Below, piece by piece: positions 1-64,000 of a DNA stretch of 64,000 nucleotides (positions are counted from its first letter, which is position 1; each line of letters begins with the position of its first letter). The stretch lies in assembly GCA_947468275.1 (NCBI GenBank), contig CANIKO010000009.1, positions 62,001 through 126,000 on the forward strand. Direction: 5' to 3'. The notes beneath the pieces were generated by a model, which had not been told where the DNA came from, made no database searches, and saw nothing but the letters and a program-made list of their open reading frames with translations. Made by a program: the position numbers and the translations under genes. This DNA comes from Bacteroidota bacterium. GTDB lineage: Bacteria > Bacteroidota > Bacteroidia > NS11-12g > UBA9320.

Positions 1-262
1 ATAGTAATAAGTCCTCCCTGATTTAATATGCTTCGCCTTGCTATATTGGTGACGAATATTTTTCCTCAATCCATATAGTCAATTGATGTTTTCGCTTTTT
101 GCAACAATACAGATAGTTAATTAAAGTTTGTGCTGGCCTTGGAGGCAATTAGACATATCGACTCATGATAATTATAGGTATATTATAACTTTGTCAAGAA
201 CTTCTCATCATAGATGGTTGCGAATATCTATTTTAAAACGTAAAGCAGAATACAACATATAA
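1..262. other. Left-edge stretch without a gene
   Basis: I see no gene here. All three plus frames meet a stop within the first 25 bases, and all three minus frames are closed by about position 80, so no gene runs in from the left edge. The sequence is AT-rich and shows no convincing repeat or RNA fold apart from the hairpin that follows it. Confidence 0.7.
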
Positions 263-291
263 AAATAGGGTCAGATAAAATAACCTGACCC
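263..291 (-). terminator. Probable Rho-independent terminator of gcvH
   Basis: The 7-bp arms GGGTCAG and CTGACCC (268-274 and 285-291) enclose a 10-nt AT-rich loop. Read on the minus strand, the stem is followed by a T-rich run. It starts 36 bp past the gcvH stop codon. The other flank is also A/T-rich, so it may work in both directions. Confidence 0.65.
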
Positions 292-327
292 TTTAATAAT
301 ATTTTAAATTTTTTCTGTAATTTTATA

Positions 328-705
328 CTACCCCGCAATGGCAGAATAATCTTCGGCTGATAAAAGCGCATCCACTTCGGAAGGGTTGCTCATTTTTACT
401 TTTATCATCCAACCATTTCCATAAGGATCTTCGTTCACATTTTGAGGATTATTATCTAACCCTTCATTTTTTTCAATTATTTCACCACTTAAAGGCAAAA
501 ATAAGTCAGATACAGTTTTTACAGCTTCTACTGTCCCAAATATTTCATGAGCATTTAGCGTTTGGCCTAAGGTTTCAATTTCTACAAAAACAATATCACC
601 TAATTCGCTTTGTGCAAATTCAGTAATACCTATGGTGGCAATGTCACCTTCTACTTTTACCCACTCGTGGTCTTCTGTGTATTTAAGATTGGCTGGAAAA
701 TTCAT
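328..705 (-). CDS. gcvH: Glycine cleavage system H protein
   Basis: This is the lipoyl carrier of the cytosolic glycine cleavage complex. It shuttles the aminomethyl group from the P protein to the T protein and is reoxidised by the L protein. At 125 aa it has the usual family length. The lipoyl attachment lysine is K63 in the context VEAVKTVSD, and the C-terminal part contains the expected NEDPYGNGWMIKV-like segment. The ATG start gives the standard N-terminus. The other cleavage-system genes are not in the window. It lies 85 bp downstream of accD on the same strand, so the two could be cotranscribed. A hairpin terminator follows. Confidence 0.96.
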   Translation of the reverse strand: MNFPANLKYTEDHEWVKVEGDIATIGITEFAQSELGDIVFVEIETLGQTLNAHEIFGTVEAVKTVSDLFLPLSGEIIEKNEGLDNNPQNVNEDPYGNGWMIKVKMSNPSEVDALLSAEDYSAIAG

Positions 706-790
706 TTCTTTTATTGATTAAATTATTGGTTGCGAAATTAATTATTTACTCGGTGGATATTTAAATTTATTTTATAAAGTTGAAACTAGA

Positions 791-1681
791 TTAAACTTCT
801 TGGGAAATATCATCATTTTCTTTTTTCTTACCTTTTTTCTCCCAAATAATAGAAAAAAGTGTTGTGAGATTTTGTTTCAACTCTTTGCGATTTACGATAT
901 AATCTAAAAAACCTTTTTCTACTAAAAATTCGGCTCTTTGAAATCCTTTTGGCAAATCTTTCCCTATGGTTTCTTTTATTACCCGTGGGCCCGCAAATCC
1001 AATCAAAGCTTCGGGTTCTGCAATATTCAAATCTCCTAACATAGCAAACGAAGCGGTAACACCACCTGTTGTAGGATCAGTCATTAATGAAATATATGGA
1101 ACTCCTTCTTTGGCAAGTAATGCAAGTTTGGCCGAAGTTTTGGCCATCTGCATCAACGAAAATGCCGCTTCCATCATTCTAGCTCCACCAGATTTAGAAA
1201 TTATCAATACCGGTAATTTGTTTTCACGCCCATAATCAATGGCTCGTGATATTTTTTCACCAACTACACTGCCCATCGAACCACCTATAAAACTAAAATC
1301 CATGCATGCTACCACTAATTTGCGGTTATTCATTTTACCCGTAGCAACTCTTACAGCGTCTTTTAAATCAGTTTTTGCCATCGAATCCTTTATGCGCAAA
1401 GGATATGGTTTCGAATCTGTAAAATTTAATGGATCCGCTGAAATTATATTATTATAAAGTTCTGTAAATTTATTTTCATCAAATAAAATAGAAAAATATT
1501 CATCAGAACCTATTTTTTCATGATAATCACAATGCATGCAAACCCAGCAATTTTCTTCAAATTCTTTGGTAAGAATAGGTTTTTTACATCGTGAACATTG
1601 ATACCAAAGACCATCAGGTGTTTCCTTTTTGTCTTTAGTTTTAGTAACTATACCTTCTTTTACTCTTTGAAACCAACTCAT
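791..1681 (-). CDS. accD: Acetyl-CoA carboxylase carboxyltransferase subunit beta
   Basis: This is the beta subunit of the carboxyltransferase half of acetyl-CoA carboxylase. With AccA it moves the carboxyl group from carboxybiotin to acetyl-CoA to make malonyl-CoA for fatty acid synthesis in the cytosol. At 296 aa it matches the family. The N-terminal zinc ribbon is complete (C29xxC32 and C48xxC51). The crotonase-like core follows, with the SGGARMMEA segment and the [17 protein letters not shown] segment typical of AccD. The start is an ATG preceded by an A-rich leader. Confidence 0.97.
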
Positions 1682-1725
1682 TTTTTTTTGATTTGAAAAT
1701 TTAGAGATTTTAAAATTATTGAGTT

Positions 1726-1780
1726 TGTCATTCCGACGAAGGAGGAATCTATTAAAGATGCTTCGTATCTCAGCATGACA
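1726..1780. repeat. Dispersed intergenic palindromic repeat
   Basis: This 55-bp element has inverted ends, TGTCATTCCGA on the left and CAGCATGACA on the right, and a GAGGAATCT core. It fills the gap between the aldolase stop and accD. From memory, elements of this form are common between genes in Bacteroidota genomes. Only one copy occurs in the window, so the claim that it is dispersed rests on that recollection. Confidence 0.5.
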
Positions 1781-1789
1781 TATTAATTT

Positions 1790-2848
1790 TTATGCAATAG
1801 TAACTTCTTTTGATAAATAAACATCCTGAATGGTATTTAATAATTCCACCCCTTCATTTCTTGGCTTTTGAAAGGCTTTGCGACCTGAAATCAATCCGCA
1901 TCCACCGGCACGTTTGTTAATTACCGCAGTTCTTACTGCTTCTCCCAAATCAGTGGCTCCTTTGCTTTCACCTCCTGAATTTATAAGTCCAACTTTTCCC
2001 ATATAGCAATTGGCCAATTGATAACGGCATAGATCAATTGGGTGATCTGATGAAAGTTCACTATATACTTTAGGGTGCGTTTTACCAAAATTAACAGCGG
2101 TATATCCGCCATTATTTTCAGGTAATTTTTGTTTAATAATATCGGCCTGTATTGTAACTCCTAAATGATTAGCCTGACCTGTTAAATCGGCACTTGCATG
2201 ATAATCTACTCCGTCTTTTTTAAAGGCATTGTTTCTCAAATAACACCAAAGAACGGTGGCCATTCCCAATTCATGAGCTCTTTCGAATGCTTGAGCTACT
2301 TCTATTATTTGACGGTCGCTTTCTGGCGAGCCAAAATAAATAGTAGCACCTACGGCTACTGCACCCAAATTCCAAGCTTCATCCACACTTCCAAACATAA
2401 ATTGATTGAAACGATTGGGATAAGATATAAATTCGTTATGATTTAATTTTACTATAAATGGAATTTTATGAGCATACATCCGTGAGTTGGATGCCAACAC
2501 ACCAAAAGTAGAGGCAACTGCATTGCACCCCCCATCAATGGCTAACTTAATAATATTTTCGGGATCAAAATAATCTGGGTTTGGGGCAAATGAGGCTCCT
2601 GCGCTGTGCTCAATTCCTTGGTCCACAGGCAATATAGATACATACCCAGTATTGGCCAAACGGCCAGTATTAAATATTTGACCAAGGCTTCGCAATACTT
2701 GTGGACTGCGATTACTCATTCCAAACGAATCCATATAATAATTAGGATTTGGAAGGTGAAGACGGTCTTTACTGATGGTTTTACTAGTGTGATTTAAAAG
2801 GGTATCAGCATGTGAGCCTAACAGCTCAGAAATTTTTGAAATACTCAT
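1790..2848 (-). CDS. Class I fructose-bisphosphate aldolase (DhnA/FbaB type)
   Basis: This aldolase should cleave fructose 1,6-bisphosphate into dihydroxyacetone phosphate and glyceraldehyde 3-phosphate through a Schiff-base lysine, acting in cytosolic glycolysis and gluconeogenesis. It is 352 aa long. The segment [15 protein letters not shown] near residue 75 and the C-terminal [14 protein letters not shown] and [12 protein letters not shown] segments are typical of the DhnA-like bacterial class I family. I have not assigned the Schiff-base lysine to a residue. The gene stands alone: its neighbours are a repeat and accD downstream and a divergent acetyltransferase upstream. Confidence 0.93.
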
Positions 2849-2952
2849 TTCTAATATAGGAATAAAAGGGGGGCAAACTTACATTAATTTAAAAAAATTA
2901 CCAATTGTGATTTTGTTCGTTTGATTTTAACAAATTGTTTAATATTGAACCT

Positions 2953-3381
2953 ATGTCTATCGAAATAATACGATTTACTTTTGGGGAGAGTTCATTTATT
3001 GAAAAAGCCTTTGAAATTAGGCGAGAAGTATTTGTGGTGGAGCAAAATTGCCCGCCCGAATTGGAATATGAAAACGAAGAAATTTGCCAACATTATTTGG
3101 CCTATTTTAATGGTATCCCAGCAGCCACCGCTCGTTGGCGAACGACCGATAATGGAATAAAACTGGAACGATTTGCTGTGTTAAATGAATACCGCCGCAA
3201 TGGAATTGCTTTGGCTTTGGTAAACCGATTGTTGAACGATGTTAAGGCATTTAATAAGGCTATTTATCTTCACGCCCAAATAGAAGCTATGCCATTATAT
3301 GCCAAAGCTGGGTTTAAACCTACAGGCCCTCAATTTGAAGAAGCGGGGATACAGCATTTTAAAATGATATTTAATATTTAA
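2953..3381 (+). CDS. GNAT family N-acetyltransferase (ElaA-like)
   Basis: A small cytosolic acetyltransferase using acetyl-CoA; its substrate cannot be told from sequence. The 142-aa protein has the acetyl-CoA-binding pattern RRNGIALALVNRLL preceded by the beta-strand LERFAV, and the N-terminal EIRREVFVVEQ segment recalls the ElaA/YjcF branch. I place the start at the ATG at 2953. A TTG at 2935 in the same frame would add six residues that the fold does not need. It is transcribed divergently from the aldolase. Confidence 0.85.
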   Translation: MSIEIIRFTFGESSFIEKAFEIRREVFVVEQNCPPELEYENEEICQHYLAYFNGIPAATARWRTTDNGIKLERFAVLNEYRRNGIALALVNRLLNDVKAFNKAIYLHAQIEAMPLYAKAGFKPTGPQFEEAGIQHFKMIFNI

Positions 3382-3483
3382 TTTTGATGGATTGCCATAT
3401 TTCTTTCACTTAAATGGTTTAAACTAATCTCCAAGTAAAAAGAAACCTTAAAAAAATCTTTCTCCCGATGAAAATGAATAATT

Positions 3484-5493
3484 TTGGAGGTTAAATCTAC
3501 ATTCGGTTTGTTTAGTCGCTTCATCCTTTGTCTGCTAATTTTTTTTCCTGCCTTGCTTTTTGCCCAAAGCAAAACCCCGGACAATGTAATGTTTGAAACC
3601 GGTCAATTCAAAAAAGTGAAACAAACCGACTTGGCAGATGTCACCCGAATTATTACTGAATCAGAAATACGATTGCGAGGTGCTAATAATCTTAAAGACA
3701 TTTTGATACTAGAAACCGGCGGAGTATTTAAGTATGACGCTCAAAAAGGATGGCAATTTTATTGGCATGGCAGCAATAAAGGAAATATTTTGATACTGAT
3801 GGATGGTTTACCTTTTCGATCGGTTCAGTTTGACGAAATGGATTTTCAACAAATCCCACTGGATAATATTAGCCGAATTGAAATAACCGAAACCCCACAA
3901 GGCGTGGCTTATGGCAACTCAGCCATTATGGGAGTAATAAATATTATTTCGAAAACAACTCAGCAAAAAGTATATAAACCCTCCCTTCGTTTTCATGTTT
4001 ATGCCCCTGGAGGCATATATAGTAATTTAAATTTAGGGCGACGAACCACTGAAAACTATTTTCGATTTTCGTCCTCTGTTGATGCCTTTGCTGGCAATCA
4101 AGGAAATGATTCAGGGCGGGTATTGCAATGGCTGCCTTATACTCGGATAAATAATCAAGTGTTTTTTTCTCATAAAATTCTTCAATACATGGATGTTTTC
4201 GTCGGGTTTAATAATCTTTATGAAATAAAAACCCAATTAGGGTATCCTTATCCTCAATCTATAAAAGCAAATGATAGGGTATTAAAAACCAATAATAATT
4301 CACTTTATGCAGGCATTAAAGGTAAACTTACCCAAAATATTAATCTTCAAGGCGATATTCAATTAATGGATTATAGAAGAAATAACACTTTATTTTTAAA
4401 AGATATTTCCACCGCCGAACAAATAGCTATAAATGACTCAGCTCTAAATGACACCATTCATTATAGATTTATATATAGCCGATGGGTACTTTCGCAAAAC
4501 GACAACAATAGATTTCTCAATTATCAGGCAGGATTTGACCTTTCCAATACGGATGATAGATATAAGCAAACTGTCAATAGTGTTCATCAGTCAAATACAA
4601 CATCTGCTTTGTTTTTAAATTTTCGTTATACAGGAATAAAAAGCATAATTATTAATGGTGGATTTAGACTGCCATACAGTTCCAAATACAAAACAAAACC
4701 TCTTTGGGATGTAAAAATGATTTATAAATTTACAAAAGAGTGGGGGCTTAAATTTATGGCGGCCCGAAGCACAAAAGCCCCTAACTTTGACCAATTATTT
4801 GCCACCTACCTTACCAATGGGTACAGTATTAAACGAAATCTGAACCTTACAGATGAAAGTGCTATGTCGTATCACTATTCATTATTTTTCAATAAGCACA
4901 ATGTCATTAAAAAAGGGGATAAACTAGAATTTGAACCTGGCTTTTTTAACTATTTTTTTAAAGGGGGTATAGAATTAATTGCGGATAAAAATAGCCCCGG
5001 ACGATTGGTACATAAAAACCTTAGCGAAAAAAAAACAATAGGCACCCGCATTAATATTGCTTACCAAAGCCACAATTTAGATTTAAACTTAAGAGGCACT
5101 CTTACTGGAAATAATTACTTCGCCAATTTGTTTGACCAACAATTATTTTTTAATGAAGTCTATTCCAATTTTATATTAAAAATACCGCACTATAATTTTA
5201 ATATTTGTTTTGTAAATAAGCTTACTTCACAGCGAGGATATATGTCGTTAGATGCCATGAAAGGGCCTCAAACATTTTTTAACCAACGCTTTTATTTGGC
5301 CGATGCAATTATTGAAAAATCATTTAGTAAAAAAACAATTACTCTAAGAGGCGGCATTAAAAATATTGCAAACGTTAAAAATATCGGCAGTTTTTTTCTT
5401 TCTACGAATAGTTCGGGCGGCCAGCAGCAGCCATTTACCACACCATTAATTAGTGGCAGAAATTATTTTATTGAATTAAATATTAATCTTTAA
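3484..5493 (+). CDS. TonB-dependent outer-membrane receptor
   Basis: A 669-aa outer-membrane importer of the TonB-dependent family; the ligand is unknown. A hydrophobic signal peptide ends at LLFAQ near residue 28. A plug domain covers roughly residues 45-165, with ILILMDGLP and the [10 protein letters not shown] segment characteristic of plugs. The remaining 500 residues look like alternating beta-barrel strands, ending in an aromatic/hydrophobic last strand. The usual carboxypeptidase-like N-terminal extension of many Bacteroidota receptors is absent. No ATG is available: the frame can start at TTG 3484 or at TTG 3508. The 3' end overlaps the convergent DUF1348 gene by 11 bp. No SusD partner is adjacent. 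Confidence 0.85.
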
Positions 5494-5899
5494 ATTTTCG
5501 ATTCTCTTCCGCAATGTACGAGTCATTAATACTGGCAAAACGTTTTTGCATCAGTCCATTTTCATCAAATTCCCAGTTTTCATTTCCATATGCTCTGAAC
5601 CATTGCCCAGCAGTATTTTGATATTCGTATTCAAACCTAACGGCTATGCGGTTTTCGGTATGCGCCCAATATTCTTTTTTTAATTTATAATGGCTTTCCT
5701 TAGCCCATTTGCGTTTTAAAAATTCTACAATTTCTTCTCTTCCGTTTATAAATTCATCTCGATTTCGCCATTCGCTGTTTACGGTATATGCCATGGAAAC
5801 CCTGATTGGATCTTTACTATTCCAGGCATCTTCGGCCATTTGAATTTTTTGTTTTGCTGTTTCCTGAGTAAAGGGCGGTAGAGGAAGTTTTTGTTCCAT
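5483..5899 (-). CDS. DUF1348 (NTF2-like) protein
   Basis: A 138-aa protein of the DUF1348 family, which adopts an NTF2/SnoaL-like fold. The function is unknown. Family-like segments include [24 protein letters not shown] and the aromatic [13 protein letters not shown] near the C-terminus. It is the last member of a minus-strand run, 30 bp after the ArsC-like gene. Cotranscription with that run is likely from spacing but is not proof of a shared role. Confidence 0.88.
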
Positions 5900-5929
5900 T
5901 ATTTTTTTCTCGAAAATACTATTTATTAA

Positions 5930-6268
5930 TCAAATCAATTCCAACACCTTTTCCGGTGGTCTACCAATAATAGCTCTGTTTCCATCTATTACAATTGGGC
6001 GTTCAATGAGTTGCGGATTTTGAACCATCGCTTCCAACCATTCATTATCCGAAAGCTTTTTGCCTTTATATTTTTCAATAAATATTGGTTCCTTTTTTCG
6101 AAGTAATTCTTCCGGTTGCATTCCCAAAACTATAACTATGCTTTGTAAAGTTTCTAAAGTTGGTGGATGGTTTAAATAATCTACAATTTCGGCCGTTTTG
6201 CCTTTGCTTTCTATAAGTTTTAAAGTTTCGCGGCACTTGGAACAGCGCGGATTGTAATATATTTTCAT
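5930..6268 (-). CDS. ArsC/Spx-family reductase (arsenate reductase-like)
   Basis: A 112-aa thioredoxin-fold protein of the glutaredoxin-dependent ArsC family. The catalytic cysteine sits in NPRCSKCRE (C9, C12). The later RPIVIDGNRAIIGRP segment holds the conserved arginine near a proline that binds the oxyanion in this family. Many chromosomal YfgD-type members are not tied to arsenic resistance, and no arsR, arsB or acr3 gene is nearby, so arsenate reduction in the cell is uncertain. Its start overlaps the end of the DUF393 gene by 4 bp, indicating translational coupling. Confidence 0.88.
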   Translation of the reverse strand: MKIYYNPRCSKCRETLKLIESKGKTAEIVDYLNHPPTLETLQSIVIVLGMQPEELLRKKEPIFIEKYKGKKLSDNEWLEAMVQNPQLIERPIVIDGNRAIIGRPPEKVLELI

Positions 6269-6675
6269 TTGATATTTGTATCTAAAAATCGGCTTCTCAC
6301 TTCCCGGGTTGGTATCATGCAGGCTTCTGTTTTACCAAACCATTTATAGCGGTTGCGGCCTATCAAATTATAGACCCAATCGCGGATTGGTTTTGGTACA
6401 ATCATAAAAATATATAAGGCGGGCCACAATCCATCCAATCTTTTGGTTATTCGCAAAGCGGCTGATGAACGGTCATAGGTTTTTTCATTATCTATTAAAA
6501 TAACCGATTCGGGCATGGGTTTGGTTTTATCACCAACCAATTTTTGAGCTATTTCACTTTGCAAGGGAGCAAATTTGAAGAACCCTTTTTTATCCCGTTT
6601 TATTATAAAATTAATAGAATTGTTGCAAAAATTACAAACCCCGTCAAACAATACTATGGCGTTATCTGATTTCAT
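6265..6675 (-). CDS. DUF393 thiol-disulfide oxidoreductase-like protein
   Basis: A 136-aa protein of the DCC/DUF393 family, named after its N-terminal thiol motif. Here it reads FDGVCNFCNN (C14, C17) and is followed by the family segment FKFAPLQSE. Members are predicted thiol-disulfide oxidoreductases; the substrate is unknown. The gene overlaps the EamA transporter by 14 bp upstream and ArsC by 4 bp downstream. Two thiol-fold genes in a row are suggestive, but no common pathway can be read from the sequence. Confidence 0.9.
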   Translation of the reverse strand: MKSDNAIVLFDGVCNFCNNSINFIIKRDKKGFFKFAPLQSEIAQKLVGDKTKPMPESVILIDNEKTYDRSSAALRITKRLDGLWPALYIFMIVPKPIRDWVYNLIGRNRYKWFGKTEACMIPTREVRSRFLDTNIK

Positions 6676-7612
6676 TTATTTTTCTCCTTTCGTAACCTTG
6701 TAGAAGCGGGTGAAACACCACACAGCTCAATATTATAGCCGTTCCTAAATAAAACTGAAAGTTAAGCTCCGTGTTTTCATGAAAAATTAAGGCTGCTAGA
6801 ATAATACCATAAACCGGCTCAAGATTAATACTTAAATTGGAGGTAAAAGCCGAAACATGTTTTAAAGCTTGAAGATTAAAAACAAAAGCCAGGCAGGTGC
6901 ATAGCAATCCCAAAACCACTAGATAATACCAATCGGAACTTATACCCAACCAGATAAAATGCCATGGTTTTATTAAATCTATAGCTTGTGGCATAATACT
7001 AAAACTACTATCCCAATAAAAATAAAAAGGTAAAAGCAAGCACAAAAAACTCCAACCCGAAAAGAACTCTAAAAACGAAACGGACAAAGTGTTTTTTTGT
7101 CCTATAAATTTTTTGTTGAGGCTTGAAAACGTAGATGCTATAAGTGCCGAAATAATAGCTGAAATGATAGCAGGATAATAAAAACTTCCAACTCCCATTA
7201 CAAAATAAACGCCAACAATGGTGACCAACCCCAACAAGACTTCCGTTTTTAAAATCCGTCGTTTATTCAGTATGGGTTCAATAATAGAAGTAAATAAAGG
7301 TGAGGTGGCAAGGCAAGCCAAAGTTACGGAGGCACTGTCTCCTAATTTTATGGAGCCATAAAATGTAACCCAATGCAAGGCCACTAAAACACCAATGCCC
7401 GAAAACCTCAGAATATCTTTTTTTGAAAGGCTTCGCAATCCCTTGATAACACCAGGCAAAAGAATCAAACCTACAAAACTTATCCAAAGGCGGTTCCACA
7501 CCAATCCTAGTTGTTGAAGGGTAATTAATTTGCCTAAAATAGCTGTGAACCCAAACAGAAAAATAGCAATGTGCAGCTTTAAATAAGCGTTAGCAAGTGT
7601 TTTTTTATGCAA
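6662..7612 (-). CDS. EamA/DMT-family transporter
   Basis: A 316-aa inner-membrane protein with about ten predicted transmembrane helices arranged as two EamA halves, the layout of the drug/metabolite exporter superfamily. The second half contains the family-like segment NLSINLEPVYGIILAALIF. The substrate is unknown. The start appears to be TTG, as no ATG is available close to the expected N-terminus. It begins 2 bp after the barstar stop codon and runs into the DUF393 gene, so it belongs to the same transcription unit. Confidence 0.88.
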   Translation of the reverse strand: MHKKTLANAYLKLHIAIFLFGFTAILGKLITLQQLGLVWNRLWISFVGLILLPGVIKGLRSLSKKDILRFSGIGVLVALHWVTFYGSIKLGDSASVTLACLATSPLFTSIIEPILNKRRILKTEVLLGLVTIVGVYFVMGVGSFYYPAIISAIISALIASTFSSLNKKFIGQKNTLSVSFLEFFSGWSFLCLLLPFYFYWDSSFSIMPQAIDLIKPWHFIWLGISSDWYYLVVLGLLCTCLAFVFNLQALKHVSAFTSNLSINLEPVYGIILAALIFHENTELNFQFYLGTAIILSCVVFHPLLQGYERRKINEIR

Positions 7613-7614
7613 GT

Positions 7615-8001
7615 TTAGTTGGGGTTTATAATTTTTAAGAATGATTTTTCGGCAATGAGATGAAAGTGAATGGGATTGTGCTGATAGGCTTTTAAAACAT
7701 CCATTAATACGGCATCAAATATTTCTTTGGGCAGATTGTCTTTTTCATCGGCACAAATTAATGCCGGGTGAATAATCAAAAAATAAATATGGTCTACTCC
7801 CAGCCATTCTAAATCGGTGAGGCAATCATACAACGCATCAAAATTATGTCCGAAATGATTTGGAAATTTAAAAATAGATGCTAATTCATTCAACAACAAT
7901 TCCTTGGTTTTACAACGGTTTCCATCCAGTGTAATCATGTAAGAAGCATTATCACATTTTAGAGTAAAGGATTCATTTATTGGTAACAGTTGAAGTGCCA
8001 T
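7615..8001 (-). CDS. Barstar-family ribonuclease inhibitor
   Basis: A 128-aa barstar homologue that should bind and block the active site of the ribonuclease encoded just upstream, protecting the producer from its own enzyme. The diagnostic segment is FGHNFDALYDCLTDL near residues 50-65, matching the barstar helix that plugs barnase. Its ATG shares one base with the ribonuclease stop codon (TAATG), so translation of toxin and inhibitor is probably coupled. Pairing with the adjacent enzyme is inferred from family knowledge and position. Confidence 0.9.
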   Translation of the reverse strand: MALQLLPINESFTLKCDNASYMITLDGNRCKTKELLLNELASIFKFPNHFGHNFDALYDCLTDLEWLGVDHIYFLIIHPALICADEKDNLPKEIFDAVLMDVLKAYQHNPIHFHLIAEKSFLKIINPN

Positions 8002-8438
8002 TAGTTTATTTTTTTAAAGCTTTTATAATGATCATTGGTATACCAGGCTGATTTATCATCACCGGTTACAATTCGTTCTTTTCCTCTATTTAACATTCTC
8101 TTTTTAGGGTTTACATCCCATTCGTGGTATTCTATTTTTTCGCCATCAGGTTTTGTTTTGGGCAAAACTCCTTCATAATTATGAAACTCTCTTCCGCCAA
8201 CATAGCCATCCTTAGGCTCATGAAAAGTTTGCACATACTTCAAAATTTCATACACTTTTGCAGGAATTTCGTTTTCAGACTTGCTTTCATCTAATTCTGT
8301 TTCCGAATTGGTAATCAGGCTATCTGCAGCAATTTTTGAGGTTTCTGCCTTTGTATTTTGAAACGAATTGTACCATTTGCTGCCGCCGATTCCCAGCAGC
8401 ACACCAAACAAAAGGAAAATTATTATTTTACGGTTCAT
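8001..8438 (-). CDS. Secreted or membrane-anchored guanyl-type ribonuclease (RNase Sa/barnase-like)
   Basis: A 145-aa microbial ribonuclease of the N1/T1/barnase group. An N-terminal hydrophobic segment (about residues 4-18) acts as signal peptide or anchor, followed by a polar linker and the catalytic domain. Visible landmarks are the substrate-site strand GGREFHNYEG, the catalytic strand with YHEWDV (general base glutamate), RIVTG (catalytic arginine) and WYTNDHYKSF (catalytic histidine). I use the ATG at 8438; a TTG at 8450 would add four residues. It heads a minus-strand run with its barstar inhibitor directly next. The target could be competing cells or imported RNA as nutrient; the sequence does not decide. 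Confidence 0.88.
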   Translation of the reverse strand: MNRKIIIFLLFGVLLGIGGSKWYNSFQNTKAETSKIAADSLITNSETELDESKSENEIPAKVYEILKYVQTFHEPKDGYVGGREFHNYEGVLPKTKPDGEKIEYHEWDVNPKKRMLNRGKERIVTGDDKSAWYTNDHYKSFKKIN

Positions 8439-8485
8439 TAGCAAATTCAAACCAACAGTAATTTAAGCAGTATTGCAAGTAAGTT

Positions 8486-8567
8486 AACACGGAGGCACGG
8501 AGATACAGAGAAAAAAAATTTTTTAAATTATCTCTTCGAAACTCCCTTTTCTCCGTGCCTCTGTGTT
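8486..8567. repeat. Intergenic inverted repeat, GGAGGCACGGAG type
   Basis: The arms AACACGGAGGCACGGAGA (8486-8503) and TCTCCGTGCCTCTGTGTT (8550-8567) are near-perfect inverted repeats separated by an AT-rich spacer of about 46 bp. It lies between the divergent RNase and DUF962 genes. The form suggests a small non-coding mobile or REP-like repeat. No second copy is in the window. Confidence 0.6.
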
Positions 8568-8620
8568 ATTCCTTTTTCTCCTAATTTGGTTTTGAAAAAA
8601 ATTAGGTTTATGCTTGTAAC

Positions 8621-9094
8621 ATGCAAACCATCCATCAACTTTTGGAAACATACGGTGAAAGCCATAAAAATTCAACCAATAAACTCATTCACTGGATTTG
8701 TGTGCCGAGCATTATGTTCAGTTTGGCTGGGTTATTAATGGCCATCCCCAATCCATTTTTAGCCGAAAAATCATTTGTATTAAATTATGCCTTTGCCTTT
8801 TTTATGTGGGCCTGGATTTATTATATGCGCTTATCCAAAGTTATGTTTTATGGTTTTTTTGTAATTGGGTTAATCATGCTTTGGGGAAATCTTGAAATTT
8901 TTAAAGCTGTGGAAACTAGAGGAAATCTGGCTTTAATATCTATATCCATTTTTGTGTTAGCTTGGATTGGGCAGTTTATCGGTCATAAAATTGAAGGCAA
9001 AAAACCATTGTTTCTTCAGGATTTACAATTTCTGTTAATAGGCCCTGCTTGGTTGCTGCATTTTATTTATAATAAACTTAGGGTACACTATTAA
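8621..9094 (+). CDS. DUF962 / Mpo1-like membrane protein
   Basis: A 157-aa integral membrane protein of the DUF962 family, whose yeast member Mpo1 is a dioxygenase of the phytosphingosine degradation route. The N-terminal Y-x-x-x-H pattern (YGESHKNSTNKLIHWICVP) and the later IGQFIGHKIEGKKP segment with its conserved histidine are the family's presumed metal ligands. It has about four transmembrane helices. An enzymatic role on hydroxylated fatty acids is plausible by homology only. Its end overlaps the convergent GNAT gene by 4 bp. Confidence 0.85.
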   Translation: MQTIHQLLETYGESHKNSTNKLIHWICVPSIMFSLAGLLMAIPNPFLAEKSFVLNYAFAFFMWAWIYYMRLSKVMFYGFFVIGLIMLWGNLEIFKAVETRGNLALISISIFVLAWIGQFIGHKIEGKKPLFLQDLQFLLIGPAWLLHFIYNKLRVHY

Positions 9095-9576
9095 TACCCT
9101 TTCACCAGAATATAATCATCCATCGAGAAGCCGTTTCCAATATCAAAATCGGCTACTTCTTTTATTACAAAACCTGTTTTAAAATAAAAATTTATAGATT
9201 TAAAATTTTTGCGGTTCACCTGTAATCTCAATTCTTTGGGTTGAGCCATATTTTCCCATTGTTTTAAAATATCGGCTCCGATTCCTTTACCCTGAACACT
9301 CGTTTTTATATAAAATTTATTCATAAACCAATGTTCGGGTTCATTTTCCGTCACCGCGAAATAACCAATGGAATCCTTGATTTCATCTTGAATCAAATAA
9401 AATATTTGCCCTTCCTTCATCAATTTTTCAAGGTTTTCCAAGCTATAAAAATTGGCCAGCATGTATTCTATTTGCTCAGCAGTAATGATACTTAAATAAT
9501 GGTCGTACCATATTTTTTCAGCCAATTGGTAAATGGTTGGAAGGTCTTTGGGGGTTGCTAATTGTATGGCTGGCAT
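9091..9576 (-). CDS. GNAT family N-acetyltransferase
   Basis: A 161-aa acetyltransferase with the acetyl-CoA site VQGKGIGADILKQW and the C-terminal NFKSINFYFKTGF strand-helix seen in RimI-type GNATs. The substrate is unknown. It starts with ATG and is transcribed divergently from purL. Confidence 0.88.
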   Translation of the reverse strand: MPAIQLATPKDLPTIYQLAEKIWYDHYLSIITAEQIEYMLANFYSLENLEKLMKEGQIFYLIQDEIKDSIGYFAVTENEPEHWFMNKFYIKTSVQGKGIGADILKQWENMAQPKELRLQVNRKNFKSINFYFKTGFVIKEVADFDIGNGFSMDDYILVKGY

Positions 9577-9701
9577 TATTACCTATGGTTAATTTTTTTA
9601 AGGATACAAGATTAGAAGATAATTTAGTAAAAACCGAATAAAAACCAATCCTAACTTCTTAATTTCATCACTTCAAAACATCAAAAAAACTAAATTTAAA
9701 T

Positions 9702-9709
9702 TACCTTTG
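9702..9709 (+). promoter_or_regulatory. Probable -7 promoter box of purL
   Basis: TACCTTTG matches the Bacteroidota -7 consensus TAnnTTTG exactly. It lies 28 bp upstream of the purL start, which fits a short leader. I do not see a clear -33 element. Confidence 0.55.
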
Positions 9710-9737
9710 CCCCTCCCATTCTAAAATCGTAAATAAA

Positions 9738-11984
9738 TTGACACAATCATCCTCTCAATCCCTTGCTACCCTTGAACAAGCAACAACTCTTGGACTATTG
9801 CCTGAAGAATTCGAACAAATCAAAAGCATTTTAGGCCGAACCCCCAATTTTACTGAACTCTCTATTTATTCAGTGATGTGGAGTGAGCATTGTTCATATA
9901 AAAATTCCATCACTTGGCTTAAGACTCTGCCAAAGGAAGGCCCGATGATGCTAGCCAAAGCCGGTGAAGAAAATGCAGGTTTGGTAGATATTGGCGATGG
10001 ATTGGCCGTGTGTTTTAAAATAGAAAGCCATAACCACCCGAGTGTAATTGAGCCCTACCAAGGTGCCGCCACCGGAGTTGGTGGAATAAACCGTGATATT
10101 TTCAGTATGGGCGCACGACCTATTGCGCAATTAAATTCATTGCGTTTTGGAAATATAAATACCGACCGAACCAAGTGGCTAGTAAAAGGGGTCGTAAAAG
10201 GAATTGGAGATTATGGAAATGCCTTTGGAATACCAACCGTAGGTGGTGAAGTATATTTTGATGATTGCTACGAAACCAATATTTTGGTAAATGCCATGAG
10301 TGTGGGGATTGCCAAAATTGGGAAAACCATTAGTGCTGTAGCCGACGGACCGGGCAATCCGGTATATATTTTTGGAGCCGCAACCGGAAAAGACGGAATC
10401 CATGGAGCCGCCTTTGCTAGCAAGGATATTTCGGAAGACAGTATTAACGATTTACCATCCGTGCAAGTTGGCGACCCTTTCTGGGAAAAATTAATTTTGG
10501 AAGCCTCGATGGAATTATTGGATACCGATTCAGTAGTTGGTATGCAGGATATGGGCGCTGCAGGAATAACTTGCAGCACAGCCGAAATGGCCGCCAAAAG
10601 CGGAACGGGAATGAAAATTCAGTTGGACAAAGTACCCATGCGGCAAGCCGATATGAAAGGCTGGGAAATTTTGCTGAGCGAGAGTCAGGAACGCATGTTG
10701 GTTATTTTGCACAAAGGAAGAGAGCAAAAAGCCATCGATATCTTTAAAAAATGGGATTTAACCTATGCGTGCATTGGTGAAGTAACCGATACTGGACGTG
10801 TGGAATATTTCATGAACGGCCAACTCGAAGCAGATATTCCTGCTGAAAGTTTAGCGCTTGGAGGCGGAACACCAGTATACCACCGCGAATGGGCCGAACC
10901 GGCTTATATTTCTGAAAATAAAAAATTTGATATTAACTCCGTTTCGGATGTTAAGGGAGATTTAAAAGATGTTGCAAAATTTCTAATCCAACTTCCAAAT
11001 ATAGCTAGTAAGCAATGGGTTTATAACCAATACGACAGTATGGTGGGAACGGTAAATCAAAGTACCAACCGTCCAAGCGATGCCGCTATAGTTATGGTAA
11101 AGGGAACCAATAAATCATTGGCATTAACCGTGGATTGCAACAGCCGCTATGTATGGGCCGACCCTGAAGTGGGTTGCGCTATTGCTGTGGCTGAAGCAGC
11201 ACGTAATATCGTTTGTTCAGGTGGTGTGCCAAGCGGTGTTACCAATTGTTTAAACTTTGGAAATCCTTACGACAAAGGCGTTTATTACCAGTTTAAAAAT
11301 TCCATTGATGGAATGGGCCGTGCCTGCCGCAAGTTTGAAACCCCAGTGACAGGTGGTAATGTGAGTTTTTATAACCAAAGTACAGAAGGCGAAGCGGTGT
11401 TCCCAACCCCTACAATTGGAATGGTAGGAATTATTGAAAAACCTGAACACATTATGACCCTTGATTTTAAAAATGAAGGGGATTTAATTTATCTTTTGGG
11501 TGAAAGCAAAAACGACATTGCCTCATCGCAATACCTTGCTAAATATCGAAAGGTAAACAGTAGCCCTGCTCCGTATTTTGATTTAGATAAGGAATATAAT
11601 CTTCAACAAGTAACCTATAACCTAATAACAAATTACCATCTTCAAAGTTGCCACGACTTAAGCGAAGGAGGACTTTTCATAGCTTTGTTTGAAAGTGCCA
11701 AGCACCGTGGATTGGGTTTTGAAATTACGACCGATAAAAACTTCAGAACCGACGCCTTTTTATTTGGTGAAGCTCAAAGCCGCATCGTGGTTTCTATAAA
11801 ACCTGAGAAAAAAACTAGTTTTGAAAACGAACTTCAAAAATCGGGAACTTCTTTCCTTCAATTAGGAAAAGTTAAAGGTTCTGATATTTTGGTAGACGGA
11901 ACCTTGGTAGGTTCATTAAAGGATTACGAAACCCTTTATGACAATGCGATAGGGGATATTATTGAAGGAAATAAATTTTTTTAA
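9738..11984 (+). CDS. purL: Phosphoribosylformylglycinamidine synthase, PurL subunit
   Basis: The synthetase subunit that converts FGAR, ATP and ammonia to FGAM in purine synthesis, acting with PurQ and PurS in the cytosol. At 748 aa it is the small-type PurL that lacks the glutaminase domain. The N-terminal EHCSYKNS motif (residues 50-57) binds nucleotide, and the IESHNHPS segment near residue 95 and the glycine-rich GGNVSF segment of the second AIR-synthase half are present. The start appears to be TTG (MTQSS), with a -7 box just upstream. purQ and purS are not in the window. Confidence 0.96.
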
Positions 11985-12034
11985 ACGTCAAATATTTTTG
12001 GTCGGTTTTTTACCACTGATTGAGAATTAAAAAC

Positions 12035-13093
12035 TCACCTCAGAACAGTTATAGTGCCTTTTAAGAAATGTTTTTCATCGTTGGTATCCTTGCATTCTAT
12101 CTGATACCAATATACTCCCTGAATAACTAGTTCTTTCTTGTAGCTTCCATCCCAACCTTTGGTTGGATCTTCCGTTTCAAACATTTTTTCGCCCCAACGG
12201 TTAAAAATTTCAAGTCGGTAGGTTTTAATTTTTATGTTTCCACCCCAGGTAAAAATATCGTTGCTCCCATTCTTGTCCGCTGAAATAACATTGGGAACAA
12301 AAATATACATCGGGCAACTGTCCTTTAAATTAATTTGGTCGGAGGCACTGCATCCATCCGAATTAATTACGGTAACGGAATAATCACCGCTTGTAAGCAC
12401 CGAAATGGATTGCGAAGTTTCATTATTGGGCAGCCACAGATACGATGAATATCCCGGCCCTGCGTCAAGAATAGCAGGATTATCACCACAAATAAATCGG
12501 TCGGGGCCTAAATCTACGGTGGCTTTTGCCCCTCGTGTTACAGTTATTAGCTTTGTTTGGCTATCGCAAGCCACGCAGTTGGTGCATTTGTATGAAAAAT
12601 CGTCAATAATAAAAACACTTACGCCATAAGTACCCGGCAAATTAATAGTGATATTTCGCGTCGTTTGCCCACTAGGTATCCATTTATATCTAACCAAAGA
12701 ATTGGTGGCATTACCAGCATCCAGAGTTAGGTTTACGGGGCCGCATAAGGCGGTATCTCTCAAAGATGGCATTTGCACTTTTCCGTCAAACACTTTAATT
12801 ATGAATTTGTGAACACTATCTTTTGCATTATTGTAGGAAACCTTGCAGTTGGCGGTATACACACCAATGGTATTGTAAGGAACGGGGCCGCAAACACTAT
12901 CCGTTAATTTTCCAGAAAATGACGTGCCGGTAAGTGTCCATTGCCAGGCAATGGCATTTCCTGTTATGGTTTTAATACTAAAAACAATGTTTCTGATATC
13001 TTTACAAATGGTTATGGTATCAGGCGTTTGGGCGTTTAGCCGCAATCCTCCAAAAGTTGAGAAGAATAAAATGAGTAAGAGTTTGGTTCTCAT
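12035..13093 (-). CDS. Exported protein with a type B T9SS sorting domain (CHU_C)
   Basis: A 352-aa exported protein. A signal peptide ends near LRLNAQ (residue 22). Two or three Ig/PKD-like beta domains follow, with paired cysteines (for example CTNCVACDSQ). The C-terminal 90 residues form the gliding-motility-associated CHU_C domain: FVPNVIS near residue 267, IFNRWGEKMF, GWDGSYK and a final GTITVLR strand. This is the type B signal recognised by the type IX secretion system, so the protein is likely secreted or attached to the surface. Its biological role is unknown. Confidence 0.9.
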   Translation of the reverse strand: MRTKLLLILFFSTFGGLRLNAQTPDTITICKDIRNIVFSIKTITGNAIAWQWTLTGTSFSGKLTDSVCGPVPYNTIGVYTANCKVSYNNAKDSVHKFIIKVFDGKVQMPSLRDTALCGPVNLTLDAGNATNSLVRYKWIPSGQTTRNITINLPGTYGVSVFIIDDFSYKCTNCVACDSQTKLITVTRGAKATVDLGPDRFICGDNPAILDAGPGYSSYLWLPNNETSQSISVLTSGDYSVTVINSDGCSASDQINLKDSCPMYIFVPNVISADKNGSNDIFTWGGNIKIKTYRLEIFNRWGEKMFETEDPTKGWDGSYKKELVIQGVYWYQIECKDTNDEKHFLKGTITVLR

Positions 13094-13177
13094 TTTTCCT
13101 GAGTTTGAATTTCAGAGCAAATGTAAAATATTAATTTGGAAATGGAGATTAATAAAAATGAGGGGAAGATTATAACC

Positions 13178-13247
13178 TTATCGGTCGGTGTCTTCACCGG
13201 CCGAAATTCCATTAAATTGTTTCGTTTGGTGGGACACCAACCGATAA
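13178..13247. repeat. Imperfect inverted repeat between 13.17 and 13.25 kb
   Basis: The arms TTATCGGTCGGTGTC (13178-13192) and GACACCAACCGATAA (13233-13247) pair with one mismatch, and inner CACCGGCCGAAA and TTTCGTTTGGTG continue the pairing imperfectly. The element could form a long hairpin between the small 13.3-kb gene and the T9SS cargo gene. It may end transcription of the small gene or be a REP-like repeat. Confidence 0.5.
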
Positions 13248-13252
13248 AATGA

Positions 13253-13471
13253 TTAGACTTTTCTTATTTCTCTAGAATACACTGTGCCATCGGAATGAGT
13301 ATAGAATTTAAATAGTTTTTTATTCTTAAATTTTAAATGCCATTTAGGTTCAGGGTCAACCTTTCCCCAATCAATATCATCTTCATCATCAAAAAATGGT
13401 AACCCATTTTTATCTACATCGTCATAAAGTTTTTGCATTTCCGCAAGTCTTTCTTTTGATAATTTTTCCAT
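13253..13471 (-). CDS. Small acidic hypothetical protein
   Basis: A 72-aa protein I do not recognise. It starts at an ATG, has a charged N-terminal helix (about residues 1-20), an acidic stretch DDEDDID near residue 28 and a basic aromatic C-terminus with KNKKLFKFYTHSDG. No signal peptide or membrane segment is present. The composition looks coding, and it sits alone between a hairpin and a 160-bp gap next to the defence-like cluster. Confidence 0.5.
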   Translation of the reverse strand: MEKLSKERLAEMQKLYDDVDKNGLPFFDDEDDIDWGKVDPEPKWHLKFKNKKLFKFYTHSDGTVYSREIRKV

Positions 13472-13632
13472 TAACGAATATAGTCATTTTTGTTCATATT
13501 TCTTAGCTCAATATGCCTCTAAAGACTGATGGCACTAGTAATCTTTCATATATGGCATCTTGCAAAAATGAATACCTGTGTCATTAAAGATAGTCAACTG
13601 AGAGGTCAGCCAACAGCAATTTAAGGATTGAT

Positions 13633-14202
13633 TTAACAGCTATTCTTATTTATTTCCGTTGAACCATATTTTTTGAAAAGACTTTCAAAATTTTGAAAAG
13701 ACTCTAAGGAGGAATATATTTTTTTAAATTCTGTAATTGATGCTTCGAATTTTTCATGAAGATTATCAACAGAAACACAATATGAATTTGAGAGATCCTT
13801 TCGCTTAATTAAAAACCCTTTGGAACGAGTTAAAATAAATTTATATTCCTTACTATTCTTACCCTTGCTAAATAAACCAAAGCTATGGAGTAAAGAGTTT
13901 CTCAATTGATATAATTCCTCTTTGTATTTACTGTCAATAAATTTTTCGGTGTATTTTATGAAACGTGAACGAGAGTTTTCAAAAGAATCATCACCGCAAT
14001 AAAATTTAGCCAAAAGATCTATCCCTCCAAGAATCCCCATCGTCCCTGGCCAAATTGCAATATATTCTATTTTAATACTAGGATCATTTGGGTTTTTACC
14101 AAAACAAGTATTTATATCACGACGTAATAATGAAAGATTACTAAAGCAAATCTTATTTTCGACATTTTTATCATAATCGAAAAAGAAATCATCATCTGTC
14201 AT
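13633..14202 (-). CDS. Hypothetical protein with a HEPN-like RNSLLH motif
   Basis: A protein of about 189 aa, mostly helical, with no signal peptide. I place the start at the second ATG (MTDDDFFF); the longer frame adds 18 hydrophobic residues that look spurious. The segment LYQLRNSLLHSFGLFSK contains the R-x4-H pattern (R then H five residues later) of HEPN ribonuclease domains. HEPN proteins often act in toxin-antitoxin or anti-phage systems, and this gene lies next to a nuclease-helicase and a RelE pair. The HEPN assignment is my inference from one motif and the context. Confidence 0.55.
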   Translation of the reverse strand: MTDDDFFFDYDKNVENKICFSNLSLLRRDINTCFGKNPNDPSIKIEYIAIWPGTMGILGGIDLLAKFYCGDDSFENSRSRFIKYTEKFIDSKYKEELYQLRNSLLHSFGLFSKGKNSKEYKFILTRSKGFLIKRKDLSNSYCVSVDNLHEKFEASITEFKKIYSSLESFQNFESLFKKYGSTEINKNSC

Positions 14203-14256
14203 GGTTAATTTAAAAATTAAAATTGGAGAATAGTAAACGATACTTTTAATAAACAC

Positions 14257-14469
14257 AAATGTAATTAAACACCTGAGTTTATTAACTAACTATTAATTAT
14301 AGTCGGTGTTAGGTAAGAAGATTTAAATGTAAAAAAGTAAACAGTATTTACTTTTTTGCATTTAATAACTGAAATGGTAGAACATATCAATTAAATACTC
14401 GATGACTTAATAGTAAAAATGTTTTATAAATTTTTGTTCTATATAATGAGAATTTTTTATAATTGTTGG
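14257..14469. other. AT-rich gap upstream of the HEPN-like gene
   Basis: This gap of about 210 bp is very AT-rich and shows no open reading frame, strong hairpin or repeat that I can support. It presumably holds the promoter of the HEPN-like gene and the end of the helicase transcript. Confidence 0.5.
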
Positions 14470-17415
14470 TTATTTCTTACCAAAAAAATCTGCCCAACCT
14501 TTCCAACCTTTATCTTTATAAACGCGATTAACTGCGTTTGGAATATCTATCGGAAGTATATGTTGCTTTATAAAAGTTCTCCATTCTTTTGCTGATTTAA
14601 TTCCATTCTGCTTGACAAATTCTTTTACTTCGGAAAACGTTCTATATTTTTTATCTTTATTTGACAGATTGTTATTTCCTAAAAAATCACCCATACCTTT
14701 CCAACCATCACTTTTGTAAACTCTCTCTGGCTTTGAAGGAATGTTTTTAGGATTTAGCCCTGCTTTGGTAAATTCTAACCAATCTTTTCTGGATTTAAAA
14801 TTTAAATTTTTAGCATATTTTTTCGAATCTTCAAATGAAATATACTCTCTTTTTTGAGGTGCAATGATTCCATTTCCAAGCCAATCACCAATAGATAGCC
14901 ATCCTTGATTTTTGTATTTTACCCACGGAGTTTTGGGTAAATCATTTGGTAATTTACCTGAACTACAAAATAATCTCCATTCTTTGCCACTTCCCAATTT
15001 AAGAGACCTTGCAAAGGTTCTTGCCTTATCGAAATTTCTGAATGATTTATTTTGGTCTGCAATTCTTCCTGTACCTAACCAATCACCCCAACTTTTCCAT
15101 CCAGAACCCCCATAAACTACGTTTGGACTTTGTGGGATATCATCTGGTTTTTGAATAGATTTACAATATATCCGCCATTCTTTAACACTATTTAAATTTA
15201 ATTTTCTTACAAACGTTTGAGCTTCTATAAAATCTCTATACTCTCTATCATTATTCGATGAATTACCTGTATCAAGCCAATCACCCCAACTTTTCCATCC
15301 AATATTTTTATAAATCAAATGAGGATTAGTAGTAATATCAAAAGGTTTTTTATTTGAAATACAATATTCTCGCCACCCTTGAACATTTTTTAGTTTCAAT
15401 AAATGAACAAACTCCCTTGCCTCTTCAAACGGCATCCAACTTAACTTAGCCAGTTTATTCCAGGTTGTTAATTGTATGGTATCAATTAAGTCCTTCTCAT
15501 TTATTTCATCACCAATCTGTACATCAATATCAAATTGGATTAAGCCATCTTTTTTATTAGCAATCTTGCCTTTGCTGATGTCTTTAAAATATTCAATAAT
15601 CCGCTCGTCATTGGAGGCTAAGGCTCTTAGGGTGCTTAGTATTTCTTTAAATTCAGCACTTTCTATTATTTCCTCTTTTGTGGTGGAGTTGGTAAAAACC
15701 GGTAAAATAACATAGCCAAACTTTTTGCCGACTTTTTTCCGCAAAGCCCTTCCCACGGCTTGCACAATATCCACGGTGCTTTTGCGCGGGTCGGCAAATA
15801 ATACACAATCAATATTGGGCACATCTATTCCTTCGGTTAAGCATTTGGCATTGGTAATAATTCCTTTGTCGGTTGCGGCAAATTCATCCACCACTTTGCT
15901 TCGCTTGGAAGTAGGCATGGAACCCGACACATGGTAGGATTGAACCGCAGCAAAACTTGGGTAGGCAGTACTAAATACCGATTGACTTTGCTCAAAAGCC
16001 TCTGCCTTTTTAATACTTGAATGAAAGGTAACGGCATGATGAATGGGGTATTCCGTCATGGCTTTTCGCAAAGCAATTAAGGAAGCTAACGACCGGGCTT
16101 CGGTTTCACTGTCCCATTCTTTGCCGGTAGGTTTTACAAAGGCATTTTTATCTATCAGTTTTTTTACTTCCTCATTAGAAATAAAAAGGGTTATAATTCT
16201 ATAGTCGGATAAAATACCAATGTCTATGGCTTCCTTAAACGATAGCTGACTAAATGTTTCGCCATAAACGTCCAAATCATCCATGCTCAAAACGGTATCC
16301 GAAGCTCCTGCATACCGGCGTTCGGTGGCGGTCATAAAAATCCGTTTGGCAATCGTTATATTCTTATCAAATAATAAATGACTAAATAGTTTATCCTGAA
16401 CCCCAACCGTTTTATGGGCTTCATCCATAATTCCCAAATCAAAATTATGGTTGGCCATCTTACAAGCTTCAGCAATGGTTTTGCCCGATTGATAGGTGGT
16501 AAAAATTATGGTTTTGTTTTTAGCATTTTCCTTAAGCCAATCAGCTATTATAGCTTTGTTGGTAACACAAGGAACCCCAATTTCATTGGTATGAATCACC
16601 ACATCATCGTTTTTGCCAATGCCTTCATCACTGCATACACACAGCCATGAAACGGTATCATTATTGGCTACCGTTTCTCTTAAATAAACTTCCAAAGTTT
16701 GTTTAACCAACGAAAGAGAAGGAACGGCTACGATTATCCGTTTTGCCTTTAGTTCCTTAGTAATCCAATAACCTGTTAAACTTTTACCTGCACCACAAGG
16801 AAACACTAATTTCCCTCGGGTGTTATTTTCTTTTAAAAAATAATCCTTTGCTTCTTTTAAGGCTGCTTTTTGATGAGGTTTTGGTTTAAAAGGTTCGAGT
16901 TTACTTGCTTTACCTGAAAGCTCGTTTCTTAACCACTCAAAGAACTGTCCATCCAATTTTCTCCATTCATCCGAATTGCAAAAACCAATATTGCTTTTCC
17001 CATGATATATTTTGGCATAATCATCTACCGTTGTGCAAACCAAACAGTAGGAAATATTCTCGGCAATGCCAGTGCTTAATGAAACAAAGGTAGAAATAGC
17101 CCGGTGAGATAATCGCTGTTCTTCGTCCTGAAGGTATTTGCATTGTATGGCCCAATAGGTTCCTTCAAAAGTTTCAGCAATCAGGTCAATGCCTTGGTCG
17201 TTTAGAGGTAAATTTAGTTTTTTTAGAACCGAAGGAGGAACTTCATTTTGCAGCCAAACTTGTTTCAGTTTGGTTTTATAAACAGGATTATATTGTAAAT
17301 AATATTTGGTTAATTCTTCAAAAGCCTTCCCTTTTTCAAGTTTGGTTTTGGTTTCAAGAACGTTTTTGAAATCGTTCCAAGAATTGATAGATGATATAAA
17401 CGATTTAAAATTCAT
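14470..17415 (-). CDS. Restriction-type PD-(D/E)XK nuclease fused to SF2 helicase with five C-terminal repeats
   Basis: A 981-aa probable DNA-processing enzyme. Residues about 25-150 resemble an Mrr/PD-(D/E)XK nuclease, with GID (D77) and the QxK variant QCK (91-93). The SF2 helicase follows: Walker A PCGAGKS (206-212), MDEAH (330-334), MTATERR (361-367) and the arginine-finger motif QAVGRALR (552-559). From about residue 660 to the end come five repeats of 65-67 aa, each ending in a GW-x-x-W/M/I-x-D-W/F-L/F motif (at 706, 772, 838, 904 and 970). These resemble the repeat unit described for some phage integrases and helicase-associated domains. No methyltransferase gene is nearby. Role inferred: restriction or other anti-phage defence. 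Confidence 0.82.
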   Translation of the reverse strand: MNFKSFISSINSWNDFKNVLETKTKLEKGKAFEELTKYYLQYNPVYKTKLKQVWLQNEVPPSVLKKLNLPLNDQGIDLIAETFEGTYWAIQCKYLQDEEQRLSHRAISTFVSLSTGIAENISYCLVCTTVDDYAKIYHGKSNIGFCNSDEWRKLDGQFFEWLRNELSGKASKLEPFKPKPHQKAALKEAKDYFLKENNTRGKLVFPCGAGKSLTGYWITKELKAKRIIVAVPSLSLVKQTLEVYLRETVANNDTVSWLCVCSDEGIGKNDDVVIHTNEIGVPCVTNKAIIADWLKENAKNKTIIFTTYQSGKTIAEACKMANHNFDLGIMDEAHKTVGVQDKLFSHLLFDKNITIAKRIFMTATERRYAGASDTVLSMDDLDVYGETFSQLSFKEAIDIGILSDYRIITLFISNEEVKKLIDKNAFVKPTGKEWDSETEARSLASLIALRKAMTEYPIHHAVTFHSSIKKAEAFEQSQSVFSTAYPSFAAVQSYHVSGSMPTSKRSKVVDEFAATDKGIITNAKCLTEGIDVPNIDCVLFADPRKSTVDIVQAVGRALRKKVGKKFGYVILPVFTNSTTKEEIIESAEFKEILSTLRALASNDERIIEYFKDISKGKIANKKDGLIQFDIDVQIGDEINEKDLIDTIQLTTWNKLAKLSWMPFEEAREFVHLLKLKNVQGWREYCISNKKPFDITTNPHLIYKNIGWKSWGDWLDTGNSSNNDREYRDFIEAQTFVRKLNLNSVKEWRIYCKSIQKPDDIPQSPNVVYGGSGWKSWGDWLGTGRIADQNKSFRNFDKARTFARSLKLGSGKEWRLFCSSGKLPNDLPKTPWVKYKNQGWLSIGDWLGNGIIAPQKREYISFEDSKKYAKNLNFKSRKDWLEFTKAGLNPKNIPSKPERVYKSDGWKGMGDFLGNNNLSNKDKKYRTFSEVKEFVKQNGIKSAKEWRTFIKQHILPIDIPNAVNRVYKDKGWKGWADFFGKK

Positions 17416-17432
17416 AGATAAATTCTATAAAA

Positions 17433-17702
17433 TCAGGAATACACATCTTTGCGATGACCAACTTTAATTATTAAAATCTCTACCTCTTCAGCATTAACCT
17501 GATAGATGACCCGGTAGTTGCCAACCCTAATTCTAAAATAATCGTCTTCCGATGTTTTTAATTTTTTGTAACCGGCAGGATAAGGATTTGTTGCAAGCTG
17601 GTGAATAGATTTGATTAGTTTCTGATAATCGCGTGAAGGAAGAACCTTCACTTCTTTAGCAAAAGACTTATATAGTTTTATTTTATAAGTCAACTCCGGC
17701 AA
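17433..17702 (-). CDS. RelE/ParE-family toxin
   Basis: An 89-aa toxin of the RelE/ParE superfamily. Typical landmarks are KEVKVLPSRDYQKLIKSI in the N-terminal helices, the YFRIRVGNYRVIYQV strand pair and VGHRKDVYS at the C-terminus. Members are mRNA interferases or gyrase poisons; the basic residues and KVGHRKDVY ending favour a RelE-type mRNA interferase, but this is not certain. It overlaps the preceding small gene by 20 bp, which fits an antitoxin-toxin operon. Confidence 0.88.
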   Translation of the reverse strand: MPELTYKIKLYKSFAKEVKVLPSRDYQKLIKSIHQLATNPYPAGYKKLKTSEDDYFRIRVGNYRVIYQVNAEEVEILIIKVGHRKDVYS

Positions 17703-17916
17703 TTTTTTTTATACCTCTTCGCTTATTTTCTGTAGTAATAAATTCATTGAAATCTAAGGTTTCTTCGCCTTTGCGTTTTTCAATATCAATTAAATCTATG
17801 ATATCTTCCAAAAGCTCATACCAAGAAGCATCGGTTTTTTTTAAATCGAGCTGAAGGTATCGGTTCTTGCCCTTTCCGTCTTTAATAATTTTCGCCCCTG
17901 GATTTTTTAATTGCAT
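17683..17916 (-). CDS. Putative antitoxin of the RelE pair
   Basis: A 77-aa acidic/basic protein with the predicted antitoxin layout: a short N-terminal beta segment (NRYLQLDLK), then helices (ELLEDIIDLIDIEKR) and a flexible charged C-terminus. I do not recognise a named DNA-binding family. The call rests on size, position immediately upstream of the toxin and the 20-bp overlap. Confidence 0.75.
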   Translation of the reverse strand: MQLKNPGAKIIKDGKGKNRYLQLDLKKTDASWYELLEDIIDLIDIEKRKGEETLDFNEFITTENKRRGIKKIAGVDL

Positions 17917-17959
17917 AATACAAAGCTAATAAAAACAATATTTAAAAATTATCCTTTTC

Positions 17960-18298
17960 TTAAAACTTCAAAACCTTTCCCTTCTCTTTCAGTAATTTTT
18001 TGGCTTCCTTCCAATCAGGCATCTTATCTGCTTCATAGGTATACGTTGCTATTTGTGTAGCAATGGCAGCACTTTCTTTCATTGCTTGCAAATGGGCTCC
18101 TGATTTAGCAAAATTTTTAACATCTTCCTCGGTTTCCCATGCTGAAAGGGTGTAATGCATATACCCAAATCCGGTATTTTTCATTTTGATAAATCCTTTT
18201 TGAGTTTTGGATTGTTTCATTACCCGCATTCCATGCCATGAAAGGTGGAAAAAATTCCAAAGCTTTCTAAGTCTAAGAGAGGTTACAGTTACTATCAT
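17960..18298 (-). CDS. Small dimeric alpha-beta-barrel protein (DUF3291/monooxygenase-like)
   Basis: A 112-aa protein with the strand order of antibiotic-biosynthesis-monooxygenase or DUF3291-like barrels: MIVTVTSLRLR at the start, then FGYMHYTLSAWETEEDVKNFAKSGAHLQAM, which is the typical strand-helix-H segment. The substrate is unknown, and no active-site residue can be pinned. It starts 31 bp after the FkbM methyltransferase stop on the same strand. Confidence 0.65.
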   Translation of the reverse strand: MIVTVTSLRLRKLWNFFHLSWHGMRVMKQSKTQKGFIKMKNTGFGYMHYTLSAWETEEDVKNFAKSGAHLQAMKESAAIATQIATYTYEADKMPDWKEAKKLLKEKGKVLKF

Positions 18299-18329
18299 GT
18301 TTTTTCAGCTCTTAAATCAGACAAAATAC

Positions 18330-19073
18330 TTAATTAGCTGTCACCAAAATATTCTTGTATTCCTCCAATACCCATGTTTCATAGGCCGGGATATTTTTTT
18401 CATCAAAGGGTAAAAGATTTTCCTTTTCCAAAAACTGAATTTTAAGTCCTAATGATTTTATAACTTCGCAAAACTGAGCCACTGAACTACCGGCAGCATG
18501 CAAGCCATGTGGCCAAAATTCTAATAACAACTTGATTTCAGGATTGGCTTTGATAGTTTTTTCCATGCCTTTAAGGGCCGAAACTTCAAACCCCTGAATA
18601 TCCATTTTAATCACGTTTACTATAAAACCACCCTTCACATATTCGTCAATAGATATTGACTCTATCACATCAATGGATTCATATTCACCGACCGGATAGG
18701 TGCGATGGTCTACGTTTAGGTCTTTAGATTTATACACATTTAAAGTTCCTGATTTGTCACTCACCGCCTTATTATTCAAAACCACATTTACCAATTGTCC
18801 GGTGTTTTTTCTCAGGTGTTTAAAATTAATTACATCAGGCTCAAAGGAATGCACTTTGCCATAGGTTCCAGTATATTTAGATAATATTTTAGAGTAAAAA
18901 CCAATATTGGCTCCAATATCGAGAATGGTATCACCGGGTGTGATTATTTTTTTTAAATAGTTAATTTCATCCGCATCCTGCCGGTTTTTAAAAATAGGAT
19001 AGATAAAATTATACAACGGATAAAAGTGCTTATAAAGCAAATTGCCAATTTGAATAGAGAGTGGTTTTGACAT
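18330..19073 (-). CDS. FkbM family SAM-dependent methyltransferase
   Basis: A 247-aa cytosolic methyltransferase. The SAM site is DTILDIGANIGFYS (48-61), and the FkbM-specific VIKMDIQGFE segment with its acidic pair lies near residue 175. Family members methylate sugars or small molecules; the acceptor is unknown. Its start is divergent from the PPIase gene. Confidence 0.9.
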   Translation of the reverse strand: MSKPLSIQIGNLLYKHFYPLYNFIYPIFKNRQDADEINYLKKIITPGDTILDIGANIGFYSKILSKYTGTYGKVHSFEPDVINFKHLRKNTGQLVNVVLNNKAVSDKSGTLNVYKSKDLNVDHRTYPVGEYESIDVIESISIDEYVKGGFIVNVIKMDIQGFEVSALKGMEKTIKANPEIKLLLEFWPHGLHAAGSSVAQFCEVIKSLGLKIQFLEKENLLPFDEKNIPAYETWVLEEYKNILVTAN

Positions 19074-19101
19074 GTTGGCAAAAATAAAGTCTTGAAACCA
19101 T

Positions 19102-19109
19102 TATCTTTG
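19102..19109 (+). promoter_or_regulatory. Probable -7 promoter box of the PPIase-pgk pair
   Basis: TATCTTTG matches TAnnTTTG exactly and lies 30 bp upstream of the chosen PPIase ATG. That position argues against the alternative TTG start at 19092, which would lie upstream of the promoter box. Confidence 0.6.
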
Positions 19110-19139
19110 CACAACTCAATTTTAAACATCATTTATAGT

Positions 19140-19799
19140 ATGAAAAAACTAAATTTTTTATTATTTATCGTTCCCGTTCTATTAGTTTGGGCTTGCCAAA
19201 ATCCCAAAAATGACACCGCTACTGAAACACAAGAAGAAGCGCCTCCACTTGTAGATACTACCAATGGACTGTATGCAATGATTTATAGCACCAAAGGCGT
19301 TATGATTGGTAAACTGTTTCCGGACAAAGCTCCAATGACTGTGGCCAATTTTGTGGCTTTAGCCGAAGGTTCCATGCCTAACTCGTTTCGCAAGACAGGT
19401 GTACCTTTTTATGATAGTTTAAAATTTCACAGAGTTATTAGTTTAACTAACGGTGATAAGGAAAATTTTATGATTCAAGGCGGTGACCCGCTAGGCACAG
19501 GAAATGGTGACCCGGGATATAAGTTTAAAGATGAATTTTCAGACTTGAAATTGGACCGTCCAGGGTTATTTGCAATGGCTAATTCAGGCCCAGGCACTAA
19601 TGGAAGTCAATTTTTTATAACTCTCGCCGCTACCCCTTGGCTAGATGGGTTGCATACTGTTTTTGGTGAATTAATTTCAGGAACAGAAGTTCCTTTTTTA
19701 ACTAAAAGCAACGATTATATTCTGAAAATAAAAATCTTAAGAAAAGGCGCCAATGCTCAAAGATATGATGCCTTGGCTGAATATAACAAACGCAAATAA
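19140..19799 (+). CDS. Lipoprotein cyclophilin-type peptidyl-prolyl isomerase
   Basis: A 219-aa PPIase that should speed folding of periplasmic or outer-membrane proteins. The signal peptide ends in a lipobox LLVWAC with the lipidated cysteine at C19. The cyclophilin core has [36 protein letters not shown] and LHTVFG, so the catalytic arginine and the FFITL strand are present. It precedes pgk by 8 bp and is probably cotranscribed with it. Confidence 0.93.
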
Positions 19800-19807
19800 T
19801 ACAAGCA

Positions 19808-21019
19808 ATGAATACCATTGACAATTATAATTTTTCGGGAAAACGAGCTCTGATTCGAGTAGACTTTAATGTTCCGTTGGATGCTGAATTTAATATAACT
19901 GATGATTCAAGAATAACGGCGGCACTTCCTACCATTCATAAAATAATTAAGGATGGCGGTAGCGTCATTTTAATGTCGCATCTGGGGCGCCCCAAAGAAG
20001 GTCCGACTGATAAATATTCATTAAAACATATAGTGAGTCATTTAAGCAAATTATTAGGGATAAATGTAAAATTTGCTAATGATTGTGCGGGGGCTGATGC
20101 CATTGAATACTCTAAAAATTTAAAATCAGGCGAAGTTTTACTGCTCGAAAATCTACGATTTTATAAAGAAGAAGAAAAAGGAAATGAGGAGTTTGCTGAA
20201 AAGCTTTCAAAATTGGGCGATTTTTATGTGAACGATGCCTTTGGAACAGCCCACCGAGCCCATGCTAGTACAGCTATTATTGCTAAGTTTTTCCCTGCAG
20301 CTAAATGCTTTGGGTATGTAATGGCCAAGGAAGTGGCCAATGCTGAAAAGGTAATGCATAATCCGCAACGTCCGTTTACCGCTATAGTAGGTGGTGCTAA
20401 GGTTAGCGATAAAATATTAATCATCGAAAATCTTTTAAATATTGCTGATAATATTATAATTGGCGGCGGCATGTCATATACGTTTATTAAGGCTCAAGGT
20501 GGCCAAATTGGTAAATCATTATTTGAAGAAGAACGGGTAGAACTTACCAAAGAAATTTTAACTCGGGCTGAAGCAAAAGGTGTTAAAATTTATTTACCCG
20601 TGGATTCAATAATTGCTGATAATTTTAGCAATGATGCTAATACAGAAAATAAACAAAGTAATGAAATTCCTGATAGTTGGATGGGTTTGGATATTGGAAA
20701 AGAAGCCACTGAAACCTATAAAAAAGTAATTACCGAAAGTAAAACCATCCTTTGGAACGGCCCAATGGGTGTATTTGAAATGGATGCCTTTGCCAACGGG
20801 ACCAAGCAGGTGGCATTGTCACTGGCAGATGCTACAAGTAATGGTGCATTTTCACTTATTGGTGGTGGGGACTCAGCAGCGGCCATTCACAAATTTCATT
20901 TGGAAGATAAAGTTAGTTATGTTTCTACCGGTGGTGGCGCTTTGCTCGAATATTTTGAAGGCAAAGAATTACCCGGAATTGCGGCTATAAATAATCTGGA
21001 ATTAGGCGTTAGGAATTAG
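19808..21019 (+). CDS. pgk: Phosphoglycerate kinase
   Basis: Transfers phosphate from 1,3-bisphosphoglycerate to ADP in glycolysis. It is 403 aa, typical length. The N-terminal substrate site RVDFNVPLD, the MSHLGRP loop, [12 protein letters not shown] and the nucleotide-side GGGDSAAA and TGGGALLEY motifs are all present. It starts at ATG directly after the PPIase gene. The convergent DUF4349 gene ends 5 bp beyond its stop. Confidence 0.97.
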
Positions 21020-21024
21020 AAATT

Positions 21025-21909
21025 TTAGAGGGTTGTTTTTTTACGGAATGGCCAAATATGGCTTTTGCGAAACCAAAACCAAAATATAATAATTACCAAC
21101 CAAAGGGGCCACAAGTAGCTAACTCCAACAATAAAACTCAACACACTTTCCCAACCTTCAACCAAACCTTTCCATATACGAGTAAAGAACCCAGGGCCGG
21201 ATGGCGGCGTATAATGTGTGTCCAATGTTTTATATAAACTTAAATTGATAGTACTCATTGAGACTTGACTTTCAAGGTATTTAACCCTACCCTGAGCTGC
21301 CTCTGTTTCCTCGCGTATTACCCTCAGCTTTTCTTCAACTTCTAAAATATCACTAATTTTATTGGCTTTGTTCAATATTTCAAGATAGCGTTTTTCTACC
21401 GCTTTTTTAGCTTCAATTCTGGCTGTAAGGTCGGCATATTCTTCACCTACATCCTGCACTTCTATTCGCTTGCTATCCGTTTTTATTCCTTCAGCCATCA
21501 GTCCTTCCATCATTTGGTCAAAAGTACTTGCAGGAATTCGGATCGTTAATTCATTGGATATTCGATAGGTTTCATTGGTTTCGGTTTCATTGCCCAAATA
21601 CCCACCGCTTTTTAATACCAAATTCTTTATTTTTTTGCGGCTTTCATTATAGTTTTCAACCTCAATAGTTAAATAGCCATTTTTTATAAGTTTTGGGGCA
21701 GAAACGGTCAGGTCGGATTTTGTTTGGTCTTTAGGTTCTGCTTTTTCAGAACTTACGGCAGTGGCAGTTAATCCATCAGAAGAACCTGCACTTTCAGCCG
21801 CTACTTCGGGGGCTGAAGCCATATCATAGGCCGTACTTTCCGTTTCGGCTGAACGTTTGCCACAAGCAAACAACAAAGAAATTACAAGTACTAACAGGAC
21901 GTTTTTCAT
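21025..21909 (-). CDS. DUF4349 lipoprotein
   Basis: A 294-aa envelope protein of the DUF4349 family. With the start at ATG 21909 the signal sequence runs MKNVLLVLVISLLFAC, giving a lipobox cysteine at 16. A low-complexity Ala/Ser/Glu linker follows, then the DUF4349 core with two coiled-coil stretches (for example EVEEKLRVIREETEAAQGRV), and a C-terminal transmembrane helix (SYLWPLWLVIIIFWFWF) with a basic tail. The family's function is unknown. Both ends are thus membrane-associated. Confidence 0.88.
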   Translation of the reverse strand: MKNVLLVLVISLLFACGKRSAETESTAYDMASAPEVAAESAGSSDGLTATAVSSEKAEPKDQTKSDLTVSAPKLIKNGYLTIEVENYNESRKKIKNLVLKSGGYLGNETETNETYRISNELTIRIPASTFDQMMEGLMAEGIKTDSKRIEVQDVGEEYADLTARIEAKKAVEKRYLEILNKANKISDILEVEEKLRVIREETEAAQGRVKYLESQVSMSTINLSLYKTLDTHYTPPSGPGFFTRIWKGLVEGWESVLSFIVGVSYLWPLWLVIIIFWFWFRKSHIWPFRKKTTL

Positions 21910-21976
21910 AGCTAATTTATTTTTTAATACTATCAAAACGATAAAAGTAAAAGTATAGTATTAAAAAAATGAACTT

Positions 21977-23563
21977 TTAATACTTGCTCATTTTATCAGC
22001 CATTTTCACAGCTTTATAAGCATTTACAATACCCCCCGAAACTGAAATCTTTTTAAGTTTTGTAGTTTTTTTAGTGCCGGGTAAATATACTTTTCCTTTA
22101 ACTTTTATTGTTGACTTCATTATTATGATTCGCACCTGAGCCGCAGTTAGGTCAGGAAAATAAGAACGAATAAGCGCTGCAACGCCTGCTGTGCAGGGCG
22201 ATGCCATACTGGTTCCGTCAAAAGAAGCATATTTAGAACCTGGAATGGTGGAATAAATACTTACACCCGGAGCAAAAACATCTACATTCTTTTTTCCAAA
22301 ATTTGAAAACGTAGCTAATCTTGCTTTACCACCAACCCATGATGAAGCTCCCACCTCTATCCAATTTGATGCTCGTTTATTATCATCGGCATAATTTGGG
22401 TTCGGATAATTAATGTTTACATCCGTATTTTTGGAATCATTTCCGGCACCATGAACTAATAAAACGTCCTTAGATTCGGCATATCTTACAGCATCGTCTA
22501 CTAATTTTTTATTCCAAGGAAAGGCTTTACCAAAACTCATATTGATAACCTTTGCCCCATTATCCACTGCATATCGAATGGCATTGGCCACGTCTTTATC
22601 ACGTTCATCGCCATCCGGCACACAACGCACCGACATTATTTTAACATTATTAGCAACTCCTTTAGTTCCCAAATTATTATCCCGTTGAGCTCCAATTATT
22701 CCTGCCACATGGGTTCCATGAGAAGCGTCAGGTCCTGTAACATCATTGTTTCCATAGTCTTTTTCATAGTCGTTGTTGTAGTCGTCGCCAACTATTGTTC
22801 TTGAGTTATAATTAACATTGTAAGCATAATTTGCCTCTTTGTCAAAATGGTCGTAGGCCTGTTTAAGACTTTCTTTAATAGTTGAATATTTCTCGCCAGT
22901 TCCCATATAGGCTATAAATTTTTCAATGGTGGCTTTTTCCTGCGAATTAGAAGGGTTGTAATTTTTCAAATCTTCAATTGTAAAATTTTCCCCTTTGCCA
23001 ATAGCATTTTCTATTGCTTCAAATCGTTTCAAAGATTTAGAATAAATTTCAAACATTGCCTTAGATTGTATACTCTTCTGTAAAAAATCAACTTTGAGTT
23101 CTAGAAATTCCTGATATCCCCTTTTTTCATCGTCCGACATGGAAGCTTCGGGCATGTTTTCATATTTGTCCATCAGCTTTTTATAAACTCTAGTCATTTC
23201 ATACGAATCGTATTCTACATTTTTTCCGTCTTTGCCTCCAATAAAATTCCATCCATAAATGTCATCTACATAGCCATTATTGTCGTCATCCTTGCCATTC
23301 CCAGGTATTTCATCTTCGTTTATCCACATCACGCTTTTTAAGTCTTCATGATCCTCGTCTACTCCACTATCAAGTACACCCACTATAACAGATACTGACT
23401 TTTTATCCTTCAAAAGTTCGTTATATGCTTTTTCGGTACTTACGCCCAACACTTTATTGGCTTTATTATCAAGGTTGAACCAATTTTCTGGTGCATTTTG
23501 CCCAAAGGCGACACTTGATGCGGCCATTAATAAAAGCGACCAAATTAATTTTTTATTAAACAT
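21977..23563 (-). CDS. Exported subtilisin-like serine peptidase (S8)
   Basis: A 528-aa secreted protease. The signal peptide ends near AFGQ (residue 22). The catalytic triad is D65 (VGVLDSGVD), H282 (SHGTHVAG) and S452 (DGTSMASP), with oxyanion N375 (GAGND). About 215 residues separate D and H, far more than in subtilisin; this insert is acidic and helical and contains a KDDDNNGYVDDIYGWNF calcium-like loop. No T9SS domain is visible at the C-terminus. I chose ATG 23563 over 23590 because the signal peptide starts there. Confidence 0.92.
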   Translation of the reverse strand: MFNKKLIWSLLLMAASSVAFGQNAPENWFNLDNKANKVLGVSTEKAYNELLKDKKSVSVIVGVLDSGVDEDHEDLKSVMWINEDEIPGNGKDDDNNGYVDDIYGWNFIGGKDGKNVEYDSYEMTRVYKKLMDKYENMPEASMSDDEKRGYQEFLELKVDFLQKSIQSKAMFEIYSKSLKRFEAIENAIGKGENFTIEDLKNYNPSNSQEKATIEKFIAYMGTGEKYSTIKESLKQAYDHFDKEANYAYNVNYNSRTIVGDDYNNDYEKDYGNNDVTGPDASHGTHVAGIIGAQRDNNLGTKGVANNVKIMSVRCVPDGDERDKDVANAIRYAVDNGAKVINMSFGKAFPWNKKLVDDAVRYAESKDVLLVHGAGNDSKNTDVNINYPNPNYADDNKRASNWIEVGASSWVGGKARLATFSNFGKKNVDVFAPGVSIYSTIPGSKYASFDGTSMASPCTAGVAALIRSYFPDLTAAQVRIIIMKSTIKVKGKVYLPGTKKTTKLKKISVSGGIVNAYKAVKMADKMSKY

Positions 23564-23665
23564 AATTTTATTTGAGATGTCAAAAGTCACTATTTAAAAT
23601 TTAATATCGGATAGGGTTTAGATAAATATTATAAAATTCACTATTAATATAAAAATGATGCTCGT

Positions 23666-24724
23666 CTATGAGCATAGATTTATCCAATCCTTAAGAGAAC
23701 TTTTGGCATAATTAGCCATTAATAAACGAAACACTTTATTGTTGCTATTCAGCTGAACTTGCTCCAAAGCCTTGTAATAATCCATTCGATTTATTTTTTC
23801 GCCCGAAACATTAATAAGGGTGTATCCGTTTTGAAAAGCTATTAAATTCATAACCAACCGCGAGGTACTTCCATTTCCGTCCATAAAGGGATGAATGGCA
23901 ACTAGTTTTTCGTGCATATCCGCCGCCAAAACAACAGGATGTATCTTATTTACATTGGATTCGTAAAACAGAAAATAATCTTCCATTTGTTTTTGAATTA
24001 GGTATGGGGCCGGCGGCAAATATGTACTTTCCCCAATTCTAACATGAATGTTTCTATACCTTCCTGCATTTTCTTTATCAATACCTCTTAAAACCAAAGA
24101 ATGTATTTGAAGTAAAATCCGTTCAGTAAATGGTGTGTTATATTTTACCAAATCTGTAATAAAATCAATGGCTTCAGCATGGTTAATGGCTTCTAAATGC
24201 TCGCGCATAGATTTGCCATTAATGGTTAATCCTTTTTCCACCACCATGGCAGTTTCTTTTTGGGTTAGTGTATTTCCTTCTATACGATTGCTTTCAAAAG
24301 TATAATCAATCTTGTAGGCATTTATTAAGTGTTCTAATTGGGAGGCAGGAATTGGTCTAAATGTATCCAATAGGTTTTTTAAGGTTGTTAACTCCGAAGT
24401 TAAATCATCCAACGACTCACTTTTTAATGCATTGTATTTTACTATTTTCACCCCCACCATCAAGGCTTCTAAGCCATAATCCTGACCCTCCAACTCATAA
24501 ATTATTTTTGAAGCGAGCCACGATGTAAGCAATAGTTTTGGATTAGCTCCAAAAATTTGTATTAATTTTTCTACATGATCTTTTGTTGCTCTTCGCTCAT
24601 TGTTCTCAATTTTGCTCAATAGTCCTTTATCCATCCCTAATTGAGTGGCTAAATCAATAAGCTTTAAATTTCTGGAAACTCTTAATTCTTTGATTAGCGT
24701 TCCAAAAAGCATATTTGTTGTCAT
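23666..24724 (-). CDS. HTH-Fic fusion protein (AMP-transferase-like)
   Basis: A 352-aa protein with two parts. Residues 8-62 form an XRE-type helix-turn-helix (LGMDKGLLSKIENNERR). The rest is a Fic domain: active-site loop HPFMDGNGSTSR (278-289) with the catalytic histidine, and an inhibitory helix motif SNRIEGN (145-151), which marks self-inhibited class II Fic proteins. Such enzymes transfer AMP from ATP to a protein target. The HTH fusion suggests it binds DNA, perhaps its own promoter. No separate antitoxin is adjacent. Confidence 0.9.
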   Translation of the reverse strand: MTTNMLFGTLIKELRVSRNLKLIDLATQLGMDKGLLSKIENNERRATKDHVEKLIQIFGANPKLLLTSWLASKIIYELEGQDYGLEALMVGVKIVKYNALKSESLDDLTSELTTLKNLLDTFRPIPASQLEHLINAYKIDYTFESNRIEGNTLTQKETAMVVEKGLTINGKSMREHLEAINHAEAIDFITDLVKYNTPFTERILLQIHSLVLRGIDKENAGRYRNIHVRIGESTYLPPAPYLIQKQMEDYFLFYESNVNKIHPVVLAADMHEKLVAIHPFMDGNGSTSRLVMNLIAFQNGYTLINVSGEKINRMDYYKALEQVQLNSNNKVFRLLMANYAKSSLKDWINLCS

Positions 24725-24796
24725 ATCGCTTCAATATAAGCCACAAAACTAGGCTATATTATTCTCAACAGCGTTTATATTGCCATTTTTTGACAA

Positions 24797-27700
24797 CTAT
24801 TTTTTAACCAAGGCTATTTTAAATTTGTCTAAGTCTAGCAATTTAAGATAATCAGTTTTAAACGATTCAAACTCATTTGTTTCAATAATATTTTTAAGAA
24901 AACGTTGTTTCTTAATAATTTGAAGACCCGTGGAGGTGGATTTAAAATGAACGCTATAATTTGAAAAAGATGAGTTGTGGTCAATATTTTGAGGAAACTC
25001 AGCAAATGTATAACCAACAGGTATTTTAAGATTGACAATTTGTTCTGAAGGGTAAATATTTAATACTTTTTCAAGATCTACGCGATTGGTTCGGTTATTT
25101 TCTAAAATAGCTTGGTTTTTCTTGATAGCTTCTAAATATGGCATACGAATAATGTATAAGCCCGAAACTTTATCAGCAAAACCTTTTGCAATTAATGAAT
25201 AATTTACTTTTAAAGGATTTGAAAAATCTTCAGCGTTGGTAAAATCTACCTTTTCATAAACGCTGTTTTCAAATACATCCTGCCCAAAATATTGTGAGGC
25301 AAAATCACTGTATTTGTTTTTAGGTGTTCTGAATATTTGCTCGCGAAGATTACCTCCAGCTGTTCCAGTGTATTCTGCCGCTACCGATAATTTCAAATCT
25401 CTACCATCAAACAAATCTGCATCTATGGTATACTTTGCGTTGGTTTTGGATGCATCTATTAAATCATTAGGTAAATTAAAAACCTCCTTTTCGCCTGGTT
25501 TTATTAGCAATCCAATAGCATTATTATCCATCTCTGGTAAAACATATAATGGATAAAAATTTGTTGTCAAATCGCAATAATGTCTAACTCCATTTATTAC
25601 ATAGCAAACTATTACATGATCAAATGTCAAAGATGGGACAGGTTCCAATCGGTTAAATTGGTTGGTTTTTACCAAAGTATAATACGTTTCTATATTTTGT
25701 GCTTTTAACATGGTAATCATAAGCGTTGCAACATCTTTGCAATCTCCAATTCCGGCAGAGGCAGTATTTCCTGGCCATTTAGGCACGAACCGTGTATTTA
25801 AAAAGGCAACATAACTATATCGTATTTTGGTAGTGATATAATTATATATTTTTTGAACCTTTTCAGCATCCGACATTCCCGGTTTTATGAGTGTATCTAA
25901 AATTTCTTTTACCTCATAGGTTAAATCGGTTTTTTGATAAGTGGTTTGTTCGTACCAATCATTTACAGGTTCCCAATTTTTTATGGTACTTACCGAAACA
26001 CTTCTATATAAATCATAATAATCAGGAAAGGCCGATTCATCTTGTATTTTTTCGAGCTTGCTGTTTTGCCAAACATAATGGTCATAACCAAAAGTATCGG
26101 CAAACTTTGATGGAACACTGTCCATCTTATGGGTCTTATAGCCTAAATATTTTCCTTTAGGAACTGAAAAATCAAACTTTGAATAAAAGACAGGATCAGG
26201 AAAAAAGATAAAATGCTGATGATTAAAATCCTTGCCAAATATGGTTTCAGCTTCCAATATTGCCTGACCTTCAATTTGTATTAAATCACCTGCTTCTAGA
26301 TTTTTAATAACCACATAACTCCCAGATTTTTCGGGGGTACTTTCGGTGCCATTTGCCTTAATAATTTTAGCGCTCGTTATTTCACCCATAAAACTCAAGT
26401 CAAATTCATTGTATTTTTCAATGCCTGATTCTTTTAGTATTTTAATCATTAAAGATTGATAAATACTCACTAAATTGTTTGTATCCAAAACACAATCTTT
26501 GGTATATTGAAGAATTATTGCATCTTCATTTTTAGCTAAGTTTTCCCATTCCTTATCCTTTAGGGTTTCTTCAAATGTTGGAGTTGTAAATATTTTTTTA
26601 AAATTTTGAGCCCCAACAATTTGCTCTATCTTTTCTGGTATACCGTTTTTATATCCAAACAGACCAGATCCTGAACCCAGTGTTTTTCCTTTATAATAGT
26701 AGAACAATGTGCTGTCAATATTACCCTTCAATTTTGCGATATCCCCTAACAATTCATAAGCATTGCTTTGGTATGGATTAACTTTTAGTGATATTTTTAA
26801 AACACTTTGCGCCTCATCATACTTTTCAATCTCTTTCAGATAATCTGCAAATTCATTATAGTTAGAACAAATATGTGGGGTGAAATATATTTTGTCTTTA
26901 TACAATGAAATCACTTTATCTTTCTTTTTTCGATCTTTATAATATTCAATGGCATTGTCAATATCACTTTCCTGCGAACCTGTTTTAAGGGCTTTAATTG
27001 ATTTCTTTTGAGATTTCAATAATTCAGCCGGGCCGTGGCGTTCCTCTTTTTCTTTGTAATTACTCAAACTTGATGCTAAATCATCCTTATATACCGGATA
27101 TTTTCGGATACATTGATTAATGAAGGTGTCTTTTTCAGCTTGCTTTCCGGTTTTATTGTAATAATCTACATAACCACTAAGTAGCCTTAGGTTGGAAGGG
27201 CTAATTTGTGAAAGATTTTGCAACGCTAAAAAATACTTATCAGGGTCGGTATCCAGATTTATTTCTTGTAATTTTTCGAATTGTAAACCGAAAAATGGCG
27301 TTTTCATTTCATCTATCTTTGATAGTAATTCATAGACCTTTTCAGTCTTACCATTAAACTGGCACATTTTGGCAAACAAATACTTATAAAAAACGATGCC
27401 CGAATTGGATTTTTGTTGGTTCGAAAAATACTCTTCACCTTGCTTGCTGTAATTTTCACTTAAAAACGATTTTAGCAAACAGTAATCAAACCATAGATTA
27501 TTTCCTTTTGCTGCTTGATCTTTAAAATGGTCAACTAAACTATGAGACGTTGTAGTTGGATTACTTGTAATTCCTTTATTATAATTTAAATCATCAAAAG
27601 CAGATGAAATATTTGTAATCGGTTTCCCATCCGTTTCTGTAAACCGAATGGCCAACATATCATGTTCATAGCTGTTGCCATCCCAAAAATAAAGCGTACC

Positions 27701-28570
27701 GGAATTTTCTTCAGTATTTTTTTGAGTGGCATTTTTTATAAGTATTCGGTTGTTTCCTTTTTTTAATTGCAATTGAACCGTTTCCAAATCATAAAAGAAT
27801 GGAACCGTGTGATTATTTTCATAAACCAAAATGTCATTTACCCAAAGTTTAATAGCGGCCGAACGGCCAATTTGCATTTGAACGGTTTTATCAGCATCGC
27901 AGTTAATAAAGGTGTTGGCATAATAAACAGCGTCATCGGCATATCCCACATTAGGTAGATGCTGCGAAAAGACAATACGTCCTGATGCGGCAGAATAAAG
28001 CGGAGTTACCCAATTAAGTTTAACACCTTGATTATTTAAATAAATTTTATTGGCACCATAAATTTCGTTTTCAATTGCATGAGGAATAATAAACCCACTA
28101 CCGTTTATATTTTTAAAAGGGCCTATCACACTCCAATTTACTTTAGGCATTATGGCATTATACTTTTCCCAAAGTTTTGCGCGGTCACGATTTTTTCCGC
28201 CAAAGGTGATGGCTTCATCAAGTTTATACTTTACCGTTACCCAATCCGGATAACTTTGCTTTTCAATGCTTTTGTAATCGCCGTGATACAAATAATTGAA
28301 TAATGCAAACGTGTAAGGGTCTTTATTGTTGCGCAGCAAGGTGTTCACATATTTATCAAACTCAAGATATTCCTGAGAAATTTCAGATAAAATAACCATT
28401 CCAGTTAAGGCATCTAAATTTGCGGAGTCTTTTTCAAGGGTTGATTTAAATAGCTTTTTGGCTTCAAAATAATCATTGTTTTTAATGGATTCAAACCCCG
28501 ATTGAGCTTTAATGAACAGTGAACAAAAAATAAAAAGAGGGAGGAACAGGGCTTTTGAAAATCGCAGCAT
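24797..28570 (-). CDS. Exported DUF3857 and transglutaminase-domain protein with TPR-like repeats
   Basis: A 1257-aa exported protein. The signal peptide ends near IKAQ (residue 23). The first 600 residues are helical TPR-like repeats, with a beta-rich domain near 150-310. A DUF3857 region follows around 670-850, then a transglutaminase core whose Cys is in GIGDCKDVATL (about 942), His in TFDHV and Asp in CDLTTNF. A beta-rich DUF2569/DUF3858-like tail closes it. These Bacteroidota proteins are presumed periplasmic; whether they cut, crosslink or just bind peptides is unknown. Confidence 0.88.
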   Translation of the reverse strand: MLRFSKALFLPLFIFCSLFIKAQSGFESIKNNDYFEAKKLFKSTLEKDSANLDALTGMVILSEISQEYLEFDKYVNTLLRNNKDPYTFALFNYLYHGDYKSIEKQSYPDWVTVKYKLDEAITFGGKNRDRAKLWEKYNAIMPKVNWSVIGPFKNINGSGFIIPHAIENEIYGANKIYLNNQGVKLNWVTPLYSAASGRIVFSQHLPNVGYADDAVYYANTFINCDADKTVQMQIGRSAAIKLWVNDILVYENNHTVPFFYDLETVQLQLKKGNNRILIKNATQKNTEENSGTLYFWDGNSYEHDMLAIRFTETDGKPITNISSAFDDLNYNKGITSNPTTTSHSLVDHFKDQAAKGNNLWFDYCLLKSFLSENYSKQGEEYFSNQQKSNSGIVFYKYLFAKMCQFNGKTEKVYELLSKIDEMKTPFFGLQFEKLQEINLDTDPDKYFLALQNLSQISPSNLRLLSGYVDYYNKTGKQAEKDTFINQCIRKYPVYKDDLASSLSNYKEKEERHGPAELLKSQKKSIKALKTGSQESDIDNAIEYYKDRKKKDKVISLYKDKIYFTPHICSNYNEFADYLKEIEKYDEAQSVLKISLKVNPYQSNAYELLGDIAKLKGNIDSTLFYYYKGKTLGSGSGLFGYKNGIPEKIEQIVGAQNFKKIFTTPTFEETLKDKEWENLAKNEDAIILQYTKDCVLDTNNLVSIYQSLMIKILKESGIEKYNEFDLSFMGEITSAKIIKANGTESTPEKSGSYVVIKNLEAGDLIQIEGQAILEAETIFGKDFNHQHFIFFPDPVFYSKFDFSVPKGKYLGYKTHKMDSVPSKFADTFGYDHYVWQNSKLEKIQDESAFPDYYDLYRSVSVSTIKNWEPVNDWYEQTTYQKTDLTYEVKEILDTLIKPGMSDAEKVQKIYNYITTKIRYSYVAFLNTRFVPKWPGNTASAGIGDCKDVATLMITMLKAQNIETYYTLVKTNQFNRLEPVPSLTFDHVIVCYVINGVRHYCDLTTNFYPLYVLPEMDNNAIGLLIKPGEKEVFNLPNDLIDASKTNAKYTIDADLFDGRDLKLSVAAEYTGTAGGNLREQIFRTPKNKYSDFASQYFGQDVFENSVYEKVDFTNAEDFSNPLKVNYSLIAKGFADKVSGLYIIRMPYLEAIKKNQAILENNRTNRVDLEKVLNIYPSEQIVNLKIPVGYTFAEFPQNIDHNSSFSNYSVHFKSTSTGLQIIKKQRFLKNIIETNEFESFKTDYLKLLDLDKFKIALVKK

Positions 28571-28674
28571 TTGGTTTTTTATATAAAAGGCAACGAAAGT
28601 AATTAAAAGGAATAATAATATTAGACGCTCCTATTAGATTTGGTAACTTTTAGCACCTTGTCAAATCTTTCATT

Positions 28675-28682
28675 TATTTTTG
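28675..28682 (+). promoter_or_regulatory. Probable -7 promoter box of cysS
   Basis: TATTTTTG fits TAnnTTTG. It ends only five bases before the cysS ATG, so transcription should start at or next to the start codon, giving a leaderless or almost leaderless mRNA. Confidence 0.55.
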
Positions 28683-28687
28683 CATCT

Positions 28688-30172
28688 ATGCCTTCGCCTT
28701 TAAAAGTTTACAACACACTATCTGGACAAATTGAAAATTTCAACCCAATAAATCCTCCGTTTGTAGGCTTGTATTTATGCGGACCAACGGTATATGGCTA
28801 TCCGCATTTGGGCCACACTCGTGGGCCAATAGTGTTTGATATCATTCATCGTTACTTGGGATATTTGGGATATAAAGTAAGATTTGTAAGAAACATAACC
28901 GACGTTGGGCATTTGGTAAATGATGCCGACGAAGGAGAAGATAAAATTGCTAAACGGGCCAAAATTGAAAAATTGGAACCCATGGAAATTGCTCAGCATT
29001 ATACTGATTCCTATCATTTTTGTATTGATAAGCTAAATGTAAAACGCCCTTCGATTGAGCCTCGTGCATCAGGCCATATTATTGAGCAAATAGAAATGAT
29101 TAAGCAAATAATTGAAAATGAATTTGCTTATGAAGCCAATGGATCTGTGTATTTTGATGTGCTTAAATATGCCGAGACCAATGACTATGGAAAATTATCA
29201 GGACGCATTTTAGAAGACTTGATGGCTGGTGCCGGTGAAGCCCGCCGCGAACTAGAAGGACAAGACGAAAAGAAAAATCCAAACGATTTTGCTCTTTGGA
29301 AAAGGGCCTCCGAAGAACATATTATGCAATGGCCATCGCCCTGGGGACAGGGATTTCCGGGCTGGCACATTGAATGTAGCGCTATGAGTGCCAAATATTT
29401 GGGTAAAACCTTTGATATACATGGAGGTGGAATGGATTTATTGTTTCCTCACCACGAAAGTGAAATAGCCCAAAGCACCGCATGCAACCATGCCAACCCA
29501 GCTAAATACTGGATACACCACAATATGGTGACCATCAACGGGCAAAAAATGGCTAAGTCTTTAAATAACGGTATTTTGATTACTGAATTATTTGAAGGAA
29601 ATCATCCACTGTTGGAACAAGCTTATAGCCCCATGACGCTTAAGTTTTTTATACTTCAGGCGCATTATCGCAGCACGCTTGATTTTGGCAACGATGCCTT
29701 AAAGGCCGCCGAAAAAGGATTGCAACGCTTGATGAATGCAGTGGCTTTATTGCAAACTTTACAACCCGGTACAACCTCTGATTTTGATGTATCCGCTTTA
29801 AAAGAAACTATTTTAGAGGCATTGAACGACGACTTTAATACCCCCATTGCAATAGCTCAATTATTTGAAGCTGCAAGTTGGATAAATAAAGTAAACGACG
29901 GAAATGCCTCAATAAATGCCGCAGATTTGGAAAATCTTACCTCCTTTGTCAATACCATCGTATTTGAAGTATTGGGCTTAATGGATGAACAAAAAGAAAT
30001 GGGGACCAACTTAGTTGACCCATTAATTCAGATTTTGATAACCATGCGCAACGAAGCCAAAGCCGAAAAAGACTATAAAAAATCAGACGACATCCGCAAT
30101 AAACTGCTGCAAGCCGGCTTTGAACTTAAAGATGGCAAAGAAGGCACAACTTATAACATTACTAAAAATTAA
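28688..30172 (+). CDS. cysS: Cysteine-tRNA ligase
   Basis: A class I aminoacyl-tRNA synthetase of 494 aa that charges tRNA-Cys. The N-terminus reads LYLCGPTVYGYPHLGHTRG with the zinc-site cysteine and the PHLGH version of HIGH; further zinc ligands are in HIECSAMS and FPHHESE; the KMSKS loop is KMAKS. I use ATG 28688, the normal N-terminus, since the frame extends to a TTG at 28640 that lies upstream of the -7 box. Confidence 0.97.
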   Translation: MPSPLKVYNTLSGQIENFNPINPPFVGLYLCGPTVYGYPHLGHTRGPIVFDIIHRYLGYLGYKVRFVRNITDVGHLVNDADEGEDKIAKRAKIEKLEPMEIAQHYTDSYHFCIDKLNVKRPSIEPRASGHIIEQIEMIKQIIENEFAYEANGSVYFDVLKYAETNDYGKLSGRILEDLMAGAGEARRELEGQDEKKNPNDFALWKRASEEHIMQWPSPWGQGFPGWHIECSAMSAKYLGKTFDIHGGGMDLLFPHHESEIAQSTACNHANPAKYWIHHNMVTINGQKMAKSLNNGILITELFEGNHPLLEQAYSPMTLKFFILQAHYRSTLDFGNDALKAAEKGLQRLMNAVALLQTLQPGTTSDFDVSALKETILEALNDDFNTPIAIAQLFEAASWINKVNDGNASINAADLENLTSFVNTIVFEVLGLMDEQKEMGTNLVDPLIQILITMRNEAKAEKDYKKSDDIRNKLLQAGFELKDGKEGTTYNITKN

Positions 30173-30263
30173 ACAGCGATAGAAATCATCCACATCAGCC
30201 CTTTATTTGACAAAGCCACCCGAGGCAATTTTGTTATTCAAAAACGAAATTCAGTTTCAAAAC

Positions 30264-30303
30264 AAAAAGGCTTCATTGGCCTAGTAGCTGATGCCTTTTT
30301 TAT
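30264..30303 (+). terminator. Probable Rho-independent terminator of cysS
   Basis: AAAAAGGC and GCCTTTTT (8 bp) enclose a loop of about 20 nt and end in a T run. It lies 90 bp after cysS and just ahead of the next promoter box. Confidence 0.6.
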
Positions 30304-30305
30304 TA

Positions 30306-30313
30306 TAGATTTG
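30306..30313 (+). promoter_or_regulatory. Probable -7 promoter box of the M28-SprT-C1-GT operon
   Basis: TAGATTTG fits TAnnTTTG and lies directly after the terminator, 50 bp ahead of the M28 ATG. It probably drives the following plus-strand run of five closely spaced genes. Confidence 0.5.
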
Positions 30314-30363
30314 TATTTTTAACACTTGCAAAAAATTAACAAAATTATCTCTCCTAAAAACAA

Positions 30364-31362
30364 ATGAAACACCTCTTAAATATTACAGCTTTATTTTTAT
30401 TGGTCACCGCCATTTCCTGTAAAGGGCCTTCTAAAAATGATTCGGAAGATACTACTAAAGATTCAGTGGTTACCAAAGCTTTATTGCCAAATAATTTTAA
30501 TAGCGACAGTGCTTATGAATATGTTGCCAAACAAGTGAGCTTTGGCCCACGGGTTCCTAATACCGAAGCGCATCGCAAATGTTCAGCCTGGTTAGAAACT
30601 ATGCTTAAAAGATGGTCTGACACGGTCTATGTTCAGTCGTTTGATTCAAAAAATAGCAAGGGCCAAATAATGAAAGCTAAAAATTTAATAGGTTCATTTA
30701 ATCCAAAAAATACCGAACGCCTTCTTTTATGTGCCCATTGGGATACACGACCACAAGCCGACCAAGATAAAACTAACCCAACCACTCCGGCCGACGGAGC
30801 CAATGATGGCGGCAGCGGAGTTGGAGTTTTATTGGAAATAGCCCGTCAGTTGCATTTGGTAAAACCTGAACTGGGAATTGATATTATTCTTTTTGATGTA
30901 GAGGATGGAGGTTCAAACAGTAATGAAACTGAAAGCACATGGTGTCTTGGTTCCAAATATTGGGCAGAACATCCACATGTGATGGATTATATGGCCAAAA
31001 ACGGAATTTTGTTAGATATGGTAGGTTCAAAAAATGCGGTGTTTGCTCGTGAACAAATGTCGGCCATTTATGATAATAATTTTTTGGGTAAAGTATGGCA
31101 AACAGGAGCTAACATAGGCTTTGGAGCCTTTTTCAGTAATTATAATAAAGATGGAATTACAGATGATCACGTAAATGTTTCGGCATTAGGCCATGTGCCT
31201 ACTATTGACATTATAGACTATAGTTCAGCCACTCAATCTGGTTTTGGAGCCTACTGGCATACTCATGATGATAACATGAGTGTTATTAGCAAGTTTACTC
31301 TAACTGCTGTAGGCAAAACTGTGCTTCAGGTGGTACTGAACGACGAAGCCAACGTTGAATAA
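30364..31362 (+). CDS. M28-family lipoprotein, glutaminyl-cyclase-like
   Basis: A 332-aa exported protein with a lipobox (AISC, C19). The zinc-peptidase core has AHWDTRPQ, GANDGGSGVGVLLEIARQL, DVEDGG and a late WHTHDDN histidine, the metal ligands of the M28 fold. The ESTWCLGSKYWAEH segment is typical of the glutaminyl-peptide cyclotransferase branch, so it may cyclise N-terminal Gln of exported proteins to pyroglutamate. That would suit a T9SS organism, in which many exported proteins begin with Gln after signal cleavage. First gene of a five-gene run. Confidence 0.88.
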   Translation: MKHLLNITALFLLVTAISCKGPSKNDSEDTTKDSVVTKALLPNNFNSDSAYEYVAKQVSFGPRVPNTEAHRKCSAWLETMLKRWSDTVYVQSFDSKNSKGQIMKAKNLIGSFNPKNTERLLLCAHWDTRPQADQDKTNPTTPADGANDGGSGVGVLLEIARQLHLVKPELGIDIILFDVEDGGSNSNETESTWCLGSKYWAEHPHVMDYMAKNGILLDMVGSKNAVFAREQMSAIYDNNFLGKVWQTGANIGFGAFFSNYNKDGITDDHVNVSALGHVPTIDIIDYSSATQSGFGAYWHTHDDNMSVISKFTLTAVGKTVLQVVLNDEANVE

Positions 31363-31365
31363 ATA

Positions 31366-31989
31366 ATGCATCCGCAGCTAATTCCGTTATCAAAGCAGTT
31401 ACATCCTTTTATTCCTCCCGGAACCGAAATTAAGGTGGCCGAAATGGTAATTAATTATCATGTTCATTTAAAACTTACCAAACCCCGTTCTACAAAATTA
31501 GGGGACTACAGATCCCCTTTTCAAGGCAAGGGCCATAGAATTACTATAAATAAAAGCCTCAATAAATTTTCGTTTTTAATAACCTTTGTGCATGAAGTGG
31601 CCCATTTAACCTGCTGGAACCAACATCAAAATAAAGTGGCTCCGCACGGCAAAGAATGGAAAGCACACTTTAAAACCCTGATGAGTCCGTTTATGAATCA
31701 CCAGGTTTTTCCGGAAAATGTGTTGGCAGCCTTAAATAAATACATGCAAAATCCTGCGGCTTCAAGTTGCGCCGATGTGGATTTATTGAAAGCCTTGCAA
31801 GACCACATGCCCGAGGATGGACTTGTTAATTTAGAACAATTGCCTGAAAACATTGACTTTGTATTGGATGGAAACAAGTTTTTCAGAAAAGGGCCTTTGG
31901 AAAGAAAACGGTTTCGCTGCCTTAATTTAACCAATAAAAGATATTACTTTGTAAATGCCCTAGCTCGGGTGAAACCATTAGAAAAATAA
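31366..31989 (+). CDS. SprT-like domain metalloprotein
   Basis: A 207-aa protein with a zincin motif HEVAH (76-80) and a third ligand candidate H94 in APHGKEWK, the SprT-like pattern. The C-terminal part holds KRFRCLNLTNKRYYF but lacks the usual CxxC zinc ribbon pair of eukaryotic Spartan. Protease activity is possible but unproved for bacterial members. It starts 3 bp after the M28 gene. Confidence 0.85.
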   Translation: MHPQLIPLSKQLHPFIPPGTEIKVAEMVINYHVHLKLTKPRSTKLGDYRSPFQGKGHRITINKSLNKFSFLITFVHEVAHLTCWNQHQNKVAPHGKEWKAHFKTLMSPFMNHQVFPENVLAALNKYMQNPAASSCADVDLLKALQDHMPEDGLVNLEQLPENIDFVLDGNKFFRKGPLERKRFRCLNLTNKRYYFVNALARVKPLEK

Positions 31990-31991
31990 AA

Positions 31992-33119
31992 ATGCTTAAA
32001 AAAATCAGTTTATTACTATTTGTAGTTGGTGCAACACTTTTAGGAAACGCCCAATCGGCAAGTCCATTTAAATTTACGGTTGTAAAAAATCTGGAAGCCA
32101 CCGAAGTTAAAAGCCAGGGAAGTACAGGCACTTGTTGGTGTTTTAGCGCTTCATCATTTGTCGAGTCTGAAATTATTCGCAAAACCAGCAAAAAAATTGA
32201 TCTCTCCGAAATGTTTGTGGTAAGAAAAATATACCTTGAAAAAGCAGTGAGCTATCTTCGCTATCATGGTAAAGCCAATTTTAGTCAGGGCGCATTGGCA
32301 CATGATCTTTTTACAGTAATGAAAACCTACGGCATGATGCCTGAAGATGTTTATGATGGAAAAAATAATGCAGCCTCACACAATCATACCAAATTGGAAG
32401 AAACCTTAAAATTTTATCTAGATTCTCTGTTAAAAAAACCAACCATTGAGCCTCATTGGAAAGAAGGTTTTGAAACTATTTTAGATACTTACTTAGGAGT
32501 TTGTCCTGCTATTTTTAAGTATAATGAGGTTTCCTATAATCCGGTTTCATTTGCCGCATCACTTGGTATTAATGTTGATGATTATATAGGATTTACAAGC
32601 TACACGCATCATCCGTTTTATGAACTTTTTTGTTTAGAAATACCTGACAATTTTTCAAGAGGTCAGTACCTTAATGTGCCGATGGACCAACTTATGGAAA
32701 TTATTGACAATTCACTAAATCAAGGCTATACTGTGGAATGGGATGGCGATGTGAGTGAACCTGGATTTGGCCGCAGAGGAGGTGCCGCTGTTTTGCTCCG
32801 CAAGGGTGAATCCATTGGTGATTCATTACCCATTGAAGATGCCGCTACTCAAGATTTACGGCAAGCCACTTTTGACAGCCACGAAACGACCGACGACCAC
32901 CTAATGCACATTACAGGAATAGCCAAAGACCAAAAAGGAAATCGCTATTACATTACCAAAAACTCGTGGGGCAACAAAGCCGGAATTAATGGCTATGTGT
33001 ATATGTCCGAAAATTATATAAAGCTAAAAACCGTTTCTATTTATGTAAACAAGAAAGTGATTCCTGTTTCGGTAAAAAACAAAACGAAAGCATTATTGGA
33101 AGCGAAACCTAAAAAATAA
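31992..33119 (+). CDS. Exported C1B papain-fold peptidase (aminopeptidase C-like)
   Basis: A 375-aa cysteine peptidase. A signal peptide ends near GNAQ (residue 21). Active-site landmarks are Q42 and C48 in SQGSTGTCWCF, the histidine in DDHLMHITG and the asparagine in TKNSWGNKAG. These fit the bleomycin hydrolase/PepC (C1B) branch, but export differs from the classical cytosolic enzymes. It starts 2 bp after the SprT-like gene. Confidence 0.9.
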   Translation: MLKKISLLLFVVGATLLGNAQSASPFKFTVVKNLEATEVKSQGSTGTCWCFSASSFVESEIIRKTSKKIDLSEMFVVRKIYLEKAVSYLRYHGKANFSQGALAHDLFTVMKTYGMMPEDVYDGKNNAASHNHTKLEETLKFYLDSLLKKPTIEPHWKEGFETILDTYLGVCPAIFKYNEVSYNPVSFAASLGINVDDYIGFTSYTHHPFYELFCLEIPDNFSRGQYLNVPMDQLMEIIDNSLNQGYTVEWDGDVSEPGFGRRGGAAVLLRKGESIGDSLPIEDAATQDLRQATFDSHETTDDHLMHITGIAKDQKGNRYYITKNSWGNKAGINGYVYMSENYIKLKTVSIYVNKKVIPVSVKNKTKALLEAKPKK

Positions 33120-33132
33120 GGAACCTCCATTG

Positions 33133-34608
33133 ATGTTAAAAGCTACAAAAATCCAAACGCTAGGCAACAGGCATTTTCTGTTTTTAGCACTCTGGATTTT
33201 TGTAGCTTTACTTTTTCAGTTTCAAAAAATAATTACCCTTCCGCCTTTGTCCATTCATCAGGGGGCACAGGCCGATAGGGCTTCCATTGCTTTAAATTAT
33301 TATCGGGTGAGCATGAATTTTTTAGAACCCCGGGTAATGGAAACTGCCACCAAAGATGGAATAACACCCTGCGAGTTTCCTTTGGTAAATTATGTTGTGG
33401 CTTGTTTTTATAAGCTTTTTGGCTACCATCCGTTTTGGTATCGTTTTTTGATGTGGTGTTTAATGGGTGCCGGGCTTTGGGCAGTTTTTGATATTTTGTG
33501 TCTTTGGTTGGCCAATAAATGGGCGGCCTTATTAGTTGCATTCACTTGGTTTTTTAGCCCCATTCTTGATTTTTATACCCCAAACTTTTTGCCCGATACG
33601 GCTTCATTGGCATTGGTGCTTTTGGCCCTGCGGCAATGGTTTCTTTATAACTCAAAAGCTTCAAAAAAACGAATTATATGGTTCACCGTTTTTGCAGCCT
33701 TGGCCTGTTTGATTAAAATCACTTCGCTCCTGTTTGTCATCACCGTTGTGTTGGTAAGCCTTATTCAGTTTATTGCAAAGCATGAAAAAATAAAATTTAT
33801 AGGTTCCGCATTTCTTATTTTTCTTTCTGTTTTTTGCTGGTATTACTATTGCCAATGGCTGGAGCAAAAAGTAGGAGGTTCCTATTTTTTAATGAGTATG
33901 GTAATGCCATCTTCACTGAATGAATTTAGGGAGTGGTTTCATATTTTTTATGCCAATTGGTTTTTTCAAATTTATAATTGGCAGCAATGGATTTTTATAG
34001 CTTTTGGGCTTGTTTCCATTCCTTTTGTTAACGAAAAACTATACATAAAACTGTTCTCAGTTATAGCCTTAATCGGGGCATTGTGTATTTATATTTTAAT
34101 GGCCGGCCAATTTCGGTATCACGATTATTACAGCATTACTCTTTTGCCCATATTCCTGTTTTTTATAGCTTTTGGGTTCAAATGGCTTTTTAGTTTAAAA
34201 CCTTTTTTGGCTTACAGTCTTCTGCTTGTGGTGTGTGTTTGGGGATTAATTGATGCTAAAAATAATTTCAGGTTGCGCTATAAACCCGGCGAATATTTAT
34301 ACCAAACTTTTTTTGAACCTTCCGATTTTAAAGGCGTTGATGCATGGCTAACCCAAAATGGCGTGACCCAAAACGATAAAATTTTAGCCGCTTTTGACCC
34401 CAATCCCAATACCTTGCTTTATTTCCTAAATCGGAGAGGTTGCCGCACATTTGATCATAACTTATCATACGTAAACGGAAAATTGGAACTGTACAAAAAT
34501 TTGGTAACCAATGATTCATTGCAATTTTTTAAGCAATATCCCGAAACCCGAAACCATTTGGCCTTTAAAAGCGCTTATAATAAATGGTCATTATACAATC
34601 TGAAATAA
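33133..34608 (+). CDS. GT39/ArnT-like membrane glycosyltransferase
   Basis: A 491-aa inner-membrane protein with about ten to eleven transmembrane helices and a short C-terminal soluble tail, like dolichyl-phosphate-mannose or ArnT-type GT-C enzymes. The first periplasmic loop has QGAQADRASIALNYY and LEPRVMETATKDGITPCEFPL, with the acidic/glutamate pattern expected at the active site. Such enzymes move a sugar from a lipid carrier to a target; donor and acceptor are unknown. I use ATG 33133 rather than TTG 33130. Its stop overlaps the next start by one base. Its last third is duplicated 1.6 kb downstream. Confidence 0.8.
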   Translation: MLKATKIQTLGNRHFLFLALWIFVALLFQFQKIITLPPLSIHQGAQADRASIALNYYRVSMNFLEPRVMETATKDGITPCEFPLVNYVVACFYKLFGYHPFWYRFLMWCLMGAGLWAVFDILCLWLANKWAALLVAFTWFFSPILDFYTPNFLPDTASLALVLLALRQWFLYNSKASKKRIIWFTVFAALACLIKITSLLFVITVVLVSLIQFIAKHEKIKFIGSAFLIFLSVFCWYYYCQWLEQKVGGSYFLMSMVMPSSLNEFREWFHIFYANWFFQIYNWQQWIFIAFGLVSIPFVNEKLYIKLFSVIALIGALCIYILMAGQFRYHDYYSITLLPIFLFFIAFGFKWLFSLKPFLAYSLLLVVCVWGLIDAKNNFRLRYKPGEYLYQTFFEPSDFKGVDAWLTQNGVTQNDKILAAFDPNPNTLLYFLNRRGCRTFDHNLSYVNGKLELYKNLVTNDSLQFFKQYPETRNHLAFKSAYNKWSLYNLK

Positions 34609-34871
34609 TGGATTTGGACAGAGTAGAAAAAGGGGTTTTAGAGAAACTGATTTTTGAAGAAACCTTTGAAAATATACTGCAGGAATGCCGAGATTTAGCT
34701 TTGCCCAATGTAATTACGGATGTTTTAAAATACCTGATACAACACAAATTGGTGGTAGCCAAATATCCTACCGAAACCAAAAAATCTAAACCCGGCTTTA
34801 TGTATGACTCCGATAGGATGAAAGATTATACCTATCAGGCTACGGCCAAGGGGATTAGACATTTAAGTTAA
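34608..34871 (+). CDS. Small winged-helix-like hypothetical protein, copy 1
   Basis: An 87-aa protein I do not recognise. Its pattern (helices, TDVLKYLIQHKLVVAKYP, then a charged wing and YQATAKGIRHLS) looks like a small winged helix-turn-helix, so a DNA-binding or regulatory role is possible. Its ATG shares a base with the glycosyltransferase stop (TAATG). A second copy lies at 36174-36437 in the same relation to a glycosyltransferase fragment. Confidence 0.7.
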   Translation: MDLDRVEKGVLEKLIFEETFENILQECRDLALPNVITDVLKYLIQHKLVVAKYPTETKKSKPGFMYDSDRMKDYTYQATAKGIRHLS

Positions 34872-34985
34872 TAGTTTTCTTATGACTTTAGCCAAGTCAA
34901 AATATTGGTCTTAAAATAACACACCCGAATATCTACAACTTACTCTCTCATGAAAATTTGTTTAGGTATATGGCAAAACTTTACT

Positions 34986-35037
34986 TCCCAGCTGAGTCTC
35001 TCTGTATGGACCCAAGCGGAGGAAGAGGACTCAGCGG
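34986..35037. repeat. REP-like element left of the RAYT gene
   Basis: About 52 bp beginning TCCCAGCTGAGTCT and ending GGACTCAGCGG. GCTGAGTC and GACTCAGC pair, giving an 8-bp stem over a loop of about 30 nt. An inverted, imperfect copy lies at 35773-35822, on the other side of the transposase gene. Confidence 0.75.
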
Positions 35038-35085
35038 CTCCAAACTCAACGGCTCTAACTATGCACGAACCCCATTTACACCAAA

Positions 35086-35676
35086 TTAAAAAATATCACT
35101 CCCAAAATCAATATCATCTAATTCTAAATAATTGGTTATCGGGTAAAAAGCGTGAATACCTTCAATATAGTATTTAGCTGAACTATGTATATAATCTTCA
35201 GGTTTATGAGCTAGGTTCCATTTTTCAACGCATGGATTTTGATGCATATAATTCAGTTTCTGCTCCATAAATTTACGGGATATACACTGCTTCCAGTCAA
35301 ATGAACGTTCCCATAGTTCATGTTTTTTGTTTCTTAATCTTTCGGTAATACTAACCGATTGGTTTAAAATATTAAGCAACTTTGTTTCACCTTGTAATTT
35401 AAGTCGTTCAATAATTGCATAAGCCATAAACCGCTTACCATTGCCTACAATGGTATTTATAGATTTTTGCATATCTCTAAAAGAAATAAGCGCATGAATA
35501 TGATTTGGCATTATTACAAAACCCACTATATGATGGCCTTTGCCTTTCAAATAATCAAACCATTTATAAACTGCATCATAACTATTTGTTTTACCAATTA
35601 AGGGCAACCATTGAAAGCAAGTAAAGGTGATGAAATAGGTGCCATCTGGTTCTGCTATTTTTATTTTTACAGGCAT
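35086..35676 (-). CDS. REP-associated tyrosine transposase (RAYT, Y1_Tnp)
   Basis: A 196-aa HUH-type single-strand transposase. The HUH motif is MPNHIHALI (two histidines around I) near residue 60, and the presumed catalytic tyrosine is in KLNYMHQNP near residue 145. The size and the WERSFDWKQCISRKFMEQKLNYMHQNP-like C-terminal half fit the RAYT group, single-copy domesticated relatives of IS200/IS605 that act on REP sequences. It lies between two inverted REP-like elements. It looks intact. Confidence 0.88.
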   Translation of the reverse strand: MPVKIKIAEPDGTYFITFTCFQWLPLIGKTNSYDAVYKWFDYLKGKGHHIVGFVIMPNHIHALISFRDMQKSINTIVGNGKRFMAYAIIERLKLQGETKLLNILNQSVSITERLRNKKHELWERSFDWKQCISRKFMEQKLNYMHQNPCVEKWNLAHKPEDYIHSSAKYYIEGIHAFYPITNYLELDDIDFGSDIF

Positions 35677-35772
35677 CTAAAGCAAAAGTATATATTTGTA
35701 TTGAAAAATAGGTTTATGGGTTGGCTTAATATGAATATAATATTATGAAATTTAGTTTGGTTTTAATCCGGG

Positions 35773-35822
35773 CCGCTGAGTCCGCTCCTTCGCTCGGGCC
35801 ATTGGGCGAGACTCAGCTGGGA
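35773..35822. repeat. REP-like element right of the RAYT gene, inverted copy
   Basis: CCGCTGAGTCCGC to GAGACTCAGCTGGGA, the reverse complement of the left element with several mismatches in the loop. It abuts the duplicated glycosyltransferase fragment within about 4 bp, marking the point where that copy is cut. Confidence 0.75.
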
Positions 35823-35825
35823 AGG

Positions 35826-36174
35826 AAATAATTTCAGGTTGCGCTATAAACCGGGCGAGTATTTATACCAAACTTTTTTTGAACCTTCAGATTTTAAAGG
35901 CGTTGATGCATGGTTAACCCAAAACGGCGTGACCCAAAACGATAAAATTTTAGCCGCTTTTGACCCCAATCCCAATACCTTGCTTTATTTCCTAAACCGG
36001 AGAGGTTGCCGCACGTTTGACCATAACTTATCCTATGTCAGCGGAAAATTGGACCTTTATCATAATTTAGTAACCAATGATTCATTGCAATTTTTTAAGC
36101 AATATCCCGAAACCCGAAACCATTTGGCCTTTAAAAGCGCTTATAATAAATGGTCATTATACAATCTGAAATAA
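35826..36174 (+). pseudogene. 3' fragment of a second glycosyltransferase gene
   Basis: This stretch matches the last 115 or so codons of the GT39-like gene at 33133-34608 in frame to the stop. The first two-thirds are missing and a REP-like element stands where they would be, so it has no start and no membrane domain. Only about 18 base differences separate the two copies here and most are at third positions; the few amino acid changes fall in the LSYV.GKL.LY.NL stretch. This shows both copies were once under selection and that the loss is more recent than the duplication. Confidence 0.8.
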
Positions 36175-36437
36175 TGGATTTGGACAGAGTAGAAAAAGGG
36201 GTGTTGGAAAAACTGATTTTTGAAGAAACCTTTGAAAATATACTGCAGGAATGCAAAGACTTGGCCTTGCCCAATGTAATTACGGATGTTTTAAAATACC
36301 TAATACAACACAAACTAGTAGTAGCCAAATATCCTACCGAAACCAAAAAATCTAAACCCGGCTTTATGTATGATTCCGATAGGATGAAAGACTACACCTA
36401 TCAAGCCACCACCAAGGGAATAAGGCATTTGAGTTAA
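36174..36437 (+). CDS. Small winged-helix-like hypothetical protein, copy 2
   Basis: The second copy of the 87-aa gene at 34608. The protein differs at few positions (for example CRDLA/CKDLA, ATAKG/TTKG), while most of the roughly 23 base changes are silent. It is intact and keeps its one-base overlap with the glycosyltransferase fragment. Since the upstream gene has lost its 5' end, it is unclear whether it is still transcribed. Confidence 0.65.
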   Translation: MDLDRVEKGVLEKLIFEETFENILQECKDLALPNVITDVLKYLIQHKLVVAKYPTETKKSKPGFMYDSDRMKDYTYQATTKGIRHLS

Positions 36438-36636
36438 TACTGTTTTTTGTTATTCTACATTTAGGCAAGTTAAAATATTAGCCTGAAAAAAAGTAATAAT
36501 ACGCTACCTCTCAGCTTGCACAAGGCCATGCAAGTAAGACATAGGCTGGGAAGTGCGTTTAAGGACGCTCGACAGGAAAAATAATCCTTCTTAAAACGCA
36601 AGCCTTTTTTTTACAATTTCAGCAACCTTTTAATAA
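36438..36636. other. Structured gap upstream of the propeller protein
   Basis: The first 60 bp are a diverged copy of the sequence after copy 1 (34872 on), showing that the tandem duplication extended past the stop. A short block with CTTGCA and TGCAAG pairing and a GCGT/ACGC hairpin follows (about 36513-36567). I cannot assign a function. Confidence 0.45.
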
Positions 36637-36666
36637 TTGGCTGTCTATTAATATAGCATACATTTG
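36637..36666 (+). promoter_or_regulatory. Promoter of the type A T9SS propeller protein
   Basis: TTGG at 36637-36640 serves as the -33 element and TACATTTG at 36659-36666 as the -7 box (TAnnTTTG), 19 bp apart. The predicted transcript start lies between the upstream ATG at 36669 and the ATG at 36690, supporting the latter as start. Confidence 0.6.
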
Positions 36667-36689
36667 CTATGCCTAATTATTTTAAATTA

Positions 36690-39479
36690 ATGAAGAAAAT
36701 AATCCTATCACTTTCCTTTTTAATTGCTGCATTAATTACAAATGCTCAAGTAAAATTTGAATGGACTAAACAATTTAGTGGACCTTATCAAAACAGAAGT
36801 AACATTATTACCACTGATGCAAGGGGAAATGTATATACGGTAGGATATTTTAAAGGTGCTGTCGACTTTGACCCGGGGATAGGGGTATGTAAATTAGAAA
36901 ATGCTGAAGGCTATCAAGAGGATGATATATTCATTTCAAAAATAAGTGCCTCTGGAAATTTTATTTGGGCTAAGCAAATCAGGTGCGGTCAAGGTTCAAT
37001 ATATTGCATAGCAATAGATAAATACGAAAATATTTATTGTACTGGAAATTTTTATGACTCAATGGATTTAGACCCAAGTGGAGTTACATACAATTTAAAA
37101 TCTAATGGGAGAAATTATGGTATTTTTATTTTAAAATTAAATGTCTCTGGAAATTTTGTTTGGGCAAAACCTACGGGAGGTAAAGGAGATTGTGCTTCAT
37201 TATCAATTGTTCTCGATTCCATAGGGAATATTTATACAACCGGTTATTTTGAGGATACATCTGATTTTAATCCTGACCCATCGGTAAAATATAACTTGTC
37301 ATCATATGGGAAAAGGGATATTTTTATTTCAAAATTAGATGCTTCCGGAAATTTTATTTGGGCCAAAAAAATCGGTGGATCATTAGATGATGTTAGTAAT
37401 GAAATAAAGATAAATAAATCGGGAATATTTATAATTGGACATTTTCAAGGGATAGTTGATTTTGATCCAAGTGCAGCCACCTTTAATTTAATGTCTTCGG
37501 CAAACTCTTATGATGCATATATTTCAAAGTTAGATATCTCAGGAAATTTTGTTTGGGCAAAAAAAATCGGTGGACCGGAACTTGATATAGGCACCTCCTT
37601 AAAACTAGATACGAAAGGGAATATTTATACCACGGGTTCATTTGGAGGTACAGTAGATTTTGACCCGGGTGCAGGGATATTCAATATAACCTCAATAGGT
37701 ACTTTTGATTTTTTCTTTTCAAAATACGATTCGGATGGTAATTTTATTTGGACAAAATATTTAGGAGGAGGAGTTAATTATCCTTTCGTTCTAAGATCTA
37801 TTGCTACAGATAGTTTATCAAATTTATATTTAGTTGGTGAATTTTGGGATTCTTTAGATTTTGACCCGAGTGCTGCATCCTATGTGCTGCATAATAGTAA
37901 AAATAGTTATGGTTTATATATATTAAAACTGGATGCTTTCGGAAATTTTGTCTGGGTAGTAAGTGTGGATGGTTTATCCTCTGGAACCTCAGTAGCTATT
38001 GATAATTTAAATAATGTTATAACAACTGGTTTTTTTGATGCCACAGTTGATTTTGACCCGGGTATTGGAACATTTAACCTTACTTCCGTTCATAAAGCTG
38101 GCCGTCTTAATGACAACGGTGAGACATTTATATTAAAATTAAGTCAGGATTCTTGCGCAAATATGGCCTACAATATTGATAGTATAAAAAACAGAACCTG
38201 CGGAGATTCCACATCCTATGCCTCTGTTTCTGCCATTCGCGGCAAAACACCTTATACTTATTTGTGGAATACGGTTCCTCCTGTTAAAGATTCCATTGTA
38301 AAATTCAAGTCGGCTGGTATTTACTCTTTAACTATAAAGGATGCAAATAATTGCCAGCGTAATACTTCAATTATAATTAGTGAGCCTTCATCCTATTCGG
38401 GCTTTAATTTAAGTACCTCTTTGATTTGCGATCGTTTTCGACCAGGTCGTAAAGGCTCATTCACTGCATTTGGAATCAACGACAGATGTACTCCTGTCAA
38501 CGGAAGTTTATCAGTTGTACTTGATAAATTGGTCACTTATAATAGTTCGTCACTTTCACCAAATAAAATTTCCGGAGACACCTTGATATGGAATTTTAGC
38601 AACTTAACATATGACTCGAAACCACTCAATCCAAATATTTATTTAACCCTTGATTCAAAAGCGAATGAGAATGACTCTGTTTGTTTTGATGTAACCATAA
38701 CTCAAACAGAAGGAGATGCTAATTCTTTCAACAATAAAAAAAAGTATTGTTATCCAATTCGAAATTCCTTTGACCCCAATATAAAATCCGTTTATCCGCA
38801 AGGTGTTTGCAAACAAAATTATGTGTTAAAAAATAAACCCCTAACCTATACCGTTCAGTTTCAAAATACCGGGAATGCAGAAGCCATTGACATTTATATC
38901 TTAGATACGTTAGACAAAAATTTGAATATAAACAGCCTTCGGGTTATTGGCCAAAGCCATCAACAACCCATTACTGAAATACTGCCGGGCAGAGTAATAA
39001 AATTTAGATTCGATAACATTAATTTAGCGGATAGTTTTAGCGATGAAAAGGCAAGTCATGGATATATTATTTTTGAAGTAATGCCTGATAGCACGGTATC
39101 TAATGGCACTTTAGTGAATGGTAAAGCAGGTATTTATTTTGATTTTAACCCACCTGTATTTACCAATATTGTTACCAATACGCTAACTAAAACCATACCG
39201 TCATGTAGCGCAGGTACTAATAATCCTTTGGTTATTCAACCCATTCGCATTTACCCCAACCCAAACACAGGAAGTTTTACCATTGAAATTGAAAATCCAG
39301 CCAAAGACGTTTCCATTGAAATTTTTAACCTTTTGGGAAAGCTTGTAAAAACGGTGGAGACTAGTGCTTCAAAATCAATCTATGAAATTGACCTAAACTC
39401 AGCCCGCGGAATGTATTGGGTGAGGGTGAAAAATGCAGGTTCGGTTTGGAGTCAGAAAGTTTTTGTTCAAAATTTTTAA
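36690..39479 (+). CDS. Secreted beta-propeller-repeat protein with type A T9SS sorting domain
   Basis: A 929-aa exported protein. The signal peptide ends near ITNAQ (residue 20). Residues about 25-490 hold seven or so SBBP-like propeller repeats, each with a VDFDPG-type loop and a SGNF.WAK strand. A SprB-like repeat follows (TCGDSTSYASVSA, about 497-567), then a DUF11/DUF7619-type adhesin domain (FDPNIKSVYPQGVC, about 694-832). The end is a type A sorting domain (IYPNPNTGSFTIEI to VFVQNF). The T9SS should export it and anchor it on the surface. Adhesion is a guess from the domains. Confidence 0.9.
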   Translation: MKKIILSLSFLIAALITNAQVKFEWTKQFSGPYQNRSNIITTDARGNVYTVGYFKGAVDFDPGIGVCKLENAEGYQEDDIFISKISASGNFIWAKQIRCGQGSIYCIAIDKYENIYCTGNFYDSMDLDPSGVTYNLKSNGRNYGIFILKLNVSGNFVWAKPTGGKGDCASLSIVLDSIGNIYTTGYFEDTSDFNPDPSVKYNLSSYGKRDIFISKLDASGNFIWAKKIGGSLDDVSNEIKINKSGIFIIGHFQGIVDFDPSAATFNLMSSANSYDAYISKLDISGNFVWAKKIGGPELDIGTSLKLDTKGNIYTTGSFGGTVDFDPGAGIFNITSIGTFDFFFSKYDSDGNFIWTKYLGGGVNYPFVLRSIATDSLSNLYLVGEFWDSLDFDPSAASYVLHNSKNSYGLYILKLDAFGNFVWVVSVDGLSSGTSVAIDNLNNVITTGFFDATVDFDPGIGTFNLTSVHKAGRLNDNGETFILKLSQDSCANMAYNIDSIKNRTCGDSTSYASVSAIRGKTPYTYLWNTVPPVKDSIVKFKSAGIYSLTIKDANNCQRNTSIIISEPSSYSGFNLSTSLICDRFRPGRKGSFTAFGINDRCTPVNGSLSVVLDKLVTYNSSSLSPNKISGDTLIWNFSNLTYDSKPLNPNIYLTLDSKANENDSVCFDVTITQTEGDANSFNNKKKYCYPIRNSFDPNIKSVYPQGVCKQNYVLKNKPLTYTVQFQNTGNAEAIDIYILDTLDKNLNINSLRVIGQSHQQPITEILPGRVIKFRFDNINLADSFSDEKASHGYIIFEVMPDSTVSNGTLVNGKAGIYFDFNPPVFTNIVTNTLTKTIPSCSAGTNNPLVIQPIRIYPNPNTGSFTIEIENPAKDVSIEIFNLLGKLVKTVETSASKSIYEIDLNSARGMYWVRVKNAGSVWSQKVFVQNF

Positions 39480-39541
39480 CCCCTTCTTAGGTTACAATTG
39501 TGTCATCATTTTCAAAAAAGTCAATAATTCATGCTATCTGC

Positions 39542-39549
39542 TATATTTG
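39542..39549 (+). promoter_or_regulatory. Probable -7 promoter box of the DUF5723 gene
   Basis: TATATTTG fits TAnnTTTG and lies 20 bp ahead of the ATG at 39570, leaving a short leader. Confidence 0.5.
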
Positions 39550-39569
39550 CCTCATCCAAATAATACAAG

Positions 39570-41708
39570 ATGAAAAGATATTTCCTGTTACTAATAATCG
39601 TTATATCCTCTTTTCAGGTGTTTTCACAACACATGCTTGGCATGTCGCAAAGCAATTATTCGGGAATTACCGGGGTGCATTATAACCCTGCTTTGCTTGC
39701 CGATTCGAGGTATAAATTATTGGTTAATATTTTTACAGTCAATCTTTATGCTCAAAATAATTGGGTCAACTTAAAACTTCCTTATAAACCAATAAAATCA
39801 CTCAGAGGCAAATATGACAGTACCAGTGGTTATCTAGATAGTAATAATGTGCCGCTATTTACTAATAGTATGCTTATTCAAAATCCCAATGGTCATCGTA
39901 AGTATATTTATGTTTCATCAGATATTGTTGGCCCGTCGGCCATGATGAACTTAAAAGACAAAAGCGGCATTGCTTTTTCATACCGGTTAAGAACAAATGC
40001 CTATATATCCAATTTTGATAACTCTGTCATGGACTTCTTCTTTTTGAGTGGATTTGATTCAGCAACAAATAATGCATTCGATAATAAAAATTATCAAAAA
40101 TTTTCAAGTCGACAAGGTTCAAAGTATAAAGCGGGAATGGGTGTCAACGTTTTTCAACAATACACCGGAACCTACTCTCGGGTGCTTAAAGACGGCGATA
40201 AACATTTTCTTTCTGGAGGAGTTTCGTTAAGCTATTTGGCTGGATTGGGAGCCGCTTTTGTTAGGCTTAATAATTTTAATTATAACCAGCCTTCACCCGA
40301 CAGCGTAAATGTGAAAGGTGTTGATTTGGAATACGGCTATGTGAATCCTCAATTTTTTACCCGGGTTCCGCCCCCAACGGTTGGCAATTATTATGATGGA
40401 GGAAAACTTGGTAAAGGAGCCTCCGCAGATATTGGACTAAGCTATGAACGCCGCATAAAAAAAGAAGAATACACATACAACATGGATAAGGGAACCCATG
40501 AAGACCGCAGCATGACTAAATATTTGTACCGCCTTGGGGTTTCTTTGGTAGATTTTGGTTCCGTTAACTATAATAATTCAAAATATATCACCCATGTCAA
40601 ACTGAAAGGTGATACTTCGGTGCCTTTAAAATGGAGCAGTCTTAATGGCGGCAAGCAATTTAAAACTGTGGAAGAAGCAGATTCTTTTATTAACGGCCTT
40701 TTTCCTCAACACGAAAAAACAACTAGCTTCAAAGCTAAACTTCCGGCAGCCTTGCACTTTCAGGCAGATTTTAATTTAGGAAATAACTTTTTTGTTGGCG
40801 GTCAATACACTCAAAATGTGAGAATGAGAAGCAAAGAGGGAATCAAGGTGAAAAATGTTCTTTACATAGCGCCACGTTATGAAACCAAAGATTTTACAAT
40901 TTCATTTTCATTATTATTTGGTAATTATTATCACAAAGTACAAACCGGACTTTATTTGCGTGGCGGACCATTTTTTATAGGTACCGATAATTTAGGAAGT
41001 TTAGTGGGAACCAAGTCTACCAATGGTTTGAGTCTCTATACGGGCTTTACAATTCCTATTCGCTATAAGAGATTACAAGATTTAGATGAAGATTTAATTT
41101 CAGATAAATTAGATAAATGCCCTAGTGAAAAAGGAAGCGCTAAAGCTAAGGGTTGCCCTGATAAAGACAATGATGGTGTGGCCGATGCAGAAGATGAATG
41201 CCCTAAAGAACCAGGCAGAAAAGGGTCAAAAGGATGCCCGGATGAAGACCATGATAAAATTTGGGGAAAAGCGGATAAATGTCCTGATAAGCCCGGAAAA
41301 AAAGACAATGCCGGATGTCCCGATTCTGACGGAGACGGGCTGTTTGACCATAAAGATAAGTGCCCGGATGCGGCTGGACCAAAAACCAATGGAGGGTGTC
41401 CTATTAAAGTAGAAGTAAAAAAACCGGAACCTAAAAAGGAAGAAATGGATTTTAAAAAATATTATTACTATCCTGTAATTGGTGCGTTTGGAGTAAAAGA
41501 AAATGCGGATAAATTCTCAAAATCATTTACTGAAAAAACAGGCGTTAAAACCTCAGTTATTTTTAATAAGGATAAGAAGTTGTACTATATTACCACAGGA
41601 AAGCTTGAAAATCGTGAATCAGCAGAAAAGGTGATTCAAAAACTCAACTTACCTGAAATTAATTCACTGATTAATGGTAAAGTATGGATGTATCCGGAGG
41701 TGAGGTAA
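39570..41708 (+). CDS. DUF5723 outer-membrane protein with TSP3 repeats and SPOR domain
   Basis: A 712-aa exported protein. The signal peptide ends at VFSQ (residue 20). Residues about 25-500 form a DUF5723 region, likely an outer-membrane beta-barrel. Then come four or five thrombospondin type 3 calcium repeats (DxDxDG with CP ends, about 505-611) and a C-terminal SPOR domain (about 629-712), which binds denuded glycan strands of peptidoglycan. The layout (barrel, calcium-stiffened spacer, cell-wall binder) resembles OmpA-type anchoring with SPOR in place of OmpA. Its stop abuts that of galE. Confidence 0.85.
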   Translation: MKRYFLLLIIVISSFQVFSQHMLGMSQSNYSGITGVHYNPALLADSRYKLLVNIFTVNLYAQNNWVNLKLPYKPIKSLRGKYDSTSGYLDSNNVPLFTNSMLIQNPNGHRKYIYVSSDIVGPSAMMNLKDKSGIAFSYRLRTNAYISNFDNSVMDFFFLSGFDSATNNAFDNKNYQKFSSRQGSKYKAGMGVNVFQQYTGTYSRVLKDGDKHFLSGGVSLSYLAGLGAAFVRLNNFNYNQPSPDSVNVKGVDLEYGYVNPQFFTRVPPPTVGNYYDGGKLGKGASADIGLSYERRIKKEEYTYNMDKGTHEDRSMTKYLYRLGVSLVDFGSVNYNNSKYITHVKLKGDTSVPLKWSSLNGGKQFKTVEEADSFINGLFPQHEKTTSFKAKLPAALHFQADFNLGNNFFVGGQYTQNVRMRSKEGIKVKNVLYIAPRYETKDFTISFSLLFGNYYHKVQTGLYLRGGPFFIGTDNLGSLVGTKSTNGLSLYTGFTIPIRYKRLQDLDEDLISDKLDKCPSEKGSAKAKGCPDKDNDGVADAEDECPKEPGRKGSKGCPDEDHDKIWGKADKCPDKPGKKDNAGCPDSDGDGLFDHKDKCPDAAGPKTNGGCPIKVEVKKPEPKKEEMDFKKYYYYPVIGAFGVKENADKFSKSFTEKTGVKTSVIFNKDKKLYYITTGKLENRESAEKVIQKLNLPEINSLINGKVWMYPEVR

Positions 41709-42719
41709 TTATTTATGTAATCGGCTCTGCCAATTCCAGGCATCTAACATCATTTGTTTAATATCAAATTTTGCTCGCCAGCCTAATAAAGTATTGGCTT
41801 TGGTACAATCGGCCCAAACTTTTTCGATATCCCCTGTACGGCGATTGCCAATTTTATAGTTCAGTTTTTGAGAAGTCGTTTCTTCAAAGGCTTTAATAGC
41901 CTCCAATACCGTTGACCCTTTTCCTGTCCCAATATTAAATGTATCGTAGTTCAAATCTGTTTTGTCCATATATTGCAAAGCCTTCACGTGTGCTAAAGCC
42001 AAATCCACCACATGAATATAATCGCGTATGCAGGTTCCGTCAGGTGTGTTATAATCATTTCCAAAGACGGTTAATTGCTCTCTCCATCCCGCAGCCGTTT
42101 GGGTAATAAAAGGCACCAAATTATTAGGAATTCCCAAAGGTAATTCCCCAATGATTGAGGATGAATGGGCCCCAACCGGATTGAAATACCGAAGGGAAAT
42201 GGTTTTGCCTTGCCCTGTTTTCGAAATATCAAAAAGTATTTCCTCACACATTTTTTTTGTGTTTCCGTAAGGCGATTCCGCTTTTACCACCGGACTATTT
42301 TCGGTAACAGGTAATTTTTCAGGCTGCCCGTAAACTGTGCAACTCGATGAAAAGACCAATTTTTGAACATTAGTTTTTTTCATAGCATTTAGCAATGAAA
42401 TTAATCCACCAACATTGTTGTGATAATATTCCAAAGGTTTTTCTACCGATTCACCAACAGCTTTAAACGCGGCAAAATGAATGACAGCATCAATTGAATG
42501 TTCCCTAAAGATTTGTTCAACAGCAGAAGTATCCAACACATTTTTGGTATAGCAAATTGGGCGTATACCGGTTATTTCTTCTATTCCGTCCAATACCTTT
42601 AAGCTGGAATTACTCAGGTCATCAATTATTATTGGTGTGTAACCCGATTGGATAAGTTCCACCACCGTGTGGCTACCTATAAACCCTAATCCTCCGGTTA
42701 CTAATATTGTTTTTGTCAT
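41709..42719 (-). CDS. galE: UDP-glucose 4-epimerase
   Basis: Interconverts UDP-glucose and UDP-galactose for exopolysaccharide or LPS synthesis in the cytosol. The 336-aa protein has the NAD Rossmann motif TGGLGFIGSHT, the serine-tyrosine-lysine triad with SSSCTVYG, and SPYGNTKKMCEE (YxxxK), plus the RYFNPVGAH segment of GalE. The IS200-type transposase lies 10 bp upstream. Confidence 0.95.
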   Translation of the reverse strand: MTKTILVTGGLGFIGSHTVVELIQSGYTPIIIDDLSNSSLKVLDGIEEITGIRPICYTKNVLDTSAVEQIFREHSIDAVIHFAAFKAVGESVEKPLEYYHNNVGGLISLLNAMKKTNVQKLVFSSSCTVYGQPEKLPVTENSPVVKAESPYGNTKKMCEEILFDISKTGQGKTISLRYFNPVGAHSSSIIGELPLGIPNNLVPFITQTAAGWREQLTVFGNDYNTPDGTCIRDYIHVVDLALAHVKALQYMDKTDLNYDTFNIGTGKGSTVLEAIKAFEETTSQKLNYKIGNRRTGDIEKVWADCTKANTLLGWRAKFDIKQMMLDAWNWQSRLHK

Positions 42720-42729
42720 TATTTTAAAA

Positions 42730-43185
42730 TTAATCTATCCAATCAAACAAATATTTTTCATCGTGTTCAAATTTTTTTAGAAAATCCAAATATTCTTCCT
42801 TGAAGGATACCTTTCGATGGTGTTCTTCCTGATTTAAAATATAATTATAAACATTTTCAATATGGGAATGAGAATATGAGAATGCCCCATAGCCCTCTTG
42901 CCAACAAAATTTACCTTTTACAAGCTTGTTGTCGTTTATATAATTCGAATAATTATTTTTAATATCCCTTACTAAATCTGAAATAGACATGGAAGGTTTT
43001 AGTCCAATAAATGTATGAACGTGATCACTAACCCCAGTTACAATTATAGGCTTTTGATTTTTACCTTTAATAATTCCAGATATATATTTGAACAGATCTG
43101 TTCGCCATTCTTTTTGCAGAAGGTTTTCTCTGCCTTTAACGGCAAATACTGTTTGAATATAAATTTGTGAAAAAGTTCCGGACAT
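42730..43185 (-). CDS. IS200/IS605-type Y1 transposase
   Basis: A 151-aa HUH transposase. The HUH motif is in VTGVSDHVHTFIG (H-V-H, near residue 54-56) and the catalytic tyrosine in the VYNYILNQEEHH helix near 120. Full length with no frameshift. No TnpB partner is present. GGGG-type palindromic repeats lie just upstream, which may be its recognition sequences. Confidence 0.9.
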   Translation of the reverse strand: MSGTFSQIYIQTVFAVKGRENLLQKEWRTDLFKYISGIIKGKNQKPIIVTGVSDHVHTFIGLKPSMSISDLVRDIKNNYSNYINDNKLVKGKFCWQEGYGAFSYSHSHIENVYNYILNQEEHHRKVSFKEEYLDFLKKFEHDEKYLFDWID

Positions 43186-43208
43186 AAATATTATTCAATT
43201 AGTTTTAA

Positions 43209-43312
43209 AAACCCCGAAGGGGTGAAATGATTATAGAAGAATTAATATATGAATTTGTTGAACCCCGAAGGGGTGACACAGCCATAGCCAATTTATCACC
43301 CCTTCGGGGTTT
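43209..43312. repeat. Three CCCCGAAGGGG palindromic repeats
   Basis: Repeats lie at 43209-43225, 43260-43276 and, inverted, 43296-43312. Each reads AACCCCGAAGGGGTGA or its complement and can fold into a CCCC/GGGG mini-hairpin. The last two together form a larger hairpin, which may also end the acetyltransferase transcript. The placement next to a Y1 transposase recalls REP/transposase partnerships. Confidence 0.8.
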
Positions 43313-43362
43313 GATTTTGTTATCGTTTGGTCCTTTTATAATCATATCATGTCTTCGGCATT

Positions 43363-43947
43363 TTATTTAATCCTTTCTACCAATCCATTCTCCAATTTAT
43401 ACTCCTGATTACTTTCAGGGCAAATAGCAATTCCGTTTTTTTCAAATTCTAAACGATGACCGTATTCACTCATCCATCCAAGTTGTCGGGCAGGATTGCC
43501 AACCAACAACGCATAATCCGGAACGTTTTTGGTTACAACAGCTCCCGCTCCAATAAACGCAAATTTTCCGATATCATGTCCGCACACGATGGTGGCATTT
43601 GCTCCAATACTCACCCCTTTTCCTACATGTGTTTTGGCATATTGGTCGCGGCGGTTTACTGCACTTCGGGGATTTATAACGTTTGTAAAAACCATGCTTG
43701 GACCTAAAAAAACATCGTCATCACAAGTTACACCGGTGTATATACTCACGTTATTCTGCACTTTTACATTGTCGCCCAAAATAACCCCAGGTGAAACCAC
43801 TACATTTTGGCCAAAATTACAGCCTTTGCCTATTTTACAATTGGACATGATATGGCTGAAATGCCAGATTTTTGTCTCGTCCCCAATTTCACAGCCTTCA
43901 TCAACAATGGCAGTTTCATGAGCAAAATATTTTTTTGATGTATTCAT
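43363..43947 (-). CDS. Left-handed beta-helix N-acetyltransferase (WbpD/WlbB-like)
   Basis: A 194-aa hexapeptide-repeat acyltransferase. The repeats run from about residue 12 to 150 (for example VILGDNVKVQNNVSIYTGVTC), with the insert VINPRSAVNRRDQY typical of UDP-2-acetamido-3-amino-2,3-dideoxy-glucuronate N-acetyltransferases, which act in O-antigen sugar synthesis. The exact sugar is inferred. The GalE gene in the same stretch fits a role in surface polysaccharide, but no sugar-pathway cluster is present. Confidence 0.85.
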   Translation of the reverse strand: MNTSKKYFAHETAIVDEGCEIGDETKIWHFSHIMSNCKIGKGCNFGQNVVVSPGVILGDNVKVQNNVSIYTGVTCDDDVFLGPSMVFTNVINPRSAVNRRDQYAKTHVGKGVSIGANATIVCGHDIGKFAFIGAGAVVTKNVPDYALLVGNPARQLGWMSEYGHRLEFEKNGIAICPESNQEYKLENGLVERIK

Positions 43948-43999
43948 GATTTGAGTAATCTGCGTTCCTATTTATAAATTTTAAAGCACGAAATTAGCT

Positions 44000-44007
44000 T
44001 AATTTTG
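44000..44007 (+). promoter_or_regulatory. Probable -7 promoter box of metG
   Basis: TAATTTTG fits TAnnTTTG and ends 11 bp ahead of the metG ATG, so the mRNA should have a leader of only a few bases. Confidence 0.55.
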
Positions 44008-44018
44008 CGGTACTTTTT

Positions 44019-46046
44019 ATGACTGACCCCAAACGCTATACAGTTACCGCGGCCTTGCCTTATGCCAATGGCCCTGTTCATATTGGCCATTTGGCTGGAG
44101 CTTATTTACCTGCTGATATTTATGCACGTTGGTTAAGAGGTAAAGGAAAAGATGTGGCGTTTATCTGCGGGACCGATGAACACGGGGTTCCTATTACCAT
44201 AAAAGCAAGAAAAGAAGGAATTTCACCCCAAGAAGTTGTTGACCGTTATTATTCTATTATCAGCAGTTCATTTAAAGATTTTGGAATAAGTTTTGATATT
44301 TTTTCACGAACCACTAAACCCATTCACCATCAAACTTCCTCTGAATTTTTTAAAACGCTTTATGATAAAGGCGTTTTTACGGAAGAAGAAACCGAGCAAT
44401 ATTATGATGAACAGGAAAATCAGTTTTTAGCTGACCGTTATATTACAGGTACTTGTCCAAAATGCAATAATGACAGGGCTTATGGCGATCAGTGCGAAAA
44501 ATGCGGTTCTACGCTTAGTCCTGACGAATTAATAAATCCAGTTTCGGCATTAAGCGGAAATGTTCCAGTTAAACGCAAAACCAAAAACTGGTATTTGCCT
44601 TTAGATAGAATCCAAAGGGAATTTTTAAATGATTTTATTAACCATAAAACCAACTGGAAATCAAATGTAATTGGACAGTGTAAAAGTTGGCTAAAAGATG
44701 GTTTACTTCCAAGAGCAATGACCCGCGATTTAGACTGGGGCGTAAAAGTTCCTTTGGATGGCATTGAAAACAAGGTACTTTATGTTTGGTTTGATGCACC
44801 TATTGGCTATATCTCCGCCACTAAAGAATTATACCCCAACGATTGGGAGAAATACTGGAAGGATAAAGAAACTAGTTTGGTTCACTTTATAGGCAAAGAC
44901 AATATCGTTTTTCATTGCATTATTTTTCCGGCCATGCTACATGTTCATGGAGGGTATATTATGCCAACCCATGTTCCTGCCAATGAATTTTTAAATCTTG
45001 AAGGAGATAAGATTAGTACCAGCCGCAACCATGCCATCTGGCTGAATGAATATTTAGAAGATTTTCCAAATCGTCAAGATGAATTGCGGTATGTATTAAA
45101 TGGTATTGCACCTGAAACGAAGGATTCTGATTTTACTTGGAAAGATTATCAGGCAAGGGTAAACAATGAATTATGTTCTATTTTAGGAAATTTTGTTAAC
45201 CGAGTCTTGGTGCTTTCCCATAAATACTTTGCAGGAAAAGTTCAATCGTATGACTTCAGTAATCCTAAAGATTTGGAGATTTTAATTGAAGTAAAGGGTT
45301 ATCAAAAGAACATTGATAAACTTGTATCTGAATTTAAATTTCGTGAAGCCCAATTTGAATTAATGGCTATAGCTCGTGCGGGAAATAAATATATTACCGA
45401 CCAGGAACCATGGCATCTAATAAAAACGGATGAAAAAAGAGTAGGTGAAATTTTACATACTTGTTTAGTATTAACGCACGCTTTTGCTGTTTCAGCTATG
45501 CCTTTTTTACCATTTACTTCCGAAAAATTATTTCATTTTTTAAATACCCGTGCCGATACAACCCTCAAAGGAGGAATCTATCTAAATCAACCAACACTTT
45601 TATTTAATAAAATTGAAGATATCCAAGTAGAGGCTCAACTTGAAAAATTAAGAATTCAAGCCAATGTTAATCAAATCCCTTTACCCAAAGAAACCTTGAA
45701 AGCTTTAGAACCTATAAAACACAACATTAATTTTGATGATTTTGCCAAAATGGATATCCGCATTTCCACTATTACAGCTGCTGAAAAAGTTGAAAAAGCA
45801 GACAAACTTTTAAAACTAACTTTAGATACCGGGTTGGATTTAAGAACTGTTGTTAGCGGAATTGCATTAGATTTTATACCCGAAGATATTGTAGGAAAAC
45901 AAGTTTGTTTATTAGCCAATTTAGAACCGCGCAAGCTAAGGGGCATAGAAAGTCAGGGGATGATTTTGATGACCGAAGATACAGATGGCAAATTGGTCTT
46001 TGTTAGTCCTTCCACTTTAGCTGCCAATGGTGCAACTGTCCGTTAA
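44019..46046 (+). CDS. metG: Methionine-tRNA ligase
   Basis: A 675-aa class I synthetase that charges tRNA-Met for initiation and elongation. HIGH reads PVHIGH (near residue 20), the zinc knuckle is CPKCNNDRAYGDQCEKC, and KMSKS is the common variant KISTS. The C-terminal tRNA-binding (EMAP/Trbp111-like) domain covers about 575-675. It is complete and ends just before the tRNA-Arg fragment. Confidence 0.97.
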   Translation: MTDPKRYTVTAALPYANGPVHIGHLAGAYLPADIYARWLRGKGKDVAFICGTDEHGVPITIKARKEGISPQEVVDRYYSIISSSFKDFGISFDIFSRTTKPIHHQTSSEFFKTLYDKGVFTEEETEQYYDEQENQFLADRYITGTCPKCNNDRAYGDQCEKCGSTLSPDELINPVSALSGNVPVKRKTKNWYLPLDRIQREFLNDFINHKTNWKSNVIGQCKSWLKDGLLPRAMTRDLDWGVKVPLDGIENKVLYVWFDAPIGYISATKELYPNDWEKYWKDKETSLVHFIGKDNIVFHCIIFPAMLHVHGGYIMPTHVPANEFLNLEGDKISTSRNHAIWLNEYLEDFPNRQDELRYVLNGIAPETKDSDFTWKDYQARVNNELCSILGNFVNRVLVLSHKYFAGKVQSYDFSNPKDLEILIEVKGYQKNIDKLVSEFKFREAQFELMAIARAGNKYITDQEPWHLIKTDEKRVGEILHTCLVLTHAFAVSAMPFLPFTSEKLFHFLNTRADTTLKGGIYLNQPTLLFNKIEDIQVEAQLEKLRIQANVNQIPLPKETLKALEPIKHNINFDDFAKMDIRISTITAAEKVEKADKLLKLTLDTGLDLRTVVSGIALDFIPEDIVGKQVCLLANLEPRKLRGIESQGMILMTEDTDGKLVFVSPSTLAANGATVR

Positions 46047-46087
46047 AGAAAAATCGTAAATCGTAAATCTAAAATCGTAAATTGATT

Positions 46088-46095
46088 TATCTTTG
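46088..46095 (+). promoter_or_regulatory. Probable -7 promoter box of the tRNA-Arg gene
   Basis: TATCTTTG fits TAnnTTTG and lies 23 bp ahead of the first tRNA base. It is the promoter left behind with the 5' half. Confidence 0.55.
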
Positions 46096-46118
46096 CCCTT
46101 CATGTTTTTATACTTTCT

Positions 46119-46158
46119 GGCCCCGTAGTTCAATGGATAGAATAGAAGTTTCCTAAAC
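46119..46158 (+). pseudogene. 5' half of tRNA-Arg(CCU), cut after the anticodon loop
   Basis: GGCCCCG forms the 5' acceptor arm, then TA, the D arm GTTC..GAAT, and the anticodon stem-loop GAAGT-TTCCTAA with anticodon CCT. The expected 3' stem strand ACTTC is replaced by ACATT, and no T arm or 3' acceptor strand (expected CGGGGCC/T) follows. The break is at the spot where tyrosine recombinases often cut, and an integrase follows 170 bp later, so the gene was probably split by integration. Whether a 3' half or an intact copy lies at the other end cannot be seen. Confidence 0.8.
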
Positions 46159-46327
46159 ATTTCTTCCTACTTTGCAAACCAGACATAAGTCGTAAATATC
46201 TACAAATCAATAGCTTTTATTTTGCGTTTTTGGATTTTTTAGAGATAAATCTCTTAAATTCACTATTTCGTCTCACAAATATCTCACAAATTTATTTCGT
46301 ATCTTCGCTGTATAAATTTAAAGAATA
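46159..46327. other. Presumed attachment-site region next to the integrase
   Basis: Between the split tRNA and the integrase lie the palindrome AGAGATAAATCTCT (46241-46254) and a direct repeat TCTCACAAAT (46271-46280 and 46282-46291), candidates for integrase arm or regulatory sites. TATCTTCG (46300-46307) is a -7-like box, one base off TAnnTTTG, 21 bp ahead of the integrase start. The role of each is inferred. Confidence 0.45.
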
Positions 46328-47710
46328 TTGAGATATACAGTTAGTTTTGATTGCAAAACACATCATGTTGGTAAAGACGGAATGATCCCTATGCTTTTAA
46401 GGGTTTCTATAAATGGTCAGCATGATTATATAAATCTTGGAAAAAGAATAAAAAGGATTCATTATGATGAAATAAATAAATGTGTTAAAGCTGGGATAAC
46501 GGGATTTGGTACAACCAATGCATTTATAGTTAGGCAAAAAGGCATTATTGATGCTATTGTCGAGGATTTTGAGAGAAAGCAGGAAATAATTACTATTCAC
46601 AGGGTCAAAGAAGTTTATGTATCCCGAACAGGGAAAGAAAAGTCCATAAGCCTATTTGATTTTATTGAACAGACGCTCGACTATGAGAAAAAATTTACCA
46701 AAATCAGTCCGTCTACCTTAAAAGGGTATTTAGCTAAATTAAAACATCTTAAAGATTTTAAATCAAAACTTTCAATTCATGAAGTAGACAAGGTATTACT
46801 GGATAAGTATCAAACGTTTTTGCGTGAGGAATTAAAGCTATCAAAAAATACCATTTATAATGACCTTGTGTTTCTTCGCAAATACACTAAAAAACTATTT
46901 GATCAGGGAAAATTAACAAAATACCCGTTTTCGGACTATACCGTTGGCCAGCCACATCTTTCAGAAGTTCAACATTTAATACCGGATGAAATTAATGAGC
47001 TGCAAAAACTTTATGACAGTAAAAAATTATTGAAAATTGTAAGGAAATCTGAAAGTAAGTATGCCAAATACAAGGAATTTGCTGTAGGACAAAGATACCA
47101 GGAAATTTTGCGCTATTTTTTGGTGGCGTGTTATTGCGGCCTCCGCCATTCAGATATAAAAACCCTAAATAGTAAAGATATTCAGGGTAATTATATCGTT
47201 AAGGAAATGCAGAAAGGCCGCCTGGACAGAAAAAAAACGGTTAGAATACCCTTGAGAAAAAGGATTTCAGCATTGCTTGATTTATCAAATCCCGGCGGAT
47301 TGGTTTTTGACAATCCGGTTATGGAAGATGCACAAACCAATAAATATCTCAAAGCTATTATTCAAGATCATACGAATATTAAGAAGCATATCACATTCCA
47401 TTGTGCAAGGCACACTTTTGCTGTAAGTTCCCTTTTGTTGGGATTACCTATAGAGGTGGTAAGCGATATTTTGGGCCATTCTGAATTAACAACAACCCAA
47501 CGTTATGCCAAGGTGGTAGATGAATTAAGGGATAAACACATGGATAAATGGGATATGTTAATTAAAGAAGAATCAAATAAAAATGAAATTCAAGTAAACT
47601 GTCCTGCTTGCGAAAATACAGTGATGAAATTTGAAAGGAACCTTATTAAGTTGAACAAAATTCCAATAGAGTGCCCGTTTTGTTCAACGAATTTTGTATA
47701 TACGTTATAA
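46328..47710 (+). CDS. Tyrosine recombinase with C-terminal zinc ribbon
   Basis: A 460-aa site-specific recombinase. An N-terminal arm-binding domain (about 1-90) and a SAM-like core-binding domain (about 107-200) precede the catalytic domain with R273 (GLRHSD), H358 and R361 (HCARHTF), H384 (GHSEL) and the nucleophile Y393 (TQRYAKV). An additional tail holds C425xxC428 and C449xxC452, a zinc-ribbon pattern not needed for recombination. The start seems to be TTG. It should cut and join at the tRNA-Arg site beside it. Confidence 0.93.
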   Translation: MRYTVSFDCKTHHVGKDGMIPMLLRVSINGQHDYINLGKRIKRIHYDEINKCVKAGITGFGTTNAFIVRQKGIIDAIVEDFERKQEIITIHRVKEVYVSRTGKEKSISLFDFIEQTLDYEKKFTKISPSTLKGYLAKLKHLKDFKSKLSIHEVDKVLLDKYQTFLREELKLSKNTIYNDLVFLRKYTKKLFDQGKLTKYPFSDYTVGQPHLSEVQHLIPDEINELQKLYDSKKLLKIVRKSESKYAKYKEFAVGQRYQEILRYFLVACYCGLRHSDIKTLNSKDIQGNYIVKEMQKGRLDRKKTVRIPLRKRISALLDLSNPGGLVFDNPVMEDAQTNKYLKAIIQDHTNIKKHITFHCARHTFAVSSLLLGLPIEVVSDILGHSELTTTQRYAKVVDELRDKHMDKWDMLIKEESNKNEIQVNCPACENTVMKFERNLIKLNKIPIECPFCSTNFVYTL

Positions 47711-48000
47711 ATATTGATTTTGTGACATGTATTTCAGGACGAGTCAACGTTGTCTTGTCCTAAGGGGAGTGTCCTGCCGTGATTCTATTTTACGGCAGGG
47801 GGGTGGTTTGCCTTTTTTGATATTCTGCTATCGGAATTATGCCATTTAATATTATAAGACAAGCAGGCTACCGTGATCACATGGTTTTAAAATGGATATA
47901 AAAAGTCTTAGGTTCGTTACAAAACGAGTGTTGATGAAAAATGCCGAAAATGATACATATTTGTTTTCCGGTTACATTAAAACTAACCTAAATTTTTTTA
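47711..48000. other. Gap after the integrase with two hairpins
   Basis: Hairpin 1 pairs AGGACGAG with CTTGTCCT (47736-47761, one G-T pair). Hairpin 2 pairs CTGCCGT with ACGGCAG (47774-47798) and is followed by a G run, then by TTGCCTTTTTTG. These may end integrase transcription or be a structured RNA. The remainder up to 48000 is AT-rich with no gene that I can support. Confidence 0.5.
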
Positions 48001-48050
48001 TAGTAGTTTACTACTATAAAACATAGTAGTTTTCTATCATTTTTAGGAGT
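48001..48050 (+). promoter_or_regulatory. Operator-like block, copy 1, upstream of the regulatory cassette
   Basis: It begins with the palindrome TAGTAGTTTACTACTA (48001-48016), then TATAAAAC, a third TAGTAG half-site in direct orientation (48024-48029) and a TATCATTTTTAGGA tail. It lies 50 bp ahead of the small gene at 48100; a weak -7 box TATACTTG sits at 48078-48085. The near-identical copy at 50609 makes a shared binding site likely. Confidence 0.75.
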
Positions 48051-48099
48051 AATTAAAATTAGACTTTAAAAAACTATTATACTTGCAAACAAAAAACCT

Positions 48100-48408
48100 A
48101 TGTCATATACAGGATACGAAGACCACAGTATTACGCTTCAAGATGCAGCAGATCTAACTTCTAATTACAGAACCTCTCACCCAGGCGCAATTAAAGGATT
48201 TTATTACAGTAAACAGGCAATCACAGCAATTTTAAACCAAACGGATTGCGTTGGTATCAGAATTTATTATGGAGAGGACGATCTGGGTGTATCAAAACTC
48301 GTTATTGCCGGGGTAAAAGCGGATGAAGATGATATGGAAACAGGATTATTAGCAGAATTTGGTAATCCTTGCCCTCCTCACGGTAGTGCAAATTCTTTGA
48401 ATAGCTAA
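48100..48408 (+). CDS. Small conserved protein with a CPP motif
   Basis: A 102-aa protein of a family I know only as unnamed Bacteroidota proteins. The pattern is an N-terminal ITLQDAADLTSNYR helix, GFYYSK, a cysteine-containing core NQTDCVGIRIYYGED, then LVIAGVKADEDDM and a C-terminal GNPCPPHG motif. No signal peptide or membrane segment is present. The ending and the cysteines invite metal binding or export, but this is unproved. It heads the regulatory cassette: the next gene starts one base after its stop (GTG at 48410). Confidence 0.75.
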   Translation: MSYTGYEDHSITLQDAADLTSNYRTSHPGAIKGFYYSKQAITAILNQTDCVGIRIYYGEDDLGVSKLVIAGVKADEDDMETGLLAEFGNPCPPHGSANSLNS

Positions 48409-48409
48409 T

Positions 48410-49033
48410 GTGTTAATTAAATTATGCAGCCTTTCTATTATTATACCAATTATTATTGGTATAATTTATTGGGGTAACCTCAATAAACTGCAAAAATATT
48501 TCTTTTGGTTTATTGGGTTTTCTGTAATAATTGAAGGGTTATCTTTTTACACAAAAATTAAGGACATTGATAATCATGGATTATTCAAATTTTTCCTGAT
48601 TTGTGATTTATTATTCTTCACTTGGTTTTTCAATAAATCTTCTCCCTTCAAAAATTGGTTAAAAATACTTACCGGTTTATTGATAACCTATATCATTATC
48701 TGGGAAATTACAATTAGGTATTTTAAACCAATCGCTCAGGTTGAAAGCCTTTTTTATATCTTAATCTTTTTATTCTTTGTAGTACAAAGCCGACAAGTAA
48801 TTCTTGGTTTGTTTAATAATTTTGAAATAGACCTTTTCAAAAATTACCTGTTTTGGATTGCTTCTGCAAGGCTGATATATTACTTATTCATATTATTTAT
48901 CTATGTTTATCCAATTTTACTGAGCGATAGTTTTAATATTAAGTTGTTTGCTGTGGCGTTTACTATAATTAATACGACGGCAAATATTATTTGTAATGTT
49001 ATGTATGGAATGAGTTTTTATGAAAGAAAGTAA
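48410..49033 (+). CDS. Multi-pass membrane protein of the sensor cassette
   Basis: A 207-aa protein with about six or seven predicted transmembrane helices and few polar loops; I do not recognise a named family. The start is GTG, because the nearby ATG at 48408 is out of frame and stops at once. Its 3' end overlaps the kinase gene by 14 bp. The kinase has only one membrane helix and no sensor domain, so this protein may supply the signal input. That is inference from the operon only. Confidence 0.75.
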   Translation: MLIKLCSLSIIIPIIIGIIYWGNLNKLQKYFFWFIGFSVIIEGLSFYTKIKDIDNHGLFKFFLICDLLFFTWFFNKSSPFKNWLKILTGLLITYIIIWEITIRYFKPIAQVESLFYILIFLFFVVQSRQVILGLFNNFEIDLFKNYLFWIASARLIYYLFILFIYVYPILLSDSFNIKLFAVAFTIINTTANIICNVMYGMSFYERK

Positions 49034-49760
49034 CGAACTAACCATTGAACTAATTATAGTATTTTCCTGTTTTTTACTGGTAATGGGTTCATCGTTTTTT
49101 TTGTTATTTAGTAAGTATCATAAAAGCCTGAAATTAAAACAGAAGGAAGCATTAAATAATTTGATAGTTGGTCAGGATAATGAAAGGGAAAGAATATCAC
49201 GTGATTTACATGATGAAATGAAACCAGATTTGGCCTCCCTTATTCATAAAATAGATGAAATAAATTCAAAGGAGCCAAACATTTTAGAAGTAAAGAAACA
49301 AGCTAAGCTTACAATAAAAAAGATTATTCAGGATATCCGGCGGATATCTCATGATCTTGCACCACTTATACTAACTAAGTTTGGATTGTCCAATTCTATA
49401 CAGGAACTTATAGATACTTACAAAGGAAAAATTAAAATTGAATTCACTTCAAATTGCGAAGGCAAAGTGTTTAATGATAAAACAGAAGCTCATCTCTATA
49501 AAATCATAAAAGAACTTATTTCTAACACCAAAACACATAGCCAAGCCAATTTGATAAGCATAGTTTTATTGTATAATTTTCAAAAACATGAACTGGAACT
49601 TGCTTATAGCGATAATGGTATTGGTTTTAAAAAAAAGGATCAAAAAACATCAGGAATTGGCCTGAAAAATATTGTAACCCGGGTTGGATTAATGAATGGA
49701 ACTATTAAAATAGACGGAAACAAAGGGTTTAAAGCGAAAATAGCAGTAAATACAGATTAA
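49020..49760 (+). CDS. Histidine kinase, HisKA_3 type
   Basis: A 246-aa sensor kinase. One transmembrane helix (about 9-30) is followed by a HisKA_3 dimerisation domain with the phosphorylated H64 in ERISRDLHDEM, then an HATPase_c domain with the N box ELISNTKTHSQA and the G1 box SDNGIGF and GIGLKNI. The lack of any periplasmic sensor domain means input probably comes through a partner such as the overlapping membrane protein. It pairs with the regulator 11 bp downstream. Confidence 0.92.
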   Translation: MKESNELTIELIIVFSCFLLVMGSSFFLLFSKYHKSLKLKQKEALNNLIVGQDNERERISRDLHDEMKPDLASLIHKIDEINSKEPNILEVKKQAKLTIKKIIQDIRRISHDLAPLILTKFGLSNSIQELIDTYKGKIKIEFTSNCEGKVFNDKTEAHLYKIIKELISNTKTHSQANLISIVLLYNFQKHELELAYSDNGIGFKKKDQKTSGIGLKNIVTRVGLMNGTIKIDGNKGFKAKIAVNTD

Positions 49761-49771
49761 AATATTCATCT

Positions 49772-50428
49772 ATGAATGATACTATAAATGCTTTAGTTGT
49801 CGAGGATCATCCTATTTATAGAAAAGGGATAGTCAAAATTATTTCAGGCTTAAAATTTGTAAAAACCTGCGATGAAGCTGAAAATGGGCAAATAGCTGTT
49901 GATGCATTTAAAAAGTTAAGATATGATGTTGTTTTTCTGGATATCTCAATGCCTGTAATGGATGGTTTAACTGTTGCCCGAATACTGAAAGAAAAATATC
50001 CAAAGACAATAATTATTGTTCTTACGTTTATTGACTCCAAAAAACAAATTATTGAAATATTGGAAATGGGTGTAAATGGATATTTATTAAAAAGTGCCGA
50101 AGAAGATGAGATTATTAAAGCATTAAATATAATTGCTGAGGGAAGACAATATTTTACGGATGAAGTATATAAAATATGGGCAGACCATTGCGTAAACAAA
50201 TCGTCTTTATTAAACTCAGTAAATAAAGAGCCTAGATTAAGTAAACGTGAAATAGAAATCGTCCGGCTATTGTGTGAGCAACATACGGCCAATGATATAG
50301 CCAATTATCTTTGTGTATCTAATTCCACGGTTAATAACCATCGTAGCCATATCATGCAGAAAATCGGGGTTGATAATACCGTTGGCGTGGTATTATATGC
50401 CATTGAACACGGGATTTTCGTTATATAG
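49772..50428 (+). CDS. NarL/LuxR-type response regulator
   Basis: A 218-aa transcription factor. The receiver domain (1-120) has acidic pocket E11-D12, phosphoacceptor D57 (FLDISMPVMDG), a conserved T (about 86) and K (about 108). The LuxR-type HTH covers about 155-218 (LSKREIEIVRLLCEQHTANDIAN). NarL-type regulators bind as dimers to inverted repeats, so the two TAGTAG palindrome blocks nearby are natural candidates for its sites. Confidence 0.93.
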   Translation: MNDTINALVVEDHPIYRKGIVKIISGLKFVKTCDEAENGQIAVDAFKKLRYDVVFLDISMPVMDGLTVARILKEKYPKTIIIVLTFIDSKKQIIEILEMGVNGYLLKSAEEDEIIKALNIIAEGRQYFTDEVYKIWADHCVNKSSLLNSVNKEPRLSKREIEIVRLLCEQHTANDIANYLCVSNSTVNNHRSHIMQKIGVDNTVGVVLYAIEHGIFVI

Positions 50429-50608
50429 AATTATTTTCGTTCCATTTGAAAAATAAAGAGGGTGTAAACCTGATTTATTAATTCATTAAATCAGCCAAAA
50501 ATCTCTCCTAAAAGCATTCTTAATGTTCTTGAATTTGTGGGTATTTCAATTTAACATTCACGATTTGTCATCTTATTATCATCGAAATAATATTTTGATT
50601 AAAAAACA
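50429..50608. other. Gap between the regulator gene and the second operator
   Basis: AT-rich, with no gene and no strong hairpin that I can support. It likely holds the end of the regulator transcript. Confidence 0.5.
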
Positions 50609-50658
50609 TAGTAGTTTACTACTATAAAACGTAGTAGTTTTATATCATTTTTAGGAAC
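50609..50658 (+). promoter_or_regulatory. Operator-like block, copy 2, upstream of the large operon
   Basis: The same 50-bp block as at 48001, with the palindrome TAGTAGTTTACTACTA intact (50609-50624) and only about three differences (positions 23, 34 and the final bases). It is 147 bp ahead of the first gene of the large operon. Such conservation in otherwise unrelated AT-rich gaps implies a functional site. Confidence 0.8.
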
Positions 50659-50804
50659 GGTTGAAATATATCATTTTCTTTTCCTCACTTTTGATAGAAA
50701 ATTAGGCTTTATGAATAGACTATTTTTTATAGAATAAATTATTTGTAATTGGAGTTATATAGAATAAACAAAGAAACTTTATAATGATTTAAATAAATTT
50801 TATA

Positions 50805-52793
50805 ATGAGTGATTTTTATTTTTATACTGAACCCGAACTATTGAGCAGTCAGAATTCTGTCTTCGGGTCAGATAGTCTTTCTCCGAATGATATATATTCA
50901 TTAAACAACCTTTTTTCTGCCTCTTCCAACCCTAAAGCATTTGCCATTACTTCCGGTACTATTTTATTACAGGAGGTTGCGGGCAATAGCAATTTAGTTA
51001 ATATCATTCTAAAACCATCCGTTCAACCAGATTTGGATTTACCCAAAATTGCATTCATAATTTATAAGGGAATACTAAAATCTGAACTTATAAGTGGAAA
51101 TGAGGTTGCGGTAGCCACAAAAAATGATCTGACGGCTAGTATATGGGCATCGCAAACGCTTATTAATACTGCCGCAGCAACCCCTAATCTAATTCCATCC
51201 TCAAATTGTTTCGGTATAGGGTTTACAGCAAGTGCATCTTCACCATTTACAACTGCAAATACTGATAATTTAGACAAAGCTTTTTTTACTGATGATACTT
51301 CTTATCAATTACCTAAAGTAAATGCTGGTTGGACAATAGGTAAATTTGATAGTACAAAATTCGGAATATTGATTGCATTTGAGCAATACCATAATACTCA
51401 TACATTTGCTTTAGCCAGGGAATTAGATTCAAAAATTTCAATATCCCCTTTATCAAGTCCAACTCAAGCTGAAAAGTTTGAATATTACCATAAAAAAGAA
51501 ACAGTTCTATCGTACATGGATGATGCTGCATTTTTTGGATCATTTTATACTTCTCAATTACAGGTCTTTATTGATGACGAATTTTCTCCATTGGAAGGTA
51601 ATGATATTTATGACGATGTTTTAGATAAATATACGAATAAAAATAAGGTTTATCTGGATATAAGAAATGAGCATGGCTATTCCATTGATTATTATGAAAA
51701 TTATAGAACAGGCTCCGCCAGAGAGATTAAAGCTTTGTTTGCAGAAACAGGCTCACTTACAACATTGAATTATTACACGAATGATTGGCCAATTCTGACA
51801 ATAAGTGCTTTTGCGTCTGGAAACACAACTACCAAAAACTACATTAGGTTTCAAATTCCAGAAAAGGATAATCCAAAACCTTTGGTATTTTATAGTAGAG
51901 CATTTAAAAAGGGAAGCAAATTTCAAAGGCTAAAAAATGCAAAAAAATTCTTTGAACCTGCAATTAGCGGTGGTTATTGCGAAGAAATCTCATTAATTAC
52001 TCCTAATAATAACGGTGGATCAGGAACCACACCTATTGCATCATATTATCAAATTAAATATTTAAGACAGCTACCTACCCCAACATCTAATTTAGGACAA
52101 TTAACTATTCCTATGGAACATTATCTTGATCAGTTATTTGCCCCATTTGATATGGTAATTCCATTTTCCATAAGCAGCCAGGTTCGAACAAAGATTTATT
52201 ATGAGGATAAATATATTGACCGACAAGAAGATTATGATACTGATTACACTGCTAATGTTGGTATTGCCGAAGACGCTAACAATATAACATTATTTGCCTA
52301 TCCATCGTTTTATAGAAACAAAACCCGAGAAACAGAGTATGATAAACTATCATTATCAAGTTTGGAGGACAGCACCGAAACTGAATTCTTAAAAATATTG
52401 GCTTCTCAATATAAAAACATTAACGTTTCAATTGGGAATACAACAATTGGGGCTGCAAATTATCCCTATTATAAATTTGAAAGTAATGAAATCAACGAGG
52501 AAAGTGAGGATGAAAGTACTGATGTTTTTAATCAAGTCTATTTTGAAAACGTAGCACTTATTTCATTAAGTAAAACAGAGTGGGCATCAATACAGACACT
52601 TAAATCAACAAATTTCACGCTAAATTACAGAGTTTATCTTGGTGTATCAATTGTTGCACAAGGATTTGACGACTTTAATAATCCCTACACGCAGTTTGAG
52701 CTTGTTCTTAGAGGGCTTGAAGAAGTAAGTGGAAATTTGCAAAAAAAGGAAACAGCAACAGGCATAAATATTAATACTTATGGTATATACTAG
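50805..52793 (+). CDS. Large unnamed protein, first gene of the operon
   Basis: A 662-aa protein I do not recognise. It has no signal peptide and no membrane segment. The sequence is beta-rich and acidic, with a distinctive VYLDIRNEHGYSIDYYENY stretch near residue 281, a PMEHYLDQLFAPFDMVIPF stretch near 440, and a Glu/Ser-rich piece NEESEDESTD near 565. It starts at ATG 50805 and its end overlaps the next gene by 14 bp. A structural or scaffold role is possible but not shown. Confidence 0.8.
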   Translation: MSDFYFYTEPELLSSQNSVFGSDSLSPNDIYSLNNLFSASSNPKAFAITSGTILLQEVAGNSNLVNIILKPSVQPDLDLPKIAFIIYKGILKSELISGNEVAVATKNDLTASIWASQTLINTAAATPNLIPSSNCFGIGFTASASSPFTTANTDNLDKAFFTDDTSYQLPKVNAGWTIGKFDSTKFGILIAFEQYHNTHTFALARELDSKISISPLSSPTQAEKFEYYHKKETVLSYMDDAAFFGSFYTSQLQVFIDDEFSPLEGNDIYDDVLDKYTNKNKVYLDIRNEHGYSIDYYENYRTGSAREIKALFAETGSLTTLNYYTNDWPILTISAFASGNTTTKNYIRFQIPEKDNPKPLVFYSRAFKKGSKFQRLKNAKKFFEPAISGGYCEEISLITPNNNGGSGTTPIASYYQIKYLRQLPTPTSNLGQLTIPMEHYLDQLFAPFDMVIPFSISSQVRTKIYYEDKYIDRQEDYDTDYTANVGIAEDANNITLFAYPSFYRNKTRETEYDKLSLSSLEDSTETEFLKILASQYKNINVSIGNTTIGAANYPYYKFESNEINEESEDESTDVFNQVYFENVALISLSKTEWASIQTLKSTNFTLNYRVYLGVSIVAQGFDDFNNPYTQFELVLRGLEEVSGNLQKKETATGININTYGIY

Positions 52794-54906
52794 TCAATCC
52801 TCAACATCAAGTTCGAGTATTTCAACCACGACAGCGTACTTGAATTTAAACATAAATACCAATTTAATAGGGACTATTATAAATAGTACAATTACTGACC
52901 TAATTAAAGATACCCTAGATGATGTAAAAACGACTATTGATGCCTTAATTATTTCTAAGCCAGGCTCCAAGAGCGGTCTTATTAGGGCTAAGTCCAAAGT
53001 GGCTGAATTAGCTGGATTTTATAGTAGTAGTAATACTTTATCATGGGATGCTACTAAAGTTGAACTTGATAAATTAACTTTTTATGTTATGTTTAGACTT
53101 CCATATAAAGATAGTGGTTTAAACACTAAATATACTAATCCTTTAGGTGTTTCAGGCACATCATGGTCAGTAATGGGAAATAATATTAGAGGTGCTTCGG
53201 GGTCTGGACTGAAAAAATTAAATCAGGCAGGTGAACAAGTAAATTCAAGTGGAGTTCATTGTGACAATGCTGGTAATGATATATCTTCATATTCCGGACA
53301 AAACGCTTTTGATTATTATATAATTAATAACAGAAATGAACCTGAAACTAAGGTTTGGAAAGACTTACATTATGGTTCCGCAGAATTGAATCAACAGGCG
53401 GTTATTAAAGCAAAGCCGATTTACTATTTAATTACTATTCTAACTGAAAATAATCCTGGTAATTATAAACGTGCGATACATTTTCCTAATAATTTGGTTG
53501 GTGATTTTGATATGGACAATAAGCCTAATAACATTAATGATTTACCAAAGCCAGTATATAAAAAAAGACGAATAAAATTAATTGATGGAGAAAACCAAAT
53601 TGTTCAACCGTTGACAGGTAGTACCTTTAGTATTATTTCTAATAAAAAAACTGTTGTCGAAACTCTGGGAAGTACTCCAAGGACATTAAATGTAAAACTC
53701 TATTATAGTGGATATGAAGATATAAACTTAGAAAGATTTGAACTTGAGAATCTTAAAATTGAAAGAGGAGTTGAAAATGGACAACCAGCTGTTTTTGCAA
53801 CATATTATAGTCCTTTTCCCGGTAAACTTAGAATGTTTGAAAAAATTGCAACTCCTAATCTTTCCGGACTGACTTTTGGATTTGGATTTGATATTGGTGC
53901 AAGTCAACCAAATGGGTATTTTTACGAAATAGAATTGGATATTTTAAAATTAAACAATGTAACAGGTGATTTTAAGCTTCATTATGGAAGTAGTCTTTCA
54001 GATTCAATTTCATTTAATTCGAGTAATGAAGAATTAAAAACAAAAATATTGAGCCTTTTGGAACTTAAAGAAATATCTAATTATAAAATTATTGCTATTA
54101 GTGCAATCACTAATAGCGGTGTATCCAACTATACTGCAGGATGGAGAGTTAAAATACAAAGACGATTTGTACCTCCTCCAGGTTATATAAACCAACCAAA
54201 TTCAAAGTCCAAGCCAAAAATCCATAGGGTATTCAGAGTCTATGAGCACAATATATTCTATTATCCTCATGATGGTGATTTTGCCCAAAATAAAATTAAA
54301 ATCTTACCTGAAAAAGAATGGGATAGATGGAAAGTCAGAAGTAAAGCTGTAACAATTTATAATAAATTTGAAACTAAAATAAACAAAATTTTTGGTCCTG
54401 ATCCTGCAGCTCCAAATGATCCGCTTGATTGGTTGAAACCAAGTAGACATCACATCGGATTTAGTAAAAGTGATTTTATTAAAGATATTAGGTATGCGTT
54501 CGGAATACAAGCCGGACCTGCTGCAACATTATTTTATAATATTAATGATAGGCTTATGTTATTTCAAATGCCGGATTTTAATACTAATTATCCTAATTAT
54601 TATACCCATATATTTTCTGTTGATTATTTTCAGAAAGCAAAAGAATCTATTGACGCTTCCCTGCACGATAGAATGAATCTTGCTGAAAAGTTTGTAATGG
54701 TAATGATTCAATATCAAGGCCCTATGACAAAAGGTAAACGAAAAGCATTGGCTCTTGAAAGCGCAATTAGAACAAAAAGTGTAAATAAACTGATCGAAGT
54801 TGCAACCAACTATGCAACTAACAGTTCAAATGTATGGCGGTTAAAATCAATTCAATATTATATAAATCTTTTTTTACCAATATGTTATCGAGGGGTAAAT
54901 TTCTAA
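52780..54906 (+). CDS. Large unnamed protein, second gene of the operon
   Basis: A 708-aa protein I do not recognise. No signal peptide is present; the N-terminus is Ser/Thr-rich (SSTSSSSISTTT). Residues 40-260 have mixed helices and strands with HCDNAGNDISSY, the middle is beta-rich, and 470-690 is basic with KIHRVFRVYEHNIFYYPHDGD and a helical MVMIQYQGPMTKGKRKA stretch. Translational coupling is likely: it overlaps the preceding gene by 14 bp and the next by about 25 bp. Confidence 0.8.
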   Translation: MVYTSQSSTSSSSISTTTAYLNLNINTNLIGTIINSTITDLIKDTLDDVKTTIDALIISKPGSKSGLIRAKSKVAELAGFYSSSNTLSWDATKVELDKLTFYVMFRLPYKDSGLNTKYTNPLGVSGTSWSVMGNNIRGASGSGLKKLNQAGEQVNSSGVHCDNAGNDISSYSGQNAFDYYIINNRNEPETKVWKDLHYGSAELNQQAVIKAKPIYYLITILTENNPGNYKRAIHFPNNLVGDFDMDNKPNNINDLPKPVYKKRRIKLIDGENQIVQPLTGSTFSIISNKKTVVETLGSTPRTLNVKLYYSGYEDINLERFELENLKIERGVENGQPAVFATYYSPFPGKLRMFEKIATPNLSGLTFGFGFDIGASQPNGYFYEIELDILKLNNVTGDFKLHYGSSLSDSISFNSSNEELKTKILSLLELKEISNYKIIAISAITNSGVSNYTAGWRVKIQRRFVPPPGYINQPNSKSKPKIHRVFRVYEHNIFYYPHDGDFAQNKIKILPEKEWDRWKVRSKAVTIYNKFETKINKIFGPDPAAPNDPLDWLKPSRHHIGFSKSDFIKDIRYAFGIQAGPAATLFYNINDRLMLFQMPDFNTNYPNYYTHIFSVDYFQKAKESIDASLHDRMNLAEKFVMVMIQYQGPMTKGKRKALALESAIRTKSVNKLIEVATNYATNSSNVWRLKSIQYYINLFLPICYRGVNF

Positions 54907-55604
54907 TAAAGTGCATTAGTATTGGACTAATATCAGTTTTGTTTTACACTAAAGCAAAAGCACAATGTTATGGATTTGGGCATTTAAAAGAATTTAATTT
55001 GGCTCCAAATTTAGATTCAAATTGCGATTCCATTGCAATTGATACCTCAGCTAAAAACCTAAAGATAACGTTTTATTTATATTTGGGAAATGAGGATTAT
55101 GTATTTACAAAATCCGGAAAATTAGAGTCATATCCATATAGGTTATTGACCTATGAAGTAATTGACACTACAGTACTTATTATGAAAGATACAACTTTAA
55201 AAAGTAAAATAAGGTATTACTATGATCCTTACCGTTATTCACGTCCATTAGGAGAAAAGTATGACAATTATGAGAGAAAAATTTATAAGACTAATTATTT
55301 TGGTATAAATGATACTTCATATTTCGATGATACGCTTGAATTTTATTATCCAATATACAGTGGCAAAGAAATTGAATCATTACTTTTTATTTTTAATAGT
55401 GGAAACTTTCGTAGTAATACAAATTCAATTTGCTTATATAACTTATTAAATAATAAACAGCTTAAGTTATGTCACTGCATACATAATGTTAGTAATCCAA
55501 CATTAAGTTCATTGGAATATATTAAGAAAATGAATAAAAAGAATTACTTTTTTGCAGTATTTCAAGGTGCTCTTGAATATTATTTTTATATACTTATTAT
55601 TTAG
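54882..55604 (+). CDS. Small exported protein of the operon
   Basis: A protein of about 240 aa. I choose the internal ATG at 54882 (MLSRGKFLIKC) because it begins a clear signal peptide ending at KAKAQ; the longer frame from 54834 would add 16 residues ahead of it. The mature part is Tyr/Asp-rich with four or so cysteines (CYGFGH, NCDS, LCHCIH). I do not recognise the family. It is the only clearly exported protein among the first five genes of the operon. It starts inside the end of the preceding gene. Confidence 0.7.
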   Translation: MLSRGKFLIKCISIGLISVLFYTKAKAQCYGFGHLKEFNLAPNLDSNCDSIAIDTSAKNLKITFYLYLGNEDYVFTKSGKLESYPYRLLTYEVIDTTVLIMKDTTLKSKIRYYYDPYRYSRPLGEKYDNYERKIYKTNYFGINDTSYFDDTLEFYYPIYSGKEIESLLFIFNSGNFRSNTNSICLYNLLNNKQLKLCHCIHNVSNPTLSSLEYIKKMNKKNYFFAVFQGALEYYFYILII

Positions 55605-55607
55605 TTT

Positions 55608-58600
55608 ATGACAGTAGCAAATTCTTATAATCCCCAAATAAAAGACCTGATTCCGGTTGATAAACTGCCAGAAAGTATTGCTAATTTAATTGGTGATATT
55701 ACCGAGGGGATTTTTTACAAAGATTACTTTTTTGAAAGCAGCCTTAGCGGTGATGCAGGTTATCATAAACTAACTATTGTATTATATAAAAAGTTAGGGT
55801 TGAATATTGGGGGAGATTCAGGAATGTCGCTGTTATTAAATCCTGGACACACAACCGGTACTACAGAAATACCCGTTTCATTAACTTATAGGTGGGAATT
55901 ATTAAAATACGCTAAAGCATTTAATCCTGAAGACTTGCTTTCAGACCCGCTTGTATTTTTTAATTTATTGTGGGAAATGGTGGGCCCAGAAGATTTTGAA
56001 TTAATAGATTCAAGTATAAATGTATTTTATGGCGATTCATCAACGCCAATTAATGATTTTGTTACTGCCTTTAACGATAATACTGAAATAACCGCAACGT
56101 TAACGGTACCTTCAACAACCGGTTTAGATGCAGCTAAGGATATAGTAACTCAAATGGAGGCACAAGCAGTTGACCCCAAAAACTATATCATTGATTACCT
56201 TATTACAGGTGAGAACAATGGAGATTCTGTGGATAATGCTTCTTTGTTATTCAATCAATGGCTTGGTGCAATTGGTATTGATAATTTAATTGATTTAGCT
56301 ACACCAAAATTTAAGGCTGCTATTGATACCCTTGAATTGGGAATAGGGTTTCCTACCTGGATGTTAAAACCCCTTGATGGCCCGGCATCAGATCCATCTT
56401 CTGAAGTGGAGGAGGATAAACAAAGTTTGCTAACAATTGATATTGCTAGTTTATCATTTAGCAGTGAAGAAGGAATGGTATTTGATATTGGTTCAAATCC
56501 AGCGGAACTTACCCCATCGCAGATTGGTGATACACCAATGAGAATTCAAATAGACGGAGCTGAAATTGATTTAAGAGAAGATACAAATATTCAAGCGGCT
56601 GATGACGATGAAAGGCCTAAATCCTTTAAAGGAATTTTTATTGAGGAAGCCTTAGTCTATTTACCTTGGGCAAAAACAACCGGTACTGCTAACATTATTG
56701 CTCAGAATGTACTCATAGGAAGTGAAGGTGGATTTTCGGGAAAAATTGGAATTGAGGAAGCCGTTTTTGAACATTATGTTGATTTTGAAATAGAAACCAC
56801 ATCTGATATTTCTTACGATAGCGATACGAAAGAAATTACAGTAACAGGAACAAATGAAGATGAAACTGAAATAATAATTCTTGAAGGAACAGAAACCTTC
56901 ATAAGAGACATAGAAGATCATTATTATAAGGTTGAAGATGATGGCAGCATTACAACGGCAACTCCTCCGGCTGATTTATTTACATATAATATTACTGATA
57001 AAATTTCAGTAAGTTTAGATTCACTGTTTTTAACATTTAAGAAAAACTCTCTAGTTAAGAGCAATATTATTGGAAAGCTTACCTTGCCTTTTTTGAGCCA
57101 GCCTATAAAAATTAAGGTTGACATTGGAAATGGTTATTCTATAGAAGCTTCTTTCCCTAAGGGAAAAGCTATTGTAGATAATAATAAGGTTAAAGTAACC
57201 CTTAATTCGTTATTGGTTTCAAAAATAGATGATGTAAAAAGTTTTGGTTTTAGTGGGTCTTTGGTGGTAAACTCAGCAGATCCTTTCTCTAAAAAATTCC
57301 TTCCAGACACAGTGGAAGTAAAAAACCTAGTGTTTTCATCAAATGGACAAATTTTGTTTGATGTTGGTATAGGTTGGAAAAATGGAACAAAAATTAGCGG
57401 AAATCAGGATTCTGGATTGGAAATTATTATTCCTATTCATAAAAAATCTGATGATAAGGATAAAAAACTTTTAAAAATAGATAAAATCAGAATCAATGCA
57501 AAAGTTGATGATGATGAATTAAAAATCAGAACTACGCTAATGGGAGCTGCCTTGAATATTGCAGCCCTAACAGCATCTGCCGAAGGTTTGGGCTTTGAGG
57601 CAGTAGTTAATTTTCCTGAAAACGGGGGGCAACTTGGTTTAGGGGATGTCGAATTAAAATTTGTACCTCCAACCGAAGTAGGTCTAAGCATTGAAACGTC
57701 CACAATCATAGGAGGCGGTTATCTCAAAATAGATCCTGAAGGACACAGCTATGCCGGGGTTCTAGAATTAAAAGTTGTAGATAAGGTCACTATTCGAGTA
57801 TTGGGATTACTCAATACACGATTACCAGGGGGTAAAAAAGGATACTCATTATTGATGTTGGTTTTTGTGGAAGACTTTAAACCAATATCTCTTGGCTATG
57901 GATTTACCTTGAATGGTGTAGGTGGGTTATTGGGATTAAACCGAACTGCAAATACTGAAAAACTGCGTTCTGCTGTACGAAGTGATGATTTGCAATCAAC
58001 CTTGTTTCCTCAGGATGTAGTAAAAAATGCTAACCACATCATAAGCAATTTAGAACAATTTTATCCTGCAAGCGAAGGGCGTTTCTTGGTGGGGCCAATG
58101 GCTAAAATTGGCTGGGGTGCTCCCAAATCATTTATAACCGTTGATTTAGGAATAATCATAGAACTACCGGCTCCTGTTACCATTGTAATATTAGGAGTAA
58201 TAAAGGCTGTTTTGCCGGATGCAGAAGTGCCTGTAGCTATAATAAAGCTCAATATAAACTTTTTAGGGGTTATAGATTTTGGCAAGAAAAGCATTTCGTT
58301 CGATGCCAGTTTATACGATTCAACCTACTATATGTTAGCAGTGAGTGGTGATATGGCCTTCCGCTTAATTTGGGGGGATAAACCAGCTTTCCTTTTAACA
58401 GTAGGTGGCTTCAATCCGCAATTTACTCCACCCCCTTTGAACCTTCCTGATATAAGGAGATTAACTGTTTGTCTTGTTGATAAACCGGAACTTAAACTTA
58501 AACTGGAAACCTATTTAGCCATAACATCAAATACGGTTCAAACGGGTGCAAGGTTAATTGCATTGGCTGAAGAAGGTGGTTTTACAGCAAATGCGATGTT

Positions 58601-59591
58601 CTGGTTTGATGTATTGATTCAGTTCAATCCATTTTACCTGATTGCAAATGTCGGCGCATCGGCAGTAATAAGAGCGGGGGGCACAGTTCTGTTGACAGCA
58701 TACTTAGATTTAACTCTCACAGGTCCTAAACCTTGGACAGTTAGAGGAAGAGTTGAATTTAAAGCATTGTTTATCAAATCCTGTATTAATGTTAATGCAA
58801 GATGGGGAGAAGAGGCAAATCCAACAATTCCAAATAAACCTATCTGGCCTGAACTGGAAGCAGCAATCAATGACGTAAATAATTGGTTGGCTTTATTACC
58901 AAAGAGAAACAATATTTCAGTATCGGTTAAAAATGTTGCATTAGCGGCTGGGGAAGTCTTAATTCATCCGATGGGAAATTTTAGTTTCAACCAAACTATA
59001 TTACCTATGAATGCAACCATAAATAAATATGGATCAGTTAAACCATCGGATTATAAAAAGTTTTGGGTAGTGAGTGTAAAAGATGCAAATGAAAATGCTT
59101 TAGACTTTACTTATCAGAAAGACAATTTCGCCCCTGCACAATATACCCAAATGAGTGACCAGGAAAAGTTGTCAAAAAAATCATTCGAACAGTTTGACAG
59201 CGGAATAAAAGTAGGTACAGAAGCATTGAAATCTTCACATTGGGTTAAAAGAGATGTGAGTCATGAGGAGAAAATTATAGACCGAAGGATGAAACCGCCG
59301 GTTACAAGTTCACGCGATGTACCTTTAGATTTATTCAATACGATGTTGTTGCATGGAGATGTGGCTAACGCAGCACAATCACCGGTTAAAAACCGTTTAC
59401 CCTATGATGCACCTGCAACAAGCAACATCAATACCAATCAATACAAGGTGGCAGTAAAAGACACCATGGCTTCCTACGATTCCACAACATTTGACAGCAT
59501 CGCATCAGCCAATCAGTATTTGAATTCAGTTGTAAATTCAAACCAAAGTCAGGAAAATAAATTATTTGTAGTAGAAACTTGCGAATTATAA
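55608..59591 (+). CDS. Giant DUF6603-like protein
   Basis: A 1327-aa protein without a signal peptide. The N-terminal 600 residues are acidic and variable. From about 600 to 1070 it matches what I remember of DUF6603: GFTLNGVGGLLGLNR (about 765), VGPMAKIGWG, LGIIIELPAPVTIVILG, LTVGGFNPQF, YLAITSNTVQ and a SGPKPW-like GPKPWTVRG stretch. The C-terminal 250 residues are less conserved. The pattern suggests long amphipathic beta sheets. The biochemical role of DUF6603 is unknown to me. It starts 3 bp after the small exported gene. Confidence 0.82.
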   Translation: MTVANSYNPQIKDLIPVDKLPESIANLIGDITEGIFYKDYFFESSLSGDAGYHKLTIVLYKKLGLNIGGDSGMSLLLNPGHTTGTTEIPVSLTYRWELLKYAKAFNPEDLLSDPLVFFNLLWEMVGPEDFELIDSSINVFYGDSSTPINDFVTAFNDNTEITATLTVPSTTGLDAAKDIVTQMEAQAVDPKNYIIDYLITGENNGDSVDNASLLFNQWLGAIGIDNLIDLATPKFKAAIDTLELGIGFPTWMLKPLDGPASDPSSEVEEDKQSLLTIDIASLSFSSEEGMVFDIGSNPAELTPSQIGDTPMRIQIDGAEIDLREDTNIQAADDDERPKSFKGIFIEEALVYLPWAKTTGTANIIAQNVLIGSEGGFSGKIGIEEAVFEHYVDFEIETTSDISYDSDTKEITVTGTNEDETEIIILEGTETFIRDIEDHYYKVEDDGSITTATPPADLFTYNITDKISVSLDSLFLTFKKNSLVKSNIIGKLTLPFLSQPIKIKVDIGNGYSIEASFPKGKAIVDNNKVKVTLNSLLVSKIDDVKSFGFSGSLVVNSADPFSKKFLPDTVEVKNLVFSSNGQILFDVGIGWKNGTKISGNQDSGLEIIIPIHKKSDDKDKKLLKIDKIRINAKVDDDELKIRTTLMGAALNIAALTASAEGLGFEAVVNFPENGGQLGLGDVELKFVPPTEVGLSIETSTIIGGGYLKIDPEGHSYAGVLELKVVDKVTIRVLGLLNTRLPGGKKGYSLLMLVFVEDFKPISLGYGFTLNGVGGLLGLNRTANTEKLRSAVRSDDLQSTLFPQDVVKNANHIISNLEQFYPASEGRFLVGPMAKIGWGAPKSFITVDLGIIIELPAPVTIVILGVIKAVLPDAEVPVAIIKLNINFLGVIDFGKKSISFDASLYDSTYYMLAVSGDMAFRLIWGDKPAFLLTVGGFNPQFTPPPLNLPDIRRLTVCLVDKPELKLKLETYLAITSNTVQTGARLIALAEEGGFTANAMFWFDVLIQFNPFYLIANVGASAVIRAGGTVLLTAYLDLTLTGPKPWTVRGRVEFKALFIKSCINVNARWGEEANPTIPNKPIWPELEAAINDVNNWLALLPKRNNISVSVKNVALAAGEVLIHPMGNFSFNQTILPMNATINKYGSVKPSDYKKFWVVSVKDANENALDFTYQKDNFAPAQYTQMSDQEKLSKKSFEQFDSGIKVGTEALKSSHWVKRDVSHEEKIIDRRMKPPVTSSRDVPLDLFNTMLLHGDVANAAQSPVKNRLPYDAPATSNINTNQYKVAVKDTMASYDSTTFDSIASANQYLNSVVNSNQSQENKLFVVETCEL

Positions 59592-59610
59592 AAAATTAAA
59601 AACTAAAAAA

Positions 59611-62604
59611 ATGCCAGCATCATACAGCTTTTTACCATGGTTGAGACAAGGTCTCACAAGCGGAATACAAAATATAGAAGGAGGTACTACGGGTATTCCC
59701 GCAGTAAGAGCTTCAATAACAATGGATGTTAAATTCAAGGGAAGCCCCATAGGTGGTGGGGCAGATGCTGAATTTGACAAAACCAAGGAGATAAAATTAT
59801 ACGGCCCCTTCGATATTTTGGGAATAAGTCAGGATGCAGTAGTTAGGACAGAACCAAAAAACTGGATTACCAATTTTGAGCCTAATTATTTAGCCTATAT
59901 TGAATTTTACGATGAAGATTTTTTGTGGCGTTATACACCGGCTGCACCTTCTGGAACTGATAGGAATCAGAGATTAAGTCCATGGGTAACATTAGTTGTG
60001 CTTAAAGAAGATGAATTTGAACGGATGCCATTTAATGGCGTTAATCCTTCCTTTAAAATTTTACAGGCGGCAGCAAATATTTTTCAGGATACATCACAAT
60101 TATTTGCATGGGGACATGTTCATGTTAATGAAGATTTGGTAGATGAAGATCATATAGAGGTTGCGGTAAATAATTTAAATACTATTTTAAAAGCCGACCC
60201 CAATAAAGCGGTAAGTCGTCTTCTTTGTCCAAGGCGATTGGACGACAATACAGCCTATTATGCGTTTGTAATTCCAACCTTTGAGTTAGGAAGGTTGGCC
60301 GGGTTAGGCCAAAATATTCCAACCACCGGTACAATTCCTAACGCTTTATCACCTGCATGGATAGGGACAGATAACAACAAAGAATTTCCAATTTACTACG
60401 AATGGTTTTTTAAAACAGGAAGTATTGGTAATTTTGAGTATTTGGTTGAGTTGCTCGAACCAAAAGCTCTCACCATTGATGATGTCGGAAAGAGGAGTTT
60501 GGATGTGCAAAACCCAGGCATACTTAATTTAAAAGGTTTCGCAAATAATAACGAAATCCCTCTTTATGGTGCGGTTAAACCCATTGCTCCAGCCGATGAT
60601 GTATGGGAAATACCTTATCCAATCCAACCTACACCACCAGCACCTCAAATCCCAAGTGAAAAAGCATTTATTGATAAATTCCTTATTGAATTAAATTCTC
60701 CATATCAAAGTTCACAGACAAACCCAACTGACGACCCTGAAATAGCACCACCAATTTATGGTAGATGGCACGCTAAAGTTGATCACCTTGATAATTTATC
60801 AGGTGATTGGTTGCACAAAATAAATCTCGATCCTTCTTATAGGGTTTTTGCAGGTGCTGGGTCACAAGTTGTAAAAAAACGACAGGAAGAATTTATGAAC
60901 CTCGCTTGGCAACAAGTGGATAAAATAGAAGAAGCCAATAAAATAATCAGGCAATTACAATTGGCAAAGGAAGCCAGTGCTTCTGTTTATAACAGAACTT
61001 TTGTAACTGCTGATGCAGATGAACTGATAAGTTTTACAAATACGGTTCATCCACGAATTGTAGTATCAACCAACAATACTCTTTATAAAGAAACGCAGGA
61101 AAGTGTTGTTCCACAGGGTTGCTTCACAGGTGCATTCCGACGTATAACACGACCTAAAGGTTTTGTTGCAAAAAATGTTGGCACCACTCAATCCATTAAT
61201 ACTGCAAATATTATAAATAGCATTAACAGCGGGAATAGTTCCGTGGCCAAAACATACACCGCACCTACGGGAATGTCGGCTTATACCATTTTATCTTCTT
61301 CCTATATTACGTCATCCTATACTCTGGGCTTACCTACAAGATCAACCTTTGTTTTGACAAAACCAGGTGGTACTTATTATTCACCGGTAGTTTGGCCAAG
61401 TTCTCCGGCAAGCGGGGCAGCAACAGGATATTTGGGTGCTGTTCCAAATGTTCATACCCTACTTTCCTCACCCTCCACGCAACCTCCTACGGGGAATACA
61501 CTCGTTTTTTCAACCATTAAAACCAATATTACGGATGGTCTTAACCCGGCCACAACTATCCTGAATATTGCAAAAAAATTGGTAGGGCGAAGTGACGTGT
61601 ATGGTGAAGCGGTGGTTCTTTCTGCTCTCGAATTAATACTTGAAGCCCCTCGCATTGAAATACCAATGTTTAAAGATTTGTATGATATTTCTCCAGACCT
61701 ATTGATGCCTGGTCTAAATAATGTACCTGCAAATTCATTGAGTATTTTAGAACCAAATCAAAATGTTATTGAAGCTTATATGCTTGGATTAAACCATGAG
61801 ATGGCAAGTGAGTTGTTATGGCGTGAATTTCCTACCGACCAAAGGGGAACAGTTTTTATGCGCTTTTGGCAATCGTATTTTACAACCCATACCGATACAA
61901 GTGGAAGCAATTATGATAAAACCCGAAGTATAAAACCTATACACCAATGGAAAAATACAGCCGGAACAGCCCTTTCAGAATTAGGTAAAAACGGACCAAG
62001 TGGTTATCCAACGGATTTATTGTTACTAACAGTAAGAGGTGAATTATTAAAAAAATATCCTAATACTTTAATCTATGCCAATAAAGCGAAATGGGGTCTT
62101 GATACTGCTCAAGCGGAAGATGTTACATTACCACGTAAACTTAAAGATTATAATGTTACAAATGGTGATACTAAACTACCCCTATTTATGGCAAGAGTGT
62201 CTGATATTGTTTTTATAGGATTTGCTTTAACTCCTGAAGAAGTGAAAGGCACGGATGTAGAAGCTACAAGTCCTGATATGAGCAAGCCAGGATGGTTCTT
62301 TGTTTTTGAAGAAATAGCAGGGGAGATACATTTTGGGTTGGATGAATTTGATGAGAATATTCCAATAGATCCTCAAATTACTAATATTCAAGGTTGGGAT
62401 AAATTGAATTGGGGTCATATGGGGGGGACAGTAGAAAGCATAAAATTTATTAATACCGATTTAGGAATTACTATGGCTGACCCGCAAACAACTTGGAATA
62501 ACGCTGATATTCATTGGGGATCCAATGCTGCAGATATAGCTTATGCAACTTATCGTTCTCCAGCTATGCTTGCAGTTCATGCAAAAGATATGTTAGATAT
62601 ATGA
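59611..62604 (+). CDS. Large unnamed protein, fifth gene of the operon
   Basis: A 997-aa protein with no signal peptide or membrane helix. Recognisable landmarks are the N-terminal YSFLPWLRQGLTSGIQ, LSPWVTLVVLKEDEFE near 125, a helical KKRQEEFMNLAWQQVDKIEEANKI near 430, LNHEMASELLWREFPTDQRG near 728 and a C-terminal EIHFGLDEFDE near 905. From memory, similar strings recur in large unnamed proteins of other bacteria; I cannot give a function. It follows the DUF6603 gene by 19 bp and overlaps the next gene by 4 bp. Confidence 0.8.
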   Translation: MPASYSFLPWLRQGLTSGIQNIEGGTTGIPAVRASITMDVKFKGSPIGGGADAEFDKTKEIKLYGPFDILGISQDAVVRTEPKNWITNFEPNYLAYIEFYDEDFLWRYTPAAPSGTDRNQRLSPWVTLVVLKEDEFERMPFNGVNPSFKILQAAANIFQDTSQLFAWGHVHVNEDLVDEDHIEVAVNNLNTILKADPNKAVSRLLCPRRLDDNTAYYAFVIPTFELGRLAGLGQNIPTTGTIPNALSPAWIGTDNNKEFPIYYEWFFKTGSIGNFEYLVELLEPKALTIDDVGKRSLDVQNPGILNLKGFANNNEIPLYGAVKPIAPADDVWEIPYPIQPTPPAPQIPSEKAFIDKFLIELNSPYQSSQTNPTDDPEIAPPIYGRWHAKVDHLDNLSGDWLHKINLDPSYRVFAGAGSQVVKKRQEEFMNLAWQQVDKIEEANKIIRQLQLAKEASASVYNRTFVTADADELISFTNTVHPRIVVSTNNTLYKETQESVVPQGCFTGAFRRITRPKGFVAKNVGTTQSINTANIINSINSGNSSVAKTYTAPTGMSAYTILSSSYITSSYTLGLPTRSTFVLTKPGGTYYSPVVWPSSPASGAATGYLGAVPNVHTLLSSPSTQPPTGNTLVFSTIKTNITDGLNPATTILNIAKKLVGRSDVYGEAVVLSALELILEAPRIEIPMFKDLYDISPDLLMPGLNNVPANSLSILEPNQNVIEAYMLGLNHEMASELLWREFPTDQRGTVFMRFWQSYFTTHTDTSGSNYDKTRSIKPIHQWKNTAGTALSELGKNGPSGYPTDLLLLTVRGELLKKYPNTLIYANKAKWGLDTAQAEDVTLPRKLKDYNVTNGDTKLPLFMARVSDIVFIGFALTPEEVKGTDVEATSPDMSKPGWFFVFEEIAGEIHFGLDEFDENIPIDPQITNIQGWDKLNWGHMGGTVESIKFINTDLGITMADPQTTWNNADIHWGSNAADIAYATYRSPAMLAVHAKDMLDI

Positions 62605-64000
62605 ATAAGATAAAAGGTATATTTTTAATTATATTTCTATTGTCAGGATTAGAAATATTAGCTCAGGATGGTACAGTTAAATCCTTTTTAAAAATCACAA
62701 AGAATAATACTGGATTTTCAGGAATCGATATGACTAATATAAAATTCTTAGGTAGTACCCTAGCAAATATTGGTGATATTGATAAGGATGGGAACAGTGA
62801 TATTGCAACTATGTGCTACAATTCAAGTAAAGGACGAAGATTAATTTTAATTTGTTTTTTAAATAGTGATGGTAGTATTAAATCTGCAGTTGAAATTTCA
62901 GAAGGAAAAGGGGGATTGCCAACTAATTTTACTCCAAATTCTATTGAAGGATTTGGCCAATCAATTTCTTCAATAGGGGATCTTGATAAGGATGGCGTAA
63001 ATGATATTGTAGTAGGTAATCATGGATTATCAAATAAATTTGGTGGTGAAATTTATATATTTTTTTTAAAGAGTGATGGAACAGTAAAGCAGTATTCGCG
63101 TATAGCAGAGGGTATATCTGGTTTTAAGGGCCAAATTAACTCAGAAGATGATTTTGGTAGATCAGTCTGTATGATTGGCGATTTAGATAAAGATGGTGTA
63201 AACGATATAGCTGTAGGGGCTGTTGAAGATAAGGGCGGACTCACTGGATCTGTATGGATATTGTTTTTAAAAACAGATGGGACAGTTAAATCATATAAAA
63301 AGCTTAATTCAACAAGTCCTTTATTATCATCTTTACAGATAGATGGAAGATTTGGTCAAGCAATAGCATTACTTGGTGATCTTAATAAGGATGGCGTAAA
63401 TGATATACTCGTCAGCTTAGGTAATGGTAATGAAGGAGGTACTGGTCGTGGGTCTTTAAGAATTTTGTTTTTAAATAATGATGGAACAATAAAAAGTGTT
63501 TCTAAAATTAGCTCAACTAGTGGTAATTTTAGTGACAGTTTACAAAATTATGGACAATTTGGATGGGCAGTTTGTTCTTTAGAGGATTTGGACGGAGATA
63601 GTGTTACCGACATTTCAGTTTCCGCAATTTCTTATAATAAATCTTGCGGTGCTATATGGAATATTTTTTTAAAATCAAATGGAACTTGTAAATCAATTCA
63701 AAAAATAACTACAGATACCGGAGGATTTAAAGCAGTATTAAAGCCTGGAGATGTTTTTGGTACTTCATTAACTTCAGTCGGAGATTTAAATGGAGATGGT
63801 ATAACAGATATGATTTCAGATGCTTCAAGCGATGGAGAAGCAGGTACAAATGCCGGTGCATTTTATATTCTTTTTCTGAATGGCCAAACTCAATTTATTA
63901 CCCCTGTTGCTTCGTTTATCCAAAGCAAGGATACTATTAAAATAAATGAGTGTGTAAATTTTACAGACCATTCCTCCAATTTCCCAACAAGTTGGAAATG
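62601..64000 (+). CDS. Exported FG-GAP/PKD protein, cut by the right edge
   Basis: An open frame of 466 codons with no stop before the window ends. The ATG overlaps the preceding stop (ATGA). The signal peptide ends near ILAQ (residue 22). Six FG-GAP-type calcium repeats follow (GDIDKDGNSDI, GDLDKDGVNDI twice, GDLNKDGVNDI, EDLDGDSVTDI, GDLNGDGITDM), enough for an integrin-like propeller. The last 30 residues (VNFTDHSSNFPTSWKW) begin a PKD domain. Proteins of this form often end in a T9SS sorting domain, which would lie outside the window. Confidence 0.85.
   Translation, partial: MNKIKGIFLIIFLLSGLEILAQDGTVKSFLKITKNNTGFSGIDMTNIKFLGSTLANIGDIDKDGNSDIATMCYNSSKGRRLILICFLNSDGSIKSAVEISEGKGGLPTNFTPNSIEGFGQSISSIGDLDKDGVNDIVVGNHGLSNKFGGEIYIFFLKSDGTVKQYSRIAEGISGFKGQINSEDDFGRSVCMIGDLDKDGVNDIAVGAVEDKGGLTGSVWILFLKTDGTVKSYKKLNSTSPLLSSLQIDGRFGQAIALLGDLNKDGVNDILVSLGNGNEGGTGRGSLRILFLNNDGTIKSVSKISSTSGNFSDSLQNYGQFGWAVCSLEDLDGDSVTDISVSAISYNKSCGAIWNIFLKSNGTCKSIQKITTDTGGFKAVLKPGDVFGTSLTSVGDLNGDGITDMISDASSDGEAGTNAGAFYILFLNGQTQFITPVASFIQSKDTIKINECVNFTDHSSNFPTSWK

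Follow-up and report, generated by a model that had tools for sequence, protein, structure and literature searches.

Type ISP restriction enzymes such as LlaBIII and LlaGI carry a Mrr nuclease followed by an SF2 motor in a single polypeptide, and an excerpt of PMC4872093 describes them as having a conserved front half and a variable half made up of the MTase-TRD and C-terminal specificity parts. Also known already, besides these front halves, were the INT_rpt repeats (as the Pfam family PF14882) and an HA-repeat counterpart of the architecture (as database entries). PF14882 appears merely in a table of modelled repeats in the available portion of PMC8078820, and in the open-access literature we found no paper describing INT_rpt repeats fused to a restriction motor, nor one describing array exchange.

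Gene layout and kinship with Type ISP enzymes

The window, by which we mean the whole 64,000-nucleotide stretch of Bacteroidota DNA that was analysed, holds a genuine open reading frame on the minus strand at 14470-17415, encoding a protein of 981 aa. Its features are as follows.

14470..17415, minus strand: whole gene, 981-aa nuclease-motor-repeat protein (ORF)
17014..17292, minus strand: Mrr-type PD-(D/E)XK nuclease, residues 42-134, with D77, Q91 and K93 (Pfam Mrr_cat_2; residues invariant in a 49-row alignment)
15604..16899, minus strand: SF2 ATPase motor, residues 173-604 (Pfam ResIII and Helicase_C; LlaBIII fold match; invariant motifs)
Within the motor, residues 173-604: Walker A G208-K211; DEAH 331-334; Q552-R556-R559
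15439..15603, minus strand: helical segment, residues 605-659, linking motor to array (AlphaFold model)
15241..15438, minus strand: repeat 1, residues 660-725 (repeat profile)
15043..15240, minus strand: repeat 2, residues 726-791 (repeat profile)
14845..15042, minus strand: repeat 3, residues 792-857 (repeat profile)
14647..14844, minus strand: repeat 4, residues 858-923 (repeat profile)
14473..14646, minus strand: repeat 5, the final 58-aa unit, residues 924-981 (repeat profile)
14323..14365, minus strand: hairpin 3' of the stop codon, 19-nt arms and 5-nt loop, a possible terminator (DNA repeat search)

The first-pass annotation had placed a PD-(D/E)XK domain and an SF2 helicase ahead of five GW-type repeats, and this order held: Pfam matched Mrr_cat_2 at residues 42-134 (E=1.9e-17), ResIII at 176-364 and Helicase_C at 450-560, all above the cut-offs. 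The nuclease residues that it had named (D77, Q91 and K93) are invariant among 49 aligned full-length relatives, as are the key residues of the motor motifs that we take to be Walker A, DEAH, TAT and QxxGRxxR. Judging by these invariant residues, the nuclease and motor of the window protein look intact, and the refuting outcome that the annotation had set, a lack of conservation of the nuclease residues, did not come about.

The repeats fill the protein from residue 660 to its last residue, in units of 66, 66, 66, 66 and 58 aa, and also show in the DNA as a 198-nt periodicity. The spacing of 66 aa agrees with the annotated length of 65-67 aa, which the last unit falls short of. The GW motifs lie exactly where they had been placed (706, 772, 838, 904 and 970), while the full GW-x-x-W-x-D-W-L pattern is strict in two of the five repeats, the rest reading GWLSIGDWL, GWKGMGDFL and GWKGWADFF. 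The repeats are far beyond chance, as a profile built from the five of them finds 3-12 tiled copies in relatives.

A sequence search returned LlaBIII (4xqk) as the best solved relative (residues 18-619, E=1.8e-62, phmmer) and LlaGI as the next (residues 174-666). An AlphaFold model of the window protein, built from 49 sequences (mean pLDDT 83.9), gave the same ranking in fold comparison, with LlaBIII at Z 30.6 over 597 residues (rmsd 2.8 A), LlaGI at Z 23.5 and other helicases at Z ≤18.3; the structural alignment with LlaBIII stops at model residue 664. Because sequence and fold agree, the front 660 residues of the window protein are a Type ISP-like nuclease and motor, a kinship that the LlaBIII match reveals and that the earlier annotation had not mentioned. 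PADLOC labels the head REase_MTase_IIG (E=9e-94), with a match limited to positions 16-646 of the 1646-position profile. There were also weak profile matches of the head to RadD and XPB.

The likeness to Type ISP enzymes ends behind the motor. The Type ISP chain there passes into the coupler, whereas the window protein has residues 605-659 and then the array. In Pfam searches the window protein showed no match to ISP_coupler (PF22240) at E≤0.1, none to N6_Mtase and none to the specificity domain Type_ISP_C (PF18135), all of which were found in 3/3 Type ISP controls, and it carries no motif IV. In place of coupler, methyltransferase and Type_ISP_C, the family of the window protein has 3-12 tandem repeats.

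The repeat family and its carriers

The window's own repeats score 16.8 bits against Pfam INT_rpt (PF14882), below the cut-off of 26.5, and the relatives L003 and L049 exceed it with 48.0 and 54.7 bits. We name the repeats INT_rpt because these relatives pass the cut-off. In a profile comparison, the tail alignment also matched a gamma-mobile-trio integrase at 99.9% probability. Judged from such profile matches, the window repeats are of the INT_rpt kind, via relatives rather than from the window protein alone, and the label 'GW-type' was misleading.

Across 359 aligned repeats from 57 proteins, a scaffold of A7, W22, P36, P39, Y43, G47, W48, D53, L55 and G56 is near-fixed. Among 77 within-protein repeat pairs that are ≥70% identical, 40 of which come from L008 and L039, the positions changing most are 40, 62, 41, 20, 38, 19, 37, 59, 5, 33 and 9. 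The hypervariable positions of the repeat are 19, 20, 37, 38, 40 and 41; positions 59 and 62 in the linker and 5 and 9 in the first helix also vary much. The tail model (pLDDT 92.6) predicts four helices per repeat (4-14, 19-27, 39-42 and 51-55 in the first unit), which places positions 19-20 and 37-41 at the N-terminal ends of the second and third helices. Position 8 is arginine or lysine in 91% of repeats, as are positions 17, 27 and 44 in 65-73%, and the net charge of the window protein is +25 in the tail vs +2 in the head. Foldseek of the tail against the PDB gave no match at E≤0.001, which does not by itself prove a new fold, and a further structure comparison found none at Z≥2 among 163 chains. 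Against a viral structure library the tail gave few matches, giant-virus SF2 helicases among them.

The repeats also occur in other proteins. On a Pseudomonas plasmid, the VPA1269 protein of a gamma-mobile-trio element bears eight repeats (INT_rpt, 174.5 bits) before its Integrase_2 core. Locus L061 encodes five repeats, a weak match to a DUF559/MTES_1575 nuclease (below the cut-off) and then three more repeats. Two repeat proteins lie at 7983-14906 of locus L071, on a 379-kb viral contig, and one of them combines eight repeats with an SF2 helicase and a Methyltransf_8 domain. The presence of the repeats in several kinds of DNA enzyme favours DNA as their ligand. A search for the integrase found none in 369 genomes of one class and none in E. 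coli genomes. Another fusion was seen at L016 (669-4862), where a DUF4238 domain (residues 1115-1379) follows the array.

Distribution, array exchange and neighbourhood

Scanning 84,980 species, each represented by a single genome, yielded 61 loci and scanning viral contigs yielded eight, counts that are lower bounds since exact peptide patterns were used. A re-scan of the viral contigs with a SAR11 protein returned only a locus already found. With the window genome and one genus mate there are 71 loci in total. Full-length genes with both ends inside the contig are present at 52 of them, and the other 19 are contig-end cuts, broken genes or different proteins bearing repeats. Repeat number varies among the 52 full-length relatives from 3 to 12, as the first-pass annotation had proposed to check between strains: three repeats at one locus, four at 11, five at 10, six at eight, seven at 11, eight at four, nine at four, ten at two and 12 at one. 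The protein ends ≤4 residues past the last repeat in 42 of these 52 genes.

In a tree of 53 heads and four outgroup heads, all INT_rpt heads fell on one side of a branch with support 100/99, although the small number of outgroups (three Type ISP enzymes and one HA-repeat helicase) and several long branches limit the tree. Record labels in this tree name about 11 phyla. The distribution of the family is patchy. Counting the starting genome each time, the gene was present in 2/39 genomes near the window's own, in 4/397 genomes of the SAR11 family and in 3/26 genomes of one verrucomicrobial family. A Pfam INT_rpt genome search gave 0/296 genomes of the window's phylum and likewise 0/14 controls, and is uninformative on presence. 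At the sister locus L063, the flanks are shared at about 84-87% DNA identity beside a gap in which window bases 13250-17255 are absent, and the copy at L057 carries an internal deletion; this loss and this deletion fit an accessory gene. The deletion scar in L063 (10001-10198) retains codons 1-53 of the gene, adjoining the far flank. At L028 (10001-10697), a complete copy is preceded by a stretch that matches the first 122 bases of the gene and then by a 191-aa ORF, which looks like the truncation of an earlier allele.

For all protein pairs, head identity was compared with the mean best-match identity of the repeats. The repeats were no more alike in pairs with heads 85-90% identical (0.41, 27 pairs) than in pairs with heads 40-50% identical (0.41, 766 pairs), and reached 0.45 with heads 90-95% identical (18 pairs). 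Arrays were ≤0.48 alike in 43 of the 49 pairs whose heads are 85-100% identical, pairs that come from 23 proteins and are non-independent, many of the pairs being from SAR11. The six exceptions were L065/L066 (1.0, the same sequence), L015/L037 (0.89), L014/L016 (0.66), L009/L015 (0.63), L009/L037 (0.62) and L013/L032 (0.60), the four at 0.60-0.66 being Verrucomicrobia pairs. Repeat number was unequal in 19/27, 12/18 and 2/4 pairs of the top three head-identity bins.

The exchange is also seen in the DNA. SAR11 genomes that share one chromosomal site for the gene were aligned with L034. L052 and L041 match it at 89% as far as base 4105 or 4108, and L038 does so at 90% as far as 4261. All three alignments resume from 5405-5425; the array of L034 starts at 4089 and its ORF ends at 5417. 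DNA identity in these genomes breaks at the start of the array and returns at the stop codon. L036 and L053, the latter a frameshifted copy, share both flanks at about 94-96%, and the array between them cannot be aligned except for its last part, at 80%. Smaller units are exchanged as well. Silent differences between L015 and L037 are 0.13-0.14 in the head, and repeats 1, 2, 5, 6 and 7 differ by 0.02-0.07, whereas repeats 3 and 4 have amino-acid differences of 0.32-0.33 and silent differences of 0.61 and 0.34, so that in this pair single repeats were replaced as blocks. Conserved heads with replaced arrays are what one would expect of a specificity module that is subject to diversifying pressure.

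Two other sources of this variation were considered. Local silent repeat cassettes were rejected, as 78 of 84 repeat-bearing sequences have a single repeat ORF, and the remaining six are broken arrays, trailing units or from the viral contig. Array decay or misassembly was rejected in view of the kept scaffold residues, the open frames and the flanks that align on both sides.

No DNA methyltransferase was found among 812 neighbour genes at 69 loci. The motif IV search, which recovers the methyltransferase in 3/3 Type ISP proteins, gave six candidates among these neighbours, and a Pfam scan of all six identified none as a methyltransferase. A classical restriction-modification system with a separate methylase, which the first-pass annotation had named as the finding that would speak against its reading, was rejected on the strength of the methylase-free gene and neighbours; a methylase gene farther off in the genome would escape this search.

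A Pfam tally of 126 of the 229 neighbours within 3 kb gave mostly single housekeeping families, and among the 25 of 118 families listed, no family occurred in more than two neighbour genes. PADLOC returned scattered single matches on the neighbours, such as SngC, PDC-S01 and BrxHI. No recurrent neighbour gene was widespread; flanks are shared among the SAR11 loci and within one group of viral contigs, and an operon or partner gene was rejected for want of a recurring neighbour beyond these. The ParE/RelE toxin, DUF3291 and FkbM genes next to the window gene recur in the sister locus L063 only. In the region 17433-17916 (minus strand), the ParE/RelE-type toxin gene lies 17 bp upstream of the gene, and a 77-aa ORF without a Pfam match is in the antitoxin position; L063 also has both. 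Downstream of the gene, the ORF at 13633-14256 (minus strand) encodes a 207-aa protein of unknown kind, which was lost with the gene in L063 and recurs at no other locus.

Two further regions of the window were recorded. At 7615-8450 (minus strand), a gene for a barstar-family inhibitor (PF01337) has a one-base overlap with one for a microbial ribonuclease (PF00545), and the two are a natural barnase/barstar-like pair. The region 46328-62604 (plus strand) contains a tyrosine-recombinase-like ORF, recognised by eye, and very large plus-strand ORFs (662, 708, 1327 and 997 aa). It is partly low in G+C and is possibly an integrated element.

Target choice, alternatives and known systems

We lean, with somewhat better than even confidence, towards a single-gene, methylase-free restriction enzyme or motor in which an exchangeable INT_rpt array selects the DNA target. 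The earlier proposal that the repeats choose the target without a methylase partner has, as regards target choice, good indirect support from array swaps under conserved heads, from hypervariable positions and from the same repeats in an integrase, and its element of DNA reading stays a proposal. The array would bind DNA and read its sequence, presumably for defence. The basic array may bind DNA with each repeat giving a few contacts through the variable residues that begin its second and third helices, so that the whole array would recognise a long and rare sequence absent from the host. Protective methylation could be needless because the recognised sequence is long, rare and absent from the host. 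Binding of the array would start the motor, cleavage might follow from motor-driven convergence as in LlaBIII and LlaGI, and replacement of the array would retarget the enzyme. Weighing against this reading, the neighbourhoods are mostly housekeeping and defence-type matches are scattered. The six pairs without low array identity, the non-independence of the pairs, the score of the window's repeats below the INT_rpt cut-off, the variable linker and first-helix positions and the structure searches that returned nothing like the repeats count against it too.

The array might instead sense phage or plasmid proteins, a ligand freeing a less specific nuclease-motor. Array turnover is compatible with this: a protein ligand or inhibitor could also drive the swapping, and ligand sensors caught up in an arms race would likewise be expected to exchange repeat arrays on a conserved effector. 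However, the head is a restriction engine that translocates on DNA, and its Type ISP relatives bear a DNA-reading tail at this place, the tail of the window protein is strongly positive, and the repeats recur beside DNA enzymes (the integrase, the weak DUF559-type nuclease of L061 and the SF2 helicase of L071), which makes a protein sensor unlikely. SauUSI is a Type IV enzyme. The window protein resembles it in being a solitary, methylase-free, ATP-dependent nuclease (excerpt of PMC7913695), and an array that recognised modified phage DNA would need no methylase partner. Yet a reader of a single modified base should be conserved, and the family has 3-12 repeats with the whole array replaced between close relatives, so that we consider recognition of modified DNA quite unlikely.

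The weak RadD and XPB profile matches and the positive tail would also suit a RadD- or XPB-like helicase-nuclease that serves housekeeping or repair and whose tail binds DNA non-specifically. This is very unlikely in view of the fold comparison (Z 30.6 for LlaBIII vs ≤18.3 for others), the patchy presence and the loss of the gene in a sister genome, and a non-specific tail gives no reason for arrays to be replaced faster than the head diverges. Since the gamma-mobile-trio integrase has the same repeats, the array could also belong to a mobile or homing element and locate that element's own insertion site, as it may in integrases. We give this hardly any probability: the window protein lacks an integrase catalytic domain (no Phage_integrase or Integrase_2 match in Pfam), the SAR11 gene sits at one shared chromosomal site despite wholly different arrays, and there are no conserved partner genes.

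If the array of the methylase-free restriction motor does select its target, it would be an exception to the rule that ATP-dependent restriction motors whose specificity part can be swapped depend on a methylase to spare their own DNA. A new repeat family would also join the short list of modular nucleic-acid sequence readers. More tentatively, and at a probability that we put below even, INT_rpt arrays may form a new class of modular repeats that bind DNA sequence-specifically, with residues 19-20, 37-38 and 40-41 setting a repeat-to-bases code, and that restriction motors, other nucleases and integrases share. The window enzyme would then be naturally retargetable, and would distinguish self from non-self through how long and how rare its target is and not by methylation. 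Whether natural arrays on near-identical motors have different long DNA targets has become a testable question.

Several known systems share part of this design. To our knowledge, INT_rpt repeats are unrelated to those of TAL effectors and TALE-like proteins, from which the window repeats also differ in being longer and in that their code and DNA binding are putative. TAL effectors and TALE-like proteins (BurrH, MOrTL; compare PMC5472282) likewise have tandem repeats with a few hypervariable residues on a fixed scaffold. The words helicase, nuclease and integrase do not occur in PMC5472282. VPA1269/Integrase_2 of the gamma-mobile-trio shares the repeat family, with eight units, whereas its repeats are N-terminal to a recombinase core and it has no nuclease-motor.

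A parallel head-and-tail architecture (Mrr-ResIII-Helicase_C and HA repeats, PF03457) is found in WP_064689746.1 of a Rhodococcus qingshengii plasmid, which has a related head and a tail of eight short repeats; locus L082 (2450-6055), on a Rhodococcus plasmid, is an HA counterpart, with Mrr nuclease, motor and eight HA repeats. However, HA and INT_rpt repeats do not align (probability 0.1%, one HA protein vs the tail alignment), the window protein has no HA domain match in Pfam, and the HA-repeat head falls outside the INT_rpt clade. Type ISP enzymes and the HA-repeat helicases are together the nearest architectures known. Type ISP enzymes share the order of nuclease and motor, and the conserved front and varying C-terminal part described for them in the excerpt of PMC4872093 are also found in the window's family.

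Follow-up and report, generated by a model that had tools for sequence, protein, structure and literature searches.

Genes of the cassette, the giant operon and the mobile element

The window, a 64,000-nucleotide stretch of a Bacteroidota genome (3.3 Mb, a draft in 32 contigs), contains two near-identical DNA blocks, A and B, with four tightly packed genes between them and a giant operon downstream of block B (Table 1). We refer to the four genes as the cassette. The kinase exceeded the Pfam cut-offs for both HisKA_3 (31.5 bits; cut-off 24) and HATPase_c (32.6 bits; cut-off 26.4), and the response regulator exceeded those for Response_reg (92 bits) and GerE (53.3 bits). The phosphoacceptor aspartate of the regulator is present in VFLDISMP, and the LDI.M motif is conserved in the alignment. 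The regulator scored 123 bits against the NCBIfam NarL equivalog, which is below the cut-off of 250, and its best PDB matches by sequence were VraR, the closest, and NarL.

Neither the small protein (SP) nor the membrane protein (TM) matched a Pfam or NCBIfam family. The small protein was modeled as a small alpha/beta protein (pLDDT 87), and comparison of this fold with the PDB yielded no match above Z 3.6 and no clear relative. Across its family, one Cys (in CVGIRIYY) is invariant, and a CPPxC motif is common at the C terminus. GTDB genomes were scanned with the small-protein alignment, and 80 of the 112 relatives found were kept. A regulator gene was located a short way downstream of the small-protein gene in 73 of 89 loci, a count that includes a few duplicates, and 13 of the other 16 loci reach a contig end. 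The hosts are mostly Bacteroidota, with some Marinimicrobia, Ignavibacteria, and other FCB-group genomes. A literature search of partial coverage, hence weak evidence, found no description of the cassette; judging from this search and the family libraries, neither the cassette family nor the diversification of its operators seems to have been described before.

The giant operon extends from its first gene to approximately window coordinate 79723. It contains two DUF6603 genes, the second of them beyond the window (the two paralogues are approximately 67% identical). Another of its products has an HEISHS motif and weakly matches M64 peptidases, and a further one has a borderline lectin-like domain. 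The genes encoding the 662-aa, DUF6603, 997-aa, 636-aa, 1643-aa, and 862-aa proteins recur in this order in genome G037, where they are largely doubled in tandem, and partly in G067. DUF6603 adjoins the 997-aa family in seven more genomes and occurs in 16 of the 395 genomes sampled from the phylum. The multi-gene DUF6603 system (window 50805-64000 and L063 1-16723) is conserved across Bacteroidota. The cassette was not found in the stretches of G037 and G067 that were examined; the cassette and the operon are thus separable modules. The structural model of DUF6603 was of low confidence (mean pLDDT 63.5) and too weak to use, and its beta-barrel-like matches (best Z 14.9, type 9 translocon) are a hint only. 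No mention of DUF6603 was found in the part of the literature covered.

The cassette and the operon are carried on a mobile element of approximately 45 kb. The tyrosine recombinase gene is located just inside the left end of the element, which is an orphan tRNA-Arg half. The matching 3' half was found at approximately C9 152,930 (L064 7930-7973), beside an intact tRNA-Arg carried by the element. In the related genome G005, the site is empty: the flanks, overlapping by 12 nt, meet in one intact tRNA-Arg that over 73 nt is 99% identical to the two halves put together. The recombinase at one end, the tRNA split between both ends at the anticodon loop, the intact tRNA copy, and the empty site in a relative are the features of tRNA-targeting tyrosine-recombinase elements, whereas the cargo, the cassette and the DUF6603 operon, differs from that of known tRNA-integrating elements. 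The same arrangement of a tRNA plus an orphan half occurs at G003:C5:390-722, which may therefore carry a related element. Genes in the right-hand portion of the element and in the adjoining flank (L064 1875-9197, G000:C9) encode a protein with a weak GmrSD_N match, a 37-kD nucleoid-associated protein (NA37), and, just outside the right end, a Fic-domain protein; these genes are possibly defence-related cargo.

Table 1. Window coordinates of the features described in the text
Feature	Coordinates	Strand	Sequence or evidence
Element left end: orphan 5' half of tRNA-Arg(CCT), cut at anticodon loop	46119..46158	+	
Element tyrosine recombinase	46328..47710	+	Pfam Phage_integrase, Phage_int_SAM_5, Arm-DNA-bind_5
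Putative operator A, site 1	48001..48016	+	TAGTAGTTTACTACTA = TAGTAGT-TT-ACTACTA, perfect 7-2-7 dyad
Putative operator A, site 2	48024..48039	+	TAGTAGTTTTCTATCA, imperfect dyad 23 bp from site 1
Conserved tail of block A	48034..48047	+	CTATCATTTTTAGG; alignment of A, B, C, G001, G051
Putative -7 box, cassette promoter	48078..48085	+	TATACTTG, TAnnTTTG match; octamer recurs in C8, C21, G005 cassettes
Small protein (SP), 102 aa, cassette signature	48100..48408	+	112 relatives in GTDB genomes
Predicted multi-pass membrane protein (TM), 207 aa	48410..49033	+	Hydrophobic translation
Histidine kinase, HisKA_3 + HATPase_c, short N-terminal membrane segment	49020..49760	+	Pfam
NarL/FixJ-type response regulator, receiver + GerE	49772..50428	+	Pfam
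Putative operator B, site 1	50609..50624	+	16-mer identical to operator A site 1
Putative operator B, site 2	50632..50647	+	TAGTAGTTTTATATCA
Putative -7 box, giant-operon promoter	50686..50693	+	CACTTTTG, conserved in G001
Operon gene 1, 662 aa	50805..52793	+	No family above cut-off; relatives in G037
Operon gene 2, 708 aa	52780..54906	+	No family
Operon gene 3, 256-aa ORF, start uncertain	54834..55604	+	
Operon gene 4, 1327 aa, DUF6603	55608..59591	+	PF20248, E 6e-115
Operon gene 5, 997 aa	59611..62604	+	Neighbours DUF6603 in other genomes
Operon gene 6, ~636 aa, start uncertain, ORF runs past window end	62514..64000	+	

Near-identical tandem-dyad blocks precede the cassette and the operon

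In both blocks, TAGTAGT-TT-ACTACTA (site 1) is followed after 7 bp by a second TAGTAGTTTT and then by the tail, which in block B reads ATATCATTTTTAGG. An earlier sequence-only reading had proposed that near-identical 50-bp blocks with about three differences lie in unrelated flanking DNA, and its placement and description of the blocks proved right. Positions 48001-48050 and 50609-50658 are identical at 46 of 50 positions, with four mismatches at block positions 23, 34, 49, and 50, and the first 48 positions (48001-48048 and 50609-50656) are identical at 46. The best 50-nt window between the two intergenic regions reached 47/50, and 200 Markov shuffles reached at most 33. The DNA on either side of the blocks is indeed unrelated.

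The previously noted palindrome, site 1, forms a perfect inverted repeat of 7-2-7 architecture. The third TAGTAG half-site of the same reading is present at 48024 and 50632; however, it heads a full second, imperfect dyad rather than standing alone. This site 2 matches site 1 at 13 of 16 positions and begins exactly 23 bp further on. The site-1 16-mer with up to three mismatches has five matches in the window compared with 0.6 expected, and the exact 16-mer occurs only at 48001 and 50609 in the whole genome.

A looser genome search identified a third, more diverged tandem block (block C) at C9:141742-141779, which corresponds to window position 79742 and is 15.7 kb past the window end. It begins 19 bp past the last gene of the giant operon, which encodes the second DUF6603 protein, and is located upstream of genes for a VanY-like peptidase and a DNA/RNA non-specific endonuclease. 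It retains TAGTAGTTT twice, 22 bp apart, together with the tail, and the remainder has changed. The block thus marks three promoters in one stretch: those of the cassette, the giant operon, and the following operon. All three copies are inside the mobile element, and the looser search found no further tandem blocks in this genome. Single matches to the block on C14 (within a coding region) and on C26 were set aside as background. The sequence-only reading had overlooked the third target promoter, as well as the mobile island and the tandem-dyad rule described below.

The identity of 46/48 with abrupt ends is high for operators that are maintained separately, and block B could have been pasted from block A. 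Block B may indeed have arisen by duplication. That the blocks are only a recent promoter-fragment duplication or a mobile repeat, with no selected function, is nevertheless highly improbable. The genome contains no dispersed copies, whose presence the earlier reading had named as evidence against itself, and the third block retains both TAGTAG sites and the tail although its spacer has diverged. Moreover, related genomes keep the exact dyad (G051) or the block (G001) where other sequence has changed.

The block accompanies the regulator in close relatives

The nearest relative of the window regulator (60% identity) was found in G001, a genome of the same genus. There, the regulator gene adjoins an apparent decayed kinase remnant, and no small protein is present. 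Just downstream of this regulator, TAATAGTTTTCTACTT and TAGTAGATTTCTGTAATTTTAG, separated by 6 bp, are followed by TATCATTTTCTTTTCATCACTTTTGA, an arrangement that matches block B of the window. The site spacing is 22 bp in G001 and 23 bp in block B, and the distance from site 2 to CACTTTTG is 53 and 54 bp, respectively. The two-site score was 26/32, compared with a maximum of 22 in 1000 shuffles. The octamer CACTTTTG is conserved with its flanks (TATCATTTTCTTTTC[A/C]TCACTTTTGA). The gene after the G001 block encodes a short protein with a signal peptide-like start and is unrelated to the window operon; the block thus remains with the regulator although the target differs.

In G051, which belongs to another family of the same order, the exact site-1 16-mer is located upstream of a cassette whose small protein is 71% identical to that of the window. 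This 16-mer was found in only 2 of 395 genomes of a class-wide sample. Judged from sequence, the conservation of the block across relatives indicates function.

Predicted promoter geometry suits activation

The sigma-A -7 box of Bacteroidota is TAnnTTTG, at -12 to -5 (PMC9723704). The putative -7 boxes TATACTTG and CACTTTTG each match five of the six fixed bases, and chance alone would give such an octamer about every 60 bp in this DNA. Two observations support these putative assignments: CACTTTTG is conserved in G001, and TATACTTG recurs at the C8, C21, and G005 cassettes. Each octamer begins 77 bp from the start of site 1, which would place the dyad centers at approximately -58.5 and -81.5 at both promoters. 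With the putative -7 box TAGGTTTG, the dyads of the third block would be centered at approximately -70.5 and -92.5, one helical turn further upstream. Across the cassette family, the distance from dyad to -7 box ranges from 46 to over 100 bp.

The same geometry bears on an RNA element, such as an attenuator or riboswitch, in the two leaders. If transcribed, the block could fold into hairpins (z -2.7 and -1.7), but it has no Rfam match, and dyad centers of 0-2 bp are typical of DNA sites and not of RNA loops. Because the predicted -7 boxes are downstream of the block, the block would not be transcribed from them. We therefore give an RNA element very little credence.

NarL-type regulators can both activate and repress transcription, and nothing in the sequence sets the sign. 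The same regulator and sites could accordingly serve repression (negative autoregulation) or a mixed switch. The dyads are, however, far upstream of the predicted -7 boxes (approximately -58/-81, -70/-92 at the third block, and approximately -100 and beyond at other cassettes), which fits an activator and does not fit simple steric repression. Repression is thus an unlikely alternative to activation, although not a negligible one. The E. coli ogt promoter has two NarL 7-2-7 sites at -44.5 and -77.5 (PMC7419079), and by this analogy the dyad positions in the window suit activation.

Paired dyads recur across the cassette family

Perfect 7-2-7 dyads were detected upstream of 20 of 80 cassettes, compared with 2.1 expected by shuffling (shuffle maximum 6); odd-centered dyads were much nearer to background. 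The upstream regions of 223 other genes on the same contigs served as controls: perfect 7-2-7 dyads occurred in 24% of cassette regions and 4% of control regions (p 1e-6), and tandem dyads occurred in 13 of 78 cassettes and 1 of 223 controls (p 1e-7), p-values that are optimistic because some loci are related and not fully independent. A second copy of the dyad (at least 12/16) was present 21-24 bp away in 13 of the 26 cassettes with a clear dyad; the expected number was 0.08, and none of 500 shuffles gave more than 2. The dyads differ from cassette to cassette (TAGGTAATTTTACCTA, TCCGTATTTATACGGA, and TTAGTACATGTACTAA, among others), so the pattern is not one inherited sequence. By this comparison, site 2 of the window blocks is the family-wide second site.

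The same genome contains three further paralogous cassettes, C21, C17, and C8, each with a private dyad that is wholly or partly re-used after the regulator gene. C21 has TAATAGTTTACTATTA twice upstream of the cassette. Two further copies, inverted and matching at 15/16, are situated where the regulator gene ends, before a gene for an S74-chaperone/T9SS-tail surface protein. C17 has TAGTACCCTGGTACTA upstream and TAGTACCACAGCACTA after the regulator. In C8, TCATATTGCAATATGA is located upstream, and the region after the regulator contains nothing more than TCATATT-like half-sites. In another genome, locus L106 mirrors the window layout, with a dyad pair 24 bp apart before the cassette and again before the next gene. 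The best match to the own dyad after the own regulator was 16/16 in the window, 16/16 in L106 (again a tandem pair), 15/16 in C21, and 13/16 in C17 and G004. Swapped regions equaled the own-dyad match in 0-2% of cases, and the own match was the best or nearly the best in the window, C21, L106, L110, C17, and G004. In most other, distant cassettes, the own dyad was not found within 500 bp after the regulator; a next-door target is thus a feature of a subset. As a second case of operator re-use, C17 has an identical TAGTACCACAGCACTA at two successive downstream positions, L067 10592-10607 and 16674-16689 (G000:C17:60591 and 66673). Perfect TAGTACCNNGGTACTA dyads of the C17 type are also located at G000:C11:134071 and G000:C30:334.

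Dyad similarity tracked regulator similarity, with a Mantel r of 0.47 (p 0.0002) for the DNA-binding domain. The receiver domain tracked the dyad equally well (r 0.57), and the recognition helix alone showed no significant correlation (r 0.03); shared cassette descent may therefore cause the covariation. The failure of the recognition helix by itself to track the dyad would be compatible with another transcription or sigma factor, common to these promoters, that binds the block in place of the adjacent regulator. The tail CTATCATTTTTAGG, partly common to five promoters (blocks A, B, and C, G001, and G051) and conserved as well as the dyads are, points in the same direction. Against such a factor, paralogous cassettes within one genome differ in dyad yet repeat it within their own locus, and G001 keeps only the regulator intact with the block still beside it. 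We consider binding by another factor very unlikely.

Proposed regulation of the cassette and its targets

The sequence-only reading had assigned the blocks to the regulator encoded at 49772, as a binder controlling its own cassette and the large operon. The comparisons strongly support this prediction: related cassettes have their own dyads upstream, C21, C17, G004, and L106 repeat a distinct dyad just after their own regulators, and next to the closest regulator, that of G001, the same block follows at a like spacing to the same -7 box. It is thus probable that the block is a tandem operator at which the regulator (50428 being the end of its gene) acts as a class-I activator of its own cassette, the DUF6603 operon, and the peptidase/nuclease operon. 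Several points count against this reading: the half-sites are unlike the E. coli NarL heptamer, CACTTTTG at 50686 has one mismatch to the consensus, the recognition helix by itself does not follow the dyad, most distant cassettes showed no own dyad within 500 bp after the regulator, and the spacing from dyad to -7 box is highly variable in the family.

In the proposed mechanism, the small protein and the membrane protein are the likely signal input to the HisKA_3 kinase, which would phosphorylate the regulator. The phosphorylated regulator would bind the two 7-2-7 dyads as two dimers, approximately two helical turns apart, and, as a class-I activator, would drive transcription from the -7 boxes at 48078 and 50686. 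Activation would raise the expression of the regulator's own four-gene cassette, a positive feedback, together with that of the giant operon, and through the weaker third copy outside the window, the regulator would also turn up the peptidase/nuclease operon. The comparisons establish the sequence features and their spacing, their confinement to this element, and their conservation among relatives; from these we infer binding by the regulator, its dependence on phosphorylation, the positive sign of the effect, and the parts played by the small and membrane proteins.

Relation to known systems and implications

The predicted mechanism is ordinary NarL-type regulation. As in E. coli NarX/NarL and ogt, a two-domain NarL-type regulator is combined with 7-2-7 inverted repeats in two tandem sites upstream of one promoter (PMC7419079). 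TAGTAGT-TT-ACTACTA has the architecture of a NarL operator, namely two inverted 7-base arms with 2 bp between them. The NarL consensus heptamer is TACYYMT; TAGTAGT agrees with it by eye at approximately four of seven positions and is not a NarL heptamer. The dyads of the cassette family are 21-24 bp apart, in contrast to 33 bp at ogt. Unlike NarX, the window kinase has no NarX sensor and is accompanied by an extra small protein and a separate membrane protein, and unlike those of NarL, the window sites are local to one island and form no global regulon. The combination of a HisKA_3 kinase with a NarL-type regulator, the closest PDB match of which is VraR, also resembles the VraSR/LiaSR envelope-stress systems. 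LiaS is among the family matches of the window kinase, but at 83.5 bits compared with the 450-bit NCBIfam cut-off, and NCBIfam cut-offs were not reached. The accessory genes and the dyads of the window cassette also differ from those of VraSR/LiaSR.

On balance, we lean toward the view that the cassette is an undescribed phylum-wide signaling module, in which the small protein and the membrane protein feed the kinase-regulator pair. Each copy would have a private tandem-dyad operator and would therefore be an insulated switch, attachable to different operons (the DUF6603 system, adhesins) and carried on mobile elements.

These findings provide a concrete, testable regulator-operator pair for the large DUF6603 operon. 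The rule that a regulator's own dyad is doubled at 21-24 bp before its cassette, and sometimes before the next operon, offers a means of predicting, with no more than the sequence, the targets of uncharacterized Bacteroidota NarL-type regulators. With their divergent dyads, the many paralogues are a natural data set on how regulator families evolve private DNA specificity, and the locus suggests how a mobile island may keep its cargo under its own switch.
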